Shown here: one piece after another, positions 1 to 64,000 of the stretch
Numbering within the stretch: the first letter of the stretch is position 1
Layout of the letters: each line of letters opens with the position of its first letter
NCBI GenBank assembly: GCA_017525235.1
Contig: JAFXTC010000031.1
Span: 1-64,000 of the forward strand
Origin: Bacteroidaceae bacterium
Lineage (GTDB): Bacteria > Bacteroidota > Bacteroidia > Bacteroidales > Bacteroidaceae
Reading direction: 5' to 3'
DNA: 64,000 nt
Notes under the pieces: generated by a model
The model's input: the letters and a program-made list of their open reading frames with translations, nothing else
What the model was told of the DNA's origin: nothing
Database searches by the model: none
Program-made: the position numbers and the translations under genes

Positions 1-98
1 ATTTTAGAAATCCGTTGCCATCCCATGTGCTTGTCACGATAAAGTGCTATCACTTTGTCGTAATAAAGTCTTTGTTTTTCTGTTCGATAATACTTCAT
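1..98 (-). CDS. N-terminal fragment of a helix-turn-helix, transposase-like protein
   Basis: An ATG on the minus strand at 96-98 opens a frame of 32 codons that runs off the left edge without a stop. It begins MKYYRTEKQRLYYDKV and continues with A-L-Y-R-D-K-H-M-G-W-Q-R-I-S-K. The charged helix followed by G-x-x-x-I-S-K resembles the first helices of helix-turn-helix domains found in OrfA-type transposases and small regulators; this is recognition by eye, not a database match. A perfect inverted repeat lies just upstream of its start. Only the first 32 residues are visible, so the family cannot be fixed. It could also be a stand-alone DNA-binding protein. Confidence 0.45.
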   Translation of the reverse strand, partial: MKYYRTEKQRLYYDKVIALYRDKHMGWQRISK

Positions 99-101
99 GA
101 T

Positions 102-121
102 GTTGACTTTTATGAGTCAAC
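102..121. repeat. perfect inverted repeat upstream of the partial HTH gene
   Basis: GTTGACT (102-108), six bases, AGTCAAC (115-121). The dyad sits 4 bp upstream of the minus-strand start at 98, where a repressor operator or the end of a mobile element could lie. Which of the two it is cannot be decided here. Confidence 0.5.
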
Positions 122-141
122 TTTTTCCAGGGAAAGACACA

Positions 142-169
142 TTTTTAACATTTCGCAGAAACACCTAAC
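142..169. repeat. 28-bp exact direct repeat, left copy
   Basis: The 28 bases from 142 to 169, which start TTTTTAACATTTCGCAG and end ACACCTAAC, recur without a mismatch at 2107-2134. The two copies flank the DUF4143 ATPase gene and its other repeats and lie 1965 bp apart. The flanking bases differ on both sides of each copy, so the repeat boundary is sharp. A further ACACCTAACC follows at 236-245 and 248-257. Confidence 0.8.
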
Positions 170-218
170 CTCCTAACCTAACAGCTTCAGAACATCGGTG
201 GTTGTCGCGTTTTCTTTG

Positions 219-245
219 GGTTAGGTGTTGCCCAAACACCTAACC
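219..245. repeat. 11-bp stem-loop in the leader region of the ATPase gene
   Basis: GGTTAGGTGTT (219-229), loop GCCCA, AACACCTAACC (235-245): a perfect 11-bp inverted repeat built from the same CACCTAACC word that ends the 28-bp repeat. It has no T-tract, so it is a poor terminator. The stretch 99-468 otherwise holds only these repeats and the ATPase promoter; I see no gene in it. Confidence 0.65.
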
Positions 246-369
246 TAACACCTAACCCAGGACCTAACCAATTGGTTACAGATAATAGCAATTATGGTTG
301 ACGATTAAAGATTCATGATTCAAAGATTTACGGATTTTTCGAATTTACCTAAAGATTCTTTACCGAAGA

Positions 370-402
370 TTTGATTATTTTTGTTGAAAAGTGTAATTTT
401 GC
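370..402 (+). promoter_or_regulatory. promoter of the DUF4143 ATPase gene
   Basis: TTTG at 370-373, 20 bases, then TAATTTTGC at 394-402. This matches the Bacteroidetes sigma factor pattern (-33 TTTG, -7 TAnnTTTG) with normal spacing. The first copy of the 33-bp-spaced repeat (386-395) overlaps the -7 element, which suggests direct repression by whatever binds the repeat. Confidence 0.6.
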
Positions 403-461
403 AGCATGAAATTTTATTGAAAAGTGTAGTTTTTGACTGGTATAAGTTATCGAAAAGTGTA
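386..461 (+). promoter_or_regulatory. three operator-like repeats spaced exactly 33 bp
   Basis: GAAAAGTGTA occurs at 386-395, 419-428 and 452-461, each start 33 bp from the last. The intervening sequences are unrelated, so this is not simple tandem duplication. Copy 1 covers the -7 element, copy 2 lies in the transcribed leader and copy 3 ends seven bases before the ATG. Thirty-three base pairs is about three helical turns, so a protein bound at all three would sit on one face of the DNA. Autoregulation of the ATPase gene is the simplest inference. Confidence 0.7.
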
Positions 462-468
462 AGTGGCC

Positions 469-1833
469 ATGCTGTACAGGAAGATTACATCATACATAGA
501 GGACTATCTGAAGTCCGATAATAACAAGATTCTGATACTGGAGGGAGCCCGTCAGATTGGCAAGTCGTTCAGTATCCGTGAGGTGGGCACACGTCTGTAC
601 CCGAACTACGTGGAAATCAACTTCGTGGAGGATAATGAGGGTGAACAGCTCTTCAAGAACATTCATAAGAAGGAAGATTTCTATCTGACCCTTAGCATGG
701 TGGCAGGCGACAAACTCAACAATCGCGATGATACTTTGGTGTTCCTCGACGAGATTCAGCACTATCCGCAGTATCTCACCATGCTAAAGTTCTTGCGCGA
801 GGATAACCGCTATCGCTATATCGCCAGTGGCAGCCTGTTGGGGATCACCCTGAAAGACACCACCTCCATCCCTGTCGGCAGCATCACTATCAAGGATATG
901 TTCCAACTCGATTTCGAGGAGTTCCTGATTGCCAACGGCTTCGGCATTGAGGCTATTGACATGCTGCGCAAGTCATATGAGAACCGCCAGAGCCTTTCAG
1001 AAGAGCACCATAACCATGTGCTCGACCTGTTTCGCCGCTACCTGCTGGTAGGCGGTCTGCCCGATGCCGTCAACACCTACCTTGAAACGCATAACATCGT
1101 GAAGGTACGCGAGGTGCAGGATGGCATCCGTAGCCTTTATGCCAGCGACGCTTCCAAGTACGAGATGGAGCACAACAAGAAGCTGCTCATACGCCGTATC
1201 TACGAGATGATTCCCTCGCAGATGGAGAACAAGAAGAAGCGTGTGGTGGCTCAAAACATCCGTGGCAAGAAGGGTGACCGCTTCGACCAGTACAAGGAAG
1301 AGTTCGAGTACCTGATATCATCAGGTATTTCCTTGGCCGTTAATGCCATATCCAACCCTCATTTCCCATTGAGTGAGTCACTCCAAAAGAATCTGCTGAA
1401 GCTCTATCTGAACGATGTGGGCCTTCTTACCGGCATACTCTATCGTAATAACATCCGTCCGGTTCTCGAAGACATTCGCAGTATCAATCTTGGCTCCGTC
1501 TATGAGAATGTTGTAGCCCAGGAACTTCGCACACATGGTCATAAGCTCTTCTACTACGACAACCGCAAGCAGGGCGAGGTTGACTATCTGGTTGACAACC
1601 ACACTGCGATGAGTGCACACCCGATTGAAGTCAAGTCGGGCAAGGACTACACCGAACACAGTGCTCTCAACAATCTTCTGAAAGTTCCTGAGTACAATGT
1701 CCTTGCGGCTACAGTCATTTCCAACGAGCGCGAGGTCTATCAAGACGGCAAGGTCACTTATATGCCCGTCTATTTCGTGATGTTTATGGAAGCTGATACA
1801 ACTCAGGCTTACGAAGAAGAATATATCTTTTGA
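469..1833 (+). CDS. AAA+ ATPase with C-terminal DUF4143 (PD-(D/E)XK-like) domain
   Basis: A cytoplasmic protein of 454 residues of the ATP-binding DUF4143 family, which occurs in many copies in Bacteroidetes genomes and has no settled function. The N-terminal AAA domain has Walker A GARQIGKS (about residues 26-33) and Walker B LVFLDEIQ (about 90-97). The C-terminal part carries GEVDYLV followed by IEVKSGK, the D...ExK arrangement of PD-(D/E)XK nucleases. A GTG lies in frame at 463, but ATG 469 fits the family start (MLYRKI) better. No Shine-Dalgarno is visible, which is usual here. The gene stands alone between repeat arrays that look regulatory or mobile: three 33-bp-spaced motifs in front, a 22-bp-phased array behind and a 28-bp direct repeat on both sides. 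All motifs are intact. Confidence 0.88.
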   Translation: MLYRKITSYIEDYLKSDNNKILILEGARQIGKSFSIREVGTRLYPNYVEINFVEDNEGEQLFKNIHKKEDFYLTLSMVAGDKLNNRDDTLVFLDEIQHYPQYLTMLKFLREDNRYRYIASGSLLGITLKDTTSIPVGSITIKDMFQLDFEEFLIANGFGIEAIDMLRKSYENRQSLSEEHHNHVLDLFRRYLLVGGLPDAVNTYLETHNIVKVREVQDGIRSLYASDASKYEMEHNKKLLIRRIYEMIPSQMENKKKRVVAQNIRGKKGDRFDQYKEEFEYLISSGISLAVNAISNPHFPLSESLQKNLLKLYLNDVGLLTGILYRNNIRPVLEDIRSINLGSVYENVVAQELRTHGHKLFYYDNRKQGEVDYLVDNHTAMSAHPIEVKSGKDYTEHSALNNLLKVPEYNVLAATVISNEREVYQDGKVTYMPVYFVMFMEADTTQAYEEEYIF

Positions 1834-1921
1834 TATCTATATGCCCAGAGAATAAAGTAGAAGTGACCCCCAAAAGTTAGAGGTTTGGGCTCGAAGATTT
1901 TCTCGTATGCAAAAACACTCG

Positions 1922-1948
1922 CTAACCAATAACCTCTAACCAATAACC
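1922..1948. repeat. tandem CTAACCAATAACC pair
   Basis: CTAACCAATAACC at 1922-1934 and again at 1936-1948, a 14-bp period. The CTAACC word is the one seen in the leader repeats at 160-270, so the same sequence family lies on both sides of the ATPase gene. Confidence 0.6.
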
Positions 1949-1960
1949 ATTAATCGCTCT

Positions 1961-2114
1961 GTCAACGCTTTGACAAAACTCTGTCAGCGGCTTGACAATG
2001 TTTTGTCTACGTTTGATAGTAGCGGAGATGAAGCGTCGCATCGGTAAACGCTACACGTGGAAAAGGCAAAGTCTACACGTGAACTTTGCAAAGTCTACAC
2101 GTGGCGTTTTTAAC
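1961..2114. repeat. 22-bp-phased repeat array between the ATPase gene and the next gene
   Basis: Units start at 1961, 1983, 2005, 2027, 2049, 2071 and 2093, all on a 22-bp register. The first are GTCAACGCTTTGAC and GTCAGCGGCTTGAC, each close to a dyad; the third starts GTCTACG; the fourth is the imperfect dyad GATG...CATC. The last three share CTACACGTG (2051, 2073, 2095) around the palindrome CACGTG. Units diverge in sequence while keeping the register, so the spacing seems to be what is conserved. The array ends inside the right copy of the 28-bp repeat. The gene-free stretch 1834-2196 holds this array, the CTAACC pair at its left and the promoter of the next gene at its right. Confidence 0.7.
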
Positions 2115-2134
2115 ATTTCGCAGAAACACCTAAC
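2107..2134. repeat. 28-bp exact direct repeat, right copy
   Basis: Identical over 28 bases to 142-169. It directly abuts the last unit of the 22-bp array and lies 63 bp before the start of the following glycosidase gene. Confidence 0.8.
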
Positions 2135-2161
2135 AACATAAGCTGAATGGGATTTTTTTTG

Positions 2162-2170
2162 TATCTTTGC
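2162..2170 (+). promoter_or_regulatory. -7 element of the two-barrel glycosidase gene
   Basis: TATCTTTGC at 2162-2170 after a run of T. A TTG in frame with the downstream gene starts inside this element (2167), so that codon cannot be the translation start; the ATG at 2197 is used. Confidence 0.55.
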
Positions 2171-2196
2171 AAACAGATAAATGTATAATTGCAGTC

Positions 2197-4068
2197 ATGA
2201 GAAAGATAGCCGTTATTTTAGCATTGCTCTGCATGCTTCCTCTCGGGGCCCGCAAGCAATGGACAGAGAAACAGGCTTGGGCCTGGGAGAAGAGGACAGG
2301 AGTCATCAAGGGTTTCAATTCGCCCACACCGCCCTATCCTGGAATGACAGAGGAGGAGGTGATGCGCAAGGCAGCCGAGCTCGGCTATAACAGCCTGCGA
2401 TGGTGGTACGGAGGGAGTGCCGAAGAGGCCATCGCAAACATTACCAAAGCATGTCGGATAGCCGAAAAGTACGGCATGACCATCAGTCCCGTGGTATGCG
2501 TACCTCAGCCAAAAGCTTTCTGGGAGAGTAAGGGTACGGACGAGGCAGCCCTGCGCGAGATGAAGGAATACACACAGAAGGTCATCGGCGCACTGGCTAA
2601 GGAGAAGGGCATCGTACTATGGGATCTGTGGAACGAGCCAGGATGCGGCGCTAACTTTGCAGCCGCAGGCGACGACTACTTCCTAGGGTGCTGTCGGGGT
2701 GTAGAACTCATGGTGCAGTGGGCACAGGAAATGAACCCCACGCAGCCTCTCACCTCATCCATCTTCTGGAGACCCGACATCATCAACCCCAAGAGCCCCC
2801 TCTACGAGACTGCTGCCCGCGTGGAAAAGATGATGGACGTTCACAACTTCCATTCCTACCAATGTGCAGGCAACAGCGACGACCAAGGCAAGGAGGTCCA
2901 GTCTGTCATCGACTATCTGCGCACCTTGGGCAACCGCCCCATCGTATGTACCGAATGTCTCACCCATCTGAACAATTCCGGTTTGAGCCGCACATTTGCC
3001 GTCTTTGCCCGCAACAACATCCATTTCTATCAGTGGGGATTCTATTCGAACGATGCCAACTGGCAGGTGAAATGGAACAACTCGACCTACGATCCCTACG
3101 ATGCGGAATTCCACAACCTCCTGCGCCCCGATGATGAACCCATCGACAACCGCGACTTAGCCCTCGTGCGCAACTACAAGTTCACCAACGGAGAGCCTAC
3201 CGACATAGGAGCTGAGTTCACCGACAAATGGGAAAGTGCACGCGCCTGGCGGTGGATGGCCATCGGCCCCGTGAAGGGTAAGACGGCCGACAACGTGGAG
3301 GAAGCACTCCGCTGGCTTGGCAGCCACGAAGCACAGAGAGGCTTCAACAGCCTAAACGTCACCTTCTCCTTTACCGAATACAAGAAAGACAGCGAGGCCT
3401 TCTTTGCCCGTATGGATGCCCTCCTTGCAATGGCCGAAACAAAAGGCATCACTATCCTCGCTACTCTTCTTAACGACAAGGAAGCCCGGGGTGCCACAGA
3501 CGAGGAACTGGCACGTTACGAGGCACAGGTGCTCCGCAGGCACTATACCGACATCCGCATACAAGCATGGGACCTCTATTATCATCCGGGACAAGAGCAA
3601 CAGGATGCCGCCAAGCTGACCGACCTCCTAAAACTCCTCTTCCGTTATGCACGCTATGAGTTCCCCAACCAGCCCGTCATGGCCACGCCCCTCATCAAGG
3701 CAAAGCCCTTCCCCGCTAACTTCAATTATCATGATGCCTTGATTCACGGACGACGTGCAGGATGGAACATGGTGGAGTTTGAGGGAGGAGCCAACGCCGA
3801 CATCTGTTTCCTCGTATGGAAATTGAGCGACGTCATATCCTTCAGCAGCAACCAGAGCGCACCGCAGACAGGATGGGTAAAAGCCCTTGCCTACCGTTAC
3901 GGACGCCCTATCTTCTGCACCCAGTGGCAACCTACCGATGAGGCCAATGCACGAACCACGCTCGACAACTTCGCTCGCAGCCATGTGTATTGGTATCAGA
4001 AAGGTCAAACGCCCCTGCAGCCCGAACCTACCGCCTTCCGCTTCATCCCCATCCGTACGGGAAAATAG
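2197..4068 (+). CDS. secreted clan GH-A glycosidase with a second, degenerate barrel
   Basis: A protein of 623 residues. The signal peptide (MRKIAVILALLCMLPLGA) sends it to the periplasm or surface. Residues about 30-320 form a GH-A type TIM barrel like GH5 enzymes: WDLWNEPG gives the acid/base Glu147 and IVCTEC the nucleophile Glu253. Residues about 340-610 repeat the same fold: WDLYYHPG aligns with WDLWNEPG and IFCTQW with IVCTEC, so the two catalytic glutamates are replaced by His463 and Gln576. The spacing between the motif pairs is similar (106 and 113 residues), which supports an internal duplication. The second barrel therefore cannot catalyse by the usual mechanism and may bind glycan or stabilise the first. 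The substrate is not predictable from sequence alone. Promoter at 2162-2170; the next gene, pyrE, has its own promoter. Confidence 0.8.
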   Translation: MRKIAVILALLCMLPLGARKQWTEKQAWAWEKRTGVIKGFNSPTPPYPGMTEEEVMRKAAELGYNSLRWWYGGSAEEAIANITKACRIAEKYGMTISPVVCVPQPKAFWESKGTDEAALREMKEYTQKVIGALAKEKGIVLWDLWNEPGCGANFAAAGDDYFLGCCRGVELMVQWAQEMNPTQPLTSSIFWRPDIINPKSPLYETAARVEKMMDVHNFHSYQCAGNSDDQGKEVQSVIDYLRTLGNRPIVCTECLTHLNNSGLSRTFAVFARNNIHFYQWGFYSNDANWQVKWNNSTYDPYDAEFHNLLRPDDEPIDNRDLALVRNYKFTNGEPTDIGAEFTDKWESARAWRWMAIGPVKGKTADNVEEALRWLGSHEAQRGFNSLNVTFSFTEYKKDSEAFFARMDALLAMAETKGITILATLLNDKEARGATDEELARYEAQVLRRHYTDIRIQAWDLYYHPGQEQQDAAKLTDLLKLLFRYARYEFPNQPVMATPLIKAKPFPANFNYHDALIHGRRAGWNMVEFEGGANADICFLVWKLSDVISFSSNQSAPQTGWVKALAYRYGRPIFCTQWQPTDEANARTTLDNFARSHVYWYQKGQTPLQPEPTAFRFIPIRTGK

Positions 4069-4142
4069 TAAAGAAAATTAAAAATAGGCACCTCAGGAAT
4101 AAAAATAAATATCATTTATTTTGTATTCCGCTCAGTTTGCAC

Positions 4143-4164
4143 AACTTTGGCTATCGCCGAAGTT
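4143..4164. repeat. stem-loop in a common Prevotella/Bacteroides intergenic sequence
   Basis: AACTTTGGC, TATC, GCCGAAGTT (one G-T pair) upstream of pyrE. From memory, the surrounding 4110-4235 stretch (Cgctcagtttgcac...cttaatcgtaactttgca) resembles an intergenic sequence repeated many times in these genomes just before -7 elements. The small open frame across it is not a gene. Confidence 0.4.
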
Positions 4165-4202
4165 ACTTTCGTTCGGAAAAGAAAAGAAAAACTGGTTTTC
4201 CT

Positions 4203-4234
4203 TTTGCTTTTCGCTCACTTAATCGTAACTTTGC
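4203..4234 (+). promoter_or_regulatory. promoter of pyrE
   Basis: TTTG at 4203-4206, 19 bases, TAACTTTGC at 4226-4234. Both elements and the spacing match the Bacteroidetes consensus. The start codon lies 40 bp downstream. Confidence 0.7.
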
Positions 4235-4273
4235 ACCCCGAAAGAAGGCACTAAATATAATAAGGAATAAAAT

Positions 4274-4906
4274 ATGAATACATTGGAATCAATCTTTGCA
4301 GAGAAACTGCTGAAAGTTAAAGCTATAAAGTTGCAGCCCAGCAATCCCTTCACTTGGGCAAGCGGTTGGAAGAGTCCTTTCTATTGCGACAACCGCAAGA
4401 CACTCTCTTACACCGACCTGCGTTCTTTTGTTAAGATAGAGCTTACACGCACTATTTTAGAGAACTTCCAGGATGTAGACGCTATTGCAGGCGTTGCCAC
4501 AGGTGCCATTGCTCAGGGTGCCTTGGTAGCTGATGCGCTGAACCTTCCCTTTGTCTATGTTCGTAGCAAACCAAAGGATCACGGACTGGAAAACCTTATA
4601 GAAGGTGAGCTGAAGCCTGGTATGAAGGTGGTAGTTGTTGAGGACCTTATCAGCACTGGCGGTAGCAGCCTGAAAGCTGTTGAGGCTATCCGCAACAATG
4701 GTTGCGAGGTGGTCGGTATGGTAGCGAGCTACACTTACGGCTTCCCCGTTGCAGAGAAAGCTTTTGAAGATGCTAAGGTTAAACTCATCACACTGACCAA
4801 CTACGAGGCTGTTGTGGCAGAGGCTGTTAAGACTGGCTACATCACAGAAGACGAAGTAGAAGTATTACACGAGTGGCGCAAGGATCCTGCTCATTGGAAT
4901 GGATAA
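4274..4906 (+). CDS. pyrE: orotate phosphoribosyltransferase
   Basis: Joins orotate to PRPP to give orotidine 5'-phosphate, the fifth step of pyrimidine synthesis, in the cytoplasm. The 210-residue length is normal. The PRPP-binding signature is VVVVEDLISTGGSS, near residues 116-129. An N-terminal FTWASGWKSPFYCDNR segment matches the substrate-binding region of bacterial PyrE, and AIAGVATGAIAQGAL forms the phosphate-side loop. It heads a likely transcription unit with the SRPBCC gene (35 bp gap) and argH, all on the plus strand; the gaps carry only short repeats. Confidence 0.96.
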   Translation: MNTLESIFAEKLLKVKAIKLQPSNPFTWASGWKSPFYCDNRKTLSYTDLRSFVKIELTRTILENFQDVDAIAGVATGAIAQGALVADALNLPFVYVRSKPKDHGLENLIEGELKPGMKVVVVEDLISTGGSSLKAVEAIRNNGCEVVGMVASYTYGFPVAEKAFEDAKVKLITLTNYEAVVAEAVKTGYITEDEVEVLHEWRKDPAHWNG

Positions 4907-4941
4907 AAAGACTTTAGGCGTTAGACTTTAGATTTTAGAAG

Positions 4942-5421
4942 ATGGCTGAATATAAAAGTGACGTTAAGAAGATATACTACCCTGTGGAGCGGGTGTACGG
5001 TCGACTGTCCGACCTGAATAATCTTGCTGTCATCCAGCAGAATCTGGATAACCCCATGATTCGCGAAAAGATGCTGGAGCAGGCTGGCGATAAAGCTTCA
5101 CCTGAACAGTTAGACAGCATCTTGGAGAAGCTGCGCGAACTTCAGTTCGATACCGATAGTGTTTCCGGCTCATCCCCTATGGGCAATATCACGCTGCGCA
5201 TCATTGAGCGCGAGGAGAACAAAACCATCAAGTTTGCCCTTGAGGGTGCCCCCATTCTGGCCAACATGTGGATTCAGTTGCTGCCTGCCACAGAGCAGGA
5301 GTGTGCCATGAAACTGACTGTTAAGGCCGACCTGAACTTCTTTATCAAGCAAGTAATTGGCAACAAGTTGCAACAGGGAGTGGATGGACTGGCACAGATG
5401 CTGGCAAGTATACCATATTGA
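4942..5421 (+). CDS. SRPBCC-fold (START-like) small protein
   Basis: A 159-residue cytoplasmic protein without signal peptide or membrane segment. It starts YKSDVKKIYYPVERVYGRLSDLNNL, typical of SRPBCC/polyketide-cyclase-like proteins, in which a beta sheet wraps round a long C-terminal helix that encloses a hydrophobic ligand. The C-terminal stretch FIKQVIGNKLQQGVDGLAQ fits that helix. Proteins of this family next to pyrE and argH are common in Bacteroidales, but the ligand is not known. It is unlikely to be an enzyme of pyrimidine or arginine synthesis; co-transcription with pyrE is inferred from spacing only. Confidence 0.8.
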   Translation: MAEYKSDVKKIYYPVERVYGRLSDLNNLAVIQQNLDNPMIREKMLEQAGDKASPEQLDSILEKLRELQFDTDSVSGSSPMGNITLRIIEREENKTIKFALEGAPILANMWIQLLPATEQECAMKLTVKADLNFFIKQVIGNKLQQGVDGLAQMLASIPY

Positions 5422-5423
5422 GA

Positions 5424-5468
5424 GTTGAAAGTTGAGAGTTGAAAGTCAGTTTAATAAGTTGAAAGTGA
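5424..5468. repeat. heptamer repeat between the SRPBCC gene and argH
   Basis: Near-perfect 7-bp units of the type GAAAGTT / GAGAGTT (gttgaaa gttgaga gttgaaa gt...). The same words recur in other gaps of this window and inside three coding sequences. Confidence 0.6.
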
Positions 5469-5491
5469 GCAATGTTTAATGTATAACAAAG

Positions 5492-6832
5492 ATGGCAAAG
5501 CTTTGGGACAAAGGATTTGAGATTCAAGACAAGATAGAACGGTTTACCATTGGTCGTGACCGCGAGATGGACCTCTATCTGGCAGAAGCCGATGTGTTGG
5601 GGTCTATGGCTCACATCACCATGCTAGAGAGTATCGGGCTGTTGCAGACCGAAGAACTGAAGCAGCTCTTGGCTGAACTCAGGAACATTCATGCCCAGAT
5701 TAAGAAGGGTGAGTTTGTGATTGAGGAGGGTATAGAGGATGTTCATTCTCAGGTAGAGCTGATGCTGACTCGCAAATTGGGCGACATTGGCAAGAAGATT
5801 CATTCGGGCCGCAGCAGAAACGATCAGGTGCTGGTGGATCTAAAGCTTTTTATCCGCCGTCAACTGAAGGACATTGCCTCTGATGTTATGGAACTCTTTA
5901 AGGAGTTGCAGGCACAAAGCGAGCGCTACAAGAATGTGCTCATGCCCGGCTACACGCATCTTCAGGTGGCTATGCCCAGCAGCTTTGGCCTTTGGTTTGG
6001 TGCATACGCTGAGAGTCTGGTGGATGATATGATGTTCCTGCAGGCAGCTTTCCGCATGACCAATCGTAACCCTTTAGGCTCTGCTGCGGGATATGGCAGT
6101 AGCTTCCCCCTGAACCGTACCATGACCACTGAACTGCTTGGGTTCGACTCCATGAACTACAACGTGGTCTATGCACAGATGGGGAGAGGTAAGACTGAAC
6201 GCAACGTGGCCTTCGCTCTTGCCAGCATAGCGGGCACCATCAGTAAACTGGCCTTTGATGCCTGCATGTTCAGCAGTCAGAACTTTGCCTTTGTAAAACT
6301 GCCCAACGACTGTACCACAGGTTCCAGCATCATGCCGCACAAGAAGAACCCCGATGTCTTCGAACTTACACGCGCCAAGTGCAACAAACTGCAAGGTCTG
6401 CCACAGCAGATAACACTCATCATGAACAATCTGCCCAGCGGATACTTCCGCGACCTGCAGATTATCAAAGAGGTTTTCCTGCCTGCTTTCCAGGAACTGC
6501 GCGACTGCCTGCAAATGACCACATACATTATAAATAAAATAAAGGTGAACGAGAATATCCTGTCGGATTCTCGTTACGACCTCATCTTCTCTGTGGAGGA
6601 AGTGAACCGTCTGGTAACAGAAGGTATGCCTTTCCGCGATGCCTACAAGAAGGTTGGTTTGGACATTGAGGCTGGTAAGTTTACACCTTGCAAGGAGGTT
6701 CACCATACGCATGAGGGTTCTATCGGGAACCTCTGCACAGAGCAGATTGCAGCTTTGATGGATACTATCTGGAAAGGATTCAACTTCGAGAAAATGGAAG
6801 AAGCAGAAGCTTCGTTATTAGACGTTAGGTAA
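5492..6832 (+). CDS. argH: argininosuccinate lyase
   Basis: Splits argininosuccinate into arginine and fumarate, the last step of arginine synthesis. The 446-residue protein belongs to the fumarase/aspartase superfamily: the signature loop GSSIMPHKKNPD lies near residues 278-289 and holds the catalytic serine; HSGRSRNDQV near residue 107 and the TxxHLQ motif (GYTHLQVAMP) near residue 155 are the other conserved regions. All are intact. No other arginine genes are in the window, so it is likely expressed with pyrE and the SRPBCC gene rather than from an arginine operon. Confidence 0.96.
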   Translation: MAKLWDKGFEIQDKIERFTIGRDREMDLYLAEADVLGSMAHITMLESIGLLQTEELKQLLAELRNIHAQIKKGEFVIEEGIEDVHSQVELMLTRKLGDIGKKIHSGRSRNDQVLVDLKLFIRRQLKDIASDVMELFKELQAQSERYKNVLMPGYTHLQVAMPSSFGLWFGAYAESLVDDMMFLQAAFRMTNRNPLGSAAGYGSSFPLNRTMTTELLGFDSMNYNVVYAQMGRGKTERNVAFALASIAGTISKLAFDACMFSSQNFAFVKLPNDCTTGSSIMPHKKNPDVFELTRAKCNKLQGLPQQITLIMNNLPSGYFRDLQIIKEVFLPAFQELRDCLQMTTYIINKIKVNENILSDSRYDLIFSVEEVNRLVTEGMPFRDAYKKVGLDIEAGKFTPCKEVHHTHEGSIGNLCTEQIAALMDTIWKGFNFEKMEEAEASLLDVR

Positions 6833-6834
6833 TA

Positions 6835-6866
6835 ACGAAAACCAAAACCAAAACCAAAACGAAAAT
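6835..6866. repeat. hexanucleotide microsatellite after argH
   Basis: Four to five units of the 6-bp word AAAACC/AAAACG directly after the argH stop. The rest of the short gap to the next gene holds ctttagacgttaga-type repeats. Confidence 0.6.
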
Positions 6867-6900
6867 CAATTAACAACGTTAATTAGACTTTAGACGTTAG

Positions 6901-7452
6901 ATGTTGACTATGATGGTGAAACGAATATTTCTTTTCTGCTGCCTTTTGGCAATTATTGGCTGTCAGAAAGCTGATTATACTTATACCAACCTTCGAGCCC
7001 GCCTTACGATTGAAAACACGTATCAAGCTCCTGCACTCCATACGGCTTGCAACAGCTGGGGCGAGTTCTGCACCATCACCACCTCAACAGACGGTAAACA
7101 GTTCATCTTCAAGGGGTCATCTGCCACATCGGTTATTAATATAAACGCAAGTGCAACTTACTCGGGGTTCTATTTGGGACTGAGCGGACTCATTGTGGGG
7201 CTTCCCAGTATCGCGGAGATAGGAAAGACGGAAAGCCAGGTAGTATGCTTTGACCTTGCCTGTTCAAACTGCTATCAAGACTACAACATCACTAAGCGAC
7301 TTACTCTACAAGGCGCTACGGCTACTTGCAACAGTTGCAAACGCACATACGACCTTAACAATACAGGCTTTGTTTCTAATGGAGAATCAGGCAGAGCACT
7401 CTACCGTTATAGGGTCAGCTATATAAACAATGTACTTGTTGTAAGCAACTGA
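6901..7452 (+). CDS. lipoprotein with Rieske-like fold and two CxxC pairs
   Basis: A 183-residue predicted lipoprotein. The N-terminus (MVKRIFLFCCLLAIIGC) ends in a lipobox, so the mature protein starts at Cys. The C-terminal half has DLACSNCYQDYN and, after 18 residues, ATCNSCKRTYDL. Bacteroidetes proteins of this layout are often placed in the Rieske [2Fe-2S] superfamily. Here both ligand pairs are Cys-x-x-Cys with no histidines, which fits a rubredoxin-like or zinc site better than a true Rieske cluster. Role unknown. Three in-frame ATGs (6901, 6910, 6913) are possible starts; all keep the signal peptide. Confidence 0.65.
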   Translation: MLTMMVKRIFLFCCLLAIIGCQKADYTYTNLRARLTIENTYQAPALHTACNSWGEFCTITTSTDGKQFIFKGSSATSVININASATYSGFYLGLSGLIVGLPSIAEIGKTESQVVCFDLACSNCYQDYNITKRLTLQGATATCNSCKRTYDLNNTGFVSNGESGRALYRYRVSYINNVLVVSN

Positions 7453-7519
7453 TAAGGTACTTTCCCCATCTTTTTCTGAAAATTTTTCACTTTTCACTTT
7501 TTACTTTTCACTTTTTGTT

Positions 7520-7528
7520 GTAATTTTG
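7520..7528 (+). promoter_or_regulatory. -7 element upstream of tRNA-Leu
   Basis: TAATTTTGT, 15 bp before the tRNA, after a T/C-rich run of TTTTCACTTT-type heptamers (7486-7515). Confidence 0.45.
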
Positions 7529-7543
7529 TCCCCGCTTAAGGCT

Positions 7544-7628
7544 GCCCAGATGGTGGAATTGGTAGACACGAGGGACTTAAAATCCCTTGACCATTGCGGT
7601 CGTACGGGTTCGAGTCCCGTTCCGGGCA
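7544..7628 (+). tRNA. tRNA-Leu (anticodon UAA)
   Basis: A class II tRNA of 85 nt without encoded CCA. The anticodon loop CTTAAAA lies between GGGA and TCCC and reads UAA. A long variable arm (GACC...GGTC) and the T-arm ACGGG-TTCGAGT-CCCGT are clear. The acceptor stem pairs GCCCAGA with TCCGGGC and has one A-C mismatch at the fifth pair. Confidence 0.93.
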
Positions 7629-7654
7629 CTCCTTTTCACTCGCAATTTTCGGAT

Positions 7655-7691
7655 ATCCCTCTTTGCTTCGGCTAAGGGGGATTTCTTTTTT
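7655..7691 (+). terminator. terminator after tRNA-Leu
   Basis: ATCCCTCTT ... AAGGGGGAT with a GCTTCGGC loop region, followed by TTCTTTTTT. A good rho-independent terminator for the tRNA transcript. Confidence 0.7.
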
Positions 7692-7754
7692 CACATTAGG
7701 GAAAATCCTATCCCCTTTTCTCCTTTTTCCCTTTTTTACCCCTCAAGTAAGTCA

Positions 7755-7763
7755 TAACTTTGC
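7755..7763 (+). promoter_or_regulatory. -7 element of the tyrosine-rich lipoprotein gene
   Basis: TAACTTTGC, 46 bp before the ATG at 7809. With the tRNA and its terminator this accounts for the gap 7453-7808. Confidence 0.6.
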
Positions 7764-7808
7764 AGCAGAGATAATTCATAAGACTATTAACTCATAAACG
7801 CTAAAGAT

Positions 7809-8456
7809 ATGAAACGCTTACATTACTTTTTCATGGCTCTCAGCATAATGGCAGTAGCAGGTATGTTTTCATCTTGCAACATAGAAGATACAAATCAGTC
7901 GATGGTTCTTTCTGGAGAATGGAGGGGCGACTTTGGCATGTATTACAATTACGTAGACAGATATGGTCGTGAATATACTTTCGAGTGCTACGACACGTAC
8001 ATCACCTTCATCCCCGCCTACGAATACGCCAACTACGGTATTGGTAAGCAGGTGGACTACTATGCTCAAGGGCCGTACGAGTATCAGTACTACCGCTTCC
8101 GCTGGTCTGTTAATAACGGCGTTATCTACCTCACCTACGAGTATGATTATGAGTTAGACACCCGTATCAGCGACTATCACATGACTAACGATTACCTGAA
8201 GGGCGTTTTCTCTAACTCTGGTACCCCGTTCCGTCTGTATAAGATTGTTGATTATTATGACTGGACTCCTTACGTTAACATCTACGGATACAGTTCTCGT
8301 AACAACTGGGGCAGATACTATGCACCTGCAACTCGCGCCGATGGTGAAGAAATCATAGCCGACAGCATAGTTACTGACAGTTTGGTTGCTCCTGCTCCCG
8401 CAGAAGAAGGTCACGTAATCTCTCGTGGAAGAAGAACGACTTCACTGAAGCAATAA
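7809..8456 (+). CDS. tyrosine-rich lipoprotein of unknown function
   Basis: A 215-residue predicted lipoprotein: MKRLHYFFMALSIMAVAGMF leads to the lipobox SSC. The mature part opens with a segment (LSGEWRGDFGMYY) like those of small lipocalin-type lipoproteins of Bacteroidales. It is very rich in tyrosine, about 31 of 215 residues, often as YY or YxY, and many Tyr are paired with Asp or Glu. The last 50 residues are low-complexity and probably disordered. A single-gene unit with its own -7 element and a strong terminator. I do not recognise a function; an outer-membrane or surface location is likely. Confidence 0.65.
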   Translation: MKRLHYFFMALSIMAVAGMFSSCNIEDTNQSMVLSGEWRGDFGMYYNYVDRYGREYTFECYDTYITFIPAYEYANYGIGKQVDYYAQGPYEYQYYRFRWSVNNGVIYLTYEYDYELDTRISDYHMTNDYLKGVFSNSGTPFRLYKIVDYYDWTPYVNIYGYSSRNNWGRYYAPATRADGEEIIADSIVTDSLVAPAPAEEGHVISRGRRTTSLKQ

Positions 8457-8500
8457 GTATAAAAGGTTTGGTTGTTAAGTTAATAGATTAATTGGTTAAA

Positions 8501-8536
8501 GAGAGGTAAGCCTGGTTCTGGCTTGCCTCTCTTTAA
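8501..8536 (+). terminator. strong terminator after the tyrosine-rich lipoprotein gene
   Basis: A 12-bp stem, GAGAGGTAAGCC with GGCTTGCCTCTC (one G-T pair), loop TGGTTCT, then TTTAATT. Confidence 0.8.
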
Positions 8537-8591
8537 TTGTCAGGAATGCAGAAAAAGAAGGCTTTTTGTATGCTAATTGCCAAAAAAGTAT

Positions 8592-8599
8592 TACCTTTG
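8592..8599 (+). promoter_or_regulatory. -7 element of the GH43/FG-GAP gene
   Basis: TACCTTTG. It lies downstream of the leftmost in-frame start (TTG at 8566), so translation must begin later, at ATG 8608 or 8638. Confidence 0.5.
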
Positions 8600-8637
8600 A
8601 GGTCGAAATGAGACAAAACATTAAAAACCTTTTGAAA

Positions 8638-11322
8638 ATGAGACAGCTATTTCTAATTATGCTATGCCTGCTCCTGGCAAAACCGATGGTAAGGGCTGAA
8701 GGCGAAGTTAGCCAAGTTCCGCTAGCCGACCCCTACATCCTCCTGGAGGATGGCAAGTACTATGCCTACGGTACACACGATGCCAGCGGTATCAGGTGCT
8801 ATTCCTCAGATGACCTGCGTACATGGAAAGACGAGGGGCAAGCCCTAAACAAGGCTAATACCACAGAACAGCAATGGTTCTGGGCACCTGAGGTGTATCA
8901 CAAAAACGGTCATTACATCATGTATTTCTCGGCTAACGAGCATCTGTTTGCGGCAACTGCCGATTCACCAAAAGGGCCTTTTAAGCAAGTAGGCTCTTAT
9001 CAAATGGAGAACCTGATAGGCGACGAGAAGTGTATTGACTCGCATGTATTTTTCGACGATAATGGCAAAGCCTACGTGTTCTTTGTCCGTTTCACCGACG
9101 GCAACTGCATCTGGCAAGCAGAACTGGAAGACGACTATATCACCCCAAAAGTGGGAACCATGCGCAAGTGCTTTGCCGTATCTCAAGACTGGGAGAGCAA
9201 GATGGGACGCGTAAACGAGGGTCCCAATGTGATAAAGATTGGCAAACGTTATTTCCTTACCTATTCGGGCAACGACTACCGTTCGCAGGATTATGGTGTT
9301 GGATTTGCCTCCACTAACAATATTGCAACAGGCACATGGGGCAAATATGCAGGAAACCCTATCCTGCGAAGGTTTGACGACCTCGTTGGTACCGGACACC
9401 ATTCGCTCTTCTATGACAAGGAAGGTATCCTGCGAATTGTATTTCACGCCCATGAATCGAAAGAAAAAGTGGGCAACCGACTGATGTACATAGGTACTGT
9501 TACAGCCACTAGTTCACGCCTGACCATGAGCAACGAGCCCGTCATCAGGCCCACACTCTCGACAACGGCTCCATACAACCCTGAACTGATAAGCAGCGAG
9601 CGGGGTTTTCAAAACGGCGGAGCGGTCACCGTAGATCTGAACAATGACGGCAACCAAGACATCGTGGCCGGTGGTTACGCCAATGACGTTCAGAACTCCG
9701 CCGAGGACGAACTGACAAGCAAACGAATGACATATGCCATGCTTTACCTCTCCTCTACACACAAGTGGAACAAGGTAGGCACAAAACCCCTCTTCCAGGT
9801 AGCCAATTCGCCATCCATCATTCCTGCCGACTTGAACAATGATGGCAAGATGGACATCATTGCCTTTGAAAACAACACAGAAGCTGATACCGATTTCAGC
9901 CAGGAAGGCATCTTCATGGGGGCTGGCAGCGGTACCTTTACAACTCCCACCCTATCCTTTACAGACAAGGATGGCAATCCCTGTGCATTCAATCTGCGAG
10001 GTCCCAGTAGTGCCGATATCATAGACGTTGACAATGACGGGCGTTTGGATATCGTCTGTGCAGGCCATCTGGGCGAGGAATGCTACAACGTAATCCTGCA
10101 TAACAAAAGTACAAACCCCGCAGAGTTAGAATTCTGCGTGGAACCATACGAACAGGAACTGCAATTCTCAGAGTCCATCATTCAGGCCGGCGACCTGAAC
10201 AACGACGGCTATCAGGATTTCGTGATATCCTCTGTGCTGGACAATGTGGAAGGGCAAATCCGCTTTACGGATGTGTATCTGAACGACACTTTGCAACACG
10301 GACGTTTCCTTCGACAGGGATTAGGAGATACGGAAGGCCCCATCAAAAGGAAATCAAACGGCACGCTGCAACTTGCCGACCTGAACAATGACGGATGGAT
10401 AGACATCTACCTGGCTGGCTTGGGTGAGAGTTCATCGGGCGAGACGACAACACGACAGCGCATCTATGCCAACAAGCAACAGACAAAGCCCGACTTCTCC
10501 CAGCTTGCTAACTCTGAACTTCTTTCCGACACCTACAACACACAAGCCAGCGTGAACAATTCCACTGGGCTTATAGACTGGGATGGAGACGGGACGTACG
10601 ACATCTTCATGGGGGGGCTGAAAGGTTCAGCCAAGACTAGTTCAGGACAGCTCTACCTAAACAACGGTAAAGGTCGAATGAACAGAAGCGTCGTAATACC
10701 TGGGGTAACAGGCGCCTCAATAATCTTTCCTGACTGGAATGGAGACGGACGCAAGGACTATGTGGCAATTGGCAATTGCACCGATGGCAATTACCTGAAT
10801 CTTTGTCCCAAAGGCATCAATATCATTCTGTGCTACAATCTGGGTGCCATTCCCTCAAGACCCGATGCACCACAGAACTGTCAGGCAGAGGTGAATGCCG
10901 ACGGATCTGTAACCTTCACATGGGAAGCACCAGAAACAGCCAAAGCCTGCTATACCTATGAGATATATGTGCAAGACAATGAAGGCAACCTGCTGAACAG
11001 CACACCTGCTTTCATTGGCGGAGAAAAAGACGGAATACGTAAAATAAACCGAATGGGACGTGTAGGTTGTCAAAAGACATGGACATTCAACCCACCTACT
11101 GCAGGAACCTACAAATGGGGCGTACAGACGATAGATGCCGCTTATACGGGCTCAACCTTTGCAGAAGGTCCATCCTTCACCGTTTTCTCTCAAGAGGACG
11201 GAATCGGAAAGACAAATGAGGCCTATAAGCCTTATGAGACCTATGATCTTTCTGGCAGAAAGGTTACAACTCCAACTTCCCACCTTATATATATAAAGGA
11301 TGGGAAGAAAGAATTGAGATAA
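8638..11322 (+). CDS. secreted GH43-family glycosidase with seven FG-GAP/VCBS repeats
   Basis: An 894-residue exported protein. The start at 8638 gives a clean signal peptide (MRQLFLIMLCLLLAKPMVRAEG); ATG 8608 is the alternative. Residues about 25-300 form a GH43 five-bladed propeller: ADPYILLEDG gives the general base Asp31, CIDSHVFFDD the second Asp and VNEGPNVI the general acid Glu. GH43 enzymes act on arabinans, xylans or galactans. Then come seven D-x-N/D-x-D-G-x-x-D calcium loops (DLNNDGNQD, DLNNDGKMD, DVDNDGRLD, DLNNDGYQD, DLNNDGWID, DWDGDGTYD, DWNGDGRKD) that build a second, integrin-like propeller, a fibronectin-III-like domain (PDAPQNCQAEV...) and the C-terminal tag YDLSGRKV...YIKDGKKELR. 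The repeats probably bind glycan or cell surface. Transcription ends at a shared terminator facing the fasciclin gene. Confidence 0.88.
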   Translation: MRQLFLIMLCLLLAKPMVRAEGEVSQVPLADPYILLEDGKYYAYGTHDASGIRCYSSDDLRTWKDEGQALNKANTTEQQWFWAPEVYHKNGHYIMYFSANEHLFAATADSPKGPFKQVGSYQMENLIGDEKCIDSHVFFDDNGKAYVFFVRFTDGNCIWQAELEDDYITPKVGTMRKCFAVSQDWESKMGRVNEGPNVIKIGKRYFLTYSGNDYRSQDYGVGFASTNNIATGTWGKYAGNPILRRFDDLVGTGHHSLFYDKEGILRIVFHAHESKEKVGNRLMYIGTVTATSSRLTMSNEPVIRPTLSTTAPYNPELISSERGFQNGGAVTVDLNNDGNQDIVAGGYANDVQNSAEDELTSKRMTYAMLYLSSTHKWNKVGTKPLFQVANSPSIIPADLNNDGKMDIIAFENNTEADTDFSQEGIFMGAGSGTFTTPTLSFTDKDGNPCAFNLRGPSSADIIDVDNDGRLDIVCAGHLGEECYNVILHNKSTNPAELEFCVEPYEQELQFSESIIQAGDLNNDGYQDFVISSVLDNVEGQIRFTDVYLNDTLQHGRFLRQGLGDTEGPIKRKSNGTLQLADLNNDGWIDIYLAGLGESSSGETTTRQRIYANKQQTKPDFSQLANSELLSDTYNTQASVNNSTGLIDWDGDGTYDIFMGGLKGSAKTSSGQLYLNNGKGRMNRSVVIPGVTGASIIFPDWNGDGRKDYVAIGNCTDGNYLNLCPKGINIILCYNLGAIPSRPDAPQNCQAEVNADGSVTFTWEAPETAKACYTYEIYVQDNEGNLLNSTPAFIGGEKDGIRKINRMGRVGCQKTWTFNPPTAGTYKWGVQTIDAAYTGSTFAEGPSFTVFSQEDGIGKTNEAYKPYETYDLSGRKVTTPTSHLIYIKDGKKELR

Positions 11323-11325
11323 AAA

Positions 11326-11352
11326 GAAAGCGAGGATTTCTCCTCGCTTTTC
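11326..11352. terminator. bidirectional terminator between convergent genes
   Basis: AAGCGAGGA, TTTC, TCCTCGCTT with A-tract on the left and T-rich sequence on the right. It can serve both the GH43 gene on plus and the fasciclin gene on minus. Confidence 0.75.
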
Positions 11353-11391
11353 TTCTATCTCTAAACTTTAAACTATCAACTTTAAACTTTA

Positions 11392-13533
11392 TTACCAGAT
11401 GTCTTCTTGCTCAGCAGGGTTATCATAAACCTCCTTGGCGCAATACTCCAGATAATCCATGTAGAAATATCTTGAACGGTCATCCATCACCGTCTTGAAC
11501 TTAATATAATAGGTTACATCTGGATCCATAGTCTGACGGAGCATGATTCTACGCAAACAGGTCTGATTCTCACGCATCGTTTGACTATTACCAGGATTAC
11601 CAGCCACATATTGTTGACACCCCTTCATAAAGTCGTTGTTACGCATGCGTTTGTCAACATCAGCATTATAGTCTAGATCTTTTCCGTCTTCAACCCAACC
11701 AATATCATTTTTAACAAACTTCTTTCCGTTAATACCTGTCGCACCCTGTCGCAAATCGATAGGGATACCCATTGCAGCCAGTCTGTCGAGATCACTACCC
11801 CAATAGAATTGAGCCATACCACGCATGGTACCACCACACTGCTGGCCAAACCGCAACTCATAAGTTCCACGTACAGGAACAGGCGGCAGACGCATAGTAA
11901 CCTCATACAAACCGCGAATAGTCATCTCATCACCTTGCATATTGGCCCAATTAGCGTTACGTCCCGTCCAATAATAAAACTCCGTATCTTTTCCAATTAT
12001 CACATCATTCAGGTACTGAAAACCTAATGCCTCATCAGTAGGAATATAAACATTAAAGTATTTATCATCCCCTGTGTTGGCGCTAAGGGTGTTCATTCGG
12101 ATGTTGTTATTCATAAACTCCGGCCACATGGCAGTAACATCCCAGCGTATACGACTGCGCATCATCTGAGCGCGTGTGTTATCGCTGTAATAGAGAAGTT
12201 CATCTATAGGATAGATAATGCCATTGCGCACATTGTACTCACCCTGAAGATTTGGTTCTCCTACCTTTATACCTACGTTCTGAGGATCGCAAGAGTTCTC
12301 GTGATAATCACCAGTACGACCATTATTCAGATTGGGGAAACGGTTCAGGTAAACTCCATTGCTCTCCTTACTCTCGAAAGTCTTCAGCAAACGACGCTTA
12401 CCCATGGTAGTATAAAACTCGTAGATGGCAATCGTAGGATTTCTTGTGTTGAATGTAAAGCCCCTCTCGTTGTAATGGTTTACCAAACGGTCTGATGGCA
12501 AACGCATAGGCAACATGTGGTAGGTAACAAACTGATTAAGCAGATTATCCTCGCTTTCATAATTATTGTCACGCTTGGCAGAAGGATAGATTCCCTCGTT
12601 ATCCAGATATTCATATATATCGGCTACAGAAATCTCTTCTACGGGCTTTCCCAAAGTTTGAGACCAGAATTCATCTGTCTCAGCAAAGATGGTAAAGCCA
12701 TAATAGCGATGCTCTGGAGTGTGAAAGGTTCGTCCACCTTCTTCGGGAGCATATTTTTCCACAGGTATTTTCTTTGTTATGTACAGATGCTCATAAAGTT
12801 CATCTTTAACACTATCAAGGGGCGCCAGTAAGCCACAAGCTTCTATCAACTTTGACATCACCACATAACCACCACGATTGGAGTCGACCATTTTCTTCAA
12901 CAGCGAAGCCAAGGAATTTCCACTGGGCGCCACCACGTCATGCATACTATGAATAACACCATTGATTGTCAATATGTCATGGTTTATTCGGTCTATCATA
13001 CAGTCGTTAATGAGAATGCTGTCAGGGTCCTCTGTACGGATAACAACCAGTTTTCTGTCGTTCATGTTGGGAACATCAATCTCTGCAGCATCGCCCGTTG
13101 TTGCCTCTGGGAACCTGTTTGTCTCGAAATATCCATTTGCGTCTCCTCCATCAATGATACTGTTGTAAACAATTACCTGACGAATGGAGTCAAGTTTTGT
13201 ACTATCTTCAAAGGCATCCCATGAGCCCTCTGAAATAAGTCCCATTCTTGCTAAAGAATCCAAATAAAGCTGGATGGCATCATTGGTGGGTGCAAAAACT
13301 GTATAGTTTCCACGTGCCGACAACAATTGATATACAGATGACACGTCAGGAAGAGAACTTACCGGTACCATCTTTAGCAATTCAACATACTCACTGTATT
13401 GCTCATGTTTCTCCAAGTAACCAGAAATTATCTCATCCTTGAATACATATCTGGACGAGGTGTCAATTTGCTCAGTACAACTGGCAATAATTAAAGAAGT
13501 TAAGGTCAGAACAAAAAAGGTGATTTTTTTCAT
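11392..13533 (-). CDS. fasciclin (FAS1) domain lipoprotein
   Basis: A 713-residue predicted lipoprotein. The ATG at 13533 (MKKITFFVLTLTSLIIASC) is used; the longer frame starts from a TTG and adds only five residues. FAS1 adhesion domains are seen: the first (about residues 30-210) has the H1-type motif NYTVFAPTNDAI and the H2-type motif ILTINGVIHSMHDVVAP. A second FAS1-like unit with LLKKM...YVVMSKLIEACGL begins near residue 215. The C-terminal third is beta-rich with repeated FNVYIPTDEALGF-type segments, another degenerate FAS1 repeat. FAS1 lipoproteins in Bacteroidetes often go with SusD-like glycan-capture systems; none is next to it here. Its own promoter is at 13575-13583. Confidence 0.85.
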   Translation of the reverse strand: MKKITFFVLTLTSLIIASCTEQIDTSSRYVFKDEIISGYLEKHEQYSEYVELLKMVPVSSLPDVSSVYQLLSARGNYTVFAPTNDAIQLYLDSLARMGLISEGSWDAFEDSTKLDSIRQVIVYNSIIDGGDANGYFETNRFPEATTGDAAEIDVPNMNDRKLVVIRTEDPDSILINDCMIDRINHDILTINGVIHSMHDVVAPSGNSLASLLKKMVDSNRGGYVVMSKLIEACGLLAPLDSVKDELYEHLYITKKIPVEKYAPEEGGRTFHTPEHRYYGFTIFAETDEFWSQTLGKPVEEISVADIYEYLDNEGIYPSAKRDNNYESEDNLLNQFVTYHMLPMRLPSDRLVNHYNERGFTFNTRNPTIAIYEFYTTMGKRRLLKTFESKESNGVYLNRFPNLNNGRTGDYHENSCDPQNVGIKVGEPNLQGEYNVRNGIIYPIDELLYYSDNTRAQMMRSRIRWDVTAMWPEFMNNNIRMNTLSANTGDDKYFNVYIPTDEALGFQYLNDVIIGKDTEFYYWTGRNANWANMQGDEMTIRGLYEVTMRLPPVPVRGTYELRFGQQCGGTMRGMAQFYWGSDLDRLAAMGIPIDLRQGATGINGKKFVKNDIGWVEDGKDLDYNADVDKRMRNNDFMKGCQQYVAGNPGNSQTMRENQTCLRRIMLRQTMDPDVTYYIKFKTVMDDRSRYFYMDYLEYCAKEVYDNPAEQEDIW

Positions 13534-13574
13534 CGTATAATAGTTCAAGTCTTTTTTAGTTTAATAATTAACAT

Positions 13575-13583
13575 GCAAAGTTA
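13575..13583 (-). promoter_or_regulatory. -7 element of the fasciclin gene
   Basis: TAACTTTGC read on the minus strand, 42 bp before the ATG at 13533. Confidence 0.6.
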
Positions 13584-13643
13584 ATGATTTTTTCGCATAC
13601 CCTCCAAATAAAATGGCACTTTATTGTCAATATTCCATAATAA

Positions 13644-16600
13644 TTATTGGACGACCACCCTGTCAGAGGCAGAAAATGATTGGTATTCGGGAGCATAAAG
13701 GCAGCGAATAATGGTTGACCCCATCTGATAATTACCTGTGCGAGAAATCAACCAGTCCTCCTCTATTACATAGGTACCTTTTGGCATGCAATCGAAGTAA
13801 TATTCCGTGCGGTCGTCGTGAATCATACGATAATATCCCAATGCATTCTGATAACGGTAACCCGACAGGCTGGCATCAGGCTCTGCAATTGCTGAACGAG
13901 GAGCCGTCAACTGCACAAACTCATAGTCGCGGTCGGCTGTTATGGTATAGCGAACATGCAGGCGATCGCCCATCTTGGGCTGCAGAGAAGAAACATCCCT
14001 GCGAATATGGAATCCTTGCCAACTGGCCCTCACACTATCCAAAGGCATCTGATAGGTGGCATAGACGGCACCCCAGGAAAGTCCTTGCCCATGCTTCTCG
14101 ACCCTCAACTCCTTAGGAGCAGATACACTGAGGCTATCACGTAAATAACCCACAGAGGTATGAGGCGTTACAAAGGTATGCGTTTTCTGTCCGTCGCCCA
14201 ACTTCAACACATCGCTATTTCCATTGGCCAACGGTTGCGAATCATTCTGCAACAAAGCATAGATGGCATTCACTGTCTTAACGGGCTCATCCCATTGCTG
14301 GGTACGCTTCTGCTGTAAGAGCCATTCTGTCATTCCATTCAGCAATGATTGTTCCTCTGCCGGTCTCACCTCGCGGAAAGCTTCCATTACCTGAACATGC
14401 GTCTGTACCTTGCGGTCAATGCTGGTAAAGTTGCCGCTTATATAAGAGATGTAATAGCCATCGGGATGCGTAAGCTTCTTATCCAAGCCATTCAGATACC
14501 TTTCAGCCAACTTATCCTTACCATTTCGTTTCAAAACAATAGAAGCAAGGGCTGCCTCTTCTATGCCAACCTTCTTATCTTCTGAAGACCGTGACAATAG
14601 TTCTACAAGGAAATCCTTATCTTTCTGATAATCCTCTGAAAGTTCTATATCAGAGAGACTAAGGATATACAAATAACGAAGTATGGAAAGTCCAATCTGT
14701 CCGTCTTTCTCCTTTTGCATCCACTGTACTTGCTTGTGCGTCTCATTAGCCAGATAATCCACCGCCTTCTTGAGAATACGTTCAGCAACAACAGAAGCCG
14801 CGTCAGGAACAACACCAACATGATGAAGACGAACCAACTGGAAAGCGACCTCGCGAGTAAGGTAAGTATTTCCCCTCATACCAGGGAACCAGGTAAAGGA
14901 ACCGTCTGACAACTGAAGGGCAGAAAGACTGGAAAGCAAAGACATGCGGTAGTCTAAAGAAATTACGCCATCGTAATGCAAAGAATCAATCAGTGCATCG
15001 GCTTCAGGAACCTGACGCAAAACATGCTGCGCCATAGTGGTTGCATAGTAGGCAGAGGAGATGCAGAGCACACACTTGCAATGAGGAGTAAACAATGAGG
15101 GCAAAGCCTTAAGTGCTAACCACGCAGGACGTGCAGTGTACTCAACAACTAAATTCCTATTGGTAGCGCTGGGATGATTGTTGGCAAAGAGGCTTTCCAG
15201 ATTAAATAGCGTTGTACCTTTCTTATTTATAGAAAAGGCACGGGTTTCTGTCACCGACTCCAAATCAGAAAGAATAGGAATCTGACGCTGTTCTCCATCG
15301 GAATAATCCGTTCCTTCTGCCACCCATTTTATCAATAGAGCCGTATAATTGTCCAAAGAGCCAAACGGGAAAGTATAAACGGTATCTTTGTTTGCCTCCA
15401 AGCGGAACTGAACAGGGAAGCGGGCAAGCACCCTCTCTGTTTCTGCATCCATAATGATGCAAAAAGCCTTACCTTGCTGCATGCGTTCAGACATATTGCG
15501 GATGCTGGCGGTGAAAGAAGCCTCATCGCCACTACGCAGGAAGCGAGGCAAATACAGTTCGGCCATCAGTTCCTTCTGTGCCACTATAGTTTCATCTATC
15601 TGAGTAGTAAACAGATCCTTGTCGTGAGCAAATCCTAAAAGGTGCCAACTGGTTAAACTTTCAGGCAGGGTGAAACTAATCTTAACCTCTCCATTAGCAT
15701 CTGTGCGTAGTATAGGACGGAAGAAAGCCAACTCAGAGAAAGCACCATCCTTAGTACCTCGGATAGCACTCTCCGGCAATTCGGGACTTTCAACATCCAA
15801 GCCTGCGATCTGTCCCTGTAATGGTGCATCAACAGAATTAAATGCAAGAGATTCAACCTTGGCTGTCTTAGCCCGAGACATCGGCATAGCCATCTCATAG
15901 ACTCTATCATCTGCTTCTTCGGATTCTCCTATTCCCCTTAGGCGCATTGTCCTGCCACCTTTAAGACCTGCAGATGTGGGAGCAGCAGAAAGCACAAAAT
16001 TCTGCAGAGAGAACACATCATAGATATATTCAGGATTGAAGCAACTAAACTGCCAATCCTTTGTTTTAAGCATACGCACGGGGAAATGGAAATAATGCGA
16101 CTTCTGGTTATGCGCTGACATAGCCGTATGACCAACCCATGGAATGTGATAGGTATATAGCACACTAAAATTCATCCTGTGTGACCGAATAGCATCTAAA
16201 GAAGCATCAAACATACTGAGCATCACATTGGCTTTGGCTGGAGTGCCGTCGGCACAACGAAGAGAAAGTTTCCACTCCTCCTGCTGCCCAGGACGAACAC
16301 GATTACGGAAAGTTTCCCAATGTCCGTAAAGATTCTTCTCCGGCAAAGAAAGGTGTAACGATACTGATGCGGCAACAAGTCCACGATGATAAAGGGCAGC
16401 CTGAACACTTATGCCATCGCCATATTCCTCTTTGTAAGGCACTTCCCAAACAAAGGCCGTATCACTGACAGCCATCAGGGTATCAAGGAACACCTTATCG
16501 TGATGTATCATAGAGAGGAATATCCAAGCTTCCTTTAGCGTGGTTCCTATCTGAATCTTAGCAGGACAATCAATAGCAAAGGTATCACAAGGTGTATAGA

Positions 16601-18992
16601 TTCTTAAAACTCTATCCCCGACCAAATGCGTATCAGTAAGAGAGAAAAAGTCAATAGACTGTTCATAACGGGCTGTGTCCTTGCCATTAGTGTATTCGGC
16701 CAACAAACGGTAAACACCAGAAGGCACGGTCTTTAGTTCGTCTGGAATCACAGACTTGTTTGCCGGCACCACAAAACGAGCCTTCTCTTCCTCTTTACCC
16801 TCAAGAAGACGGCACACAATATCGCCATCTATCTTGGCACCCGTACTGGCACAAAGTTCAAAGGACCAAGGTCTCAGCATATCTTTATCCTGACGCGTCT
16901 TGATGTTGCCGCGCAATCCAAAGGCTTTTGAACTTAGACGGATAGTCTTAGAGGCCTGTTCTGTTTCTCCTTGTTTATTCAGCACATCTACCTCCAGAAC
17001 AAGATTGGCGTCTTGAAGATTATTCTCCTTAATTCTTGCCAAGGAAACTGGTATTGTGAACCTTCCCTCCGCATCCGTATAAATGGTATCAAGGAGCTGG
17101 CTATCATCAAGTCTGTTTCGTAGCAACCAAAATCCCCTATAGAACTTCGCACTTCCGGTTACCCGGGCATTTGCCACAGGCACACCGCTATATGTCATCG
17201 CTCTTCCCGTCACATGAATGGAATCTGCCGGGAGAGATACGGCAGGTGCGGAGTCCATCTCGACAGAAAAAGTGGGCCGACGATATTCCTCAACACGGAC
17301 ATATTGACGTACATCACCAACCTTTATGATATAATTACCAGGAACAGCGTCTTTTGGCAATACCAGCGAATCACTGATAACGCCAAATTCATCTGTCTTT
17401 AGCTGATGTTCTGCCAAATTATTGCCCTTTGTATCCTTGAAGGTAAGACTGAGACCAGAACCTGCACCGACAGCGACATCCCATCCCTTCTGGTTATAGA
17501 CAACAGCACCAACGTAAATAGTCTGACCGGGACGATAGATACTACGGTCCGTATAAACCTGTACCTGTTGCTTCTCAACCTTGGAATTACCAAAACTGGC
17601 ATGATATGAGGCAGTGCATGGCAGTTCAGGAAGCATGCAGTCCTCACCCTTACTTAATTTGATTCTCTGCGGAAGAGTACGAACCACCGCAACCCCTCGT
17701 TCATCCGTTATATATTCAGTATAAGACTTTTTGTTGTCATTCCTGCGTATATTTATTGCCTTTACAGTAACGCCGGGCACAGGTTTCCCGCTCTGACAGT
17801 CCACTACTGCAATCTCTACCTTGCCAGGCAAAGGTATCACTAAATAACGTAGCTTAGAGACATAAAATAAGTGAACTTGAGGCTCTGGTTTCTGCTCCAG
17901 CCGAGCCCGTGTATTTCCTTGCATTACCACAGCATATATACCTACAGATGGCGCACGCAGACGGAAAGTGTCCTTCCATTCCTCATAAGCAGGATGACTA
18001 GCAAAAATATGAACATCTTCCTTGACAAGCCTCCCTTTGCATAACACACTTGTTAGCAGTTCCTCCTCTGTCTCCTCCTGAAAATCATCAGGCAGGCGAT
18101 ACGTGGTAAGGGTTATATTCTGTAGGTTCTTGGCCTGAATAATAACATCTTCCTCGGCATCGGGATACATATAAGTTCCTATTCTGCATTGCAAGTAAGG
18201 TGCTTCCTGATTAATAATCCAGTTCTTAAGCAGGGCGGAATTGGGATACTGACGCAAGCCTTCCTCTATTACCAGGCGGGACTCCTCTGGTTTGTTCTTG
18301 AAACGTGTTAGTTCGGTATATACTCTGTCGCAAGAACTCAAATCCTGATACTCTTTCTTGAGCTGCTGCAGATAACCTTCCTGCTTTGCCATATTCATTT
18401 CAAGGACAGAATCCATGCTCAGACGGAAAGCTGCCTCTCTGAGTCCATGCTCCTTGTAGAAGTTGATGAATGTCCCAAATAAGGGAAGACCATTCGTTTT
18501 CCGCTTTTCATAATAGATATCACTATACATTGCTTGCCAGATAACGGCAAGCATGCTACTGCCATACACCTTCTCGTCTTTACCTCTGTTAACAAAAGGA
18601 ATCCACTTCTTGGTAGGTGTACGATGAAGAAGTTCCAAATCCCGAAGGGCATACTTGTAGAGGTCGGATGCATGCTGCATATACTCCTCCCTACTCCATT
18701 CCCTTACGCTGTCAGGATGACTTTTCGTTTCCCTATTCCATCTCTGCGACAGATGTTGGTTCTGCATCAACAGATGAGCCAACGTGGCACTATAAATGGC
18801 CTTGGCAACAGAATCTTTCTGTTCCCTGATTTCCTGCTTCAACAGCAACACGTCAGAGAAGAAAGAATCTGGCACCAATTCTTCACGCTCCTTACATTCA
18901 GTAAGCAGAGACACCAATCTCTTGGCAGGCGTATCCTTACCCGCCCAAGCCACTACAGGCAGAAAGAGAAATAAAAATAGGAAACGACGCAT
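13644..18992 (-). CDS. alpha-2-macroglobulin family protein with altered thioester site
   Basis: A 1782-residue exported protein (signal peptide MRRFLFLFLFLPVVAWA). A TPR-like helical region (about 30-260) is followed by macroglobulin domains; the MG2 motif YTDRSIYRPGQTIYVGAVVYN is near residue 490. The bait/TED half contains FFRPILRTDANGEVKISFTLPESLTSWHL, the hallmark of bacterial MG family members. In relatives the thioester is CxEQ; here the aligned stretch is CKCVLC with Cys1307 kept but Glu and Gln replaced by Leu and Cys1310, so a normal thioester cannot form. A segment VDAPLQGQIAGLDVES (near 1060) resembles the SusC plug motif, as in some Bacteroides relatives. It sits 7 bp behind a GH97 gene and is probably co-transcribed. 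Likely role: periplasmic protease trapping or envelope protection. Confidence 0.88.
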   Translation of the reverse strand: MRRFLFLFLFLPVVAWAGKDTPAKRLVSLLTECKEREELVPDSFFSDVLLLKQEIREQKDSVAKAIYSATLAHLLMQNQHLSQRWNRETKSHPDSVREWSREEYMQHASDLYKYALRDLELLHRTPTKKWIPFVNRGKDEKVYGSSMLAVIWQAMYSDIYYEKRKTNGLPLFGTFINFYKEHGLREAAFRLSMDSVLEMNMAKQEGYLQQLKKEYQDLSSCDRVYTELTRFKNKPEESRLVIEEGLRQYPNSALLKNWIINQEAPYLQCRIGTYMYPDAEEDVIIQAKNLQNITLTTYRLPDDFQEETEEELLTSVLCKGRLVKEDVHIFASHPAYEEWKDTFRLRAPSVGIYAVVMQGNTRARLEQKPEPQVHLFYVSKLRYLVIPLPGKVEIAVVDCQSGKPVPGVTVKAINIRRNDNKKSYTEYITDERGVAVVRTLPQRIKLSKGEDCMLPELPCTASYHASFGNSKVEKQQVQVYTDRSIYRPGQTIYVGAVVYNQKGWDVAVGAGSGLSLTFKDTKGNNLAEHQLKTDEFGVISDSLVLPKDAVPGNYIIKVGDVRQYVRVEEYRRPTFSVEMDSAPAVSLPADSIHVTGRAMTYSGVPVANARVTGSAKFYRGFWLLRNRLDDSQLLDTIYTDAEGRFTIPVSLARIKENNLQDANLVLEVDVLNKQGETEQASKTIRLSSKAFGLRGNIKTRQDKDMLRPWSFELCASTGAKIDGDIVCRLLEGKEEEKARFVVPANKSVIPDELKTVPSGVYRLLAEYTNGKDTARYEQSIDFFSLTDTHLVGDRVLRIYTPCDTFAIDCPAKIQIGTTLKEAWIFLSMIHHDKVFLDTLMAVSDTAFVWEVPYKEEYGDGISVQAALYHRGLVAASVSLHLSLPEKNLYGHWETFRNRVRPGQQEEWKLSLRCADGTPAKANVMLSMFDASLDAIRSHRMNFSVLYTYHIPWVGHTAMSAHNQKSHYFHFPVRMLKTKDWQFSCFNPEYIYDVFSLQNFVLSAAPTSAGLKGGRTMRLRGIGESEEADDRVYEMAMPMSRAKTAKVESLAFNSVDAPLQGQIAGLDVESPELPESAIRGTKDGAFSELAFFRPILRTDANGEVKISFTLPESLTSWHLLGFAHDKDLFTTQIDETIVAQKELMAELYLPRFLRSGDEASFTASIRNMSERMQQGKAFCIIMDAETERVLARFPVQFRLEANKDTVYTFPFGSLDNYTALLIKWVAEGTDYSDGEQRQIPILSDLESVTETRAFSINKKGTTLFNLESLFANNHPSATNRNLVVEYTARPAWLALKALPSLFTPHCKCVLCISSAYYATTMAQHVLRQVPEADALIDSLHYDGVISLDYRMSLLSSLSALQLSDGSFTWFPGMRGNTYLTREVAFQLVRLHHVGVVPDAASVVAERILKKAVDYLANETHKQVQWMQKEKDGQIGLSILRYLYILSLSDIELSEDYQKDKDFLVELLSRSSEDKKVGIEEAALASIVLKRNGKDKLAERYLNGLDKKLTHPDGYYISYISGNFTSIDRKVQTHVQVMEAFREVRPAEEQSLLNGMTEWLLQQKRTQQWDEPVKTVNAIYALLQNDSQPLANGNSDVLKLGDGQKTHTFVTPHTSVGYLRDSLSVSAPKELRVEKHGQGLSWGAVYATYQMPLDSVRASWQGFHIRRDVSSLQPKMGDRLHVRYTITADRDYEFVQLTAPRSAIAEPDASLSGYRYQNALGYYRMIHDDRTEYYFDCMPKGTYVIEEDWLISRTGNYQMGSTIIRCLYAPEYQSFSASDRVVVQ

Positions 18993-18999
18993 ATTCTTT

Positions 19000-20943
19000 T
19001 TATTCTATCACCGCAGCAAAGCCACCGTTGCGAGCCATCTTGATGTGGAGCTTGGTGCTCTTATTAACAGAGGCTTTCTCCTGACGATAATCCATAGCCA
19101 TACGGTTGGCATTGACACCATCCACAAATGAGGTCATCTGCATATTCTTTCCTTCAGGAAGAACGCTCAGCGTTACATCCAACTCGCGCTGTTTGTCGTT
19201 GGTAATACCGCCAACAAACCACTTCTGGCCCTTGCGCTTGGCCATAACGATATACTGTCCGGCCTCAGCTGCCAGCACGCGAGTCTCATCCCAGTTCACA
19301 GGAACGCTGGTCAGGAAATCACGGCAGTCGGGCCACTTGTCGTAACGACAGGGATTGTCCATCAGCATCTGCAAATTGGTCTCAAAGAGTACAAAGACAG
19401 CCATATTGTACGCCTTGGTACCAACACCCGCACAGATAGGACGGTTACCATGATGGTTTTCGGGCTGATAACAAAGCATTGAACCAGGCGTATAGTCCAT
19501 AGGTCCTACTGCATTACGCAAGAAGGGGAACCAGATAGTATTCTTAGGTGTGCAACTTCCATTATATTCCATTCCACGAACACCTTCGTAAGTAAGAATG
19601 TTGGGATAACGGTATTCGAGACCACTAGGATGGAAAGCTCCGTGGAAGTCAACCATAACATGATGTGCTGCAGCTTCCTTGGCCACACGGTCATAGAAGT
19701 CAATCATCCACTGGTCCTGACGGTCCATGAAGTCAATCTTGGTACCCACAATGCCCCACTCCTCGAACGTTTTGAAGAGGTCCATGTGATGCTCAACCGT
19801 CAACCAGGGCAACCAAACCCAAATGCCGACATTCTTAGACTTAGCATAACGAATCAACTCTGGCAGATTAACCTTGGGATTGGTACGATAGGGGTCGCGG
19901 GTATCCAGTGCCCAACCCTCGTCCATAATTATATAAGGTACACCATTACGAGAGGCAAAGTCCACAAAATACTTATAGGTTTCCAGATTGATGCCGCCTT
20001 CGAAGGTTACATCAGGTCCGTAAGGAATGCCATTCAGCCAATCCCAGCAAGTCTGACCGGGCTTAATCCAGCTAGTATCCTCTATCTGACACTTCTGGGC
20101 CAAACGCATCGGCATAGTGTTCTCTGCCAAACGGCCATCTTCCTGCGTGATAAGCATATAACGCCAGGGGAAGGTACGTGTGCCGCTGGTCTTGGCAATA
20201 TAATCAGCCTCCTTCAGAATGCGGTGACTACGGTCGCCCTGATCCTCATACTCTATAGGATTCTTAGGTTGGATGGCAGAAAGACTGTTGTCGGCATTAC
20301 CCTTGAGGAAAAGACCGGGATAGCTGACAAGGTCGAACTCGCTAAGCAATATCTTTTGGTTCTTTCCCATGATAAGTACAGGCAGTTCCGACATTCTGTC
20401 TTCCTTTTTCCATTCGTTACTCTTGACAAACGAGTAGTTCTCTTCGCAACTTGTTTTAAATCCGCCAGGCTGCTGCAGCACTAGGTCACAATTGTCTGCT
20501 AACTGAAAAACGGTGTTCTCCTGCATCACCTCAATCTCGCCTGGGAGAGAAGTTCTCATACGGAATGCCACACCATCGTTATAAAGACGAAAATCTACAG
20601 CGTAGCCGCCCTTCATATCCAAGGTAAGCAAGTTGTAGTTATTCTCCACCTCGCTGTACTTCAATGGCAGAAGAGGTTTTACGATCTCGTTTATAGCACG
20701 AACGCTCTTTTTCTTCAGAACAGGATTGGCACCCAATGTCTTATCAGACAGTTGCATACCAATCACGCTCTTCGTCAGCAGTGTTTCATTATGACTGACT
20801 ACATCGTAATAGATGCGATCAGAGAGCGTAACATTCACGCTTGTCTGTCCGTCAGGACTCTGGGCAGTAATAACCTTCTGGGCATAGCCTGAAAGACAGG
20901 CTGCCGCCATTAATATTAGAGAAAAGAATCTTGTTGTTTTCAT
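19000..20943 (-). CDS. GH97 glycosidase, retaining (alpha-galactosidase-like) type
   Basis: A 647-residue exported enzyme (signal peptide MKTTRFFSLILMAAACLSGYA). An N-terminal beta-super-sandwich (about 25-280) precedes a TIM barrel with PGQTCWDWLNG, YIIMDEGWA and GTKIDFMDR. In GH97, enzymes with Asp in the KxDF motif are the retaining group, whose known members are alpha-galactosidases, while inverting SusB-type alpha-glucosidases lack it; the assignment to the retaining group is by this residue. ILTYEGVRGMEYN holds the candidate acid/base Glu. The C-terminal beta domain is complete. Lies 27 bp after ridA and 7 bp before the macroglobulin gene, so the three are probably one transcript. A second GH97 of equal length is at 25.3-27.2 kb. 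Confidence 0.9.
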   Translation of the reverse strand: MKTTRFFSLILMAAACLSGYAQKVITAQSPDGQTSVNVTLSDRIYYDVVSHNETLLTKSVIGMQLSDKTLGANPVLKKKSVRAINEIVKPLLPLKYSEVENNYNLLTLDMKGGYAVDFRLYNDGVAFRMRTSLPGEIEVMQENTVFQLADNCDLVLQQPGGFKTSCEENYSFVKSNEWKKEDRMSELPVLIMGKNQKILLSEFDLVSYPGLFLKGNADNSLSAIQPKNPIEYEDQGDRSHRILKEADYIAKTSGTRTFPWRYMLITQEDGRLAENTMPMRLAQKCQIEDTSWIKPGQTCWDWLNGIPYGPDVTFEGGINLETYKYFVDFASRNGVPYIIMDEGWALDTRDPYRTNPKVNLPELIRYAKSKNVGIWVWLPWLTVEHHMDLFKTFEEWGIVGTKIDFMDRQDQWMIDFYDRVAKEAAAHHVMVDFHGAFHPSGLEYRYPNILTYEGVRGMEYNGSCTPKNTIWFPFLRNAVGPMDYTPGSMLCYQPENHHGNRPICAGVGTKAYNMAVFVLFETNLQMLMDNPCRYDKWPDCRDFLTSVPVNWDETRVLAAEAGQYIVMAKRKGQKWFVGGITNDKQRELDVTLSVLPEGKNMQMTSFVDGVNANRMAMDYRQEKASVNKSTKLHIKMARNGGFAAVIE

Positions 20944-20970
20944 TTCAGATAATTTATGTAATTAATGAAT

Positions 20971-21345
20971 TTACTTTACAGCTATCACCTCTATTTCCAC
21001 CAAGGCTCCCTTGGGTAAATCCTTTACAGCAACGGCGCTGCGTGCAGGGAAAGGTGCAGTAAAGAACTCTGCATAGATCTCGTTCATGGGAGCAAAGTTG
21101 GCAATATCACTTAGGAATACTGTTGTTTTCACCACATGAGAAAGGTCGATGCCTGCCTCCTTAAGGATGTTCTGTGCATTCGTTAATGACTGACGTGTCT
21201 GCTCCTTTATTCCACCTTCAGGAAACTGCCCTGTAGCGGGATTGATAGGAAGTTGACCGCTCGCGTAAACAAAACCATTTGCCTCTATAGCCTGACTATA
21301 TGGCCCGATGGCTGCAGGAGCCTTTGTTGTGCTTATTGCTTTCAT
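20971..21345 (-). CDS. ridA: RidA family enamine/imine deaminase
   Basis: A 124-residue cytoplasmic protein of normal length. RidA hydrolyses reactive enamines and imines that leak from PLP enzymes such as threonine dehydratase. The family blocks are present: IGPYSQAI near the N-terminus, YASGQLPINP, and FPARSAVAVKDLPKGALVEIEVIA, which contains the conserved substrate-binding Arg of the RidA subfamily and the Glu near the C-terminus. It lies between pepD and GH97 on the same strand; the gap to pepD contains ctaaagcctaaggtctaatg-type repeats. Confidence 0.95.
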   Translation of the reverse strand: MKAISTTKAPAAIGPYSQAIEANGFVYASGQLPINPATGQFPEGGIKEQTRQSLTNAQNILKEAGIDLSHVVKTTVFLSDIANFAPMNEIYAEFFTAPFPARSAVAVKDLPKGALVEIEVIAVK

Positions 21346-21408
21346 ATTTATTCAGTTGAAAATTGAAAGTTGACTAAAGTTTAACGTCTAAAGCCTAAGG
21401 TCTAATGA

Positions 21409-22860
21409 TTAAATTGCCTTAAGCAACGCTTTCAGGAACTCCCAAAACTTAGCTACGCTGGGAATGTTACAACGCTCATCGGGTGTATGGGGGCTGCGCA
21501 GTGTAGGACCAAAGCTTACCAAATCCATCTTGGGATAAACACCACCTATAATGCTGCACTCCAAACCAGCATGGCAAACCTCCACACGGGCATCTTCATT
21601 AAAGATATCCTTGTAAACCTTCACCATCGTTGCTACGATAGGACTGTCGAAGTTGGGCTGCCAAGCGCCATACTGACCACCGTACTCAACCTTCATACCA
21701 GCCATAGAGAAGCAGCACTCCTGCATCTCCTGAATATATTCCATCATAGTCTCGCTGCTAGAACGAGCCAAGATTAGGATGCTTGCCTCGCCTGCACCTA
21801 TGTTGATGATACCCAAATTGCTACTAGTCTCCACAACGGCAGGAATACTGGGAATGTTACGCAGTACACCATCGTGACAAGCCATGATAGCATCTACCAG
21901 ATTATCTTGAATCTCCAAAGGAACTTGTCCTGCTGGCATCTCTGTTGCTTCTACTGTCAATGAAATACCTTCTTCAACTCCACGGAATTCGTTCTGGAAG
22001 GTTTGCTCGCAATACTGAGCCAAATCCTTCAAATCTTCCAGATTCTCCTTAGGAATGCTCAGTACCACAGTAGCTGTACGAGGGATAGCGTTGCGCATAT
22101 TTCCACCATTCCAAGAACACAGGCGAGCCTCATCATCAGCAATAGCCTGACGAACGAAACGTGCCATCAACTTGTTGGCATTAGCACGCCCCTCGTTGAT
22201 TTCCAAACCGCTATGACCACCACGCAGACCTTTCAACATCACCTTTACGGCAATATCGCCTTCCTCTGGAATCACCTCTTTATATTGCATGGTAGCAGAG
22301 ATGTTTACACCGCCAGCCGAACCAATGACAAACTCACCCATTGTCTCATTGTCGATATTGAGCAAAACATCACCCTTCAACGTATCGGCAGCTAGATGAT
22401 TCACACCATACATGGTACTCTCCTCATCTGCAGTAATCAATGCCTCCAGAGGACCATGCTGCAAATCCTTGCTCTCCATCACAGCCATAATAGCAGCCAC
22501 GCCCATTCCGTCGTCGGAACCTAACGTAGTCCCTTTGGCCTTTACCCAATCGCCATCAATATAGGTTTCTATGGGGTCTGTCTCAAAGTTATGCGTACTC
22601 TCGTCGGTCTTCTGTGGAACCATATCCATGTGTGCCTGCAGGACAGCTGTCTTGTGTCCCTCCATACCAGGAGTTGCAGGCTTACGCATTACGATGTTCT
22701 CTGCACCGTCCTTGAAAGCCTCAATGCCATGTTCTTTTGCCCAGTCAAGCAGAAACTGCTGAATCTTCTGCAGATGACCACTGGGACGTGGAACCTGAGT
22801 AAGCAGATAAAAGTTCTTCCAGATAATCTGGGGTGCTAAATCCTTAATTGAAGTTGCCAT
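21409..22860 (-). CDS. pepD: aminoacyl-histidine dipeptidase (M20 family)
   Basis: A 483-residue cytoplasmic metallopeptidase that cleaves Xaa-His and other dipeptides. The start ATG at 22860 (MATSIKDLAPQ) is chosen because the frame extended upstream would begin at a TTG lying before the -7 element at 22903-22910. The metal-binding set of the M20 family is intact: LQAHMDMVPQK, TTLGSDDGMGVA (bridging Asp), ADEESTMYG (catalytic Glu and metal Glu), MGEFVIGSAGG and CHAGLECSII. A lid domain lies between (about residues 190-400). Two-zinc catalysis is expected. Nothing unusual in the sequence. Confidence 0.95.
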   Translation of the reverse strand: MATSIKDLAPQIIWKNFYLLTQVPRPSGHLQKIQQFLLDWAKEHGIEAFKDGAENIVMRKPATPGMEGHKTAVLQAHMDMVPQKTDESTHNFETDPIETYIDGDWVKAKGTTLGSDDGMGVAAIMAVMESKDLQHGPLEALITADEESTMYGVNHLAADTLKGDVLLNIDNETMGEFVIGSAGGVNISATMQYKEVIPEEGDIAVKVMLKGLRGGHSGLEINEGRANANKLMARFVRQAIADDEARLCSWNGGNMRNAIPRTATVVLSIPKENLEDLKDLAQYCEQTFQNEFRGVEEGISLTVEATEMPAGQVPLEIQDNLVDAIMACHDGVLRNIPSIPAVVETSSNLGIINIGAGEASILILARSSSETMMEYIQEMQECCFSMAGMKVEYGGQYGAWQPNFDSPIVATMVKVYKDIFNEDARVEVCHAGLECSIIGGVYPKMDLVSFGPTLRSPHTPDERCNIPSVAKFWEFLKALLKAI

Positions 22861-22902
22861 AGTTGTATGTTTTATTTGTTCTTGTTTTAATGTTAAAGTG
22901 TA

Positions 22903-22910
22903 CAAAGTTA
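22903..22910 (-). promoter_or_regulatory. -7 element of pepD
   Basis: TAACTTTG on the minus strand, 42 bp upstream of the chosen start. It decides against the longer frame. Confidence 0.6.
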
Positions 22911-23023
22911 TACATTTTCTGCGTAACGTCAAGCGTTTTCACATTATTTATAAGTTGGCTGGTGAGTTTACAAGTTAGTGAATTAGCTAAAGCTTAAAGA
23001 CTAGGATCTAAGGTCTAACACAA

Positions 23024-23458
23024 CTACCTCTTTCTTTGAAAGAACTCCTTCATCAGCGCAGCGCACTCTTCCCCCATCACACCCGAAACGACCTCCGTCT
23101 TTGGGTGCAGCGTTTGTGGAGCATATCGACGAAAACCACGTTTCTCATCATCTGCGCCATATACAATCTTGCCTATCTGCGACCATCCTAAAGCCCCGGC
23201 ACACATAACACATGGCTCCACTGTTACATATAATATACAATCCGTCAGATACTTGCCTCCTAAATATTCAGAAGCAGCCGTGATGGCTTGCATCTCGGCA
23301 TGAGCCGTAACATCCGACAGTCGCTCTGTAAGGTTATGTGCACGAGCTATTATCCTGTCTCTACAAACGATAACAGCTCCTACGGGTATCTCGTCTTCCT
23401 CGAAAGCACATTTAGCTTCCTGGAGTGCTTGCTTCATATAGAAATTATCATCCGCCAT
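23024..23458 (-). CDS. tadA: tRNA-specific adenosine deaminase (cytidine/deoxycytidylate deaminase fold)
   Basis: A 144-residue enzyme that converts adenosine 34 of tRNA-Arg(ACG) to inosine. Zinc ligands and the catalytic Glu are seen in TAHAEMQAI and the second half-site in EPCVMCAGALGWSQI. The start at 23458 (MADDNFYMKQAL) is used: the longer frame's first ATG (23482) lies next to the -7 element at 23484-23492. The conserved FFQRKR-type basic C-terminus is present. Divergent from yraN with overlapping promoters. Confidence 0.93.
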   Translation of the reverse strand: MADDNFYMKQALQEAKCAFEEDEIPVGAVIVCRDRIIARAHNLTERLSDVTAHAEMQAITAASEYLGGKYLTDCILYVTVEPCVMCAGALGWSQIGKIVYGADDEKRGFRRYAPQTLHPKTEVVSGVMGEECAALMKEFFQRKR

Positions 23459-23483
23459 AAAGATTATTCTATGAGTTTGCATG

Positions 23484-23511
23484 CAAAATTATAGAAATTT
23501 TGTAACTTTGC
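23484..23511. promoter_or_regulatory. overlapping divergent promoters of tadA and yraN
   Basis: Minus strand: TAATTTTGC at 23484-23492, driving tadA. Plus strand: TAACTTTGC at 23503-23511, driving yraN. They are about 11 bp apart, so polymerases at the two promoters should exclude each other. Confidence 0.6.
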
Positions 23512-23531
23512 CGAATAAAAGGATATCAAAA

Positions 23532-23897
23532 ATGGCTGCGCACAACGAATTTGGCATAGAGGGCGAAGACAAAGCCACAAACTACCTTGTCAAAGAAGGC
23601 TATACCATTCTGGACCGCAACTGGAAAAGCGGTCGTAAGGAACTTGATATTGTAGCCGAAAAAGACGGGACATTGGTGGTAGTAGAAGTAAAAGCCCGCA
23701 AAAGCAACAAATACGGCAATCCTGAAGAGGCAGTAACACCAACAAAAATCCGTAATACCGTCTTGGCGGCAGATGCCTACATTCGTTATCATCGTATCGA
23801 TCTCCCCGTCCGATTCGATATTATGTCCGTTCTCAGTAACGGAGACGTTATCAATCATATAAAGGATGCCTTTCGTTCACCTGTTTGGTATAGATAA
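23532..23897 (+). CDS. YraN family protein (UPF0102)
   Basis: A 121-residue predicted nuclease-fold protein. The ATG at 23532 (MAAHNEFGIEGEDKATNYL) is used since the longer frame begins upstream of the -7 element. The PD-(D/E)XK-type core is clear: GRKELDIVAEKDGTLVVVEVKARK. Function in Bacteroidetes is not established; elsewhere it is linked to DNA repair or cell division. It heads a yraN-birA-pyrH unit; the gap to birA is 2 bp. Confidence 0.9.
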   Translation: MAAHNEFGIEGEDKATNYLVKEGYTILDRNWKSGRKELDIVAEKDGTLVVVEVKARKSNKYGNPEEAVTPTKIRNTVLAADAYIRYHRIDLPVRFDIMSVLSNGDVINHIKDAFRSPVWYR

Positions 23898-23899
23898 GA

Positions 23900-24625
23900 A
23901 TGAAGAGAATAGCTTTAGACATCATTAATTCCACCAACGAATACGCCAAGTCGTTAGCTGCCAACGAGAGCAAGGAACTCACGTTGGTGACTGCTGAATT
24001 TCAAGAGGCTGGTCGTGGTGCAGGAACCAACAAGTGGGAGTCGGAGCGCGGCAAGAACCTTCTCTTCAGCATCATAGCATACCCTCAACAGCTACTTGCC
24101 AATCAGACGTTTACCTTGTCAGAGGTTACATCACTGGCCATCTGTGATGCGCTCAACAACTATACAAAAGGCTTTCAGATAAAATGGCCCAACGACATCT
24201 ACTTTGGCGACAAGAAAGCTGTTGGCATGCTCATCGAGAACGACATACGGGGGAAATTTGTTCGTCGTTCTATTATAGGCGTTGGGGTAAACATCAACCA
24301 GACCATCTTCCGCAGCGATGCACCCAATCCCATCTCCCTAGCACAGATTTTGGGAAGAGAGGAAGAACGCGACCAAGTATTAGACAAAATTACGCAGCGT
24401 TTTATACATTATTATAATATGATGGATGAACGGCAATTCTCTGCGCTTCACAGCCACTATCTGCAACACCTCTATCGTTGGCGAGAACTTCACGCTTATG
24501 CAGATGACAAAGGAAGTTTCCTGGCTCGTATCATTGACGTAGAGCCAACAGGTCACCTGCTCCTAGAATGTGAGAACAAAGAACAAAGGCGCTATGCCTT
24601 TAAGGAAGTAAACTTTATAATATAA
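23900..24625 (+). CDS. birA: biotin--[acetyl-CoA-carboxylase] ligase
   Basis: A 241-residue enzyme that activates biotin as biotinyl-5'-AMP and transfers it to carboxylase carrier domains. Motifs: QEAGRGAGTNKWESERGKNLLFS (GRGxxx-W biotin/ATP loop) and KWPNDIYFGDKKAVGMLIEN. It lacks the N-terminal helix-turn-helix of the E. coli BirA repressor, so it is a ligase only, as usual in Bacteroidetes. Follows yraN by 2 bp and precedes pyrH by 6 bp, which implies one transcript. Confidence 0.93.
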   Translation: MKRIALDIINSTNEYAKSLAANESKELTLVTAEFQEAGRGAGTNKWESERGKNLLFSIIAYPQQLLANQTFTLSEVTSLAICDALNNYTKGFQIKWPNDIYFGDKKAVGMLIENDIRGKFVRRSIIGVGVNINQTIFRSDAPNPISLAQILGREEERDQVLDKITQRFIHYYNMMDERQFSALHSHYLQHLYRWRELHAYADDKGSFLARIIDVEPTGHLLLECENKEQRRYAFKEVNFII

Positions 24626-24631
24626 AACAAT

Positions 24632-25342
24632 ATGGCAAGATTTAAAAGAATTCTTCTTAAGCTTTCAGGCGAGAGTCTGATGGGTGAACAAGGTTACGGA
24701 ATCGACGTAAAACGTCTGAACGAGTATGCCCAGCAAATTAAGGAAACCGCCGAAATGGGTGTGCAGATTGGTATTGTAATTGGTGGAGGAAACATCTTCC
24801 GAGGCCTTACGGGTGCCGGCAAAGGTTTCGACCGCGTAAAAGGCGACCAGATGGGAATGTGTGCTACAGTTATCAACTCGTTGGCCCTGAGTAGCGCTTT
24901 AGGCGCTATCGGTCAGAGGAATCGCGTGCTTACAGCCATACGCATGGAGCCTATTGGCGAATTTTACAACAAATGGAAAGCTATCGAGGCTATGGAGAAC
25001 GGCGAGGTGGTTATCATGAGTGCAGGAACAGGAAGTCCCTACTTCACCACAGACACTGGTTCTTCCCTGCGTGGCATTGAGATTGAGGCTGATGTTATGC
25101 TAAAGGGAACTCGCGTTGACGGCATCTATACTGCCGATCCTGAAAAAGACGCTACTGCAACCAAGTTCCATGATATAACCTACTCTGATGTTATTGCCCG
25201 TGGTCTGAAGGTGATGGATATCACAGCTACCGCCATGTGTATGCAGAACAACCTACCTATCTACGTCTTCAATATGGACATATTTGGCAACTTGAAGAAG
25301 GTGCTGAATGGTGAGGACATCGGGACCCTCGTTCACAACTAA
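24632..25342 (+). CDS. pyrH: UMP kinase
   Basis: Phosphorylates UMP to UDP in pyrimidine synthesis. The 236-residue length and the motifs are those of bacterial PyrH (amino-acid kinase fold): ILLKLSGESLMG at the N-terminus, GIVIGGGNIFRG, and GTRVDGIYTADPEKD near residue 165. The last codons overlap the end of the convergent GH97 gene by 4 bp, so transcripts of the two genes are complementary at their ends and no terminator lies between them. Confidence 0.96.
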   Translation: MARFKRILLKLSGESLMGEQGYGIDVKRLNEYAQQIKETAEMGVQIGIVIGGGNIFRGLTGAGKGFDRVKGDQMGMCATVINSLALSSALGAIGQRNRVLTAIRMEPIGEFYNKWKAIEAMENGEVVIMSAGTGSPYFTTDTGSSLRGIEIEADVMLKGTRVDGIYTADPEKDATATKFHDITYSDVIARGLKVMDITATAMCMQNNLPIYVFNMDIFGNLKKVLNGEDIGTLVHN

Positions 25343-27246
25343 TCAAATACCAAAAGGAATCCGCCTTGCGGCAGGCAGGAGAACGAGAGCTCGTCCGTTG
25401 CTTTTACCTTCCTGTGACTGATGGCAAAAGTTGTCTCATCAGCACCATCGGCAAAAACCTTCATTTCGTGCGTACCTTTTGAAAGGAAGTCGGACAGGAA
25501 CTGGAAATCCTGTCTCGTATTCTGCCCATTGAGCCCTGCCACATACCAGATAGAACCGCTTCTACGAGCCACAACAAATGATTCTCCAGGATAGCCGGCA
25601 ACGAAGCGTGTCTCGTCCCATACCACAGGCACCGTCTGCATGTGATGTTTAGCCTCATCAGGTAACTGCAGGAAACCATCTGGACGGTCGGCCCAATGCT
25701 GAACACCCGACTCAAAGGCTACAGAGAGAGCCAGTTCGTGGGCATAGGATGTCTTATGCTGATGTTGCGAATGAGTGAAGGCTACAGGTGTATAATCCAT
25801 TGGTCCCACAACATTGCGGGTATAAGGCAACAGACAATTGATGCGTGCCCCATTATCCGTCATATACGGTGCATTGTTATATTGCTCCGCTCCATAGACA
25901 GCCTCCTGCGACATAAGATGAGGATAGGTGCGACTCCAACCTCGTGGCAGCGTACAACCGTGAAAGTTGACCATCATCTGAAACTTTGCGGCATCCTCCA
26001 GGATATCAAGGTAATAAGCTATCATCTGTTGTTTGTCGCTCTCGAAGAAATCTACCTTTACGCCTACCACGCCCAGACTTTTGAGCCACGTAAACTCCTT
26101 CACTCGGTTCTCATGAGTCAGCATACGGTCGAGCGGCGTTGAACGTACTCCCGTATGAGTACCGCCAGAGTTGTACCACATCCAAGGTTTAATGCCTTTG
26201 GATAGCGCATAAGCCACAGCATCCTCCAACTTACCGCTGTTGGTCATCTGATCCCACTCCCAGTCGAAGAGCACATACTCCCACCCCATCTCTGCAGCTA
26301 AATCGACGTACTGACGACAAATCTGATAATCCTTTGTACCATGATTATAAGCCCAGTACACCCAAGCCGCCCTACCGGGTTTTATCCACGACAAATCCTT
26401 CATTGCCGTTGCATCAGAAACGTTCTCAACCAACGTCGACTGCACCACATCCTTCAGTTCTCCCATAATAGCAACATGCCATGGCGACACCCAAGTGTCG
26501 CTCCAAACGGGATTCACAGCACCCTGACCGTTTCCCTCGTAGGCAAAAGGAAAGGACACCTTGTACTGATTGGCATCTGCCGAATTATTAAGATGTGTGG
26601 TACAATAACAACGTGTAGCATTGGCCTCTGTCAGCAGGATAAATGTTCCATCGTGCTCAAACAGAGCTGGATAGTTCCACGCTCCTGTGGTTCCTCCCCT
26701 TTCCTGATAAGGGAAGTCGCCCTCGTAGCTGGTAACAAACTTCTGAATCCAGCGATGGCTCTCTGTCGGTATATAATAGGTTGTCTGTTCATCTGTGAAC
26801 TCCAACAGTTTCTTCGCCTCGTTAGCCAACAGATAGCGAAAGGCAAGTCCGTCGTTAAACAAGCGCACCTCCACCTTCATCGGTATGTTTTCCGCATTTG
26901 CAAAAGACAAGACCGACTGCCGATACTTTGCCTTAATCCTCCTCTGCTTGCCATGAATATTGGTATATTGTTCTCTTTTAGATTGTGGCTTCGAAACAGA
27001 AACCAGTTTTAACCCCTTGGAGAAGTCGTTCTCCCTGGTGCTAAAGCCCAGTCTAATACGCAAAAGTTCCTGTCCGTCGGGATTATTTATCGCAAGAAAC
27101 GTCTCATCTTCTTCTTGAAGCATAATCACACATAACCTGCCATCCGGGCTCTTTTGTGGCGTAAACAAACCCTGAGCACTCACTGCGCAACATGCCAAGA
27201 ACAGGCTAAAAGCAATTCCTAATGTATTTATTCCGCTCATTCTCAT
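25339..27246 (-). CDS. GH97 glycosidase, second copy, retaining type
   Basis: A 635-residue exported enzyme (start at 27246, MRMSGINTLGIAF; ATG 27240 is also possible). The longer frame to 27282 is rejected because the -7 element at 27262-27270 lies inside it. Layout as in other GH97: N-terminal beta-sandwich (SPDGRLCVIM), then barrel motifs PGRAAWVYWAYN, YVLFDWEWDQM and GVVGVKVDFFESDKQ, with the Asp typical of the retaining group, and C-terminal beta domain. Candidate acid/base Glu in MSQEAVYGAEQYN. It is clearly distant from the GH97 at 19.0-20.9 kb, so the two probably differ in substrate. The 3' end overlaps pyrH by 4 bp. Confidence 0.9.
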   Translation of the reverse strand: MRMSGINTLGIAFSLFLACCAVSAQGLFTPQKSPDGRLCVIMLQEEDETFLAINNPDGQELLRIRLGFSTRENDFSKGLKLVSVSKPQSKREQYTNIHGKQRRIKAKYRQSVLSFANAENIPMKVEVRLFNDGLAFRYLLANEAKKLLEFTDEQTTYYIPTESHRWIQKFVTSYEGDFPYQERGGTTGAWNYPALFEHDGTFILLTEANATRCYCTTHLNNSADANQYKVSFPFAYEGNGQGAVNPVWSDTWVSPWHVAIMGELKDVVQSTLVENVSDATAMKDLSWIKPGRAAWVYWAYNHGTKDYQICRQYVDLAAEMGWEYVLFDWEWDQMTNSGKLEDAVAYALSKGIKPWMWYNSGGTHTGVRSTPLDRMLTHENRVKEFTWLKSLGVVGVKVDFFESDKQQMIAYYLDILEDAAKFQMMVNFHGCTLPRGWSRTYPHLMSQEAVYGAEQYNNAPYMTDNGARINCLLPYTRNVVGPMDYTPVAFTHSQHQHKTSYAHELALSVAFESGVQHWADRPDGFLQLPDEAKHHMQTVPVVWDETRFVAGYPGESFVVARRSGSIWYVAGLNGQNTRQDFQFLSDFLSKGTHEMKVFADGADETTFAISHRKVKATDELSFSCLPQGGFLLVFD

Positions 27247-27261
27247 ACCTTTATTTTTTTT

Positions 27262-27270
27262 GCAAAAGTA
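27262..27270 (-). promoter_or_regulatory. -7 element of the second GH97 gene
   Basis: TACTTTTGC on the minus strand, 16 bp upstream of the ATG at 27246. Confidence 0.55.
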
Positions 27271-27478
27271 CGAAGAAACCATTAGCGAACCAACAGGTTC
27301 CCCATTATATTTGCTATAAAATCAACAAACCACACGTGGAGGGTAATTATTTTTGACACATGATAAAAGTGTCTAGTTTTCTAACACCAAATTAATGGTT
27401 TTATAAGACTACATGTCACCTTATTTGTAGTTTGGTTTTTGGTTTAATATAGCAAGGGAACCACCATTGCGAAGTGAA

Positions 27479-27505
27479 CCCCGAAAGCTTTTCTAACTTT
27501 CGGGG
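27479..27505. repeat. 9-bp inverted repeat between GH97 and the cysteine-rich gene
   Basis: CCCCGAAAG, nine-base loop, CTTTCGGGG. No T-tract on either side. With the dyad at 27523-27538 it may end the minus-strand operon. Neighbouring sequence (27340-27480) holds a CACACGTGG word like the 22-bp array at 2.05 kb and no gene. Confidence 0.5.
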
Positions 27506-27522
27506 CTCATTCCTGAGTTGGC

Positions 27523-27538
27523 ATGCCCACTTGGGCAT
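27523..27538. repeat. tight palindrome behind the cysteine-rich gene
   Basis: ATGCCCA-CT-TGGGCAT, a perfect 7-bp inverted repeat with two central bases, 19 bp after the stop of the minus-strand gene. Possible operator or processing site. Confidence 0.45.
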
Positions 27539-27556
27539 AATATTCAAAACAAAAAT

Positions 27557-27940
27557 TTATAAGCCTAACTGCTTCTTGGCTTCCTCAGCACCCTTGTCGA
27601 TTGCCTTGCTAGCCTCAGACTTACCAGCCTCTACAACATCGTTGGCAGCATCCTTTACAGTCTGCTCTAGGCTCTTCCCCTCTTCGGTCTGCTCACATGC
27701 CTTGTCGCATTCTTTTTCACAAGCTTTCTCGCACTCCTTCTCACAAGTCTCGGTAGCGCAAGCCTTCTGAGCGCACTCACAAGGATCACACTCGCAAGGG
27801 TCGCATTTGCACTGACCACACTCACAAGGTTCGCACTTGCAGGTATCACATGCACAACCTTCAGACTTCTTGCACTTATCACAGCAAGATGCAAATGAAA
27901 TGGCTGCAACTGCCATTACCATAAATAATAACTTCTTCAT
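27557..27940 (-). CDS. small cysteine-rich lipoprotein, metallothionein-like
   Basis: 127 residues. MKKLLFMVMAVAAISFASC is a lipoprotein signal with the lipidated Cys followed by another Cys. The next 65 residues carry 21 cysteines in all in two repeat types: C-x-C-x-x repeats (CKCEPCECGQCKCDPCECDP...) with a 5-residue period, then CEKECEKACEKECDKACEQ with a 4-residue period. The final 45 residues are a charged helix (TVKDAANDVVEAGKSEASKAI). Such clustered Cys can bind soft metals or form disulfides; which is true here cannot be read from the sequence. It lies 61 bp behind the Cthe_2159-type gene on the same strand, with no promoter visible in between, so it is probably the last gene of that operon. 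Composition is unlike any neighbour. Confidence 0.7.
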   Translation of the reverse strand: MKKLLFMVMAVAAISFASCCDKCKKSEGCACDTCKCEPCECGQCKCDPCECDPCECAQKACATETCEKECEKACEKECDKACEQTEEGKSLEQTVKDAANDVVEAGKSEASKAIDKGAEEAKKQLGL

Positions 27941-28001
27941 CGTTGTTAATTGGTTAATTAGTTAAACATTTATTGCTTCTTCTCTAAAAAGATTTTTCTT
28001 C

Positions 28002-29243
28002 TTAATCCATAGGCGGCATAGTATCGGTAGAAGTAACTTTATTATTCCTTGCAGTTACAGTAGCATCTGGGCCAACATAATACAAACCGTCAACCTTAAT
28101 ACCACGAGATTTAGTACCCGAGTTAGAAATCATCACCTTTCCAGCTGTAACAGCCATATTCTGAGTAACTTTGATTCCCATACAACGGGTTTCGTCATCC
28201 GTAACCTCGTCTTCATAAACACCTCCTGTAGCACGAATCTGTATTTGGGTAGTTTCGCAGTCCTCATTAATTAGCAGATGCCTAGCTACTGAGATACCTT
28301 TGCTTCCTTTTCCTGAAGCCGTGATATCGAACGTACCACCATTGATGGTCATTTTATCGGCCGACTTTATTCCTTTCTTATCGTCAGCAGCAACAGTAAC
28401 ATTGATTGAACCACCCTGAATAAAGATTTGTCCGTTGAATTCTTTATCCGGATTAGGAGTGACATCGTCATCCAACGTCAGAATCTCTGTCTGAATACCA
28501 TCACCCTGCTGTCCGCTAATGACTACTGTACCACCCTTCATCAGGAAATACTGACCTGCATGGATACCATCGCTGACAGCTCCATTAACAGTAATGCTGC
28601 CCGTTGATTTCTTCAACTCCAAATATTCCTTTGTACAAATACCATGTTTGGCATTTCCTGTCACAGTAAGACTACCACCACCTTCAATCTCCAAGTGTCC
28701 CTTGCAGTAGAGGGTGGCCTTCTGTAACCCGTCAGCAGCATCTTCCAGCGTGTTGTTTGTACCATCGTTTAGTATTAGCCCCACACGCTTTCCACATAGA
28801 ATATCCAATGCTGCGCCCTTTTGGGAGATAAGGTGCAATTCATTCAGATAGAACTTACATTTATAGCTGCCAGTATATGTAAGCGAGCCATTGGTGCTGG
28901 AACCTTGCAGTACAAACTCCAACTCATTGTGTGTGTTGGTGCTGTTAACAACCACATCGCCCCCTTCTACTGAACAGTCAACACCCAGCACATTGCCTTT
29001 CTCCACAGTTGCCAGAGCACCATTCCATGTTATAGTAATGACATGCACAAAAGTAATGCTGTCAACCTGACTGGTTTGGTACGTCTCGCCCTCTGCCGTA
29101 AAAGATGCGCCGCCTACAGCATACGTAACCTCAGACAAGGGCACCTTGGTATTACTGCCATTCTCCCAGATTCGCATATACTCCTGAGCCGATGCAATAG
29201 CGCATACAGCCAAGAACAAAAGAAGTGAAAATATCTTCTTCAC
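28002..29243 (-). CDS. Cthe_2159-type right-handed beta-helix surface protein
   Basis: A 413-residue exported protein (signal MKKIFSLLLFLAVCAIASA). After a short N-terminal beta domain (about 20-70) the rest is a series of beta-helix coils: repeated G-G-x-[LIV]-x-[VI]-x-[GAS] strings such as GGGSLTVTG, KKSTGSITVNGAVSDGIHA, KGGTVVISGQQGDGIQT, QGGSINVTVAADDKKGIKS and NGGTFDITASGKGSKGI. This matches the carbohydrate-binding Cthe_2159 family (DUF4353), whose founder binds pectin-like polymers and calcium. Such proteins go together with CotH kinases, VTC and DUF4956 proteins in many bacteria (established from genome context, function unproven). In this operon it follows VTC, DUF4956, DUF2490 and a small secreted protein; a homologous domain is fused to CotH at 61-64 kb. 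Confidence 0.85.
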   Translation of the reverse strand: MKKIFSLLLFLAVCAIASAQEYMRIWENGSNTKVPLSEVTYAVGGASFTAEGETYQTSQVDSITFVHVITITWNGALATVEKGNVLGVDCSVEGGDVVVNSTNTHNELEFVLQGSSTNGSLTYTGSYKCKFYLNELHLISQKGAALDILCGKRVGLILNDGTNNTLEDAADGLQKATLYCKGHLEIEGGGSLTVTGNAKHGICTKEYLELKKSTGSITVNGAVSDGIHAGQYFLMKGGTVVISGQQGDGIQTEILTLDDDVTPNPDKEFNGQIFIQGGSINVTVAADDKKGIKSADKMTINGGTFDITASGKGSKGISVARHLLINEDCETTQIQIRATGGVYEDEVTDDETRCMGIKVTQNMAVTAGKVMISNSGTKSRGIKVDGLYYVGPDATVTARNNKVTSTDTMPPMD

Positions 29244-29267
29244 CTTAAAAAAATCTAAATATGGTTT

Positions 29268-29717
29268 TTACTTTGTCAACTTAATGGTCTTGTCGCCCAT
29301 ATTAACAATGTACAGGCCCGACTTTAAGTTGTTCATGTTGATGTTGGCGCCTTTCTTAACATTAGCCATCTGAACCAAAGCTCCGTTGGCACTGTAGATG
29401 CGCAACATGCCGTCACCATCGACCCTCAGTTTACCATCTTTGTACTGCAAGTTCTCTGCCTCCTGAGGAAGAGCCTCGATAGCATCGGGGTCATCAACAG
29501 AGAAATACATCTTTTTAATCTCGCTCAAAGGATAAGTATACTCTCCTGTTGTGGTAGTGACAACACAGTTGCCATTAGCAAAAGTAATCTTCTGAATAGT
29601 AGGCAACGAAATGTAGTCTTCGCCAGAAGATGATACTGTAAGGAAATTGTACTTGTCTGCCCACATTGTAGTGCTTGCCATTAAAAGAATGGCTACCAAG
29701 AAATGCTTCATATTCAT
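29268..29717 (-). CDS. small secreted protein with C-terminal sorting-like tag
   Basis: 149 residues: signal peptide (MNMKHFLVAILLMASTTMWA), a short beta-rich region beginning KYNFLTVSSSGEDYISLPTIQKITFANG, then a C-terminal module of about 60 residues with LRVDGDGMLRIYSANGALVQ ending KSGLYIVNMGDKTIKLTK, which looks like a full type IX-like sorting domain (Por secretion tail). The N-terminal half resembles the start of the next gene product (both have an S-L-P/V-P-L-S-E-type segment). Function unknown. It is 22 bp after DUF2490 and 24 bp before the beta-helix gene, so co-transcribed. Confidence 0.75.
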   Translation of the reverse strand: MNMKHFLVAILLMASTTMWADKYNFLTVSSSGEDYISLPTIQKITFANGNCVVTTTTGEYTYPLSEIKKMYFSVDDPDAIEALPQEAENLQYKDGKLRVDGDGMLRIYSANGALVQMANVKKGANINMNNLKSGLYIVNMGDKTIKLTK

Positions 29718-29739
29718 AACCTTTGTTAGTTTGTTGTTA

Positions 29740-30534
29740 TCAGAATTTATAATTATAGCCTACGCTTACTGCATGGATTCGGTTGTCAGCTTTCCCGTCA
29801 TCTTCATTAAAGTCAAATGATAGCACATATGCCAAGGTAAACTCGTTATGTTTATCCAGTTTATAACCTGTTCCTACGGCGGTTCTTACCTTGTCTATAC
29901 ACATGTGATCACCCACACGCACACTGTTGCAAGCCTCGGCAGAAATAAAAGGAGAGAACTTCCATTGTTTTTTGTCGACTTCAAACTTTAGACGGCTACG
30001 GAGCACCTGAGATGACTTTGCCTCTTTTGGTTCTGTTTCTGTTGTTTCACGTATACCTTCTTCCCATGTTACATCATCAATATATTTTTCATATATAGTC
30101 CTTTCAAAACTGTAGCTAGGACGATAGGTTAGCTGATAACGTTCACGCAAAGATATTCGCAGCCATTTCCAAAATCTCTTATCTGCTGTTGCCTCAACAA
30201 TGAATCTGTGGCGAGGATAAGCGTATGCGGGTCTGATGCTATATTCGTCATCAACAGCAGGGTCGCCCTTCATTTTTTTACACTTCCTATTATATAATAA
30301 GGTATAACCGACTCCAAACTTGATGAGTTTGTTCAGTTTATAGCCTGCATCCACACCAACGGCCCATCTGGCATTCTCCTGTGCACGGTACTCTGCTTCC
30401 AGGCCTAAGCTCCACTTGGTGCCCAAGTTCTTCTTTGCACCCAGAGAAACCCAAGTGGCATACTCATCGGTCCACTGTGCACTGAGCATAGTGGGAATCA
30501 GCAAAAAAACGATCAAGAGAATCTTCTGTTTCAT
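29740..30534 (-). CDS. DUF2490 outer-membrane beta-barrel protein
   Basis: A 264-residue protein with signal peptide MKQKILLIVFLLIPTMLSA. The body alternates short amphipathic strands (WSLGLEAEYRAQ, AVGVDAGYKL, FGVGYTLLYN, FIVEATADKRF) and ends in an aromatic residue (SVGYNYKF), the usual outer-membrane barrel end. The motif W-x-x-x-x-L-x-x-R-x-R is seen in RISLRERYQLTYR. DUF2490 proteins have no known function; they occur with CotH/VTC/DUF4956 modules in Bacteroidetes. Starts 2 bp after the DUF4956 stop. Confidence 0.82.
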   Translation of the reverse strand: MKQKILLIVFLLIPTMLSAQWTDEYATWVSLGAKKNLGTKWSLGLEAEYRAQENARWAVGVDAGYKLNKLIKFGVGYTLLYNRKCKKMKGDPAVDDEYSIRPAYAYPRHRFIVEATADKRFWKWLRISLRERYQLTYRPSYSFERTIYEKYIDDVTWEEGIRETTETEPKEAKSSQVLRSRLKFEVDKKQWKFSPFISAEACNSVRVGDHMCIDKVRTAVGTGYKLDKHNEFTLAYVLSFDFNEDDGKADNRIHAVSVGYNYKF

Positions 30535-30536
30535 AA

Positions 30537-31247
30537 TTAACGGGGCATTTTCATTACACCTTCTATGCTGTTGCCGCGATCCTGTGGCTCATCGTAATAG
30601 ATGCGAATGAGACAACTGTCCTTCAGATAGTCTATCATACCCACTTCTATTCGCAGAATCTTCAAACCGGTACGCTTCTCCAAATCAGCCTTCAGCTCCT
30701 CGCGCTTATCAGGTGCTATCAGTGCCACATTATCGTACTTAATGTACTTGCTGCACAAGGTACTGACCAACTTGCTGCTCTCGAACAGCCAAGCCATACC
30801 GATGAAAATTAAGTTGACAAAGATAATGGTAACCAGTCCGAAGCCATCCCAATAATCTGCCTTTGGATGATATTCTGCTCTACCCAAAGCATTTACCACA
30901 CTTACGGCAATGAGCATAAAGAGGTATGTCATCTCGCGAATGGGCACAGCCTCAGTACGGAAACGCATGATGCCAAAGATGGCAAACAAACCCATTGCGG
31001 CACCAAGATTCATACCGTCGCCCTCCATCAGGGAAACCAACAAGAAAATGCTGGCAGACATCAGGATAAAGATGAACATGTAGTCGCGACGCTGGCTGCG
31101 AGGGAAATAGAAACAACGTGCGATAATGCATACTACCGCCAAATTGATGACGAAGCGCATCACCAATGAAATGAAATGCTGGGGGTCGAAAAGTGTCAAA
31201 CCGATAAGGTTACCCAACTGATAGTTAATGTCGTTAATGAAATCCAT
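30537..31247 (-). CDS. DUF4956 inner-membrane protein
   Basis: 236 residues with four predicted membrane segments: about 26-44 (SLVMRFVINLAVVCIIARC), 55-72, 80-92 and 104-160, of which the last is a pair. The family signature GLFAIFGIMRFRTEAVPIREMTYLF sits in the middle, and the soluble C-terminal domain (about 165-236) follows. Partner of VTC-domain proteins in many phyla; thought to act with the polymerase at the membrane, but unproven. 18 bp after the VTC gene and 2 bp before DUF2490. Confidence 0.88.
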   Translation of the reverse strand: MDFINDINYQLGNLIGLTLFDPQHFISLVMRFVINLAVVCIIARCFYFPRSQRRDYMFIFILMSASIFLLVSLMEGDGMNLGAAMGLFAIFGIMRFRTEAVPIREMTYLFMLIAVSVVNALGRAEYHPKADYWDGFGLVTIIFVNLIFIGMAWLFESSKLVSTLCSKYIKYDNVALIAPDKREELKADLEKRTGLKILRIEVGMIDYLKDSCLIRIYYDEPQDRGNSIEGVMKMPR

Positions 31248-31265
31248 ATTGTTTGCTAGTTGTTT

Positions 31266-32039
31266 TTAATTAATCTTTGTATTAGCCAGTTTACCCAGCA
31301 CAACCATCTTCTGCTTAAAAAGGTTCGTTTTAAGGTTTTTATTTGTCATCACACTGCCTATGCAATACTTACTGAAACCTGATGGCTTGATGCGCAATGT
31401 TCGCAGAATCTCCAGTACAGGACTGTACACGTTACCATCGCGCTTCAACTCAATGATTACCAGAGGACCCGTTTCCGCATCGTTGCCCGTTTCTATATTG
31501 TGAAAATGTACATCATAATCTATCGTCAAGCGCTCTGTCTTGCCATAATTCACCAATGTAATACGGTGGAACTGGTTGCGTACAGTAGGATGCATTTCAC
31601 AGAGTCCCTGATGAACAAGACCTTCTACGAACTCTCCATTCGCACCCTGAACGACAATATCTTGACCGGGCACCTCTACCCGTTTCTTTTTTGTACGACC
31701 ATGATTGTTCTTGGTTTTCACCTCCAAGAAGGTTAAGTCACTATCCATGTAAGTGCGTACACGCACCTTCTGACGCGGAGCTCTGCCATTATGGTGCTCC
31801 AAAAAGAAGCGATGATTGTCCGTATCCCAGTAAGTAGTCATGTAATTGGCTATCTTGCTATCGTTATTGAATTGTGCGTAATACTTGCCTTGTGCCAACT
31901 CCAACAATTGGGCTAGTTTCTCCTTACTGGTAACAAATTTCGTGTCCGTACGATTCATCAAACGGATACTTGACATTTGTTCCAATGTTATGGGCTCCAA
32001 ATGTTGCAACAATTCATTAATACGAGCGTCAATTTCCAT
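31266..32039 (-). CDS. VTC-domain (polyphosphate polymerase-like) protein
   Basis: 257 residues from ATG 32039 (MEIDARINELLQ); the longer frame starts within the -7 element at 32061-32068 and is rejected. The tunnel-fold residues of the VTC family are in place: RTDTKF near residue 35, QKVRVRTY near 100, LEVKTKNNHGRTKKKR near 114, LTIDYDVHF, VIIELKRD and GFSKYCIGS at the end. In yeast Vtc4 this domain makes polyphosphate from ATP; bacterial members have been annotated as polyphosphate polymerases but are mostly untested. It lacks membrane segments of its own and probably works with the DUF4956 protein encoded next. First gene of a six-gene operon with its own promoter. Confidence 0.88.
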   Translation of the reverse strand: MEIDARINELLQHLEPITLEQMSSIRLMNRTDTKFVTSKEKLAQLLELAQGKYYAQFNNDSKIANYMTTYWDTDNHRFFLEHHNGRAPRQKVRVRTYMDSDLTFLEVKTKNNHGRTKKKRVEVPGQDIVVQGANGEFVEGLVHQGLCEMHPTVRNQFHRITLVNYGKTERLTIDYDVHFHNIETGNDAETGPLVIIELKRDGNVYSPVLEILRTLRIKPSGFSKYCIGSVMTNKNLKTNLFKQKMVVLGKLANTKIN

Positions 32040-32060
32040 CATATTGTACAATAATCGGCA

Positions 32061-32131
32061 CAAATATAGGAAAAAATATACATTTCCACTGCCTGCGACT
32101 TGTTTTTTTCAAATAAAAAACATACTTTTGC
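32061..32131. promoter_or_regulatory. divergent promoters of the VTC operon and frr
   Basis: Minus: TATATTTG at 32061-32068, 22 bp before the VTC start. Plus: TACTTTTGC at 32123-32131, 51 bp before frr. The 54 bp between are A/T-rich. Confidence 0.6.
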
Positions 32132-32181
32132 TTCACGATTGTAGCAAAGTTATTAAGAACCAAAGTAAATAAGGACCTATT

Positions 32182-32742
32182 ATGATTGATGTAAAGGAAA
32201 CTTTGGCACTAGCCGAGGAAAAAATGGAAGAAGCCGTAATGTATCTGGATGATTCATTAGCACGCATTCGTGCAGGAAAGGCTAACGTAAAGATATTGGA
32301 CGGCATTCGCGTAGACAGCTACGGGAGCCTTGTTCCCTTGAACAATGTAGCAGCCATCAATACTCCGGATGCTCGCACCATTGCCATCAAGCCTTGGGAC
32401 AAGACTATGTTCAAGGTTATTGAGAAAGCCATCATTGACAGTGAAGTTGGTATCATGCCTGACAATAATGGTGAGATTATCCGCCTGAACATTCCCCCTT
32501 TGACAGAAGAGCGCCGTAAGCAGCTTGTCAAGCAATGTGGCAAGGAAGAAGAACAGGCTAAGATTAGTGTCCGCAATGCCCGTCGCGACATTCTGGAGAA
32601 ACTGAAAAAAGGCATCAAAGACGGCCTTGCTGAGGATGCCGAGAAAGATGCCGAGGCTAAACTGCAGAAAATGCACGACAAGTACATCAAGCAAATTGAG
32701 GATTTGATGGCGGCCAAGGAAAAGGAAATCATGACCGTTTAG
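32182..32742 (+). CDS. frr: ribosome recycling factor
   Basis: Splits post-termination ribosomes together with EF-G. 186 residues, the family length, with the hallmarks [22 protein letters not shown]-type N-terminal core, [17 protein letters not shown] and [13 protein letters not shown]. Followed by rsgA 25 bp downstream; both belong to ribosome maintenance, so a shared transcript is plausible. Confidence 0.96.
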
Positions 32743-32767
32743 TATAGACGTTAGACTATAACAAACA

Positions 32768-33727
32768 TTGACAGGATTAGTCATTAAAAATACTGGAAGC
32801 TGGTACGTTGTCAAGACAGACGACGGCCAGCTTTTTGATTGTAAGGTAAAAGGAAATTTTCGGCTAAAAGGCATTCGGAGTACTAATCCCGTAGCTGTTG
32901 GCGACAGGGTAAGCATTACCTCTCCTTTTGGAGGAGGTCAGGAGGGGGCTTTCATTACAGAAATCCTGGACCGCAAGAATTACATTATCCGCAAGGCCAG
33001 CAACCTCAGCAAGCAAAGTCATATTATTGCAGCAAATGTAGATATGGCGGCACTTATCGTTACAGTATCGCATCCAGAGACCAGCACCACATTTATAGAC
33101 CGCTTTCTGGCCAGTGCCGAAGCCTACCGTGTACCCGTCTTATTAATTTTCAACAAAACCGACATTTATACAGACGATGAGAATCGCTATCTGCAAGCCC
33201 TGATAACATTATACGAATCCATAGGATACTCCTGCCTGCGTTGCAGCGCTTCCACGGGTGAGGGAGTAAATGAAATACATCAGGCGCTGGTAGGTAAAAC
33301 CACATTGCTCAGCGGCAACAGTGGTGTTGGAAAAACAACCCTGCTGAACCGTCTCATCCCTGAGGCTAATGCAAAAACAGCAGAAATCAGCACTACACAT
33401 GACACAGGCATGCACACCACCACCTTCTCCGAAATGTACAGTTTGCCACCTTTCAACGCTCAACGCTCAACGCTCAACTCTTACATAATTGATACTCCCG
33501 GCATCAAAGGTTTTGGCACCTTTGATATGGAACGCACCGAGGTGGCACATTATTTCCGCGAAATATTTCAAATTGGCCAGGAATGCCGCTTCACCGACTG
33601 CACCCACACGACAGAACCACATTGCGCTGTGCTTCAGGCATTAGAAGAACATCGCATCGCACAAAGTCGCTATGCCAGCTACCTTTCTATGTTAGAAGAC
33701 AAGGATGCTGAGAAATATCGAAAATAA
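32768..33727 (+). CDS. rsgA: ribosome small-subunit GTPase A, TTG start
   Basis: 319 residues. A circularly permuted GTPase acting in late 30S assembly. OB fold at the N-terminus (residues 1-70), then the permuted G domain: G4 FNKTD, G1 [13 protein letters not shown]3 DTPG (in [14 protein letters not shown]), and the C-terminal zinc ligands [16 protein letters not shown]. The start is TTG at 32768 because the frame aligns with the family from there (M[11 protein letters not shown]). In the loop before G3 there is a lengthened segment ([13 protein letters not shown]) coded by three copies of the heptamer CAACGCT at 33454-33474; it is likely an inserted repeat and should sit on a surface loop. 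Otherwise complete. Confidence 0.94.
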
Positions 33728-33734
33728 CTTCCCC

Positions 33735-34955
33735 TTACAACGTCTTTTCAAGCAGGACAGTCCCGTCCTCATCTAATACCTTGAGGATGATTTTTCCCTC
33801 CTCTATCTCCACACGTAAACCAGAATTATAACCCTGCACAAGAGTAGGGAATTGTACACCCTCTGTTGGCTCTGTGAATGTATAGGTCTCAGGATGAAGA
33901 TGACCGCAGATGAGCAAGTTAACATTTGCCCTATTCAGGATGGGCATCATTAAATCGGCAAAAAACTTTGCTCCTGCCTGCTGTGTATCTTCTGTTTCAT
34001 TGGGGATGGGTAGATGACTGACCACAATACGATACCGAGCCGACTGATATTCTTCTGTTTCAATAAGCTTTTCCAACCAACGAGCTTCTTGCTGCCTGTA
34101 AGGATTATAGGCTGCCAGCATGGTAGAGCGAGTTGTCGGGTCATCATCAGGCAAAGCCTCCCCACCGTCTAACAAAACTATTTCTAAATCGCCCCACCTA
34201 TAAGCGTTGTACAACTTTCCGCTTTGATGTGGGAAATAATTCTCGAAATAATCTGCTGCATCACCTTTTGTTTCATGGTCGCCACGCAACATACAGAAAT
34301 CCTTCTTCGTCGCAAAGAGCTGGGCGCTGACATCGATGAATGAGGCATAAGGCTCCTCTGCCCTCAATGCCGTGCTGATAGGCTTTTCAACCTGCATATT
34401 GTCCATCATGTCGCCAGCATAAATAATATGATCTGCCGTCTCACAATCAAGTGCCGCAAGGAATTTCTGCAGTGTGGTGGGCCGATTGTGCAGGTCGCTC
34501 AGCACAAGTAAACGATGTGCCGTAGCCTTATCACTGGGTGTTCTGAACTCATACCAGTCCGATTCATATGTGGTACCGAATGTCATGCTATAAGGCTTCA
34601 TCAAGTCTATCTTCTGGGAAATAATCCTATACTCATAACTCGTACTTGGAACCAGACCACTGATACGAATCACAAAATTCTGAACTGGCAACGCAGCAGA
34701 TGGTGCTTGAATAAAATCGTATGCTTGATACTGGCCTTTAACTTCCTGATAGTATTTGGTAACCGTGGCCTGTCCTTTTTTTCGCACTTCCACCCATGAG
34801 AAGGTTGGCAATTTGTTCTCGAACACCACCGTAACACCATCATGTGCGAGCTCTTGCAGATAGGGTCCACCCCTGAAACATGTGTTAGCAGCCAGCAGAC
34901 TCAGTGGTAGCAGGGCTACTAAAAAAACAAACAAGGAATTACGTATAGCTTTCAT
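33735..34955 (-). CDS. secreted metallophosphatase, short form
   Basis: 406 residues with a signal peptide (MKAIRNSLFVFLVALLPLSLLA). An N-terminal fibronectin-III-like domain (about 25-140) as in purple acid phosphatases precedes a calcineurin-like phosphoesterase domain: VLSDLHNRP (D-x-H), YAGDMMDN (GD), LRGDHETKG in place of the usual G-N-H-E/D, SHLPIP and CGHLHPE (GHxH). The N-to-D change in GNHE (RGDHE) is notable: in this family that Asn is a metal ligand, and Asp may take its place. Its start overlaps the stop of the longer paralogue by 4 bp, so they are translationally coupled. Likely substrate: a phosphate ester outside the cytoplasm. Confidence 0.88.
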   Translation of the reverse strand: MKAIRNSLFVFLVALLPLSLLAANTCFRGGPYLQELAHDGVTVVFENKLPTFSWVEVRKKGQATVTKYYQEVKGQYQAYDFIQAPSAALPVQNFVIRISGLVPSTSYEYRIISQKIDLMKPYSMTFGTTYESDWYEFRTPSDKATAHRLLVLSDLHNRPTTLQKFLAALDCETADHIIYAGDMMDNMQVEKPISTALRAEEPYASFIDVSAQLFATKKDFCMLRGDHETKGDAADYFENYFPHQSGKLYNAYRWGDLEIVLLDGGEALPDDDPTTRSTMLAAYNPYRQQEARWLEKLIETEEYQSARYRIVVSHLPIPNETEDTQQAGAKFFADLMMPILNRANVNLLICGHLHPETYTFTEPTEGVQFPTLVQGYNSGLRVEIEEGKIILKVLDEDGTVLLEKTL

Positions 34956-37924
34956 TTCTTTAGCACCTTTTTATTGTTGACGATTATAATCCCCTTCTTT
35001 AATTGAGAATTTACCTTACGACCGCTTATGTCGTAAATAGCGTTATCAAGGTCTTCATCCTTCACTCTTAATCCTTCATTTACAATTCCATCCTCCACAT
35101 CTTGCAAGATTCTAAAGTCTTCTTGTCCTTCATAATAAGGAATGTATGCTGAACCGGCAGCAATTTGCGTCAACGTTGATTTCTGGAATCCTACCTGTCC
35201 GTTCTTCACTCTCAGCAATGCCATGCTTCCTGCCACGATATCCTTACGGTCCTCGCAATTTGCCACCAGGATATTACCTTCTATAGCTGGTGTTTCTGTG
35301 GTGGTGCTCCAGAATGTATAAGTACCTTTGGCAGCATGCAGCACCACCGCTGTACAAGCAGGAATAATTGACTGTGTATAAGGCACCAGATAAAGTTTCC
35401 CTTCCTTTTCTGTAACGCTGTAAACCTCAACGCCTTCGGGCACTTCGACAGGGAAAGATACACTTAAAATATTCCAACCAGAAGTAGAAATAGCAACCTG
35501 ATGATAAGCACGCTGCAAGAACCAAGAAGAACAGTAACCTGGATACAGATAATTATCTGAGCGAGCCGTGACAGGACCTTCAACAGGTTTGCCATAGAGC
35601 CCCTTCTCTCCAACCCATGAATCATCTGCCGATAAAAGAAGATTGGGCATATCGGCATCGGCCACAGTGAACATACCCTCGGTGTCGTAGCAAAACCGTT
35701 GACGACTCGTCCACCTTCCCATATAATCCTGCATAATCATATTCTCTCCACCATGTGTAATTCGGAAGGCAGTAGAGCCATCATTAATGCTAGCATTATT
35801 CCATCTGAGACTCATCAGACCGTCGGTTTCCTGAACACACATCACTTTTTGTTTTCCTTGACGGAGTTCAAAGGCACGATAAGCGCTTGTCAGCCAATAA
35901 TAACCATCTGTCACCGGGTTTAGAGCATCAGGTGCAGTCTCCTCGTAAGCTTGAACACTCTGTAGCAAACGCTCAATTATATCATCTGCTTGCTGGGACG
36001 TAGTATTCTTATCATCAACCAGGGCCTGCGCATCTTCTATGCACTCCCTTAAGGTACTACTCAGCAAAGGCGACACCTGGCCAGGATTATCTCCACTAGG
36101 ATAAAGAGCCAGCGCACCACGGGCTTTTCCCAAAGCCTTTCGAATCGTTAATGCAGGTGTCACATTATCAGAATCAAGGAGTGCGAGAGACTGAAGGGCA
36201 TCAACACTGGGTATCTCTGTAGCAAGAGAAGTAAAAAGTGCCGCTCCCTGAACCTGTTGCATTACATACTGCCCCTTTGTGTAAGGTTCTGTTTCATCTA
36301 CACCATGCAAGAAGAAACGCTTTTGGGGTTTAGCACTATGTATGGCCAAATGACGGTCGTACCCAGCCATATCCAAATAAGAATACGCCTCGCCCGAACA
36401 ACTCTGTATTATATAGCCTCCATCTGTATCGGCACTGAAGTAATACGTTTTGTTTGCCAGATTCGCTGCCGTGCTACTTGTGCTGTATAAATAAGCATGT
36501 TCTCCGTTCTTTCCGTACGGATTGTTATAATCGAGGGCATTGCCATACACACTGCGCAACGCATCTGTATCATAAGAATAAAGATATCCTGCTCCGTCCT
36601 GCGAGAAATTACCCATCATATAATAACCATCGGGAATAATCGCCTGTTGTTGAACAGAGCCATTTTCATCAAAGGTTATATAAACTAGTTCTTTACTTGC
36701 CTTGGCATCTTTTACCACCTTATCCAACAGCACATAACCATTTGAAAAAACTATCTTCAAATGAATATTACCGTCGGCGATGTCTATTCTCATGGCACTA
36801 TGATTACCTATGTTATACTCTTCAAACTGGTTACCTTTACCTTCATAGTTTTTACCCATATAGGTATAAGTCTTAGGATGATAATGGCCGCTGATGAGCA
36901 AATCAACATCGCATTGCTTGAGCAATGGCAAAATTTGACTGATAAGCTGGGGTTCACCTCCAAACTCATCTGTTGGCTTGTCGTTGTTCTGCAACATAGT
37001 AAAATGACAGATTACAATACGGTATTTGGCTGTCTTAAACTCTTCTGTCTGTATAAGTTCCTTGAACCAACGGGCCATCTCCTCGCGATAACTGTAAAAC
37101 GTGGCCATTCCGTGATATGCCGAATGATCATCTGTTTTATCCTCTCCACTATCCAAAAGTATTATTTCCAGATTTCCCCAACGATAGGCATTATAGATTT
37201 CTCCGCTTTTGTGTGGAAAGTAATCCATAAAATGACGGGACATATTGCCACGTGTCTCATGATTGCCACGCACATACTCAAACGGTTTGTTCTGTGCAAA
37301 CAAGTTCACGCTGGTGTTTACAAATCCTTTGTATGGCTCCTGATCGCCAAACTGCATAAAGTTGGTCATATCGCCGTTATAGATAATACGGTCACACGTC
37401 TTGTAATCCAAATGCTTTAACAACGCCTCCAATGTATCCGGCCTATTGTGCATATCACTGGTAATAAAGATGTGATGTTCTGTCTGATGGGGATCTTGTG
37501 TTGTAAATTGATTCCAGGAAGAAGTATAGGAATTCGTAGAAGTCAAACTACCTGTAGCACCATTAGAGTTCTGTGACAGAATCTTATGGGCCCTTATACG
37601 ATATTCATATGTTACACCAGGCTTCAGCCCTTCTGCACGAATAGCAAAATTTTGAATCGGCAAAGCCGAATTCTTGGTTGTCAGCACTTGGCTGTAGACC
37701 TTCACCCTTCCATTTACCGTCTGAAAATATTTAGTTGTTTCTGTACTTCCCTTTTCCCTGACCTCTATCCATGACAATGAAGGAACGCCATGCTCAAACA
37801 CCACGGTTACACCATCGTTGGTCAATTCCTGTAGATAAGGACCTGCAGTAAGCCATGTCTGCGCTCTTGCCTGCAATAGACAAAGCACAAATACAACACC
37901 AAATATAAGCCTTTTGTTTTTCAT
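34952..37924 (-). CDS. secreted metallophosphatase with lectin-like modules and C-terminal tag
   Basis: 990 residues with a signal peptide (MKNKRLIFGVVFVLCLLQARA). The first 400 residues are paralogous to the next gene product: Fn3-like domain, then SDMHNRP, YNGDMTNF, VRGNHETRG (normal GNHE), ICHFTM and SGHYHPK, so all metal ligands are intact. Then come two modules like ricin-B or starch-binding folds (GYYMMGNFSQDGAGYLYSYD..., GYYWLTSAYRAFELRQGKQK...) separated by a helical FIVAR-like linker, then a beta domain and the tag YDISGRKVNSQLKKGIIIVNNKK. The tag marks a surface or secreted protein. The adjoining short paralogue overlaps by 4 bp. Confidence 0.87.
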   Translation of the reverse strand: MKNKRLIFGVVFVLCLLQARAQTWLTAGPYLQELTNDGVTVVFEHGVPSLSWIEVREKGSTETTKYFQTVNGRVKVYSQVLTTKNSALPIQNFAIRAEGLKPGVTYEYRIRAHKILSQNSNGATGSLTSTNSYTSSWNQFTTQDPHQTEHHIFITSDMHNRPDTLEALLKHLDYKTCDRIIYNGDMTNFMQFGDQEPYKGFVNTSVNLFAQNKPFEYVRGNHETRGNMSRHFMDYFPHKSGEIYNAYRWGNLEIILLDSGEDKTDDHSAYHGMATFYSYREEMARWFKELIQTEEFKTAKYRIVICHFTMLQNNDKPTDEFGGEPQLISQILPLLKQCDVDLLISGHYHPKTYTYMGKNYEGKGNQFEEYNIGNHSAMRIDIADGNIHLKIVFSNGYVLLDKVVKDAKASKELVYITFDENGSVQQQAIIPDGYYMMGNFSQDGAGYLYSYDTDALRSVYGNALDYNNPYGKNGEHAYLYSTSSTAANLANKTYYFSADTDGGYIIQSCSGEAYSYLDMAGYDRHLAIHSAKPQKRFFLHGVDETEPYTKGQYVMQQVQGAALFTSLATEIPSVDALQSLALLDSDNVTPALTIRKALGKARGALALYPSGDNPGQVSPLLSSTLRECIEDAQALVDDKNTTSQQADDIIERLLQSVQAYEETAPDALNPVTDGYYWLTSAYRAFELRQGKQKVMCVQETDGLMSLRWNNASINDGSTAFRITHGGENMIMQDYMGRWTSRQRFCYDTEGMFTVADADMPNLLLSADDSWVGEKGLYGKPVEGPVTARSDNYLYPGYCSSWFLQRAYHQVAISTSGWNILSVSFPVEVPEGVEVYSVTEKEGKLYLVPYTQSIIPACTAVVLHAAKGTYTFWSTTTETPAIEGNILVANCEDRKDIVAGSMALLRVKNGQVGFQKSTLTQIAAGSAYIPYYEGQEDFRILQDVEDGIVNEGLRVKDEDLDNAIYDISGRKVNSQLKKGIIIVNNKKVLKK

Positions 37925-37969
37925 ATCTTCTTCAAAGGTTATTCATGTGCAATTCATGTTTTCTGATGG

Positions 37970-37978
37970 GCAAAGTTA
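37970..37978 (-). promoter_or_regulatory. -7 element of the metallophosphatase pair
   Basis: TAACTTTGC on minus, 46 bp upstream of the start at 37924. The divergent gap 37925-38260 also contains the dyad CATCG(38134-38138)...CGATG(38147-38151) and a separate promoter for GH115; no gene or RNA is recognisable in it. Confidence 0.6.
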
Positions 37979-38234
37979 TACATTATTTTTATATGCAAGA
38001 TAATAGGCGACACTTTTTTGCAGGATAAAGATAAAAAAAAGGAATCATGCACATAAAAAGGGAGTAAATATCCGTCCCACACAAATTCAGATTCCATAAG
38101 GGGGACCCTAACGACCTTTTATCTAAGGGGCTACATCGTATATTTTCGATGCACCCTCCTTCGTTTTGCATGTTTTTTCAAATAACAGCAAAAAAAATTT
38201 GCACATTTTTGCACGTATATAAAAAATAATTTGC

Positions 38235-38243
38235 TATTTTTGC
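38235..38243 (+). promoter_or_regulatory. -7 element of the GH115 gene
   Basis: TATTTTTGC, 17 bp before the ATG. No well-placed TTTG at -33 is found; the upstream stretch is very A/T-rich with repeated TTTGCAC words. Confidence 0.5.
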
Positions 38244-38260
38244 AAACAAATGCATAGAAA

Positions 38261-41200
38261 ATGGAAAATAATCATATCACAAAACAGTATTTATTGCAAT
38301 GTATATTGCTATCTACAATCCTGCTTCGCGCAACTGCAATAAAAGCTGATATCATCTTTTCTGAGACAGGTACGGCAGGTTTCCCGATAGTCAGCAGCAA
38401 CAAAAATGCAGTATTTGTTGTGGACAGCAAAGACGATGCTGTAGTAACAACCGTAGCCAACTGCGTAATTCAAGATATAAAAGAGGTAACCGGTAAAACA
38501 TTGCTACTACAAAATGAACTGAAAACCGGAGACTTTCCCATTATCGCAGGAACACTGGGTGGCTCTGCCCTCATTAACAATCTGTTGGAGGCTGGCAAAA
38601 TCGATACTACAGGCATAACGGGACGCTGGGAAGCCTATACCCAACAACTCGTGAAGCATCCTGCTGATGGCATAGATGAAGCTTTGGTCATCATAGGCGG
38701 CACGCCAAGAGGTACGGCTTATGGATTGTTTGAGATAAGTCGGCGTATTGGCGTTTCACCATACATATGGTGGGCCGATGTAGCTCCCGCCCCCATGAGT
38801 GCTATCTATGCAAGCGGAGACCGCACTGAAGTAGAGGCCCCATCGGTGAAATACCGCGGACTCTTTATCAACGATGAAGACTGGGCACTGCTACCTTGGG
38901 CAAAAAAGACTATTGATGCCAGCTACAACAATATTGGCCCAAATACATATGATAAGGTAATGGAGCTTTTGCTGCGACTGCGTGCTAACTGCCTATGGCC
39001 TGCCAAGCATGGCAGTTCAAAGGCTTTTTGGTCAATGGAGGAAAACAAAGAACTAATCAGAAAATGGTGTATGGTAATGAGTAGCGGCGATTCTATGCTA
39101 CGCGACAATCTGTGGGAGTGGCCTCGCTTCAAGAGCGGCAACAACAGCAGTAACTTTACCTTCGCAGACAACCCAGAGGGTGTGGCAGACTACTGGGCTA
39201 AGCGGGCTGGTGAAGCCCGCGACTATGAAGGCATTTACGACATAGGTATGCGTGGTCTGCAAGATGTGGCACTGTTGGGCTACGAGGGGCAGGAGGCACA
39301 GCTAGCAGGACTGAAGGATATCATAGAATGTCAGCGTAAAATCATCACTGATTCACTAGGTGGCGACCCTACAAAAATTCCGCAGATATACATTCCTTAT
39401 AAAGAGGCGCTCACACTGTATAATGCGGGTCTTAAAATTCCCGACGATGTGACTCTCTGTTGGGTTGATGACAACTATGCCTACATACGTCAACTACCCA
39501 CGGCTACTGAACAGAAGCGCAGTGGTGGCAATGGAATCTATTATCACCTATCTTATTTGGGTAATCCATGTTCTTACATTTGGCTAAGCACGATCTCGCC
39601 TTCGCTAGTAAGTTACGAGCTTTGCAAGGCCTACGAGAACGGCATGCAGCGCTTCTGGATGATTAACGTGGGGGACATAAAGCCTGCAGAGGTAGAGTTT
39701 GAATTCTGCATGGAACTAGCTTGGAATGTTAAAAGTTGGACACCTGAAAATGCTTGGAAGTTCAGTCGTTGGTGGGCAGCCAAGACATTTGGCGAGGATT
39801 TGGCCGACGAAATGGCTGATATCCGTCTTGAACACTATCGTCTGGCAGCGCAAAGCAAGCCAGAGACAGTACGTGAAGTGGTCTTTACACACGAGGAAAT
39901 GAAGCGGCGCATTCGTGACTATCAGGCTCTAACCCGTAGGGTGCAGAATCTGGAAGCCAGCATTCCTACTCGATTGCAAGATGCTTATTTCGAGCTCTTC
40001 ACCTACCCCATCGTGGCAACCGCCGACATGAACATCAAACTTTTAGGTGCCAACCTCAGTTTCTGGTATGCCGGCATGGGCGACCATCTGAACAGTATGC
40101 TGTATGCTGCCCTCTCACGTACGAGTTACGACAATATCGTTTACCTAACCGACCGCTTCAACTCCAATATTGCTGGTGGCAAATGGAACGGTATCATGAG
40201 CATGCGCCCCAATGCCAGCATAACCAGCCAGTTTGGTCCTGTATATGCTGCAACGAGCAGAGAGGTTAACGATGTAAAAGGCGAGATGTTCCAAGATGAT
40301 ATGACGTTTATATCTGCCTCTGCTTTTACGAATAGTCGGGGCAACTGGCAATTGCTTCCTAATCTGGGCGTCAGTGACAGCAGCATGACGGTTTGGCCCA
40401 TCGACTACACCAAATACACGGCTACCACGGCTCGCAGCAAGGGCCCATATTTGGAATATTCCGTTCCACTAAAAAAGGGCAACTACCAGATTGTTGTTCG
40501 CTGCCTGCCGACCTTCCCAATCACCACCAGTAACGATTTGGTTGTAGGAATGGCCATGGGAACAGGATCCCTGACAACGACAAGCATTAAGTGCAGTGCC
40601 GAGACAAACAGATGGAGCGACAATGTAATGTATGGTTATTCTGAAGCTCGCTTCACCTATAAGGCTACCACTGAGAGGAACTACCAGCTGCGTATTTATG
40701 CTATGAATCCTGCCATCGTCGTCAGTCAGATTTTGTATCGCCAGATGGATGCCGGAGATGATGACAACCTAGCTCCCATGTTGATGGTGAACCCAGATTT
40801 TGAACAATATAAAAGCGGCAATAACGTTCTTACAAACACTGATGGCAGTATCCGTCGTGGTATTCCCTACGGCTGGACATTAAAGGGCACTCTCAACGGA
40901 AACTCCTATGGCATCAACAAAGACGAATCTATAAAGGGAGACGACAGCAACTTATGCTGGATAAAGTCAAAACCTATGCCTGAGGACTGTGAGCTCTACC
41001 AGACCATCCCTGCCAGCAAACTAACCCCAGGCATCTATGAGGTAGGTTGCTGGCTTTGGGTTCAGTCTGGAAAGCGTGGATCTTGTCGTCTCTTTGCCAA
41101 TAATCATGTACAGTATTATGCCTACAAGCATGACTACGACCAGATTCTGAAAGATGATGAAGTGAATACCTTTGCTGGGTACAAAGCAGGATATGAAACA

Positions 41201-42151
41201 CATACCATTATGCATCCCATGCGTGTAGTGCTGAAAGTGCAAGAGGGTGAAGACTTGCGCCTGGGCATTAAAACAAGTTGTATCAGCAATGCAGGAACGC
41301 AGACCGACGAAACAGGGTGGTTTAAGGTGGACCACTTCACCATTCGTCGCTTAGCTGACCTTCCTACGTCCGCCCCCGATTCACTGACCCAAGAGTTGCT
41401 GGTAAATCCTGACTTTGAATACAAAGAAGCCGACGTTTTGGCGGAAGGAAAGAATATACTAAACACCGTTCCTTACGGATGGCAGATGTCCTATACTGGC
41501 AATTACACCATGGCCACCTCGGGCATCTACGGCAAAGGTGAAGGCATGCACGGCCAGAACTATTGCGCATTCACTCCCAGCGGCTACCGTCCCATCCCCG
41601 ATGACTTCTGCCTCTATCAGACCATCCCCGCAGAGAAAATCAAAGCAGGAGCCACTTACCGCGTTAGTTGTCTTTTCTGGAGCGAAAAAGGTTTAGAAGG
41701 TCAAGGACGCCTTTTTGCGAACGACCAAGTACAGTATTATAGTACCCCTCGCACATACGAAAACAATCTCACCCAAGGTGAGACCCCCTCTTTTGCATCC
41801 TACACCGACGGTGTGGGCATTGGCAATGCCATGCAGGAACTTTACGTTTTAGTGAAAGTAGCCGAAGGTGAAGACCTCACCGTCGGTATTCGCTCTGGCT
41901 GTAGAAAAACGGATGGAAAACTAGCTACAGGGACAGATCGGACAGGTAAGTTCCGTGTTGATTACTTCCGCATTGAGGAGATAGAAGTTAATACCGATGA
42001 TGTCGACGGCATTCAAGAAACCCTTCTGCCTGATAAGCCCTATAGGCACTATGAAATATGTGAGATCTATGATTTGGCAGGCCGAAGAGTTAGCTCTCAA
42101 TTAAAGAAAGGTCTTTACATACAAAATGGCAAAAAGGTTGCGGTTAAGTAA
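38261..42151 (+). CDS. GH115 alpha-glucuronidase with two C-terminal beta-sandwich modules
   Basis: 1296 residues, exported (N-terminal hydrophobic region after MENNHITKQY). The GH115 core spans about 25-740 with the family blocks FSETGTAGFPIV, PRGTAYGLFEISRRIGVSPYIWWADV, VKYRGLFINDEDWAL and LRLRANCLWPAKHG. GH115 enzymes remove glucuronic acid or 4-O-methylglucuronic acid from xylan or arabinogalactan. About 745-850 is a further beta domain (YLEYSVPLKKGNYQIVVRC). Two similar modules follow (about 850-1040 and 1045-1250), each starting with VNPDF and containing CxLYQTIPA, RLFANxxVQYY and a final KVDHF/RVDYF strand; they look like galactose-binding-type beta-sandwiches. The tag YDLAGRRVSSQLKKGLYIQNGKK ends the chain. 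A 107-bp gap to the giant gene downstream. Confidence 0.92.
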   Translation: MENNHITKQYLLQCILLSTILLRATAIKADIIFSETGTAGFPIVSSNKNAVFVVDSKDDAVVTTVANCVIQDIKEVTGKTLLLQNELKTGDFPIIAGTLGGSALINNLLEAGKIDTTGITGRWEAYTQQLVKHPADGIDEALVIIGGTPRGTAYGLFEISRRIGVSPYIWWADVAPAPMSAIYASGDRTEVEAPSVKYRGLFINDEDWALLPWAKKTIDASYNNIGPNTYDKVMELLLRLRANCLWPAKHGSSKAFWSMEENKELIRKWCMVMSSGDSMLRDNLWEWPRFKSGNNSSNFTFADNPEGVADYWAKRAGEARDYEGIYDIGMRGLQDVALLGYEGQEAQLAGLKDIIECQRKIITDSLGGDPTKIPQIYIPYKEALTLYNAGLKIPDDVTLCWVDDNYAYIRQLPTATEQKRSGGNGIYYHLSYLGNPCSYIWLSTISPSLVSYELCKAYENGMQRFWMINVGDIKPAEVEFEFCMELAWNVKSWTPENAWKFSRWWAAKTFGEDLADEMADIRLEHYRLAAQSKPETVREVVFTHEEMKRRIRDYQALTRRVQNLEASIPTRLQDAYFELFTYPIVATADMNIKLLGANLSFWYAGMGDHLNSMLYAALSRTSYDNIVYLTDRFNSNIAGGKWNGIMSMRPNASITSQFGPVYAATSREVNDVKGEMFQDDMTFISASAFTNSRGNWQLLPNLGVSDSSMTVWPIDYTKYTATTARSKGPYLEYSVPLKKGNYQIVVRCLPTFPITTSNDLVVGMAMGTGSLTTTSIKCSAETNRWSDNVMYGYSEARFTYKATTERNYQLRIYAMNPAIVVSQILYRQMDAGDDDNLAPMLMVNPDFEQYKSGNNVLTNTDGSIRRGIPYGWTLKGTLNGNSYGINKDESIKGDDSNLCWIKSKPMPEDCELYQTIPASKLTPGIYEVGCWLWVQSGKRGSCRLFANNHVQYYAYKHDYDQILKDDEVNTFAGYKAGYETHTIMHPMRVVLKVQEGEDLRLGIKTSCISNAGTQTDETGWFKVDHFTIRRLADLPTSAPDSLTQELLVNPDFEYKEADVLAEGKNILNTVPYGWQMSYTGNYTMATSGIYGKGEGMHGQNYCAFTPSGYRPIPDDFCLYQTIPAEKIKAGATYRVSCLFWSEKGLEGQGRLFANDQVQYYSTPRTYENNLTQGETPSFASYTDGVGIGNAMQELYVLVKVAEGEDLTVGIRSGCRKTDGKLATGTDRTGKFRVDYFRIEEIEVNTDDVDGIQETLLPDKPYRHYEICEIYDLAGRRVSSQLKKGLYIQNGKKVAVK

Positions 42152-42258
42152 CGGCAATGATAATCTTGTATAAATATTGACGAACGCAAGCAAGTTCGAA
42201 CATAGTTCAGATACGTGATTAAATAACTTATAAACTTTTTAACTCAAACAAATTAACA

Positions 42259-45200
42259 ATGAAAACAAAACTACTTCAAGTGTTCCTTCTTGCCAGCATT
42301 TGGCTTTTTGGAGCAAACACCTTTGCACAAGAGTTGGCAAAAGACGAAAGCGGAGTGTATCTGATTGGCAGCAAGGCCGACCTACAAGCATGGACCAAGG
42401 TTGCAGGCTACGAGAGGACGAATATTAAGCTGACTGCAGATATTCCTGATCTCGATTTCAGAATGGCTACCGTAAATGATTTTACAGGAACTCTTGATGG
42501 CGCCGGCCACACCATCACGGTTAATTACGAATTCCCTGGTGAGCAGACGGCTATGTTCGTAAAGTTCAAGGGAACCGTAAAGAACCTTATTTTGGACGGA
42601 TACATTAATGCCACGTACAAAAACTCTGCTGTTTTAGGCGGTACTGGCTCAGGTACGTTCCAAAACGTAGTAGTGCTGACAACCATTAGTTCCAACTGTG
42701 GAAATAACGCTTCCAACGCAGCCTTTATGGGTTACGTGAACGGCAGCACTAGCATCAACAACTGTGTTTCGGCGGTTAAATTCACAGGAACCGACCCATA
42801 CAACATGGGCTTCTGCGGATGGGTAAATGCCAGTGGTTCTGTTGAAGCCCGCAATAGCGTCTCAATCATGGAGGCTGAACAACCAAATGCTTACTGCTTC
42901 TGCAATCCGCAGAGTAAAGCATCTACCACCAACTGCTTTGCATACGAACAGGATGGAGATGGTGGTACTGCCCCCAATGGGACGACCTACATCAACGCCT
43001 CCATCTTAGGAACCGGTGAACTATGTTATTTGCTGAACAAAGGTGCAGGTAGCACAGTTTTCTATCAAACTCTAGGTGAAGACAACTTCCCTGTTCCCTT
43101 TAACACTCATAAGGAGGTATTCGGTGTTGGCAATAAACGATGCGACGGTACTGTTATCGACGGCTCATTGACCTACTCTAACGAAGACACATCTCCCACA
43201 CCCCAGCACGAGGATGTTGATGGTTGGTGTACTATTTGCGGGAATATACTGCATGACCATATTTCGCCCGATTCTGATGGTTTCCTGCCTTTGGGCGGCG
43301 TAGCTGACCTCAAGTGGTTTACTGCTATGGTTAACGAGGCTGGGCAAACCACTATCAACGGCAAACTTACAGCCGACATTGACTTTGGCGGCATAGAAAA
43401 TGCCCATTCTCCCATCGGTCTCAACACTACATACAAATACAATGGTATCTTTGACGGACAAGGACATCGCATCAAAAACATGATTCTGAATATGCCTCAG
43501 GATGGTGTCGGTTTCTTTGGTTATGTACGTGGCGGAACCATTATTCGCAACCTCGTTATCGACAAGAGCTGCGAGATTTGTGGTAACGGTCGTGTGGGCG
43601 GTCTTATTGGTGGTGTCCAGACCAATGCTGCCATCCCCCTCACCATCGAGAACTGTGTTAATGAGGCTACCGTTCTTGGAACAGGTGCTACTGGCGGTAT
43701 TGTTGGTGCAGGTTTAAGTGCTTATCCCTCCATTCAGATGAGTAATTGCCTGAACATCGGCGAGATTACCGGATCACCTGCTACGGCTTTCTGCTCTTGG
43801 ATTAACATGGGCGGAAGCGCTATGATTAACTGCGTAAATGCTGGAATCATTAATGGTATGGACAATTCAGGAGGCAAGTTCAGCTACATTTGTAATCTTA
43901 TTCGCTATGAACCAGGAACCCTTACTCTCACCAACTGCTTTGACATCAGTGGTATGGAAGAAATCGGTCAGGGCATTTATGAAGACTGGACAACAGATAA
44001 CCCGGCAGAAGATGGTGAACTTTGCTACCTGCTCAATGGTGACCAGTCCGTTATTTCTTGGTATCAGAAGATCGGCACCGATGCTACGCCCGTACCTTAT
44101 TTTATTGAAGACGGTAAAGTATATGCTAACGGTGAGCTCAATTGTGACGGAACACCATTAGGTTCTGTTAGCTATAGTAATACTGATGGCGGTGACCTGC
44201 CTCCACATGAGTTCGAAGACGGTTTCTGCATCAACTGCGATGCACCTCAGTTAGACTATGCCGAGGTAATAGACGGATTCCGCTGCATTGACAGCGCCTC
44301 CAAACTCTATTGGCTCTCACGCATGGTTAACGAAAAGAATTGCGGAAACTGGGATGTCCGATTGACAGCTGATATAGATATGGATATGTACACCGATCTT
44401 TTCATGCCTATTGGAAGCAATGGTGCCAGATACACTGGTCATTTCGACGGACAAGGACACAAGATTAGCAATCTTCACATCAATGGTGGCAACTATACAG
44501 GTTTTATTGGGCAGCCTGGCAACGGAGCTGTCATTGAGAATCTGCTGCTAGACGAAACCTGCTCCATCAACGCTGCTGGAGAATGCGCTGCCCTCGTGGG
44601 TGGAACCAATCAGATGAGCGGGTCTGTAACACTTCGAAACCTGGGCAACATGGGTAATGTATACACCACAAGCAAACAGGCGGCAGGTATCTTTGGTGGA
44701 AATTCGGGCAGTAAGACCAGTCTTACTATAGAAAACTGTTTCTCAACAGGTGTTATAGAAGGTTCTACCGAATGTGCGGCTCTTGTTGGGTGGGCTGGCA
44801 GCAATAGTCCAATAGTATCCAACTGTTGGTCGTGTGCCGATGTAACAGGTAACGACCGTGCCGATATGTGGCTCGTCCGTCATGGTAGCGGTGTCTTTAA
44901 AAACATCTATGCCACACAAGGCGAGCAGGGTATCATCATCGAAGACTCTGAGATTATTGAGTCTGGCGAACTTTGCTATAAACTGAACGGCGACCAAACC
45001 ACCATCACATGGTTCCAAAACCTGGATAACAATAGTGAGGTGGATGCAACACCCGTTCCGTTCGCTAACGGGCACGGCATCGTATATCCCAAGGGAAAGA
45101 TGCTTTGCGATGGCACAGTAGATCCCTCTTCTGTCACCTACTCCAACAGCAAGGATGTTGTCATCCCCGACCATGAGTTCAGTCATGGCTTTTGCATCGT

Positions 45201-48200
45201 CTGCGGTCAAGAGGATACAGATTTCGACGGCTTCGTAAAAGGTATCAAGAACCCCGACTTCAATGTCGACAACTTCGGATGGGAAGGAGCTGCCCCCAAC
45301 GTAACGAGCGGTCTTGCCGAGTATACTAACAAGACATTTAACACCTACCAACCCATTACTGGCCTCCAGCCTGGTGTATACCGTTTGCGCGTTCAAGGCT
45401 ACAGTCGTGCCGCATCCCTTACAAACGAGGATGTATATGGTGACCCTAAGAACTTCAACGATTTGGAGCGCAACTCTTACGTCTATGCCGAAACAGACGG
45501 GCTACGTACCAGCGTCCGTTTGAAAGACATCACCGCCGAAGCATCACTCTATAAACTGAACGACGGTCAAGGCGAAACAATGCTTTTTGACGAAACATAC
45601 GTTCCTTCTGCAGCAACGGGTACCTCAAAATATTTCGGCAAAGGCAAATACTGGAACTATCTCTATTTCGCCGTCACTACCGACACTGTTACCATTGGCT
45701 TCAGCAACCAGATTCAGAACAATGATTGCTACACAGCCATTGACCGTCTGCGCCTGGAGTATATAGGCAACGATGCCGAGGCATACTCCCTTATTGCCCA
45801 GCAGATAACGGAAGATGCACAGGATATTTCCGGTCTCGAGAGTCAGGTGAGTCTGATGGAGGAATACGAGGATGTAATAAATAATGCTGATAACCTTACC
45901 GAGAAGGAAGAAATTATGGTTGCCGCCGACAAAGCTGCCCGCCTGCCGGATATGATTAAGCTTTGCGTTCCTGCCTATTTGGCATACTACGCCGTAGTGG
46001 AAGAGATTATAGAGTGGTGGGAGGATCAAAAAGATGCTATTGCGCCAAGCGATGCAACAGACCGTTTGGAGACCTATATCACAGAGGAAGTGAAGCCATC
46101 TGAACTGTTCCCCAACGGAACCTATCTTTACATCAAGGAGAACCGTCAGTTAGGCATCGCGGAGTTGGAGACCGAGAAGGAATTCGCCCGTAACCTGTTG
46201 ACAGAAGCCATCATTGCACATCCCACCGAGGGCATCGATATTACTTCCATTATCGTGAATCCGAAGTTCAACGAGGGCAACTGGAAGGGATGGACAGTAA
46301 GGTTAGATGACAACAGTAACGGCAATATCGTGGACAATGCCGGTTTCACTGATGTCTTTCCCGTAGCTGCTGGCTACAACTCCACCTTCGAGATTGCTCA
46401 ACAAATAACTGGCATCCCCAATGGTATCTACGAACTCTGTGCTAATGCCTACCATCGTCCCGGTGCAGGTCGGGAAGGACTGTACGACGGAACCGATGCC
46501 ATTCCCGCCAAACTCTTCCTGAACAATTATAACACACCCATCATGAGTGTCTATGCTGATGCTTTAGAGGAGACAAATGCCATCAACGGCGTGAACTGTC
46601 GCTATGACAGCACCGACGACCCCACGGCTCCTCACAATGGTGAAGAAACAGGAAGCAAAGATATCTTCCTGGAGGGTATTGGATATATTCCCGACAACAC
46701 CTACACCGCTAGTTTTGCCTTCAATGGCGACCGCTACAGGCAGAGTGCATACGCTGTTGTTACTGATGGCACCTTACGCTTAGGAGTTCGCAACGACGCA
46801 ACACCTTGGCGTGCCAAGAATCATACAGTATGGGGCAACTTCCGACTCTTCTATCAAGGCACAAGCCAACAGGTCATACAAGATATGATGGAGCAGTACG
46901 AAACCAGACTTGAACTGTTGGAAATCCAACGATACGATCAAGAACGCTACATGAGTCAGGCTCATATCGATAATATCCATAAGTACATCGGACAGATTCG
47001 TACCAGCGGCAATGCTGAAGAGCAACTGAAACTCATCAGCCAAATCAACGACGAGTTCCAAGCTATAGAACCTAGCATAGCACTCTACAAGCAATTGGCC
47101 GACTTAAGCGAATATGCCAACGATATGGTTGACGGACTTGACGAAAGTGAACTTCGCACCTATATGTCAAATCTTTACAACGAGCTCTCTGAAATTATCG
47201 TAGACGGAAGTCTCACAGACGAGCAGGTTACAGAAAAAATCAACAGTCTGATGCAGGATTCTCAGTTTGGTGGTGTTATATACGTACAGGGCGACCTTTA
47301 CGACGAGAATTCCGAGAATGGAGAATGGGACTACAATCGCATGTGTGCTCTCTATCCTCTATATCAGAATGCTGATGGCAAGTGGGAAGGATATGTCACG
47401 CTGCAAGACCGAAGTCGCCGCATCCAGGGCTATCAACGTGCAGGCTTCTACTTCCGTCGCATCAACACCATCTATAAGTGTAACGATGCCGACCGCCGCT
47501 TTGTGACTCCTGCCAACCACTTCTTCGGTATACAAGAAGGCGGTTCCGATCTGCAGGCTCTCAATGGAACCTATAATATTGTGCTCGACCTCGAAGCAGG
47601 TACAGTTGACTGCCAGTTGCAAGATAAATATAATTGGGACAATCAGGTATACGTAACCGGAACCCTCACCAACCGCGGCGGTGCTACAGATCGTTGGAAG
47701 AACAACGAACACTGGCCCCTGCAGCACGTGGGTAATGGTAAGTATGTGGGTACTGTGGATATGGTACTCGACAATGCCAACTCCTTCTGCTCATTCGGCA
47801 TCATGGCTTGCCGTAGCACTGAGGATATGGTCAACTACAGCACCACCACCCGTAGCAGCTGGACAGAAGCCCGTTATGGAAGCAGCGAACAATATCTAAT
47901 GTTGGAAAGCGGGCAGAAGGTTGATAGTCTGGTTCGTGGGCTGGACCGTACATGGCGTATCTCTCCTGCCGGCAAGTACCTCATTGAGTTCGACATGAAC
48001 CATGCTACCATGAAGGCCACCCTGTTGCAGACCAAAGGTCGTGGTACAGAAACTGATCCCTATCAGATTGCCACCACAGCTGACCTGCAAAGTATGCAAG
48101 ACCGGTTGGTAAGCGGACAGACAACTTACTTCAAGTTGATGGACGATATCAACATGTACGGAAAGGGTTGGTGGCCACTAAATGCCAATTTCTTCGGAAA

Positions 48201-48999
48201 CAGTTTCTCTGAAGGTTATAGCAAGCGCGTAAGCCTGGACGGAAACAAGCATATCATTAAAAACGTGACTGTTTCTGCCAACGAGGATAATACCGACGAG
48301 ACCGGCTTTTTCGGCGCTCTTGTGGGTAATGTTCAGAATCTAGGTCTATGGAACATTACAGTAGATGGCGGCAGTACTTCCTGTGTAGGTGGTTTAGCAG
48401 GCCGTACAGGTGATGCTGAGGCTGAGGATGAACCCACTACTACCATCAACGGTGTTTACGTAACTGGTAAAGTAGGGGCAGAAGAAGGCACTGCCGGCGC
48501 CCTCATCGGTACGGTTATGAGTAATACCACCATCACCAACTGTTACACGAATGCTGCTGTTATTGGAAACGGCACAATTGGTGATATGATTGGAGCAATT
48601 GAAGGACATTATGACTTCCAGGCGAGCTATTCTGCAGGTAAGGCCAATGGTAGTGAAGCAACCAGTCTTATTGGTGGCGGTGCAATCTTAAAGATTAATT
48701 ACCCCTTCTACAATGGCAGCAACCAACAGGAAATCTGTAATATAGTTAGCACATGGGAAGATTGGAATAGCAATGGCACCATCGGTAACGGTTGGCCCAT
48801 CCTCAACTGGCAGGTAGAGCATGGTGATTATACCACCTTCTGCGGCTTCGTGAATGATGAAGAGGATGGCATTGATAATGTTCAAGGCTCAAGGCTCAAT
48901 GTTCAATCAGATTCAGTCTATGATCTCTCAGGTCGCAAGGTACAAAAACCACTGAAGGGCTTGTACATTGTAAATGGCAAAAAGGTTATAGTTAAGTAA
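42259..48999 (+). CDS. giant multidomain surface protein with beta-helix repeats and CxxC knuckles
   Basis: 2246 residues with a signal peptide (MKTKLLQVFLLASIWLFGANTFA). Three similar blocks (about 20-310, 330-645, 660-970) of GLUG-like beta-helix repeats (FDGQGHRIKNM, FDGQGHKISNL) each end with a short knuckle: HEDVDGWCTICG near 316, HEFEDGFCINCD near 650, HEFSHGFCIVCG near 971. Two galactose-binding-type modules (from about 990, NPDFNVDNFGWEG, and about 1330, NPKFNEGNWKGW) are separated by helical stretches; starch-binding-like beta domains lie at about 1675-1930; a fourth beta-helix block (about 1930-2190) and the tag YDLSGRKVQKPLKGLYIVNGKK finish it. Near the end, 7-bp repeats (48882-48908) code NVQGSRLNVQ. 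A cell-surface adhesin or polysaccharide-binding role is likely; no enzyme domain is seen. Ends at a strong terminator. Confidence 0.8.
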   Translation: MKTKLLQVFLLASIWLFGANTFAQELAKDESGVYLIGSKADLQAWTKVAGYERTNIKLTADIPDLDFRMATVNDFTGTLDGAGHTITVNYEFPGEQTAMFVKFKGTVKNLILDGYINATYKNSAVLGGTGSGTFQNVVVLTTISSNCGNNASNAAFMGYVNGSTSINNCVSAVKFTGTDPYNMGFCGWVNASGSVEARNSVSIMEAEQPNAYCFCNPQSKASTTNCFAYEQDGDGGTAPNGTTYINASILGTGELCYLLNKGAGSTVFYQTLGEDNFPVPFNTHKEVFGVGNKRCDGTVIDGSLTYSNEDTSPTPQHEDVDGWCTICGNILHDHISPDSDGFLPLGGVADLKWFTAMVNEAGQTTINGKLTADIDFGGIENAHSPIGLNTTYKYNGIFDGQGHRIKNMILNMPQDGVGFFGYVRGGTIIRNLVIDKSCEICGNGRVGGLIGGVQTNAAIPLTIENCVNEATVLGTGATGGIVGAGLSAYPSIQMSNCLNIGEITGSPATAFCSWINMGGSAMINCVNAGIINGMDNSGGKFSYICNLIRYEPGTLTLTNCFDISGMEEIGQGIYEDWTTDNPAEDGELCYLLNGDQSVISWYQKIGTDATPVPYFIEDGKVYANGELNCDGTPLGSVSYSNTDGGDLPPHEFEDGFCINCDAPQLDYAEVIDGFRCIDSASKLYWLSRMVNEKNCGNWDVRLTADIDMDMYTDLFMPIGSNGARYTGHFDGQGHKISNLHINGGNYTGFIGQPGNGAVIENLLLDETCSINAAGECAALVGGTNQMSGSVTLRNLGNMGNVYTTSKQAAGIFGGNSGSKTSLTIENCFSTGVIEGSTECAALVGWAGSNSPIVSNCWSCADVTGNDRADMWLVRHGSGVFKNIYATQGEQGIIIEDSEIIESGELCYKLNGDQTTITWFQNLDNNSEVDATPVPFANGHGIVYPKGKMLCDGTVDPSSVTYSNSKDVVIPDHEFSHGFCIVCGQEDTDFDGFVKGIKNPDFNVDNFGWEGAAPNVTSGLAEYTNKTFNTYQPITGLQPGVYRLRVQGYSRAASLTNEDVYGDPKNFNDLERNSYVYAETDGLRTSVRLKDITAEASLYKLNDGQGETMLFDETYVPSAATGTSKYFGKGKYWNYLYFAVTTDTVTIGFSNQIQNNDCYTAIDRLRLEYIGNDAEAYSLIAQQITEDAQDISGLESQVSLMEEYEDVINNADNLTEKEEIMVAADKAARLPDMIKLCVPAYLAYYAVVEEIIEWWEDQKDAIAPSDATDRLETYITEEVKPSELFPNGTYLYIKENRQLGIAELETEKEFARNLLTEAIIAHPTEGIDITSIIVNPKFNEGNWKGWTVRLDDNSNGNIVDNAGFTDVFPVAAGYNSTFEIAQQITGIPNGIYELCANAYHRPGAGREGLYDGTDAIPAKLFLNNYNTPIMSVYADALEETNAINGVNCRYDSTDDPTAPHNGEETGSKDIFLEGIGYIPDNTYTASFAFNGDRYRQSAYAVVTDGTLRLGVRNDATPWRAKNHTVWGNFRLFYQGTSQQVIQDMMEQYETRLELLEIQRYDQERYMSQAHIDNIHKYIGQIRTSGNAEEQLKLISQINDEFQAIEPSIALYKQLADLSEYANDMVDGLDESELRTYMSNLYNELSEIIVDGSLTDEQVTEKINSLMQDSQFGGVIYVQGDLYDENSENGEWDYNRMCALYPLYQNADGKWEGYVTLQDRSRRIQGYQRAGFYFRRINTIYKCNDADRRFVTPANHFFGIQEGGSDLQALNGTYNIVLDLEAGTVDCQLQDKYNWDNQVYVTGTLTNRGGATDRWKNNEHWPLQHVGNGKYVGTVDMVLDNANSFCSFGIMACRSTEDMVNYSTTTRSSWTEARYGSSEQYLMLESGQKVDSLVRGLDRTWRISPAGKYLIEFDMNHATMKATLLQTKGRGTETDPYQIATTADLQSMQDRLVSGQTTYFKLMDDINMYGKGWWPLNANFFGNSFSEGYSKRVSLDGNKHIIKNVTVSANEDNTDETGFFGALVGNVQNLGLWNITVDGGSTSCVGGLAGRTGDAEAEDEPTTTINGVYVTGKVGAEEGTAGALIGTVMSNTTITNCYTNAAVIGNGTIGDMIGAIEGHYDFQASYSAGKANGSEATSLIGGGAILKINYPFYNGSNQQEICNIVSTWEDWNSNGTIGNGWPILNWQVEHGDYTTFCGFVNDEEDGIDNVQGSRLNVQSDSVYDLSGRKVQKPLKGLYIVNGKKVIVK

Positions 49000-49021
49000 G
49001 TAATCTTAGATTACCTATAAC

Positions 49022-49051
49022 AAGAGAGGCAGGGTTAACCTTGCCTCTCTT
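49022..49051 (+). terminator. terminator after the giant surface gene
   Basis: AAGAGAGGCA and TGCCTCTCTT enclose an inner dyad GGTTAACC; T-rich tail. Same GAGAGGC core as the terminator at 8501. Confidence 0.8.
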
Positions 49052-49117
49052 CTTTGCAAATAGTCTGTATGACCAAAAGCCAAACATCTTTTTACCTAAC
49101 TATTTGAATAGTCAGTT

Positions 49118-50593
49118 TTATCTAACTGCGACCTTACGATCATTTATAATATAAATCCCCTTCTTTAATTGGGGCGAGACCCTGCGACCATAGATGTCAT
49201 AAATAAAACTTTGGCTGTTGTCTATGGATTGTTGATTACTTTGAATTGATTCAATATTATCTATCAACTCTGGACTTCTAGGGATACCAAAATAATCATC
49301 CATCTCTAAAAAGCGGTTCACATACCATTGCTCTATGAGAAAAATCTCGTGGGTAAGGTCAAGGATGTATTTAGGTTTTGACTTCTGCCCCTCAAAGTAG
49401 TCTGTCATACGCTTCCAGGCACCACTTTTGATGAAGAGATCGCGGTATTTCTCCAATTTTCCAAATACCGAGTTGATAGAAAAAGCTCCTTGACGACCTT
49501 CAATCCAGCGCTGCTTGAGAATCGTCTTATATTCGGCATCGTCATTCACATAGGAAATGGGATAAGGCGGGTTCTTGGCGACATCCGTAATAGGCCAAAC
49601 GGTATAGTTTCCATCATAATATGAGCCATCATAACTACCTCCCAAACTGGTATCAAGGTCCCAAGGAGTCATAACGAACCGACGACGGCTGGCTTCCGTT
49701 GGGTCGGGGTCGTCTATGTTCTTGGTGATGTTTCGTACACTAAAGAACTTGTTCTTGTTGCCCCAGTTGTCAGCAATGCAGAGTGCCATGATAAGAAGAT
49801 GATAATCGGCCAGATTCTCCAAATAGAAATACTTCTTGACATAATCCTTGGATTTCCCGCTTAAGATAGCGTCGCGCAGAGGTTCCCAAGCTTGAAAGCA
49901 GCCGTACTCGTCGGGATACGTAAGTTCCCATGCGTCGTGCCAAGCTATAACGCAAGCAGTAGAGTCCTCGTTATATCCCGGCTCATTCTGATTGGCGATG
50001 TCATTGGTGCCACTCTTGTACAGGGCACCACGGATAACAACACTACCATCTTCCTTCTCCTGAACTTTCTTCAGGTCTAAGAGCTTGCGGTTAATACGGT
50101 CCATAAGATGGTAAATGCCGTAGTATTTGTCATTGATATATAGTTCAAGAAAGCGACCCTCGGTGCCGTTTCGCCCGTCGAATTGAGTCTCATATGGCAG
50201 ACGAGAGAACTCGTTCCAGATATCAAATGCCACTCTGTTACGCATACAGATGTGGTCGATAGCCATTGCATCCAGAATCCACGACGAACAAGAACGCATA
50301 CCTAAAAGAGCAGAGTCTAATTCCTCTGAATAATCCTGGGTGCGCAACTTCATGTTCAGCGAGGGCTTCATCATATAATGACTGGCAGTAGCACCACGGG
50401 TCTTAAACTTGGCTGGCAACTCCAAAACCCCACCGTCTATGTCAGTAAGTTGCATGGTTCCGTTTGCATAATCCATGCCTTTTTTTATCTTACCATCGAA
50501 AGAAATCCTCAACACAGGTAACCTGTCTGTTTCGGCACCAATGGAAAGAATATTCATCAGGCAAAGGAAGAGAAAACAGGAAAAACCCTTCAT
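49118..50593 (-). CDS. CotH-type secretory protein kinase with C-terminal tag
   Basis: 491 residues, signal peptide MKGFSCFLFLCLMNILSIGA. CotH kinases are atypical protein kinases first known from spore coats. Seen here: FKTRGATASHYMMKPSLNMKL with the ATP-contacting Lys, RNRVAFDIWNEF, FLELYINDKYYGIYHLMDRI, CIADNWGNKNKFF with the likely catalytic Asp, and TPWDLDTSLGG with the Mg-binding Asp of a DFG-like motif. All key positions appear intact. The C-terminus has the tag YDIYGRRVSPQLKKGIYIINDRK, so it acts at the surface or outside. It is 3 bp upstream of cdsA on the opposite side of ftsH, and a second CotH is fused to a beta-helix domain at 61-64 kb. Substrate unknown. Confidence 0.88.
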   Translation of the reverse strand: MKGFSCFLFLCLMNILSIGAETDRLPVLRISFDGKIKKGMDYANGTMQLTDIDGGVLELPAKFKTRGATASHYMMKPSLNMKLRTQDYSEELDSALLGMRSCSSWILDAMAIDHICMRNRVAFDIWNEFSRLPYETQFDGRNGTEGRFLELYINDKYYGIYHLMDRINRKLLDLKKVQEKEDGSVVIRGALYKSGTNDIANQNEPGYNEDSTACVIAWHDAWELTYPDEYGCFQAWEPLRDAILSGKSKDYVKKYFYLENLADYHLLIMALCIADNWGNKNKFFSVRNITKNIDDPDPTEASRRRFVMTPWDLDTSLGGSYDGSYYDGNYTVWPITDVAKNPPYPISYVNDDAEYKTILKQRWIEGRQGAFSINSVFGKLEKYRDLFIKSGAWKRMTDYFEGQKSKPKYILDLTHEIFLIEQWYVNRFLEMDDYFGIPRSPELIDNIESIQSNQQSIDNSQSFIYDIYGRRVSPQLKKGIYIINDRKVAVR

Positions 50594-50596
50594 ATC

Positions 50597-51448
50597 CTAT
50601 AATAATATAAAATACACGGTTACCGCGGGAATGGCCAGCAGACTGCTATCGAACCTATCCAACAAACCTCCGTGACCAGGAAGGATATGACTGCTGTCTT
50701 TGATGTCCAACTGACGTTTGAGATGACTCTCTACCAAATCGCCAAACGTTCCGCTCACAACCACAACGGCAGCAAAGCCCAACCACTGTAACAGATTAAG
50801 TGTACCAGGCTGCAAATACCAAATGGCAACAGCAGACAAAAGGGTAAAGATGCAACCGCCTATGCTGCCAATCCACGTCTTCTTAGGGGATACACTAGGG
50901 AAAAGTTTCCAAGGGAAAAAATTATGCAGAGTAAGACCCGAAAGATAGGCAAATGTATCGTTTACCCAAAGGAAAATAAAAAGGGCAAGGGGATATATCC
51001 ATGTATAAACCATCCTACCAGCCTCATCGTCCCTATTAATGCTAAGCAAGGGCAGCAGAGCAAAAGGCAAAGCCACATAAAGCTGTGAAGCTAGGGAAAG
51101 GCTCCAATTGCGGATGGAATCCTGACTGCCCCTATACAACTCACTTACCATTATATATAATATATATAATAAGAGCAAGGCCCAAAGCGCTATCATGTGC
51201 GAAGCGTTAGCGCTACCTATGCTGAACAGCCAAACGGCAGCAACTAGAATAAAGCCTGCCAGCGAATTAATGGCACGGGGTAAACTTGCACCTGCATGAT
51301 GATTCATGACTGTGCCAAACTCATAAAGTGTGGCAGCAGCAACAAAACCGAAAAAGAAAAAAGCTGTTACTGGGCTACAAACAGTGCAGCCAACAAGTAA
51401 CACCACATATATAAAACCTGTGAGGGTGCGAACGATGAGATTTTTCAT
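50597..51448 (-). CDS. cdsA: phosphatidate cytidylyltransferase
   Basis: Makes CDP-diacylglycerol from phosphatidic acid and CTP at the inner membrane. 283 residues with about eight membrane helices; the family signature lies at the C-terminal end: SGTFGDLVESHLKRQLDIKDSSHILPGHGGLLDRFDS, preceded by SPKKTWIGSIGG. It overlaps ftsH by 4 bp, and the rsfS-ftsH-cdsA order with short gaps fits one minus-strand operon. Confidence 0.95.
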   Translation of the reverse strand: MKNLIVRTLTGFIYVVLLVGCTVCSPVTAFFFFGFVAAATLYEFGTVMNHHAGASLPRAINSLAGFILVAAVWLFSIGSANASHMIALWALLLLYILYIMVSELYRGSQDSIRNWSLSLASQLYVALPFALLPLLSINRDDEAGRMVYTWIYPLALFIFLWVNDTFAYLSGLTLHNFFPWKLFPSVSPKKTWIGSIGGCIFTLLSAVAIWYLQPGTLNLLQWLGFAAVVVVSGTFGDLVESHLKRQLDIKDSSHILPGHGGLLDRFDSSLLAIPAVTVYFILL

Positions 51449-53376
51449 TGAGAATCAGAGTTAAGAAGTTCTTCCGTCCTACTGCTCCAGGGGCGTGGGC
51501 CAAAAATACGTTCCACATCCTCGGCAAAGATAACCTCACGTTCCACAAGAAGCTGAGCCAATTGGGCATGTCCCTCTGTATGCTGGCTCAGAATATCCTT
51601 GGCACGCTGATACTGTTGGGCAATCATCTTCTGCGTCTCCTGGTCTATGAGCTGAGCTGTTGCCTCGCTATAAGGACGTTGGAAATTGTACTCCTGATTG
51701 TTATAATAACAGATGTTGGGCAACTCATCAGCCATTCCCATATAGGCTATCATGCTGTATGCCTGCTTGGTGACGCGTTCCAAATCATTCATGGCTCCGC
51801 TGCTGATATGCCCTGTAAAAAGTTCCTCGGCAGCACGACCACCCAAAGTGGCACACATCTCATCGAGCATCTGCTCACGTGTGGTTATCTGACGCTCTTC
51901 GGGCAAGTACCAGGCAGCACCCAAAGCACGACCACGAGGAACAATCGTTACCTTGACTAGCGGGTTGGCATACTGAAGCAGCCAGCTGATGGTGGCATGA
52001 CCAGCCTCATGAAGGGCTATAGTACGTTTCTCCTCAGCCGTCATCACCTTTGTCTTTTTCTCCAAACCGCCTATGATGCGGTCTACAGCAGCCAAGAAAT
52101 CGTCCTTTCCCACAGTTGTCTTGCTGTTACGGGCAGCTATCAGGGCAGCCTCATTGCAAACATTGGCAATATCAGCCCCACTGAAGCCTGGAGTCTGACG
52201 TGCCAGAAAGTCAATATCCACAGAATCATCCGTCTTCACTGGACGCAAATGTACCTGAAAGATTTCTTTACGTTCGTTTACATCAGGCAAATCCACATGT
52301 ATCTGACGGTCAAAACGGCCGGCACGTAGCAACGCATTGTCCAAAATGTCAGCACGGTTGGTTGCAGCCAAAATAATCACACCGCTGTTAGTACCAAAGC
52401 CATCCATCTCAGTAAGAAGCTGGTTCAGCGTGCTCTCGCGTTCATCGTTTGCACCCATCTGAAGCCCCCTGCTACGTGCACGTCCTACTGCATCAATCTC
52501 GTCAATGAAAATGATACAGGGCGCCTTCTCTTTTGCCTGACGAAAGAGGTCACGGACACGACTGGCCCCCACACCAACAAACATCTCCACAAAGTCGCTA
52601 CCCGACATAGAGAAGAAGGGCACATCGGCCTCACCTGCCACTGCTTTTGCCAAAAGAGTCTTACCCGTCCCCGGAGGGCCTACCAACAATGCACCCTTCG
52701 GTATTTTACCACCCAAATCGGTATATTTATTGGGATTCTTCAGAAACTCCACTATTTCCTGGACTTCTTGTTTGGCACCAGCCTGACCGGCCACATCCTT
52801 AAAGGTAACCTTGCTGGCTTCTTCCTTGTCCACCAACTGGGCACGACTTCTTCCAACGTTAAAGATACCCATAGGACCGCCACCACTGTTGCCGCTTCCA
52901 CCTCCCATACGACGCATAATGAATATCCAGAAAAGCGCAATAAGGATAAGGGGGCCAAAGCTCCACAAGAAGTTAGAAATGGCATCGTTACCATTCTCAT
53001 ACTTCACATCACCATTAAAATGACCTGCCTCATGCTCCTGCTCTACAAAATCCTCCAACTTATCGTTAGAAGGATATTGCGATTGTACAATACTGGTAGC
53101 ACCAGGCTTTATCCTGGTGGTAGGAAACACATCACGCAAATGCGATGGTTCCACATACATCACCAGCGTACCTTCCTTCTTATTTACCACAATCTTACTG
53201 GCATAGCCTTTCCTTACGTACTCCTTGAACTGACTATAGGTCACCTCCTTAGAGCCCCCATCTAACAAAGAGCCGTTGCCTCCGTTGAGAATAAGGAACC
53301 CTAGTACAACAGCAATAACAAGGTACAGCCAAGTAAGGCTGAACTGTGGATATTTGGGCTTCTTCTGTTTGCTCAT
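51445..53376 (-). CDS. ftsH: ATP-dependent zinc metalloprotease FtsH
   Basis: 643 residues. Membrane-anchored AAA+ protease that degrades membrane and short-lived proteins. Two membrane segments (about 13-31 and 139-155) flank a periplasmic domain. Walker A GPPGTGKT at 233-240, Walker B IIFIDEID near 288-295, SRH region near 345-356, zinc site HEAGH at 456-460. A second, accidental HEAGH lies in the periplasmic domain (115-119), which is not expected to bind zinc because the fold is absent. Overlaps cdsA by 4 bp and follows rsfS by 17 bp. Confidence 0.97.
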
Positions 53377-53393
53377 AGTTCTTTACAATTACA

Positions 53394-53768
53394 TTAATCC
53401 AGATCGGGCACCTGCGTCAATTGGGCGTCAGCCCACAGATGCTCTATATCATAGAAAGCACGTTCTTCCGGCAATAGAATGTGCACAATAACATCGGCAT
53501 AATCCATCGCCACCCATTGGGAGTGCTGCAGACCATCCACGGCCATAGGCTTCTGTTGTGCCAACTCTAAGGCCTTGTCGCCAACGCTACGGGCCAAAGC
53601 TTGTATCTGTGAGGGTGAACCACCTGTAGCAATCACAAAATACCTGCAAATGGTGTCAGGTATATCCGAGAGGTTCACCACAACAATATTCTTACCTTTC
53701 TTATCTTGCATTCCCTGTACGATAGCTTCTACCAAGGGATTCTTTTCTTTCTTCAATTGCTTTGTCAT
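53394..53768 (-). CDS. rsfS: ribosome silencing factor
   Basis: 124 residues. Binds ribosomal protein uL14 and blocks subunit joining under starvation. Motifs: VEAIVQGMQDKKGKNIVVVNLSDI near the N-terminus, FVIATGGSPSQIQALARSVGD, and WVAMDYADVIVHILLPEERAFYDIEHLWADA, all typical. First gene of the rsfS-ftsH-cdsA unit; -7 element at 53782-53789. Confidence 0.95.
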   Translation of the reverse strand: MTKQLKKEKNPLVEAIVQGMQDKKGKNIVVVNLSDIPDTICRYFVIATGGSPSQIQALARSVGDKALELAQQKPMAVDGLQHSQWVAMDYADVIVHILLPEERAFYDIEHLWADAQLTQVPDLD

Positions 53769-53781
53769 TTTTAATTGGCTA

Positions 53782-53789
53782 CAAAGGTA
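53782..53789 (-). promoter_or_regulatory. -7 element of the rsfS-ftsH-cdsA operon
   Basis: TACCTTTG on minus, 14 bp before rsfS. Close to the start codon, so the leader is short. Confidence 0.6.
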
Positions 53790-53839
53790 CAGAGAGTTAG
53801 GGGATAATGCAAATTTTTTATATTTTTTTGGCAGAAAGT

Positions 53840-53871
53840 TTTGTCAGTTCGGAAAAAGTCTCTACCTTTGC
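53840..53871 (+). promoter_or_regulatory. promoter of tRNA-Gln
   Basis: TTTG (53840-53843), 19 bases, TACCTTTGC (53863-53871), 31 bp before the tRNA. Full consensus. Confidence 0.75.
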
Positions 53872-53901
53872 AGCGCAAAAGGGGTTTACCCCCGTGGCTA
53901 T

Positions 53902-53972
53902 TGGGCTATGGTGTAATGGTAACACTGCAGATTCTGGTCCTGCCTTTCCTGGTTCGAGTCCGGGTAGCCCAA
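53902..53972 (+). tRNA. tRNA-Gln (anticodon CUG)
   Basis: 71 nt without encoded CCA. Acceptor TGGGCTA pairs perfectly with TAGCCCA. Anticodon loop TTCTGGT gives CTG. D-arm GTGTAATGGTAACAC and T-loop GGTTCGAGTCC are standard. The tRNA, its promoter and terminator account for the gap 53769-54146. Confidence 0.93.
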
Positions 53973-53978
53973 CAAAAG

Positions 53979-54010
53979 AAGAGTTTCACAAACTGTGAGG
54001 CTCTTTTTTT
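53979..54010 (+). terminator. terminator after tRNA-Gln
   Basis: AGAGTTTCAC, AAACT, GTGAGGCTCT (G-T pairs allowed) followed by a run of eight T. Confidence 0.75.
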
Positions 54011-54146
54011 TCATTTAACCTCTTTTTTATTGCCAGTTCTTGTCATTATTATCTTTTTTTGCTTACCTTTATACCCGAAATGTATGACAACTTCGGGAGG
54101 TTATGCCGACTTCGACTACTTCCATGTGAAATAACAAAACGGAGAT

Positions 54147-56180
54147 ATGAAACAACTGATTATCATAGCATGCTGCCTTTTTACCCTTGGCAGTTACGGA
54201 CGGCAGATGCGCGAGAAGGACATGGGAGCCTATCTCTTTACCTATTTCAGCGACCCAACACATTCCCTGTTCATGGCTATCAGCTATGATGGCTATACAT
54301 TTACGGCAGTGAACAACGGCGAGCCTATTATCTCGGGCGACAGCATAGCCGAGCAACATGGCATCCGCGACCCGCATATCTACCGGGCACCAAATGGTAA
54401 GTTTTACATTGCAATGACCGACCTGCACGTTTTCGGACGCGAGAAAGGCATCCGCACCACTCAGTGGGAGCGCCCCGACATGTATGGTTGGGGCAATAAC
54501 CGAGGATTGGTACTCATGGCCTCAGACGACCTTATCCACTGGACACACCACGTGGTACGTATTGACAAACTGTTCCCCGAACACTTCGACAAGATTGGTT
54601 GTGCGTGGGCACCACAGACTATTTGGGATCCGAAGGTAGGAAAACCGATGGTCTATTTTACTATTCGCCAACATGCAGGAGGGCGGACGGAGCTTTACTA
54701 CAGTTATGCTGATGAGGCGTTCACGACATTAGAAACGGAACCGCAGTTGCTGTTTGAATATCCCGACAAAAAGATTCAAGTACTGGATGCCGACATCTGT
54801 CCTATGCCCGACGGCAGGTACTTTATGACCTACGTGTCGCAGGAGAGCCCAGGTGGTATAAAGTATATGATTAGTGACCGCATCAACCACTTCGACGATT
54901 ACCACGCTGAACAGATTGATGGTGAGCGTAGTGGCTGCGAAGCTCCGAATGTATGGAAGCGCATTGGCGAGAATAAGTGGGTGGTGATGTACGACATCTA
55001 CAGCGTGAATCCTCACAATTTTGGTTTTGTAGAGACTTCCGACTTCAAGAACTTCACACCATTGGGCCGGTTCAATGAAGGGAAGATGAAATTAACCATC
55101 GGGCAAAACGGTCCAAACTTCGTATCACCCAAGCATGGCTCAGTGATTCACATTACGAAGGCCGAAGCTAAGCGTGTAGTGAACTATTGGAACGAGCAGC
55201 AAAAAAAACCGCGCGCTATTCGCAGTGGCGAACTGTGGCGAGACGACGCCGGACGCCATATTAATGCCCACGGCGGCGGGGTTATGAAATACGGCGACAC
55301 ATATTACTGGTTTGGAGAGCACAAGTCGGAACATACCAGCAATGCATTGGTGGGGGTAATGTGTTACGCTTCTGAGGACCTTGTAAACTGGCGCAACTGC
55401 GGTGTGGCACTAAACGTGAGTGATGAACAAGGAAACGACATTGAGCGGGGCTGCATCCTGGAACGCCCGAAAGTCATTTACAACCCGGTGACAAAAAAGT
55501 TCTGCATGTGGTTTCACTTAGAACTGAAAGGTAAGGGATACAGCGCTGCCCGCTATGGTGTGGCTGTAGCTGATCGTCCAGAAGGACCTTATAAATTCCT
55601 CTATTCCTCAAGGGCCAATGCCGGTACATGGCCGGTGGAGGGTTCACCTATGGAATTCGACGAATATCTGAAACGAGATTTCGGCACAGGTCAGATGGCG
55701 CGTGATATGACACTTTATGTAGATGACGACGGTAAAGCTTATCACATCTTCTCGTCAGAAGAGAACTTCACGCTCCATATTGCCGAGCTTACTGCCGACT
55801 ATCTACACCACACAGGCCGCTACACCCGTGTGGCTCCTGGCGGCCAGAACGAAGCGCCTGCCATCTTTAAACATAACGGCACCTACTGGATGATTACCTC
55901 AGGTTGCACGGGTTGGGCTCCCAATAAAGCACGCATGTTTTCAGCTCCGAGCATTTGGGGACCATGGACACAACACCCGAACCCCTGTCGCGGTCCGAAG
56001 GCTGAACTCACCTTTGAGGGACAAAGCACTTATATTTTACCTCTCAACTCCCAACCAATCTTCATGGCAGACATCTGGTGTCCACAGCATCCCATCAACG
56101 CCCGTTACATTTGGTTACCTATAGAATTTGAAGATGGTAAACCCGTTATCCAATGGCGCGACGAGTGGATACCGAAGTAA
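54147..56180 (+). CDS. bimodular GH43 glycosidase (two propellers)
   Basis: 677 residues, signal peptide MKQLIIIACCLFTLGSYG. First propeller (about 25-330): GIRDPHIYRAPNGKFY with the base Asp, AWAPQTIWDP, VLDADICPMPDGRYFM and CEAPNVWKRIG with the acid Glu. Second propeller (about 345-675): INAHGGGVMKYGDTYYWFGEH, RPKVIYNPVTKKF, MTLYVDDDGKAYHIF and NEAPAIFKHNGTYWMITSG, the pattern of GH43 subfamilies 24 and 34, in which AHGGG replaces the usual base Asp (in subfamily 24 exo-beta-1,3-galactanases a Gln or other residue takes the role). Two different GH43 types in one chain suggests two bonds of one branched glycan such as arabinogalactan. No C-terminal tag. Confidence 0.88.
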   Translation: MKQLIIIACCLFTLGSYGRQMREKDMGAYLFTYFSDPTHSLFMAISYDGYTFTAVNNGEPIISGDSIAEQHGIRDPHIYRAPNGKFYIAMTDLHVFGREKGIRTTQWERPDMYGWGNNRGLVLMASDDLIHWTHHVVRIDKLFPEHFDKIGCAWAPQTIWDPKVGKPMVYFTIRQHAGGRTELYYSYADEAFTTLETEPQLLFEYPDKKIQVLDADICPMPDGRYFMTYVSQESPGGIKYMISDRINHFDDYHAEQIDGERSGCEAPNVWKRIGENKWVVMYDIYSVNPHNFGFVETSDFKNFTPLGRFNEGKMKLTIGQNGPNFVSPKHGSVIHITKAEAKRVVNYWNEQQKKPRAIRSGELWRDDAGRHINAHGGGVMKYGDTYYWFGEHKSEHTSNALVGVMCYASEDLVNWRNCGVALNVSDEQGNDIERGCILERPKVIYNPVTKKFCMWFHLELKGKGYSAARYGVAVADRPEGPYKFLYSSRANAGTWPVEGSPMEFDEYLKRDFGTGQMARDMTLYVDDDGKAYHIFSSEENFTLHIAELTADYLHHTGRYTRVAPGGQNEAPAIFKHNGTYWMITSGCTGWAPNKARMFSAPSIWGPWTQHPNPCRGPKAELTFEGQSTYILPLNSQPIFMADIWCPQHPINARYIWLPIEFEDGKPVIQWRDEWIPK

Positions 56181-56183
56181 AAA

Positions 56184-57152
56184 TCAACTGAACGCTTCCA
56201 CTTCAGCAGAATAATGCCCGTAAATGTACTCCACCACCATACGGCCGTATTTGCCTTGGGCGGGAAGAAGAGTGGAGATATAACCCATTGTCATGCGCCA
56301 GTTTATCTCTATGCACGGACAAATGCCGCCCTGACATAACATCATGTCAACGCCCACAGGGCCTCGGTACTGGAACTTCTTCAGGTATGCCTCCCACCAA
56401 TGACGAATCTCCACCAATAACTGCGGGTCTACGTATTGCATGAGCCATTGCAGCTTCTGTCCCTCGGGAGCCACCCAGTTACCCAGGTAGGCGCCACCTT
56501 CATTGGTATAGAAAAGACTAAGGCCACGATATTCCACTACTCCTTGTCCGTCGCACCAGAACTCCAAAGCAAAGTCTGCGACTTTCTGCAACAGTTTCTC
56601 CACCACAACAGAACCCTGTGCTTTCAGCGTATTCTTTATCCAGCCTTTGGCATTGGGACTGCCACATAGCATCAAGCCCCTACCGCTGCTACTCCAGGGA
56701 GCTTTTAGCAAGAAGGATTCGTCACCTTTTGTCGAAGCAAGTACCTTCTTTATTTCTATCTCAGTCTTGCATAGATAAGATTCGCCCATCAAAGCATCAC
56801 CTATCAAACCATCGCGTTTGCAGGCAGCCAAAGCCTCCACAGCCGTTTGCCTGTGTGAGAGCCAACGGAGGCGATCCATCTCCTCATCTGTGGGAAGAAA
56901 TTCATCTGTCACACCTGCCTGACGCAGCTGGTGAATAAGGGCAGGACTCCACCCCCAGGGACATATCTCATCACCCTTGCTCAACTGCAGTTTATCCGTT
57001 CCGTTCCAAACTATATCACCTTCCTCTGCCCACCAATTGGGAAACCAATAAAGTTCGTCTCTCATCTGCCTGATGATAGCTGGTGGCGTATAGCCCGGAT
57101 TACCATCAGCAAGGGCCATATCGTTCTCGGGATTGAAAATGTACACTTTCAT
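56184..57152 (-). CDS. ATP-grasp family protein of unknown substrate
   Basis: 322 residues from ATG 57152 ([24 protein letters not shown]); the frame could start five codons earlier but the -7 element lies there. The N-terminal [11 protein letters not shown] block and the ATP-grasp parts [34 protein letters not shown] and the metal-binding end [11 protein letters not shown] (E-x-N) are intact, so ATP-dependent ligase activity is likely. Homologues are widespread in Bacteroidales, and I know of no assigned reaction. Divergent from the GT2-DUF4922 gene across a 69-bp gap with back-to-back promoters, which suggests linked regulation. Confidence 0.82.
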
Positions 57153-57155
57153 GGC

Positions 57156-57216
57156 GCAAATATACACTTATTATTTCTCTTTTTTTGGGTAAACAAAAAA
57201 AATTATCTAATTTTGC
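57156..57216. promoter_or_regulatory. back-to-back promoters with almost no leader
   Basis: Minus: TATATTTGC at 57156-57164, three bases before ATG 57152. Plus: TAATTTTGC at 57208-57216, five bases before ATG 57222. As transcription normally begins a few bases after the TTTGC, both mRNAs should start at or next to their first codon. Confidence 0.65.
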
Positions 57217-57221
57217 GCATT

Positions 57222-59615
57222 ATGATTGATTGTTTTATACCCTGGCAGAGCGACGAGCAAGTTGCCGCCACCCTGCAACAACTAAAAGCCGAAGAGCAAG
57301 TTAAGGACATTCACTTCCTGCGCGAAGAGGGGCCCGGCAATATAGAGACCTTACGCTGGATAGCAGAAAGGGCCACAGCACCCTACTTGTTGCTGTACAC
57401 CAAGTACGATACACTACAGTTAGGCTATTACGCCCTAACACGTATGCTGACCATTGCCGAAGACAGCAATGCCCTGATGTTGTATGCCGACCATTATATC
57501 CAGACCCCAGATGGGAAAAGAGATACGATGCCCCTAATTGACTGCCAGCTGGGGTCTGTTCGCGATGATTTTCAGTTGGGCTCTTTGCTGCTGATTCGAA
57601 CTTCCGCCCTTAGAGATTATGTGGCGCAGGCCAAAAAGGTCAGCTATCGCTTTGCCGCCTTATACGATTTCCGTCTTTTCGTCAGTCGTACCATGCTGCC
57701 CGTTCATACAGATGAGTTTCTTTATACCGAAGTGGAGCAGGATACCCGACTAAGCGGACAGAAGCAGTTTGATTATGTCGACCCCCGCAATCGCGACCGT
57801 CAGATAGAGATGGAACAAGCCTGCACAGAACACTTGAAAGCCATTGGCGCCTATCTAGCTCCTGAGGCCTTCCAGGATATAGATTTTTCAGAAGGGGAGT
57901 TTGCCGTAGAGGCATCTGTTATCATTCCCGTCCGCAATCGCGAACGCACCATAGAAGATGCCATACGCTCGGCCCTCGAGCAGGAAACGTCGTTTCCCTT
58001 TAATGTCATCGTCATCGACAATCACTCCACCGATGGTACAACTGAAAAGATAAAGCAGATTGCCAAGCCACTCCCCCTACGAGATGGAGAAGGCTCCTTA
58101 ATACACATCATCCCAGAGCGCAACGATTTGGGCATTGGCGGCTGTTGGAACACAGCCGTGCATCACCCTAACGTAGGACGCTTTGTGGTGCAACTCGACA
58201 GCGATGACCTCTATAGCTCACCCAACACATTACAGCAGATGGTGGATGCCTTCCGCGAGCAGCAGGCAGCCATGGTCATAGGCTCTTATCGCATGTGCGA
58301 CTTCCAACTAAACACCTTGCCTCCAGGACTCATCGATCATAAGGAATGGACACCCGATAACGGTCGGAATAATGCCCTGCGCATCAACGGCTTAGGTGCC
58401 CCGCGTGCTTTCTATACGCCTGTACTCAGAAAATTGCAGATTCCCAACACCAGCTATGGCGAGGACTATGCACTGGGACTAATGATAAGCAGGCGTTTCC
58501 GTATAGGACGACTGTACCACGAGGTTTATCTTTGTCGTCGTTGGGAAGGAAATAGCGATGCTGCCCTTAGTCAGGACAAGATAAACAAGAACAACACCTA
58601 TAAGGATCATCTGCGCACCTTGGAAATTCTGGCTCGTCAGCAACTGAATAAAAGCAGAGAGCAGGTACCATCGCTTGCCGAGATAGAAAATTTCTTTCAA
58701 GACGAAAAAAAAAACTGGCCTGAAGCCGCTGCCCGTTACGAAGCTCTAAGCAGTGTGCAAACAAAGACACTCCCCCTCGGGGGAGGCGGAGAGGGGTTTC
58801 TCACCGCCCAATGGAACCCTGCCCGCATGGTCAGCACAGGAGCCGATGTCAGCAAGCAGGCTTTGCAGAAACGTCCCTGTTTCCTTTGCGACTGTAACCG
58901 TCCTGCCGAACAACATGCCCTGCCCGTCATGCAGCAATACCAATTGTTGGTGAACCCCTTCCCCATTCTGCCCAAACACTTTACCATCCCCACTCGTGAG
59001 CATACACCGCAAACTATAAAGGGTAGGTTCCAGGATTTGTTTAGAATGGCGCAGCAGATGCCTGATTACATGGTATTCTATAATGGCCCGATATGTGGCG
59101 CCTCCTGTCCCGACCACATGCATCTGCAGGCCGGCAGTCGTGGCATTGCCCCTTTGGAGCGCGATTGGAAAAGTGTTTACGAGCCAACCTTAAAGCCCTT
59201 TGCCAAAGGCATCTCCCTGCTAACTGATTATGCCTGTCCCGTATTGGTAATACGCACAGCAGAAATAACAAAGGCACAAGAATGTTTTGAAAGAATCTAT
59301 AACGCCTTGCCCATGCACGAAGGTGAAACAGAGCCACGCATGAACATTGTCTGTTGGGAACAGGATGAAGAAGTCATAACCCTTGTATTCCCCCGTGCCA
59401 AGCACCGACCTGCCTGCTATTCTGCCCATGGCGAGGAGCAACTGATGATAAGCCCCGGAGCGCTAGATATGTGCGGATTGCTCATCACCCCCCGAGAGCA
59501 AGACTTCCGCAAGATAACCCCAGAGTTGGCGGCAAACATTCTAAAAGAAGTGTCATTGAAACTCAACGAGTTTAAAAGACCCACCCCCATCCCCTCCCTT
59601 GAGGGAGGGAGCTAA
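57222..59615 (+). CDS. GT2 glycosyltransferase fused to a DUF4922 GalT/HIT-like nucleotidyltransferase
   Basis: 797 residues from ATG 57222 ([13 protein letters not shown]); the upstream-extended frame is rejected because it would run through the promoter and the divergent gene's start. Residues about 1-220 are a GT-A-like region, 225-470 a clear GT2 domain ([39 protein letters not shown] for the DxD site, GEDYALGL). Residues about 535-785 are DUF4922, related to galactose-1-phosphate uridylyltransferase and Ap4A phosphorylase: [25 protein letters not shown] and DHMHLQ, an HxHxQ active site (His632, His634, Gln636). It may make or use a nucleotide sugar and transfer it. Two in-frame palindromic repeat insertions (58071-58096, 58769-58800) lie in linkers. 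Next gene: SpoIID-like protein. Confidence 0.85.
58071..58096. repeat. degenerate LPLxxGEG palindromic element in the GT2 gene
   Basis: CTCCCCCTACGAGATGGAG..., read in frame as [11 protein letters not shown]. Weakest of the copies in this region. Confidence 0.45.
58769..58800. repeat. LPLxxGEG palindromic element between GT2 and DUF4922
   Basis: CTCCCCCTCGGGGGAGGCGG followed by AGAGGGG. The CTCCCCC/GGGGGAG arms are perfect. In frame it codes [12 protein letters not shown], and it lies in the linker between the two domains. Confidence 0.7.
59583..59612. repeat. palindromic element at the end of the GT2-DUF4922 gene
   Basis: CCCCTCCCTTGAGGGAGGG; its codons give the last residues, [10 protein letters not shown], and the stop. 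The true C-terminus of the protein was probably replaced or extended by it. Confidence 0.6.
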
Positions 59616-59679
59616 TACCTAAGGTCTAGCGTTTAAGGCTATTAATATTTTTCACTTTTCACTCTTTCATTTTTCATTT

Positions 59680-60903
59680 ATGACAACAATTAGTGTTGGA
59701 ATCCTTACCACCCCAGAGGTACACTTCCGTCTGGATACACCTTATTATATTAATGGTGTAGTTGTGGAGGGTGAACAAACAGCTACCGCCCAACCTGATG
59801 GCATCCTGTGGCAAGGGAAACTATTCAATGAAATAACAGCACTCCCCAAAAGGGGGAGCGGGGAGGGGGCTTTTCGTATATATGGCGTTACCATAGGCAA
59901 GCAGTTTCATTGGGAGCGTCAGCAGGTGCAGGTCTTTACGGGCATCCTTCACCTCATCATACATGAGGGTCAGATTGTCGTCATCAACGAACTGTCCTTA
60001 GAGGACTATCTGGTCAGTGTTATCAGCAGTGAGATGAAAAGCACCTGTTCGTTGGAATTCCTGAAGGCTTCGGCAGTAATAAGTCGAAGCTGGCTCCTAG
60101 CCCAGCTAACCCAAAAGACCTATAAATCACACGAGAACCCAAAAGCCACCCAAGAAGAACTCATCCGCTGGTGGGATCGCGAGGACCACGATCTCTTTGA
60201 TGTCTGTGCCGATGATCATTGCCAGCGCTATCAGGGTATCACCGTAGCCTGCAATCCCAATGTCCAGCAAGCTGTTAACGAGACACGCGGACAAGTGCTG
60301 ATGGCTGATGGTGAAATCTGTGATGCCCGCTTTGGCAAATGCTGTGGCGGACAGACCAACGAGTTCCAGTACTGCTGGCAGAACATCCGCAAATCCTATC
60401 TCAGTAGCGTTGTCGATCCCTTCTGCAACACTTCCGACCGCGAAGTTCTTTCACAGGTACTGAACGATTATGATTTAGAAACCCAAAACTTCTACCGTTG
60501 GCAGGTACGTTTCACACAAGAAAGACTCAGGGAACTGATAGAGCGTAACTTAGGTATGAAGTTTGGCGATATTCTGAATTTAGAGCCTTTGGAGACAGGT
60601 CCGGCCGGTCATATCAGCCGTCTCAGCATTGTAGGCACAGAGCGCACTTATATAATAGGTAAGGAATTGTTGATACGCAAGACTCTCAGTACCTCGCATC
60701 TGCTCAGCAGTGCCTTTACCGTCAGCTTGGAAAACATACAAGACAATGTGCCTCAAACCTTTGTATTAAACGGGAAAGGCTGGGGGCATGGTGTAGGTAT
60801 GTGTCAGATTGGAGCTGCCGTAATGGGTCATCAGGGCTATTCGTACCAGCAAATCCTCACTCACTATTATCCAGGAGCTGAGATTAAGAAAATTCAAGAT
60901 TAG
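59680..60903 (+). CDS. SpoIID/LytB-domain protein without a signal peptide
   Basis: 407 residues. SpoIID proteins are lytic transglycosylases or amidase enhancers acting on peptidoglycan. Seen here: INELSLEDYLVSVISSEMKSTCSLEFLKASAVISRSWLL (core with the catalytic Glu of SSEM), NETRGQVLMADGEICDARFGKCCGGQTNEF, and GKGWGHGVGMCQIGAAVMG near the C-terminus. The N-terminus MTTISVGILTTPEVHFRLDT has no signal peptide, so the protein should be cytoplasmic, unlike sporulation SpoIID. About residues 54-62 (ALPKRGSGEG) come from an inserted palindromic repeat. Follows the GT2-DUF4922 gene by 64 bp with ttttcactttt-type repeats between. A role in handling a muropeptide or other glycan made by its neighbours is possible. 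Confidence 0.83.
   Translation: MTTISVGILTTPEVHFRLDTPYYINGVVVEGEQTATAQPDGILWQGKLFNEITALPKRGSGEGAFRIYGVTIGKQFHWERQQVQVFTGILHLIIHEGQIVVINELSLEDYLVSVISSEMKSTCSLEFLKASAVISRSWLLAQLTQKTYKSHENPKATQEELIRWWDREDHDLFDVCADDHCQRYQGITVACNPNVQQAVNETRGQVLMADGEICDARFGKCCGGQTNEFQYCWQNIRKSYLSSVVDPFCNTSDREVLSQVLNDYDLETQNFYRWQVRFTQERLRELIERNLGMKFGDILNLEPLETGPAGHISRLSIVGTERTYIIGKELLIRKTLSTSHLLSSAFTVSLENIQDNVPQTFVLNGKGWGHGVGMCQIGAAVMGHQGYSYQQILTHYYPGAEIKKIQD
59840..59874. repeat. LPLxxGEG palindromic element in the SpoIID gene
   Basis: CACTCCCCAAAAGGGGGAGC followed by GGGGAGGGGGC; codes TALPKRGSGEGAF in frame, in an N-terminal loop. Confidence 0.65.
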
Positions 60904-60939
60904 GCTCCCTCTCCACGGGAGAGGGCGGAGAGTGAGGCT
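60904..60939. repeat. palindromic element after the SpoIID gene
   Basis: GGCTCCCTCTCCACGGGAGA followed by GGGCGGAGAGTGAGG, between the SpoIID stop and the convergent CotH gene. Intergenic copy of the family; could act as a terminator. Confidence 0.55.
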
Positions 60940-60945
60940 GTGTTT

Positions 60946-63900
60946 CTATTCTGCCGTAACAATTGTTAGTTCTTGTAAGCTATCCAGCGTATCGCCAGTA
61001 AGAAGTGTGTAAGTACTATCCTTTTGGAGAAGAGAGGAAGAATAGACGACAGAAAGTGTGGGATAAGCAGGTGTTTCTATTATAGCCACCTCATTACCCT
61101 CTGCATCAACAATCTTCACATATCTCTTCACACCCTTGCTCTTGGCAAGGCGAAAGGAAGCTTGCTTTGACTTGCTTCCCGTCGGACGTTCACTCTTATA
61201 ACCCACACCAATGACCGTTCCGCCGTCGCAATAGAAATGGTTCACATCATAGGCAGCTTCTGCTCCCTCAGGACTGTAAGTACTTATGGTGCCGCCATTG
61301 ACATGCAGGTCACCCTTGGAATCAAGGCCATCATTGGTTAGGCTCGTTGCAAAGGTAAAGCCGCCGTTTATTGTCACCGCAGAGCCTACCTTGATGGGAT
61401 CATCGTAAGTGGCAATATAGATATCGCCGCCATTAATGAATATCTTCTTGATAGCTGCAAGTCCTACAGCACCATGATGACCGATGGTCTTGATAAATAC
61501 CTTTCCGTTGTTTATATTAATATTGTTAGCCATCACGGCACGAGCGCCCAATTCCGGATTGGTAAGGAAACTGGCATCTGTAAGGGTTCCGCTGCTTGTC
61601 ATCATGAAGTAGAGGGCACCATCCTCAATGGTAACATCTCCAGATGTACAGATACACTTCCCATCGAACTCATCATTAAAGAAATTCAACGCATAGGGCG
61701 TGTTGATGATTAAGTCGCAATTGGCTGTGATGCTGCAAAGCATGGTACCTCCTTCGGTAGCGGCTACCATGCAGGGATTCTTACTGTCAATAGTAATTTT
61801 ACCCTTCTCGGAACGACCACTCACCAAAATCTCCACACCCTCCAGTTCTGTTGCAATAGAAACGGCTGTGCTATCAACTGCCACAGAAACCCCTTCCAAG
61901 TTGCCATTCACGTGAACTTCCTGCCCATCGAAAGTAACCTGAATAGTACGTTGCACCATAAAAGTTGAAAGTTGTCCTTCGACAGGCTCTGGAACCGAGT
62001 TGAAAGTTGAGAGTTTCACATTCACTGGTGCATAGCGGGTATCGAAGTCAAAATAATGTTTCAGGCTGTCAGGGATAAAGGCAGGAGTAGTATAAATGTC
62101 CTTATGCGTTGTCCTTACCTCCTTTATATCGGTGATACGATACTGATGTTCATCATCCTCACGAACAACAGTCATAAGACTGTCATTATAGCTGATGTTG
62201 GTGATGCTGCCGGCATCCTCTTGCTGAACACTACCCGGTAACAGAACAGTATTGTCCTCGTGAGTGGATGCCACATCATTGCCAATCACATATAAGGCAG
62301 CAGGAGTCTTGGCATTGATATACTCTTCCTCGTTATACTCATCATGAGCCCATGAATCCTTCGTCATTTCCTCATCAAAGATGGTATAGTTTATTTTCAG
62401 GAAGTTCATCATGAATTCTACTTCTTCCTGAGGTGTGTCAGCAATCTTAATCTCATTCTTATAACTTGATTGCCAGCGAGCCTTTTCTCTCTCCCACGCA
62501 CCGGAAGTAGCAAACAGAGTGGCGTACTTTTCCATCACAGCCCTGATATTCTCGAGCGACAATTGGTGCGTCTTGAGGTATTGCCAGCGGTTATTCATAA
62601 TAGTGGCATAGCCGTCAGGACGTAACTTCTTGTTCTTGAAAACATGTATGGTATGGTGATATCCCAATTTCTCGCCCCATGCCATCTGCTTGGTGTCTGT
62701 TGTGTCTATAATTCCACCGCCTGCAGCACGGCCGATAGATCCATCCAGGTCCCAAAGCGTGAACAAGAACTTCTGTTCTTTCCCCCAATTTCGTGTGCTA
62801 AAGTAATAGTTCTTCTTTTGATTGTCCATCAATCGGAATATCTGTATAAAAAGAATGTAATCAGTGACATTGTCTTCATACAACTTATCTCTCCAGTTTG
62901 CAACGAACTCCTTGGAGTTCTGATAGTCCATAAAATAGCAAAGAGGATCAAAGAAAGCTTGGGAAATAGTATCATCGGGATACTTCTGCTCCCATCCGTA
63001 TGATTTCTTCGATGATATATAGGGCCAAAGGAAGGAATCGTTGGTAGGCCACTCTTTATAACTTGACAGGTATGCTTCGCTGCACTCCCAAATAGCTTTC
63101 CACAACATCCCTCGTTTCACCTCTGGTGTTGTTTCTGTAGCCTCTTTCGTCTTCTTCAAATTCAGTTTCTTTCGGTCAATCTTATCAGTGAAGCAACAAA
63201 GTCCATAATAGGCACCATTCATAAACACCTCCACAAACTCACCCTGAGTGCCATTACCCTGGTATCGGTTGTCCTTCTCGTAAGGTAAATCATCAACACT
63301 GTTCCACAAATCCATCAGCACACGGTTACGCATACGACTGTAATCAGCGTATTCGGCAGCCAAAATCCAATCGTCATCCTTTCGATAGCCAAGGAGATGA
63401 GCTTCGTTACTTTCGCCATCTTTTTTCAGTTCAATGCTGAAGCTGTTCTTGGGATACGAGCCCGAGGTCTGTCCGCGCAGTCGGATTCCTATTTCCGTAT
63501 CAAAGCAAGCCATACCCTCTACCTGTGAATCCTTCAGCTTAGTACGGCATCGGGCATCGATGACACTCATATAACCAGGAAATTTTCGATAATGGTTTTC
63601 GTTATCCTTGCTGATGGAGTAATTACTCCTGACTTCGTTCAGAGGACAGTCTATCACAATAAAGGGGAGTGTACTAAAGATAAGTTTCCATTGCTTGCTC
63701 TCGCCATCGGTAATGGTAAGTGTATTGGTGGCGTTAGCTGTCCAGTCGGCAAGTTCCAGATTACCCCGCCTGCCATTTTCCAATGGAGTATCGTTGAGGG
63801 TTACACCACTAAAACGACTCTCATCCCAGCGCAATGTTCCCTTCAGAGAACAATCAACACGAGGCTCGATAGTAGCATAAATACTATTGGCTGTTGTATC

Positions 63901-64000
63901 GGCCACCAAGGGCACTTCGTTCAACCAGAGTCCGCAATTACGCTGAGCTTTGAGTTCACTGAACATCGATGGTTGAACAATGAACATTATCAGGGCTAAG
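60946..64000 (-). CDS. CotH kinase fused to a Cthe_2159-type beta-helix domain, 5' end cut off
   Basis: At least 1018 codons; the frame stays open to the right edge, and residues before the first ATG (63987) read L-A-L-I, the end of a signal peptide (LALIMFIVQPSMFSELKAQ). Order: a beta domain (about 20-115); a CotH kinase (about 125-470) with RLRGQTSGSYPKNSFSIEL (Lys), RMRNRVLMDLW, FVEVFMNGAYYGLCCF, RLMDNQKKNYYF (Asp) and TLWDLDGSIGR (Mg site); a linker with an inserted PEPVEG repeat at 61976-61996; then a beta-helix (about 680-960) with NGKVFIKTIGHHGAVGL and NGGTISTYSPEGAEA-type coils, like the protein at 28.0-29.2 kb. All kinase motifs are intact. No C-terminal tag. The fusion implies that the kinase and the glycan-binding domain act together. 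Confidence 0.88.
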   Translation of the reverse strand, partial: LALIMFIVQPSMFSELKAQRNCGLWLNEVPLVADTTANSIYATIEPRVDCSLKGTLRWDESRFSGVTLNDTPLENGRRGNLELADWTANATNTLTITDGESKQWKLIFSTLPFIVIDCPLNEVRSNYSISKDNENHYRKFPGYMSVIDARCRTKLKDSQVEGMACFDTEIGIRLRGQTSGSYPKNSFSIELKKDGESNEAHLLGYRKDDDWILAAEYADYSRMRNRVLMDLWNSVDDLPYEKDNRYQGNGTQGEFVEVFMNGAYYGLCCFTDKIDRKKLNLKKTKEATETTPEVKRGMLWKAIWECSEAYLSSYKEWPTNDSFLWPYISSKKSYGWEQKYPDDTISQAFFDPLCYFMDYQNSKEFVANWRDKLYEDNVTDYILFIQIFRLMDNQKKNYYFSTRNWGKEQKFLFTLWDLDGSIGRAAGGGIIDTTDTKQMAWGEKLGYHHTIHVFKNKKLRPDGYATIMNNRWQYLKTHQLSLENIRAVMEKYATLFATSGAWEREKARWQSSYKNEIKIADTPQEEVEFMMNFLKINYTIFDEEMTKDSWAHDEYNEEEYINAKTPAALYVIGNDVASTHEDNTVLLPGSVQQEDAGSITNISYNDSLMTVVREDDEHQYRITDIKEVRTTHKDIYTTPAFIPDSLKHYFDFDTRYAPVNVKLSTFNSVPEPVEGQLSTFMVQRTIQVTFDGQEVHVNGNLEGVSVAVDSTAVSIATELEGVEILVSGRSEKGKITIDSKNPCMVAATEGGTMLCSITANCDLIINTPYALNFFNDEFDGKCICTSGDVTIEDGALYFMMTSSGTLTDASFLTNPELGARAVMANNININNGKVFIKTIGHHGAVGLAAIKKIFINGGDIYIATYDDPIKVGSAVTINGGFTFATSLTNDGLDSKGDLHVNGGTISTYSPEGAEAAYDVNHFYCDGGTVIGVGYKSERPTGSKSKQASFRLAKSKGVKRYVKIVDAEGNEVAIIETPAYPTLSVVYSSSLLQKDSTYTLLTGDTLDSLQELTIVTAE
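61961..62015. repeat. heptamer repeat with nested CCTTCGACAGGCTC element inside the CotH gene
   Basis: AAAGTTGAAAGTTG, then CCTTCGACAGGCTCTGGAAC at 61976-61995, then GAGTTGAAAGTTGAGAGTT. Codes NSVPEPVEGQLSTF in the linker between the kinase and the beta-helix. Confidence 0.65.

Follow-up and report, generated by a model that had tools for sequence, protein, structure and literature searches.

A conserved operon encoding a VTC-type enzyme, a DUF4956 membrane protein and three secreted-looking proteins in a rumen Bacteroidaceae genome: a possible phosphate-polymer machine of the cell envelope

Introduction

A rumen Bacteroidaceae genome (72.7% complete) carries a gene for a VTC-domain protein resembling polyphosphate polymerases, closely followed by genes for a membrane protein and several secreted-looking proteins. 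This raises the question of what the enzyme makes and where its product goes. The window, that is, the whole stretch of DNA analysed, is 64,000 nucleotides long. Our main reading, to which we give a probability of about 0.4, is that the operon may encode a cell-envelope machine built around the VTC enzyme, in which a phosphate polymer would be made, passed on via DUF4956 and handled outside by the DUF2490, Por-tail and Cthe_2159 proteins. In more general terms, synthesis and export of a phosphate polymer is the probable role of the operon.

Operon layout and conservation of gene order

Genes were called by a simple ORF method. As shown in Table 1, six ORFs lie on the same strand, with intergenic gaps of 18, 2, 22, 24 and 61 nt, as the first-pass annotation of this DNA had given them. 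The 24-nt gap is valid only if the beta-helix gene starts at its GTG, a start which yields a signal-peptide-like N-terminus. The division of the products into cytoplasmic, membrane and secreted ones, also proposed earlier, agrees with how the parts look from their sequences.

Table 1. Features of the operon and of two CotH genes in the window
Feature	Position	Strand	Evidence
Bacteroidetes-type -7 box TATATTTG before the VTC gene	32061..32068	-	Sequence reading and locus survey
VTC-domain protein, 257 aa, triphosphate-tunnel, polyphosphate-polymerase-like	31266..32039	-	PF09359, 2.2e-28
DUF4956 membrane protein, 236 aa	30537..31247	-	PF16316, 7.1e-49
DUF2490 protein (264 aa), secreted-looking; outer-membrane beta-barrel predicted	29740..30534	-	PF10677, 3.3e-22
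Por-tail protein, 149 aa, secreted-looking; sorting tail of T9SS type at the C-terminus	29268..29717	-	PF18962, 1.6e-6
Beta-helix protein of the Cthe_2159 type (413 aa), starting at GTG	28002..29243	-	PF14262, 1e-40
Lineage-specific extra: Cys-rich (21 of 127 aa), lipoprotein-like protein	27557..27940	-	Cys-rich homologues in 4 further loci
Strong hairpin 3' of the cysteine-rich gene, 15-bp stem	27475..27509	-	z -5.29, no T run
CotH kinase-family protein, 491 aa, outside the operon	49118..50593	-	PF08757, 2.2e-24
CotH kinase-family protein, 1013 aa, outside the operon	60946..63987	-	PF08757, 1.2e-31

Two sets of loci were compared, 66 from the same family and 80 from named relatives (146 loci, 141 distinct VTC sequences). 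The sets overlap, a VTC sequence being shared by four pairs of loci across them and by one pair inside the named set, and their counts were not added. Loci with less than 5.5 kb downstream (12 of 66 and 13 of 80) were left out of the order counts. With family profiles grown from the same loci, the Por-tail profile including the common sorting tail, all five genes from VTC to the beta-helix gene were found in order in 39 of the 54 same-family loci with enough flank. The order VTC-DUF4956-DUF2490 was kept in 53 of these 54 and VTC-DUF4956-DUF2490-Cthe_2159 in 49; no Por-tail gene was detected at 11 loci, and no beta-helix gene at 4. Median gaps between the five genes are short (27, 4, 25 and 9 nt). 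The gene order is thus not unique to the source genome, and the conserved operon consists of the VTC, DUF4956, DUF2490, 149-aa Por-tail and Cthe_2159 beta-helix genes.

The first-pass annotation had described a six-gene operon with the cysteine-rich gene as an integral partner. Five of those genes recur, but the sixth has a homologue in only 5 of the 146 loci (the window, L097, L098, L101 and L103) and a conserved six-gene unit was ruled out. Profile matches in L074 and L089 were rejected as homologues, having one cysteine each and a shared lipoprotein-like N-terminus. The GH97 and metallophosphatase genes beside the operon (2/146 and 5/146 loci) were likewise excluded as members.

The VTC-DUF4956 pair is spread across the phylum: DUF4956 follows VTC in 53/54 family loci, 26/30 high-scoring phylum loci and 19/20 further loci. 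The DUF2490 pairing is not peculiar to this version, as had been supposed: outside the family, 7 of 20 VTC loci have a DUF2490 match nearby, and a DUF4956/DUF2490 pair is annotated in B. thetaiotaomicron.

Promoter and RNA elements

The -7 promoter consensus of Bacteroidetes is TAnnTTTG. In the source operon, TATATTTG is located 18 nt upstream of the first of two tandem VTC ATGs. The consensus occurs within 120 nt before VTC in 100/146 loci (shuffled mean 10.8), but before the four inner genes in only 1/138, 7/126, 5/114 and 5/131 loci, so that the claim of one promoter ahead of VTC holds in Bacteroidetes terms. A scan for E. coli-type promoters listed no site at the VTC head, and its 15 sites were no excess over the 12.9 expected in shuffles. 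The hairpin following the cysteine-rich gene is a possible transcription end. No known RNA family reached its gathering score within positions 24000-34000.

The VTC enzyme and its active site

The VTC protein matched PF09359 with 99.8 bits (cut-off 23), the only Pfam family found at E 0.1, and neither an SPX nor a membrane domain was detected in its 257 aa by the same search. A profile of 43 VTC homologues matched the yeast Vtc4 structure 3g3q (3.3e-11). The residues mapped on Vtc4 were invariant in all 43 aligned sequences: K34 (K200 in Vtc4), R93 (R264), R95 (R266), K108 (K281), K118 (K294), R159 (R361), R170 (R373), E197 (E426) and S223-K224 (S457-K458). This set takes in the catalytic basic residues and the equivalent of the acidic E426, and it bears out the earlier assignment of a polyphosphate-polymerase-like enzyme. 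In yeast, Vtc4 R264 and R266 were reported to be essential for polyphosphate synthesis (PMC8749416), and the R264A/R266A/E426N substitutions were used to inactivate Vtc4 (PMC9911596).

Judging from this intact active site, VTC would polymerise phosphate from ATP at the cytoplasmic face, and polyphosphate is rather likely to be the product. Triphosphate-tunnel folds also include hydrolases. VTC might thus make or cleave a small phosphate compound, with DUF4956 as an MgtC-type regulatory membrane protein and no channel. This alternative, which we consider unlikely, is at odds with the retention of every mapped Vtc4 polymerase residue.

The DUF4956 membrane protein

Hydropathy predicts that DUF4956 has about four hydrophobic segments and is soluble in its C-terminal part. 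Its residues R97, T98, R104 and E105 were invariant in 31 sequences. None of the six proteins had a Pfam match at E 0.1 to VTC1/DUF202, the membrane domain of the eukaryotic VTC complex; DUF4956 is the membrane protein that is present. The strict pairing with VTC and the invariant arginines at the membrane segments suggest a membrane role, in which the growing chain would go into or through DUF4956, in the part played by the yeast VTC membrane domains. We put the chance that DUF4956 moves the product across the inner membrane as about even.

The evidence on a regulatory, MgtC-type DUF4956 is divided. Distant DUF4956 members matched Pfam MgtC in 8 of 28 cases (best 2.6e-5), and hhalign gave this distant set a probability of 86 against MgtC. 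However, the window's own DUF4956 set gave 0.2, with no detectable kinship to MgtC.

DUF2490 and the secreted proteins

The DUF2490 protein scored 28.2 bits against OMP_b-brl, just below the cut-off of 28.7. Arginine occupies 7 of its 20 most conserved columns (p 1.8e-4), in a strand-like pattern with a polar face. In comparison alignments, arginine took 0/20 such columns in two secreted controls (A4, A5), 6/20 in an enzyme alignment (A1) and 3/20 in MgtC; the arginine signature could reflect folding. The 149-aa protein exceeded the cut-offs of PF18962 (28.7 bits against 27) and TIGR04183 (29.7 against 23), and SprA, the T9SS component searched for, was found in the source genome; a sorting domain together with SprA marks this protein as likely T9SS cargo. 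The beta-helix protein matched PDB 4peu (1.1e-7). The cysteine-rich protein had no Pfam family match, and its PG1828-lipoprotein match (28.6 bits) was below the cut-off of 50.

On our main reading, in Gram-negative Bacteroidales the predicted DUF2490 barrel with its conserved arginines, the T9SS-tailed protein and the Cthe_2159 beta-helix may handle, anchor or bind the anionic product beyond the inner membrane. That the product reaches the surface through DUF2490 itself is doubtful. The genes might instead form a plant-fibre adhesion cluster, the beta-helix binding pectin and the other genes aiding its display. Cthe_2159 proteins are reported to bind polygalacturonic acid and cellulose (PMC6712302), and ruminant-gut sample names predominate among the 80 closest named relatives. 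Such a cluster would leave unexplained both the invariant polymerase active site and the phylum-wide strict VTC-DUF4956 pairing, and we regard it as improbable.

PPK1, PPK2 and Ppx

Neither PPK1 nor PPK2 was found in any of the seven genomes of the source genus, which leaves VTC as the only synthase family present of the three searched; Ppx was not found above cut-off in the genus. In crude counts over 121 family genomes, VTC was found in 66, PPK1 in 40 and both in only 5, as if VTC had taken over polyphosphate synthesis from PPK1 in the family. However, on an RpoB tree that took in 106 of the 121 genomes, there were 13 changes of VTC and 7 of PPK1, and among 13 independent pairs PPK1 ran opposite to VTC in 2.0 and in the same direction in 1.4. 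Across the phylum, 51 of 54 VTC genomes also carry PPK1. Family-wide exclusivity is therefore clade structure and fails the tree test. These results reject replacement of PPK1 as a general claim and make it highly improbable in this family. They also mean that the presence of VTC is not accounted for by polyphosphate supply alone.

Ppx does not follow VTC (3.1 tree pairs with, 2.8 against). A Ppx/GppA-like ORF stands right after the beta-helix gene in one genome only (L055), separated from it by a terminator-like repeat seen by eye; its protein as query had no match at any other of the 146 loci, and Ppx was rejected as an operon member.

CotH kinases in VTC genomes

A link missed by the first-pass annotation concerns secreted CotH kinases. 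CotH is commoner in VTC genomes, being present in 62 of 66 (median 5) against 20 of the 55 others (median 0), two of these 20 lying below the family cut-off. In path-disjoint pairs from the RpoB tree, taken nearest first, the VTC member had the higher CotH count in 9 and the lower in 1, with 3 ties (sign test p 0.021, Wilcoxon 0.012), and 200 random pairings gave on average 8.3 more, 1.8 fewer and 2.0 tied. The signal is weaker if only presence counts: in the 13 pairs, a threshold of one CotH gave 4.4 against 1.3 (median p 0.375), of two 6.9 against 0.8 (p 0.07) and of three 5.1 against 0 (p 0.0625). A Pfam search of 10 selected proteins from 20 loci, plus single cases, placed CotH directly after DUF4956 in L079 (contig end about 300 nt past CotH) and L332, and before VTC in L321. 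The C-terminal part of the larger CotH protein in Table 1 is Cthe_2159-like below threshold (PF14262, 20.9 bits; cut-off 25.8), and the Cthe profile grown from the loci did not match this protein. Matches of a jackhmmer-grown CotH profile on POR149 proteins were discarded, the profile having drifted onto a shared C-terminal tail.

These observations would fit extracellular phosphorylation, in which VTC-DUF4956 would provide phosphoryl groups or polyphosphate beyond the inner membrane to CotH kinases modifying surface or secreted proteins, with the beta-helix and Por-tail proteins as substrates or scaffolds. In Gram-positive bacteria, CotH has been described next to pel genes, along with a polymerase and DUF4956 (PMC7112168). 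We nevertheless judge this explanation unlikely. CotH is absent from four VTC genomes and, by Pfam in the six proteins, from the source operon. The threshold tests on the tree are the weaker ones, and the comparison covered CotH as the single gene family, so that secretome size or habitat may contribute. Besides, CotH kinases use ATP. A combined possibility, which seems quite unlikely, is that in Bacteroidales VTC-DUF4956-DUF2490 forms a trans-envelope polyphosphate exporter for an extracellular phosphorylation system. The many CotH kinases would then use the polymer as a substrate or a source of phosphate, and Cthe_2159 beta-helix proteins would be a polyanion-binding scaffold. If true, it would be a dedicated bacterial polyphosphate secretion route and would explain how kinases are supplied outside the cell.

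Comparison with known systems

No experimental function for the VTC-DUF4956 pair was found in the literature searched. B. thetaiotaomicron BT3498-BT3499 (DUF4956, DUF2490) is the same gene pair as in the source operon; an iron-stimulon table lists it with -7.6 and, in the next column, 0.175 (likely a p value and not significant), the table entry giving no function (PMC10434189). The beta-helix protein resembles Cthe_2159 (PDB 4peu, 4phb) in belonging to that family over the cut-off and differs in sitting inside a VTC operon.

The occurrence of CotH, polymerase and DUF4956 genes beside pel genes is already published: a Pel-associated accessory cluster of CotH, polyphosphate polymerase, DUF4956 and DUF4832 is described in streptococci and clostridia, and a bifidobacterial one lacks DUF4832 (PMC7112168). 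The source operon shares with this described cluster the adjacent polymerase and DUF4956 genes and further genes of surface function; unlike it, the operon has no CotH and has DUF2490, the Por-tail protein and Cthe_2159. This conserved Gram-negative version of five genes keeps its active site intact and occurs in a genus that lacks PPK1 and PPK2, and it offers a clean setting for questions of polyphosphate export and CotH dependence. If polyphosphate is exported, phosphate polymers would join polysaccharides as surface material of gut bacteria.

For the yeast VTC complex, coupled synthesis and translocation have been proposed (PMC9911596). The yeast complex and the operon have in common a tunnel-domain enzyme with the same catalytic residues and a membrane part. 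They differ in that the bacterial enzyme has no SPX domain, its membrane part is DUF4956, which is another family, and its site would be the cell envelope and not the vacuole.

Organization and conservation of the VTC operon

The window contains six closely spaced ORFs whose coordinates and gaps were found as the first-pass annotation had given them. Five match VTC, DUF4956, DUF2490, Por_Secre_tail and Cthe_2159, respectively, while the sixth product is cysteine-rich and lipoprotein-like, without an assigned family. The operon and a GH97 gene sit between frr and a gene which, from its sequence, we take to be pyrH (window 24632-32742); pyrH and frr are often adjacent in bacteria.

Features of the window around the VTC operon
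Feature	Position	Strand	Remarks
pyrH (presumed)	24632-25342		downstream of operon
GH97 gene	25339-27282		downstream of operon
Six ORFs	27557-32039	-	gaps 18, 2, 22, 24, 61 nt
frr and rsgA		+	upstream of operon
Calcineurin-type phosphoesterase gene	33735-34955	-	4-nt overlap with next
Calcineurin-type phosphoesterase gene	34952-37924	-	
2246-aa secreted-looking protein	42259-48999	+	no Pfam match at 0.01
CotH kinase-family gene	49118-50593	-	
CotH kinase-family gene	60946-63987	-	weak Cthe_2159-like C-terminal part

VTC is present in 66 of the 121 family genomes, and order counts rest on the 54 of these loci with at least 5.5 kb downstream. VTC, DUF4956 and DUF2490 occur in this order at 53 of them, followed by Cthe_2159 at 49, and all five genes are found at 39. 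Most of the 80 nearest named loci come from ruminant-gut MAGs labelled as Bacteroidaceae, Prevotellaceae or Bacteroidales; among the 67 with room downstream, all have four genes and 61 have five. Of the six-gene order first proposed, the five-gene part recurs across relatives. Besides the window, the cysteine-rich gene was found in four close relatives, and its slot in two loci (L099 and L125) holds another lipoprotein-like gene. The median gaps at the four successive junctions of the five-gene order are 27, 4, 25 and 9 nt, with 10%, 37%, 1% and 29% overlapping. The promoter box TAnnTTTG lies ahead of VTC at 100 of 146 loci (family and nearest named sets, which overlap) and ahead of any inner gene at 7 of 126 at most. 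The five-gene set is read as one transcription unit. At one locus (L055:6953-7837), a Ppx/GppA-like ORF is the next one 3' of the beta-helix gene, and a repeat resembling a terminator separates the two.

As for the neighbourhood, frr is near VTC on the opposite strand at 80/80 named and 21/66 family loci, frr and pyrH are both within 12 kb at 29 of the 146, and calcineurin-type phosphoesterase genes are near VTC at only five.

Among the 375 phylum genomes, 54 carry VTC. At the best 30 phylum loci, an ORF directly follows VTC in 28 cases and matches DUF4956 in 26 of those; DUF4956 also follows VTC at 19 of 20 further loci (profile E up to 0.01), seven of which have a DUF2490 match nearby. Locus L326 (8737-11163), outside the family, has VTC-DUF4956-DUF2490 and then an arylsulfotransferase with a Por tail. 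No paper naming both "VTC domain" and "DUF4956" was found in the openly licensed PMC literature, where three papers name DUF4956.

VTC active site and partner proteins

A profile built from 37 family and 6 distant VTC proteins (43 in all) matched yeast Vtc4 at 3.3e-11 over the tunnel domain. The positions that we take to be catalytic in Vtc4 (K200, R264, R266, K281, K294, R361, R373, E426, S457 and K458), mapped through the 8i6v alignment, are invariant in all 43. R89 and K91 are also invariant, and the Vtc4 residues aligned with them are non-basic. In yeast, R264 and R266 are described as essential (PMC8749416), and R264A/R266A/E426N is described as an inactivated VTC complex (PMC9911596).

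The DUF4956 protein has about four hydrophobic segments, with R97, T98, R104 and E105 invariant, and distant members share an RFRT motif in which both arginines are invariant. A likeness to MgtC is weak in distant members and was not found for the DUF4956 set of the window. Basic residues are reported to line the yeast VTC membrane channel (PMC9911596). In the DUF2490 alignment (mean column identity 27%), seven of the top 20 columns by conservation are arginine, whose background frequency is 6.5% (p 1.8e-4). At each of the seven, the i±1,3 neighbours are more hydrophobic than i±2,4. The corresponding counts are 6 for VTC, 2 for DUF4956, none for Cthe_2159 or the Por-tail protein, and, in comparison alignments, 2 for distant DUF4956 and 3 for MgtC. 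This pattern suggests that the predicted DUF2490 barrel may have a basic inner face.

Taken together, these features fit a conserved envelope machine, in which the VTC enzyme would make a phosphate polymer and its partners would transport or bind this product beyond the inner membrane.

PPK1, PPK2 and Ppx genes

PPK1 occurs in 40 of the 121 family genomes and together with VTC in five, which suggested VTC as a PPK1 replacement. This idea was dropped because independent pairs drawn from a 106-genome RpoB tree gave it no support and 51 of the 54 phylum VTC genomes retain PPK1. All seven genomes of the own genus, six of them 92-100% complete, carry VTC and gave no PPK1 or PPK2 match; Ppx was found in none of six, and the seventh, G038, gave a single match that falls short of the family cut-off.

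Association with CotH

In the own genome, a 72.7% complete draft, there are 12 matches to CotH, including the two in the window. CotH is found in 62 of the 66 VTC genomes of the family (three or more in 48) and in 20 of the 55 without VTC, two of these 20 below the family cut-off. The one genome without VTC having three or more, G083, is a 560-contig, 84% complete draft from a VTC-bearing genus. When path-disjoint tree pairs were taken nearest first, the VTC genome was richer in CotH in 9 of 13 and poorer in one, with three ties (sign p 0.021, Wilcoxon 0.012); 200 random pairings averaged 8.3 more, 1.8 fewer and 2.0 tied. Threshold tests gave 4.4 vs 1.3 pairs for one or more CotH (median p 0.375), 6.9 vs 0.8 for two or more (0.07) and 5.1 vs 0 for three or more (0.0625), and the control trait PPK1 gave 2 more, 3 fewer and 2 ties. 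Genome size does not explain the excess, since the VTC genome was larger in just 4 of the 13 pairs (rounded sizes; smaller in 7, equal in 2).

Physical linkage was also seen. In the same-family locus L079, CotH comes immediately after DUF4956, the two genes overlapping by 4 nt, and the contig ends soon after; outside the family, L332 also has CotH after DUF4956, and L321 has it ahead of VTC. Judged by size, N-termini and tails, the CotH proteins are probably secreted. Given this link, the VTC product, or its phosphate, may be used outside the cell. Published accounts describe a C. perfringens region that carries CotH and two VTC genes (PMC2879425), and Gram-positive clusters where CotH, a polyphosphate polymerase, DUF4956 and DUF4832 lie beside pel genes (PMC7112168).
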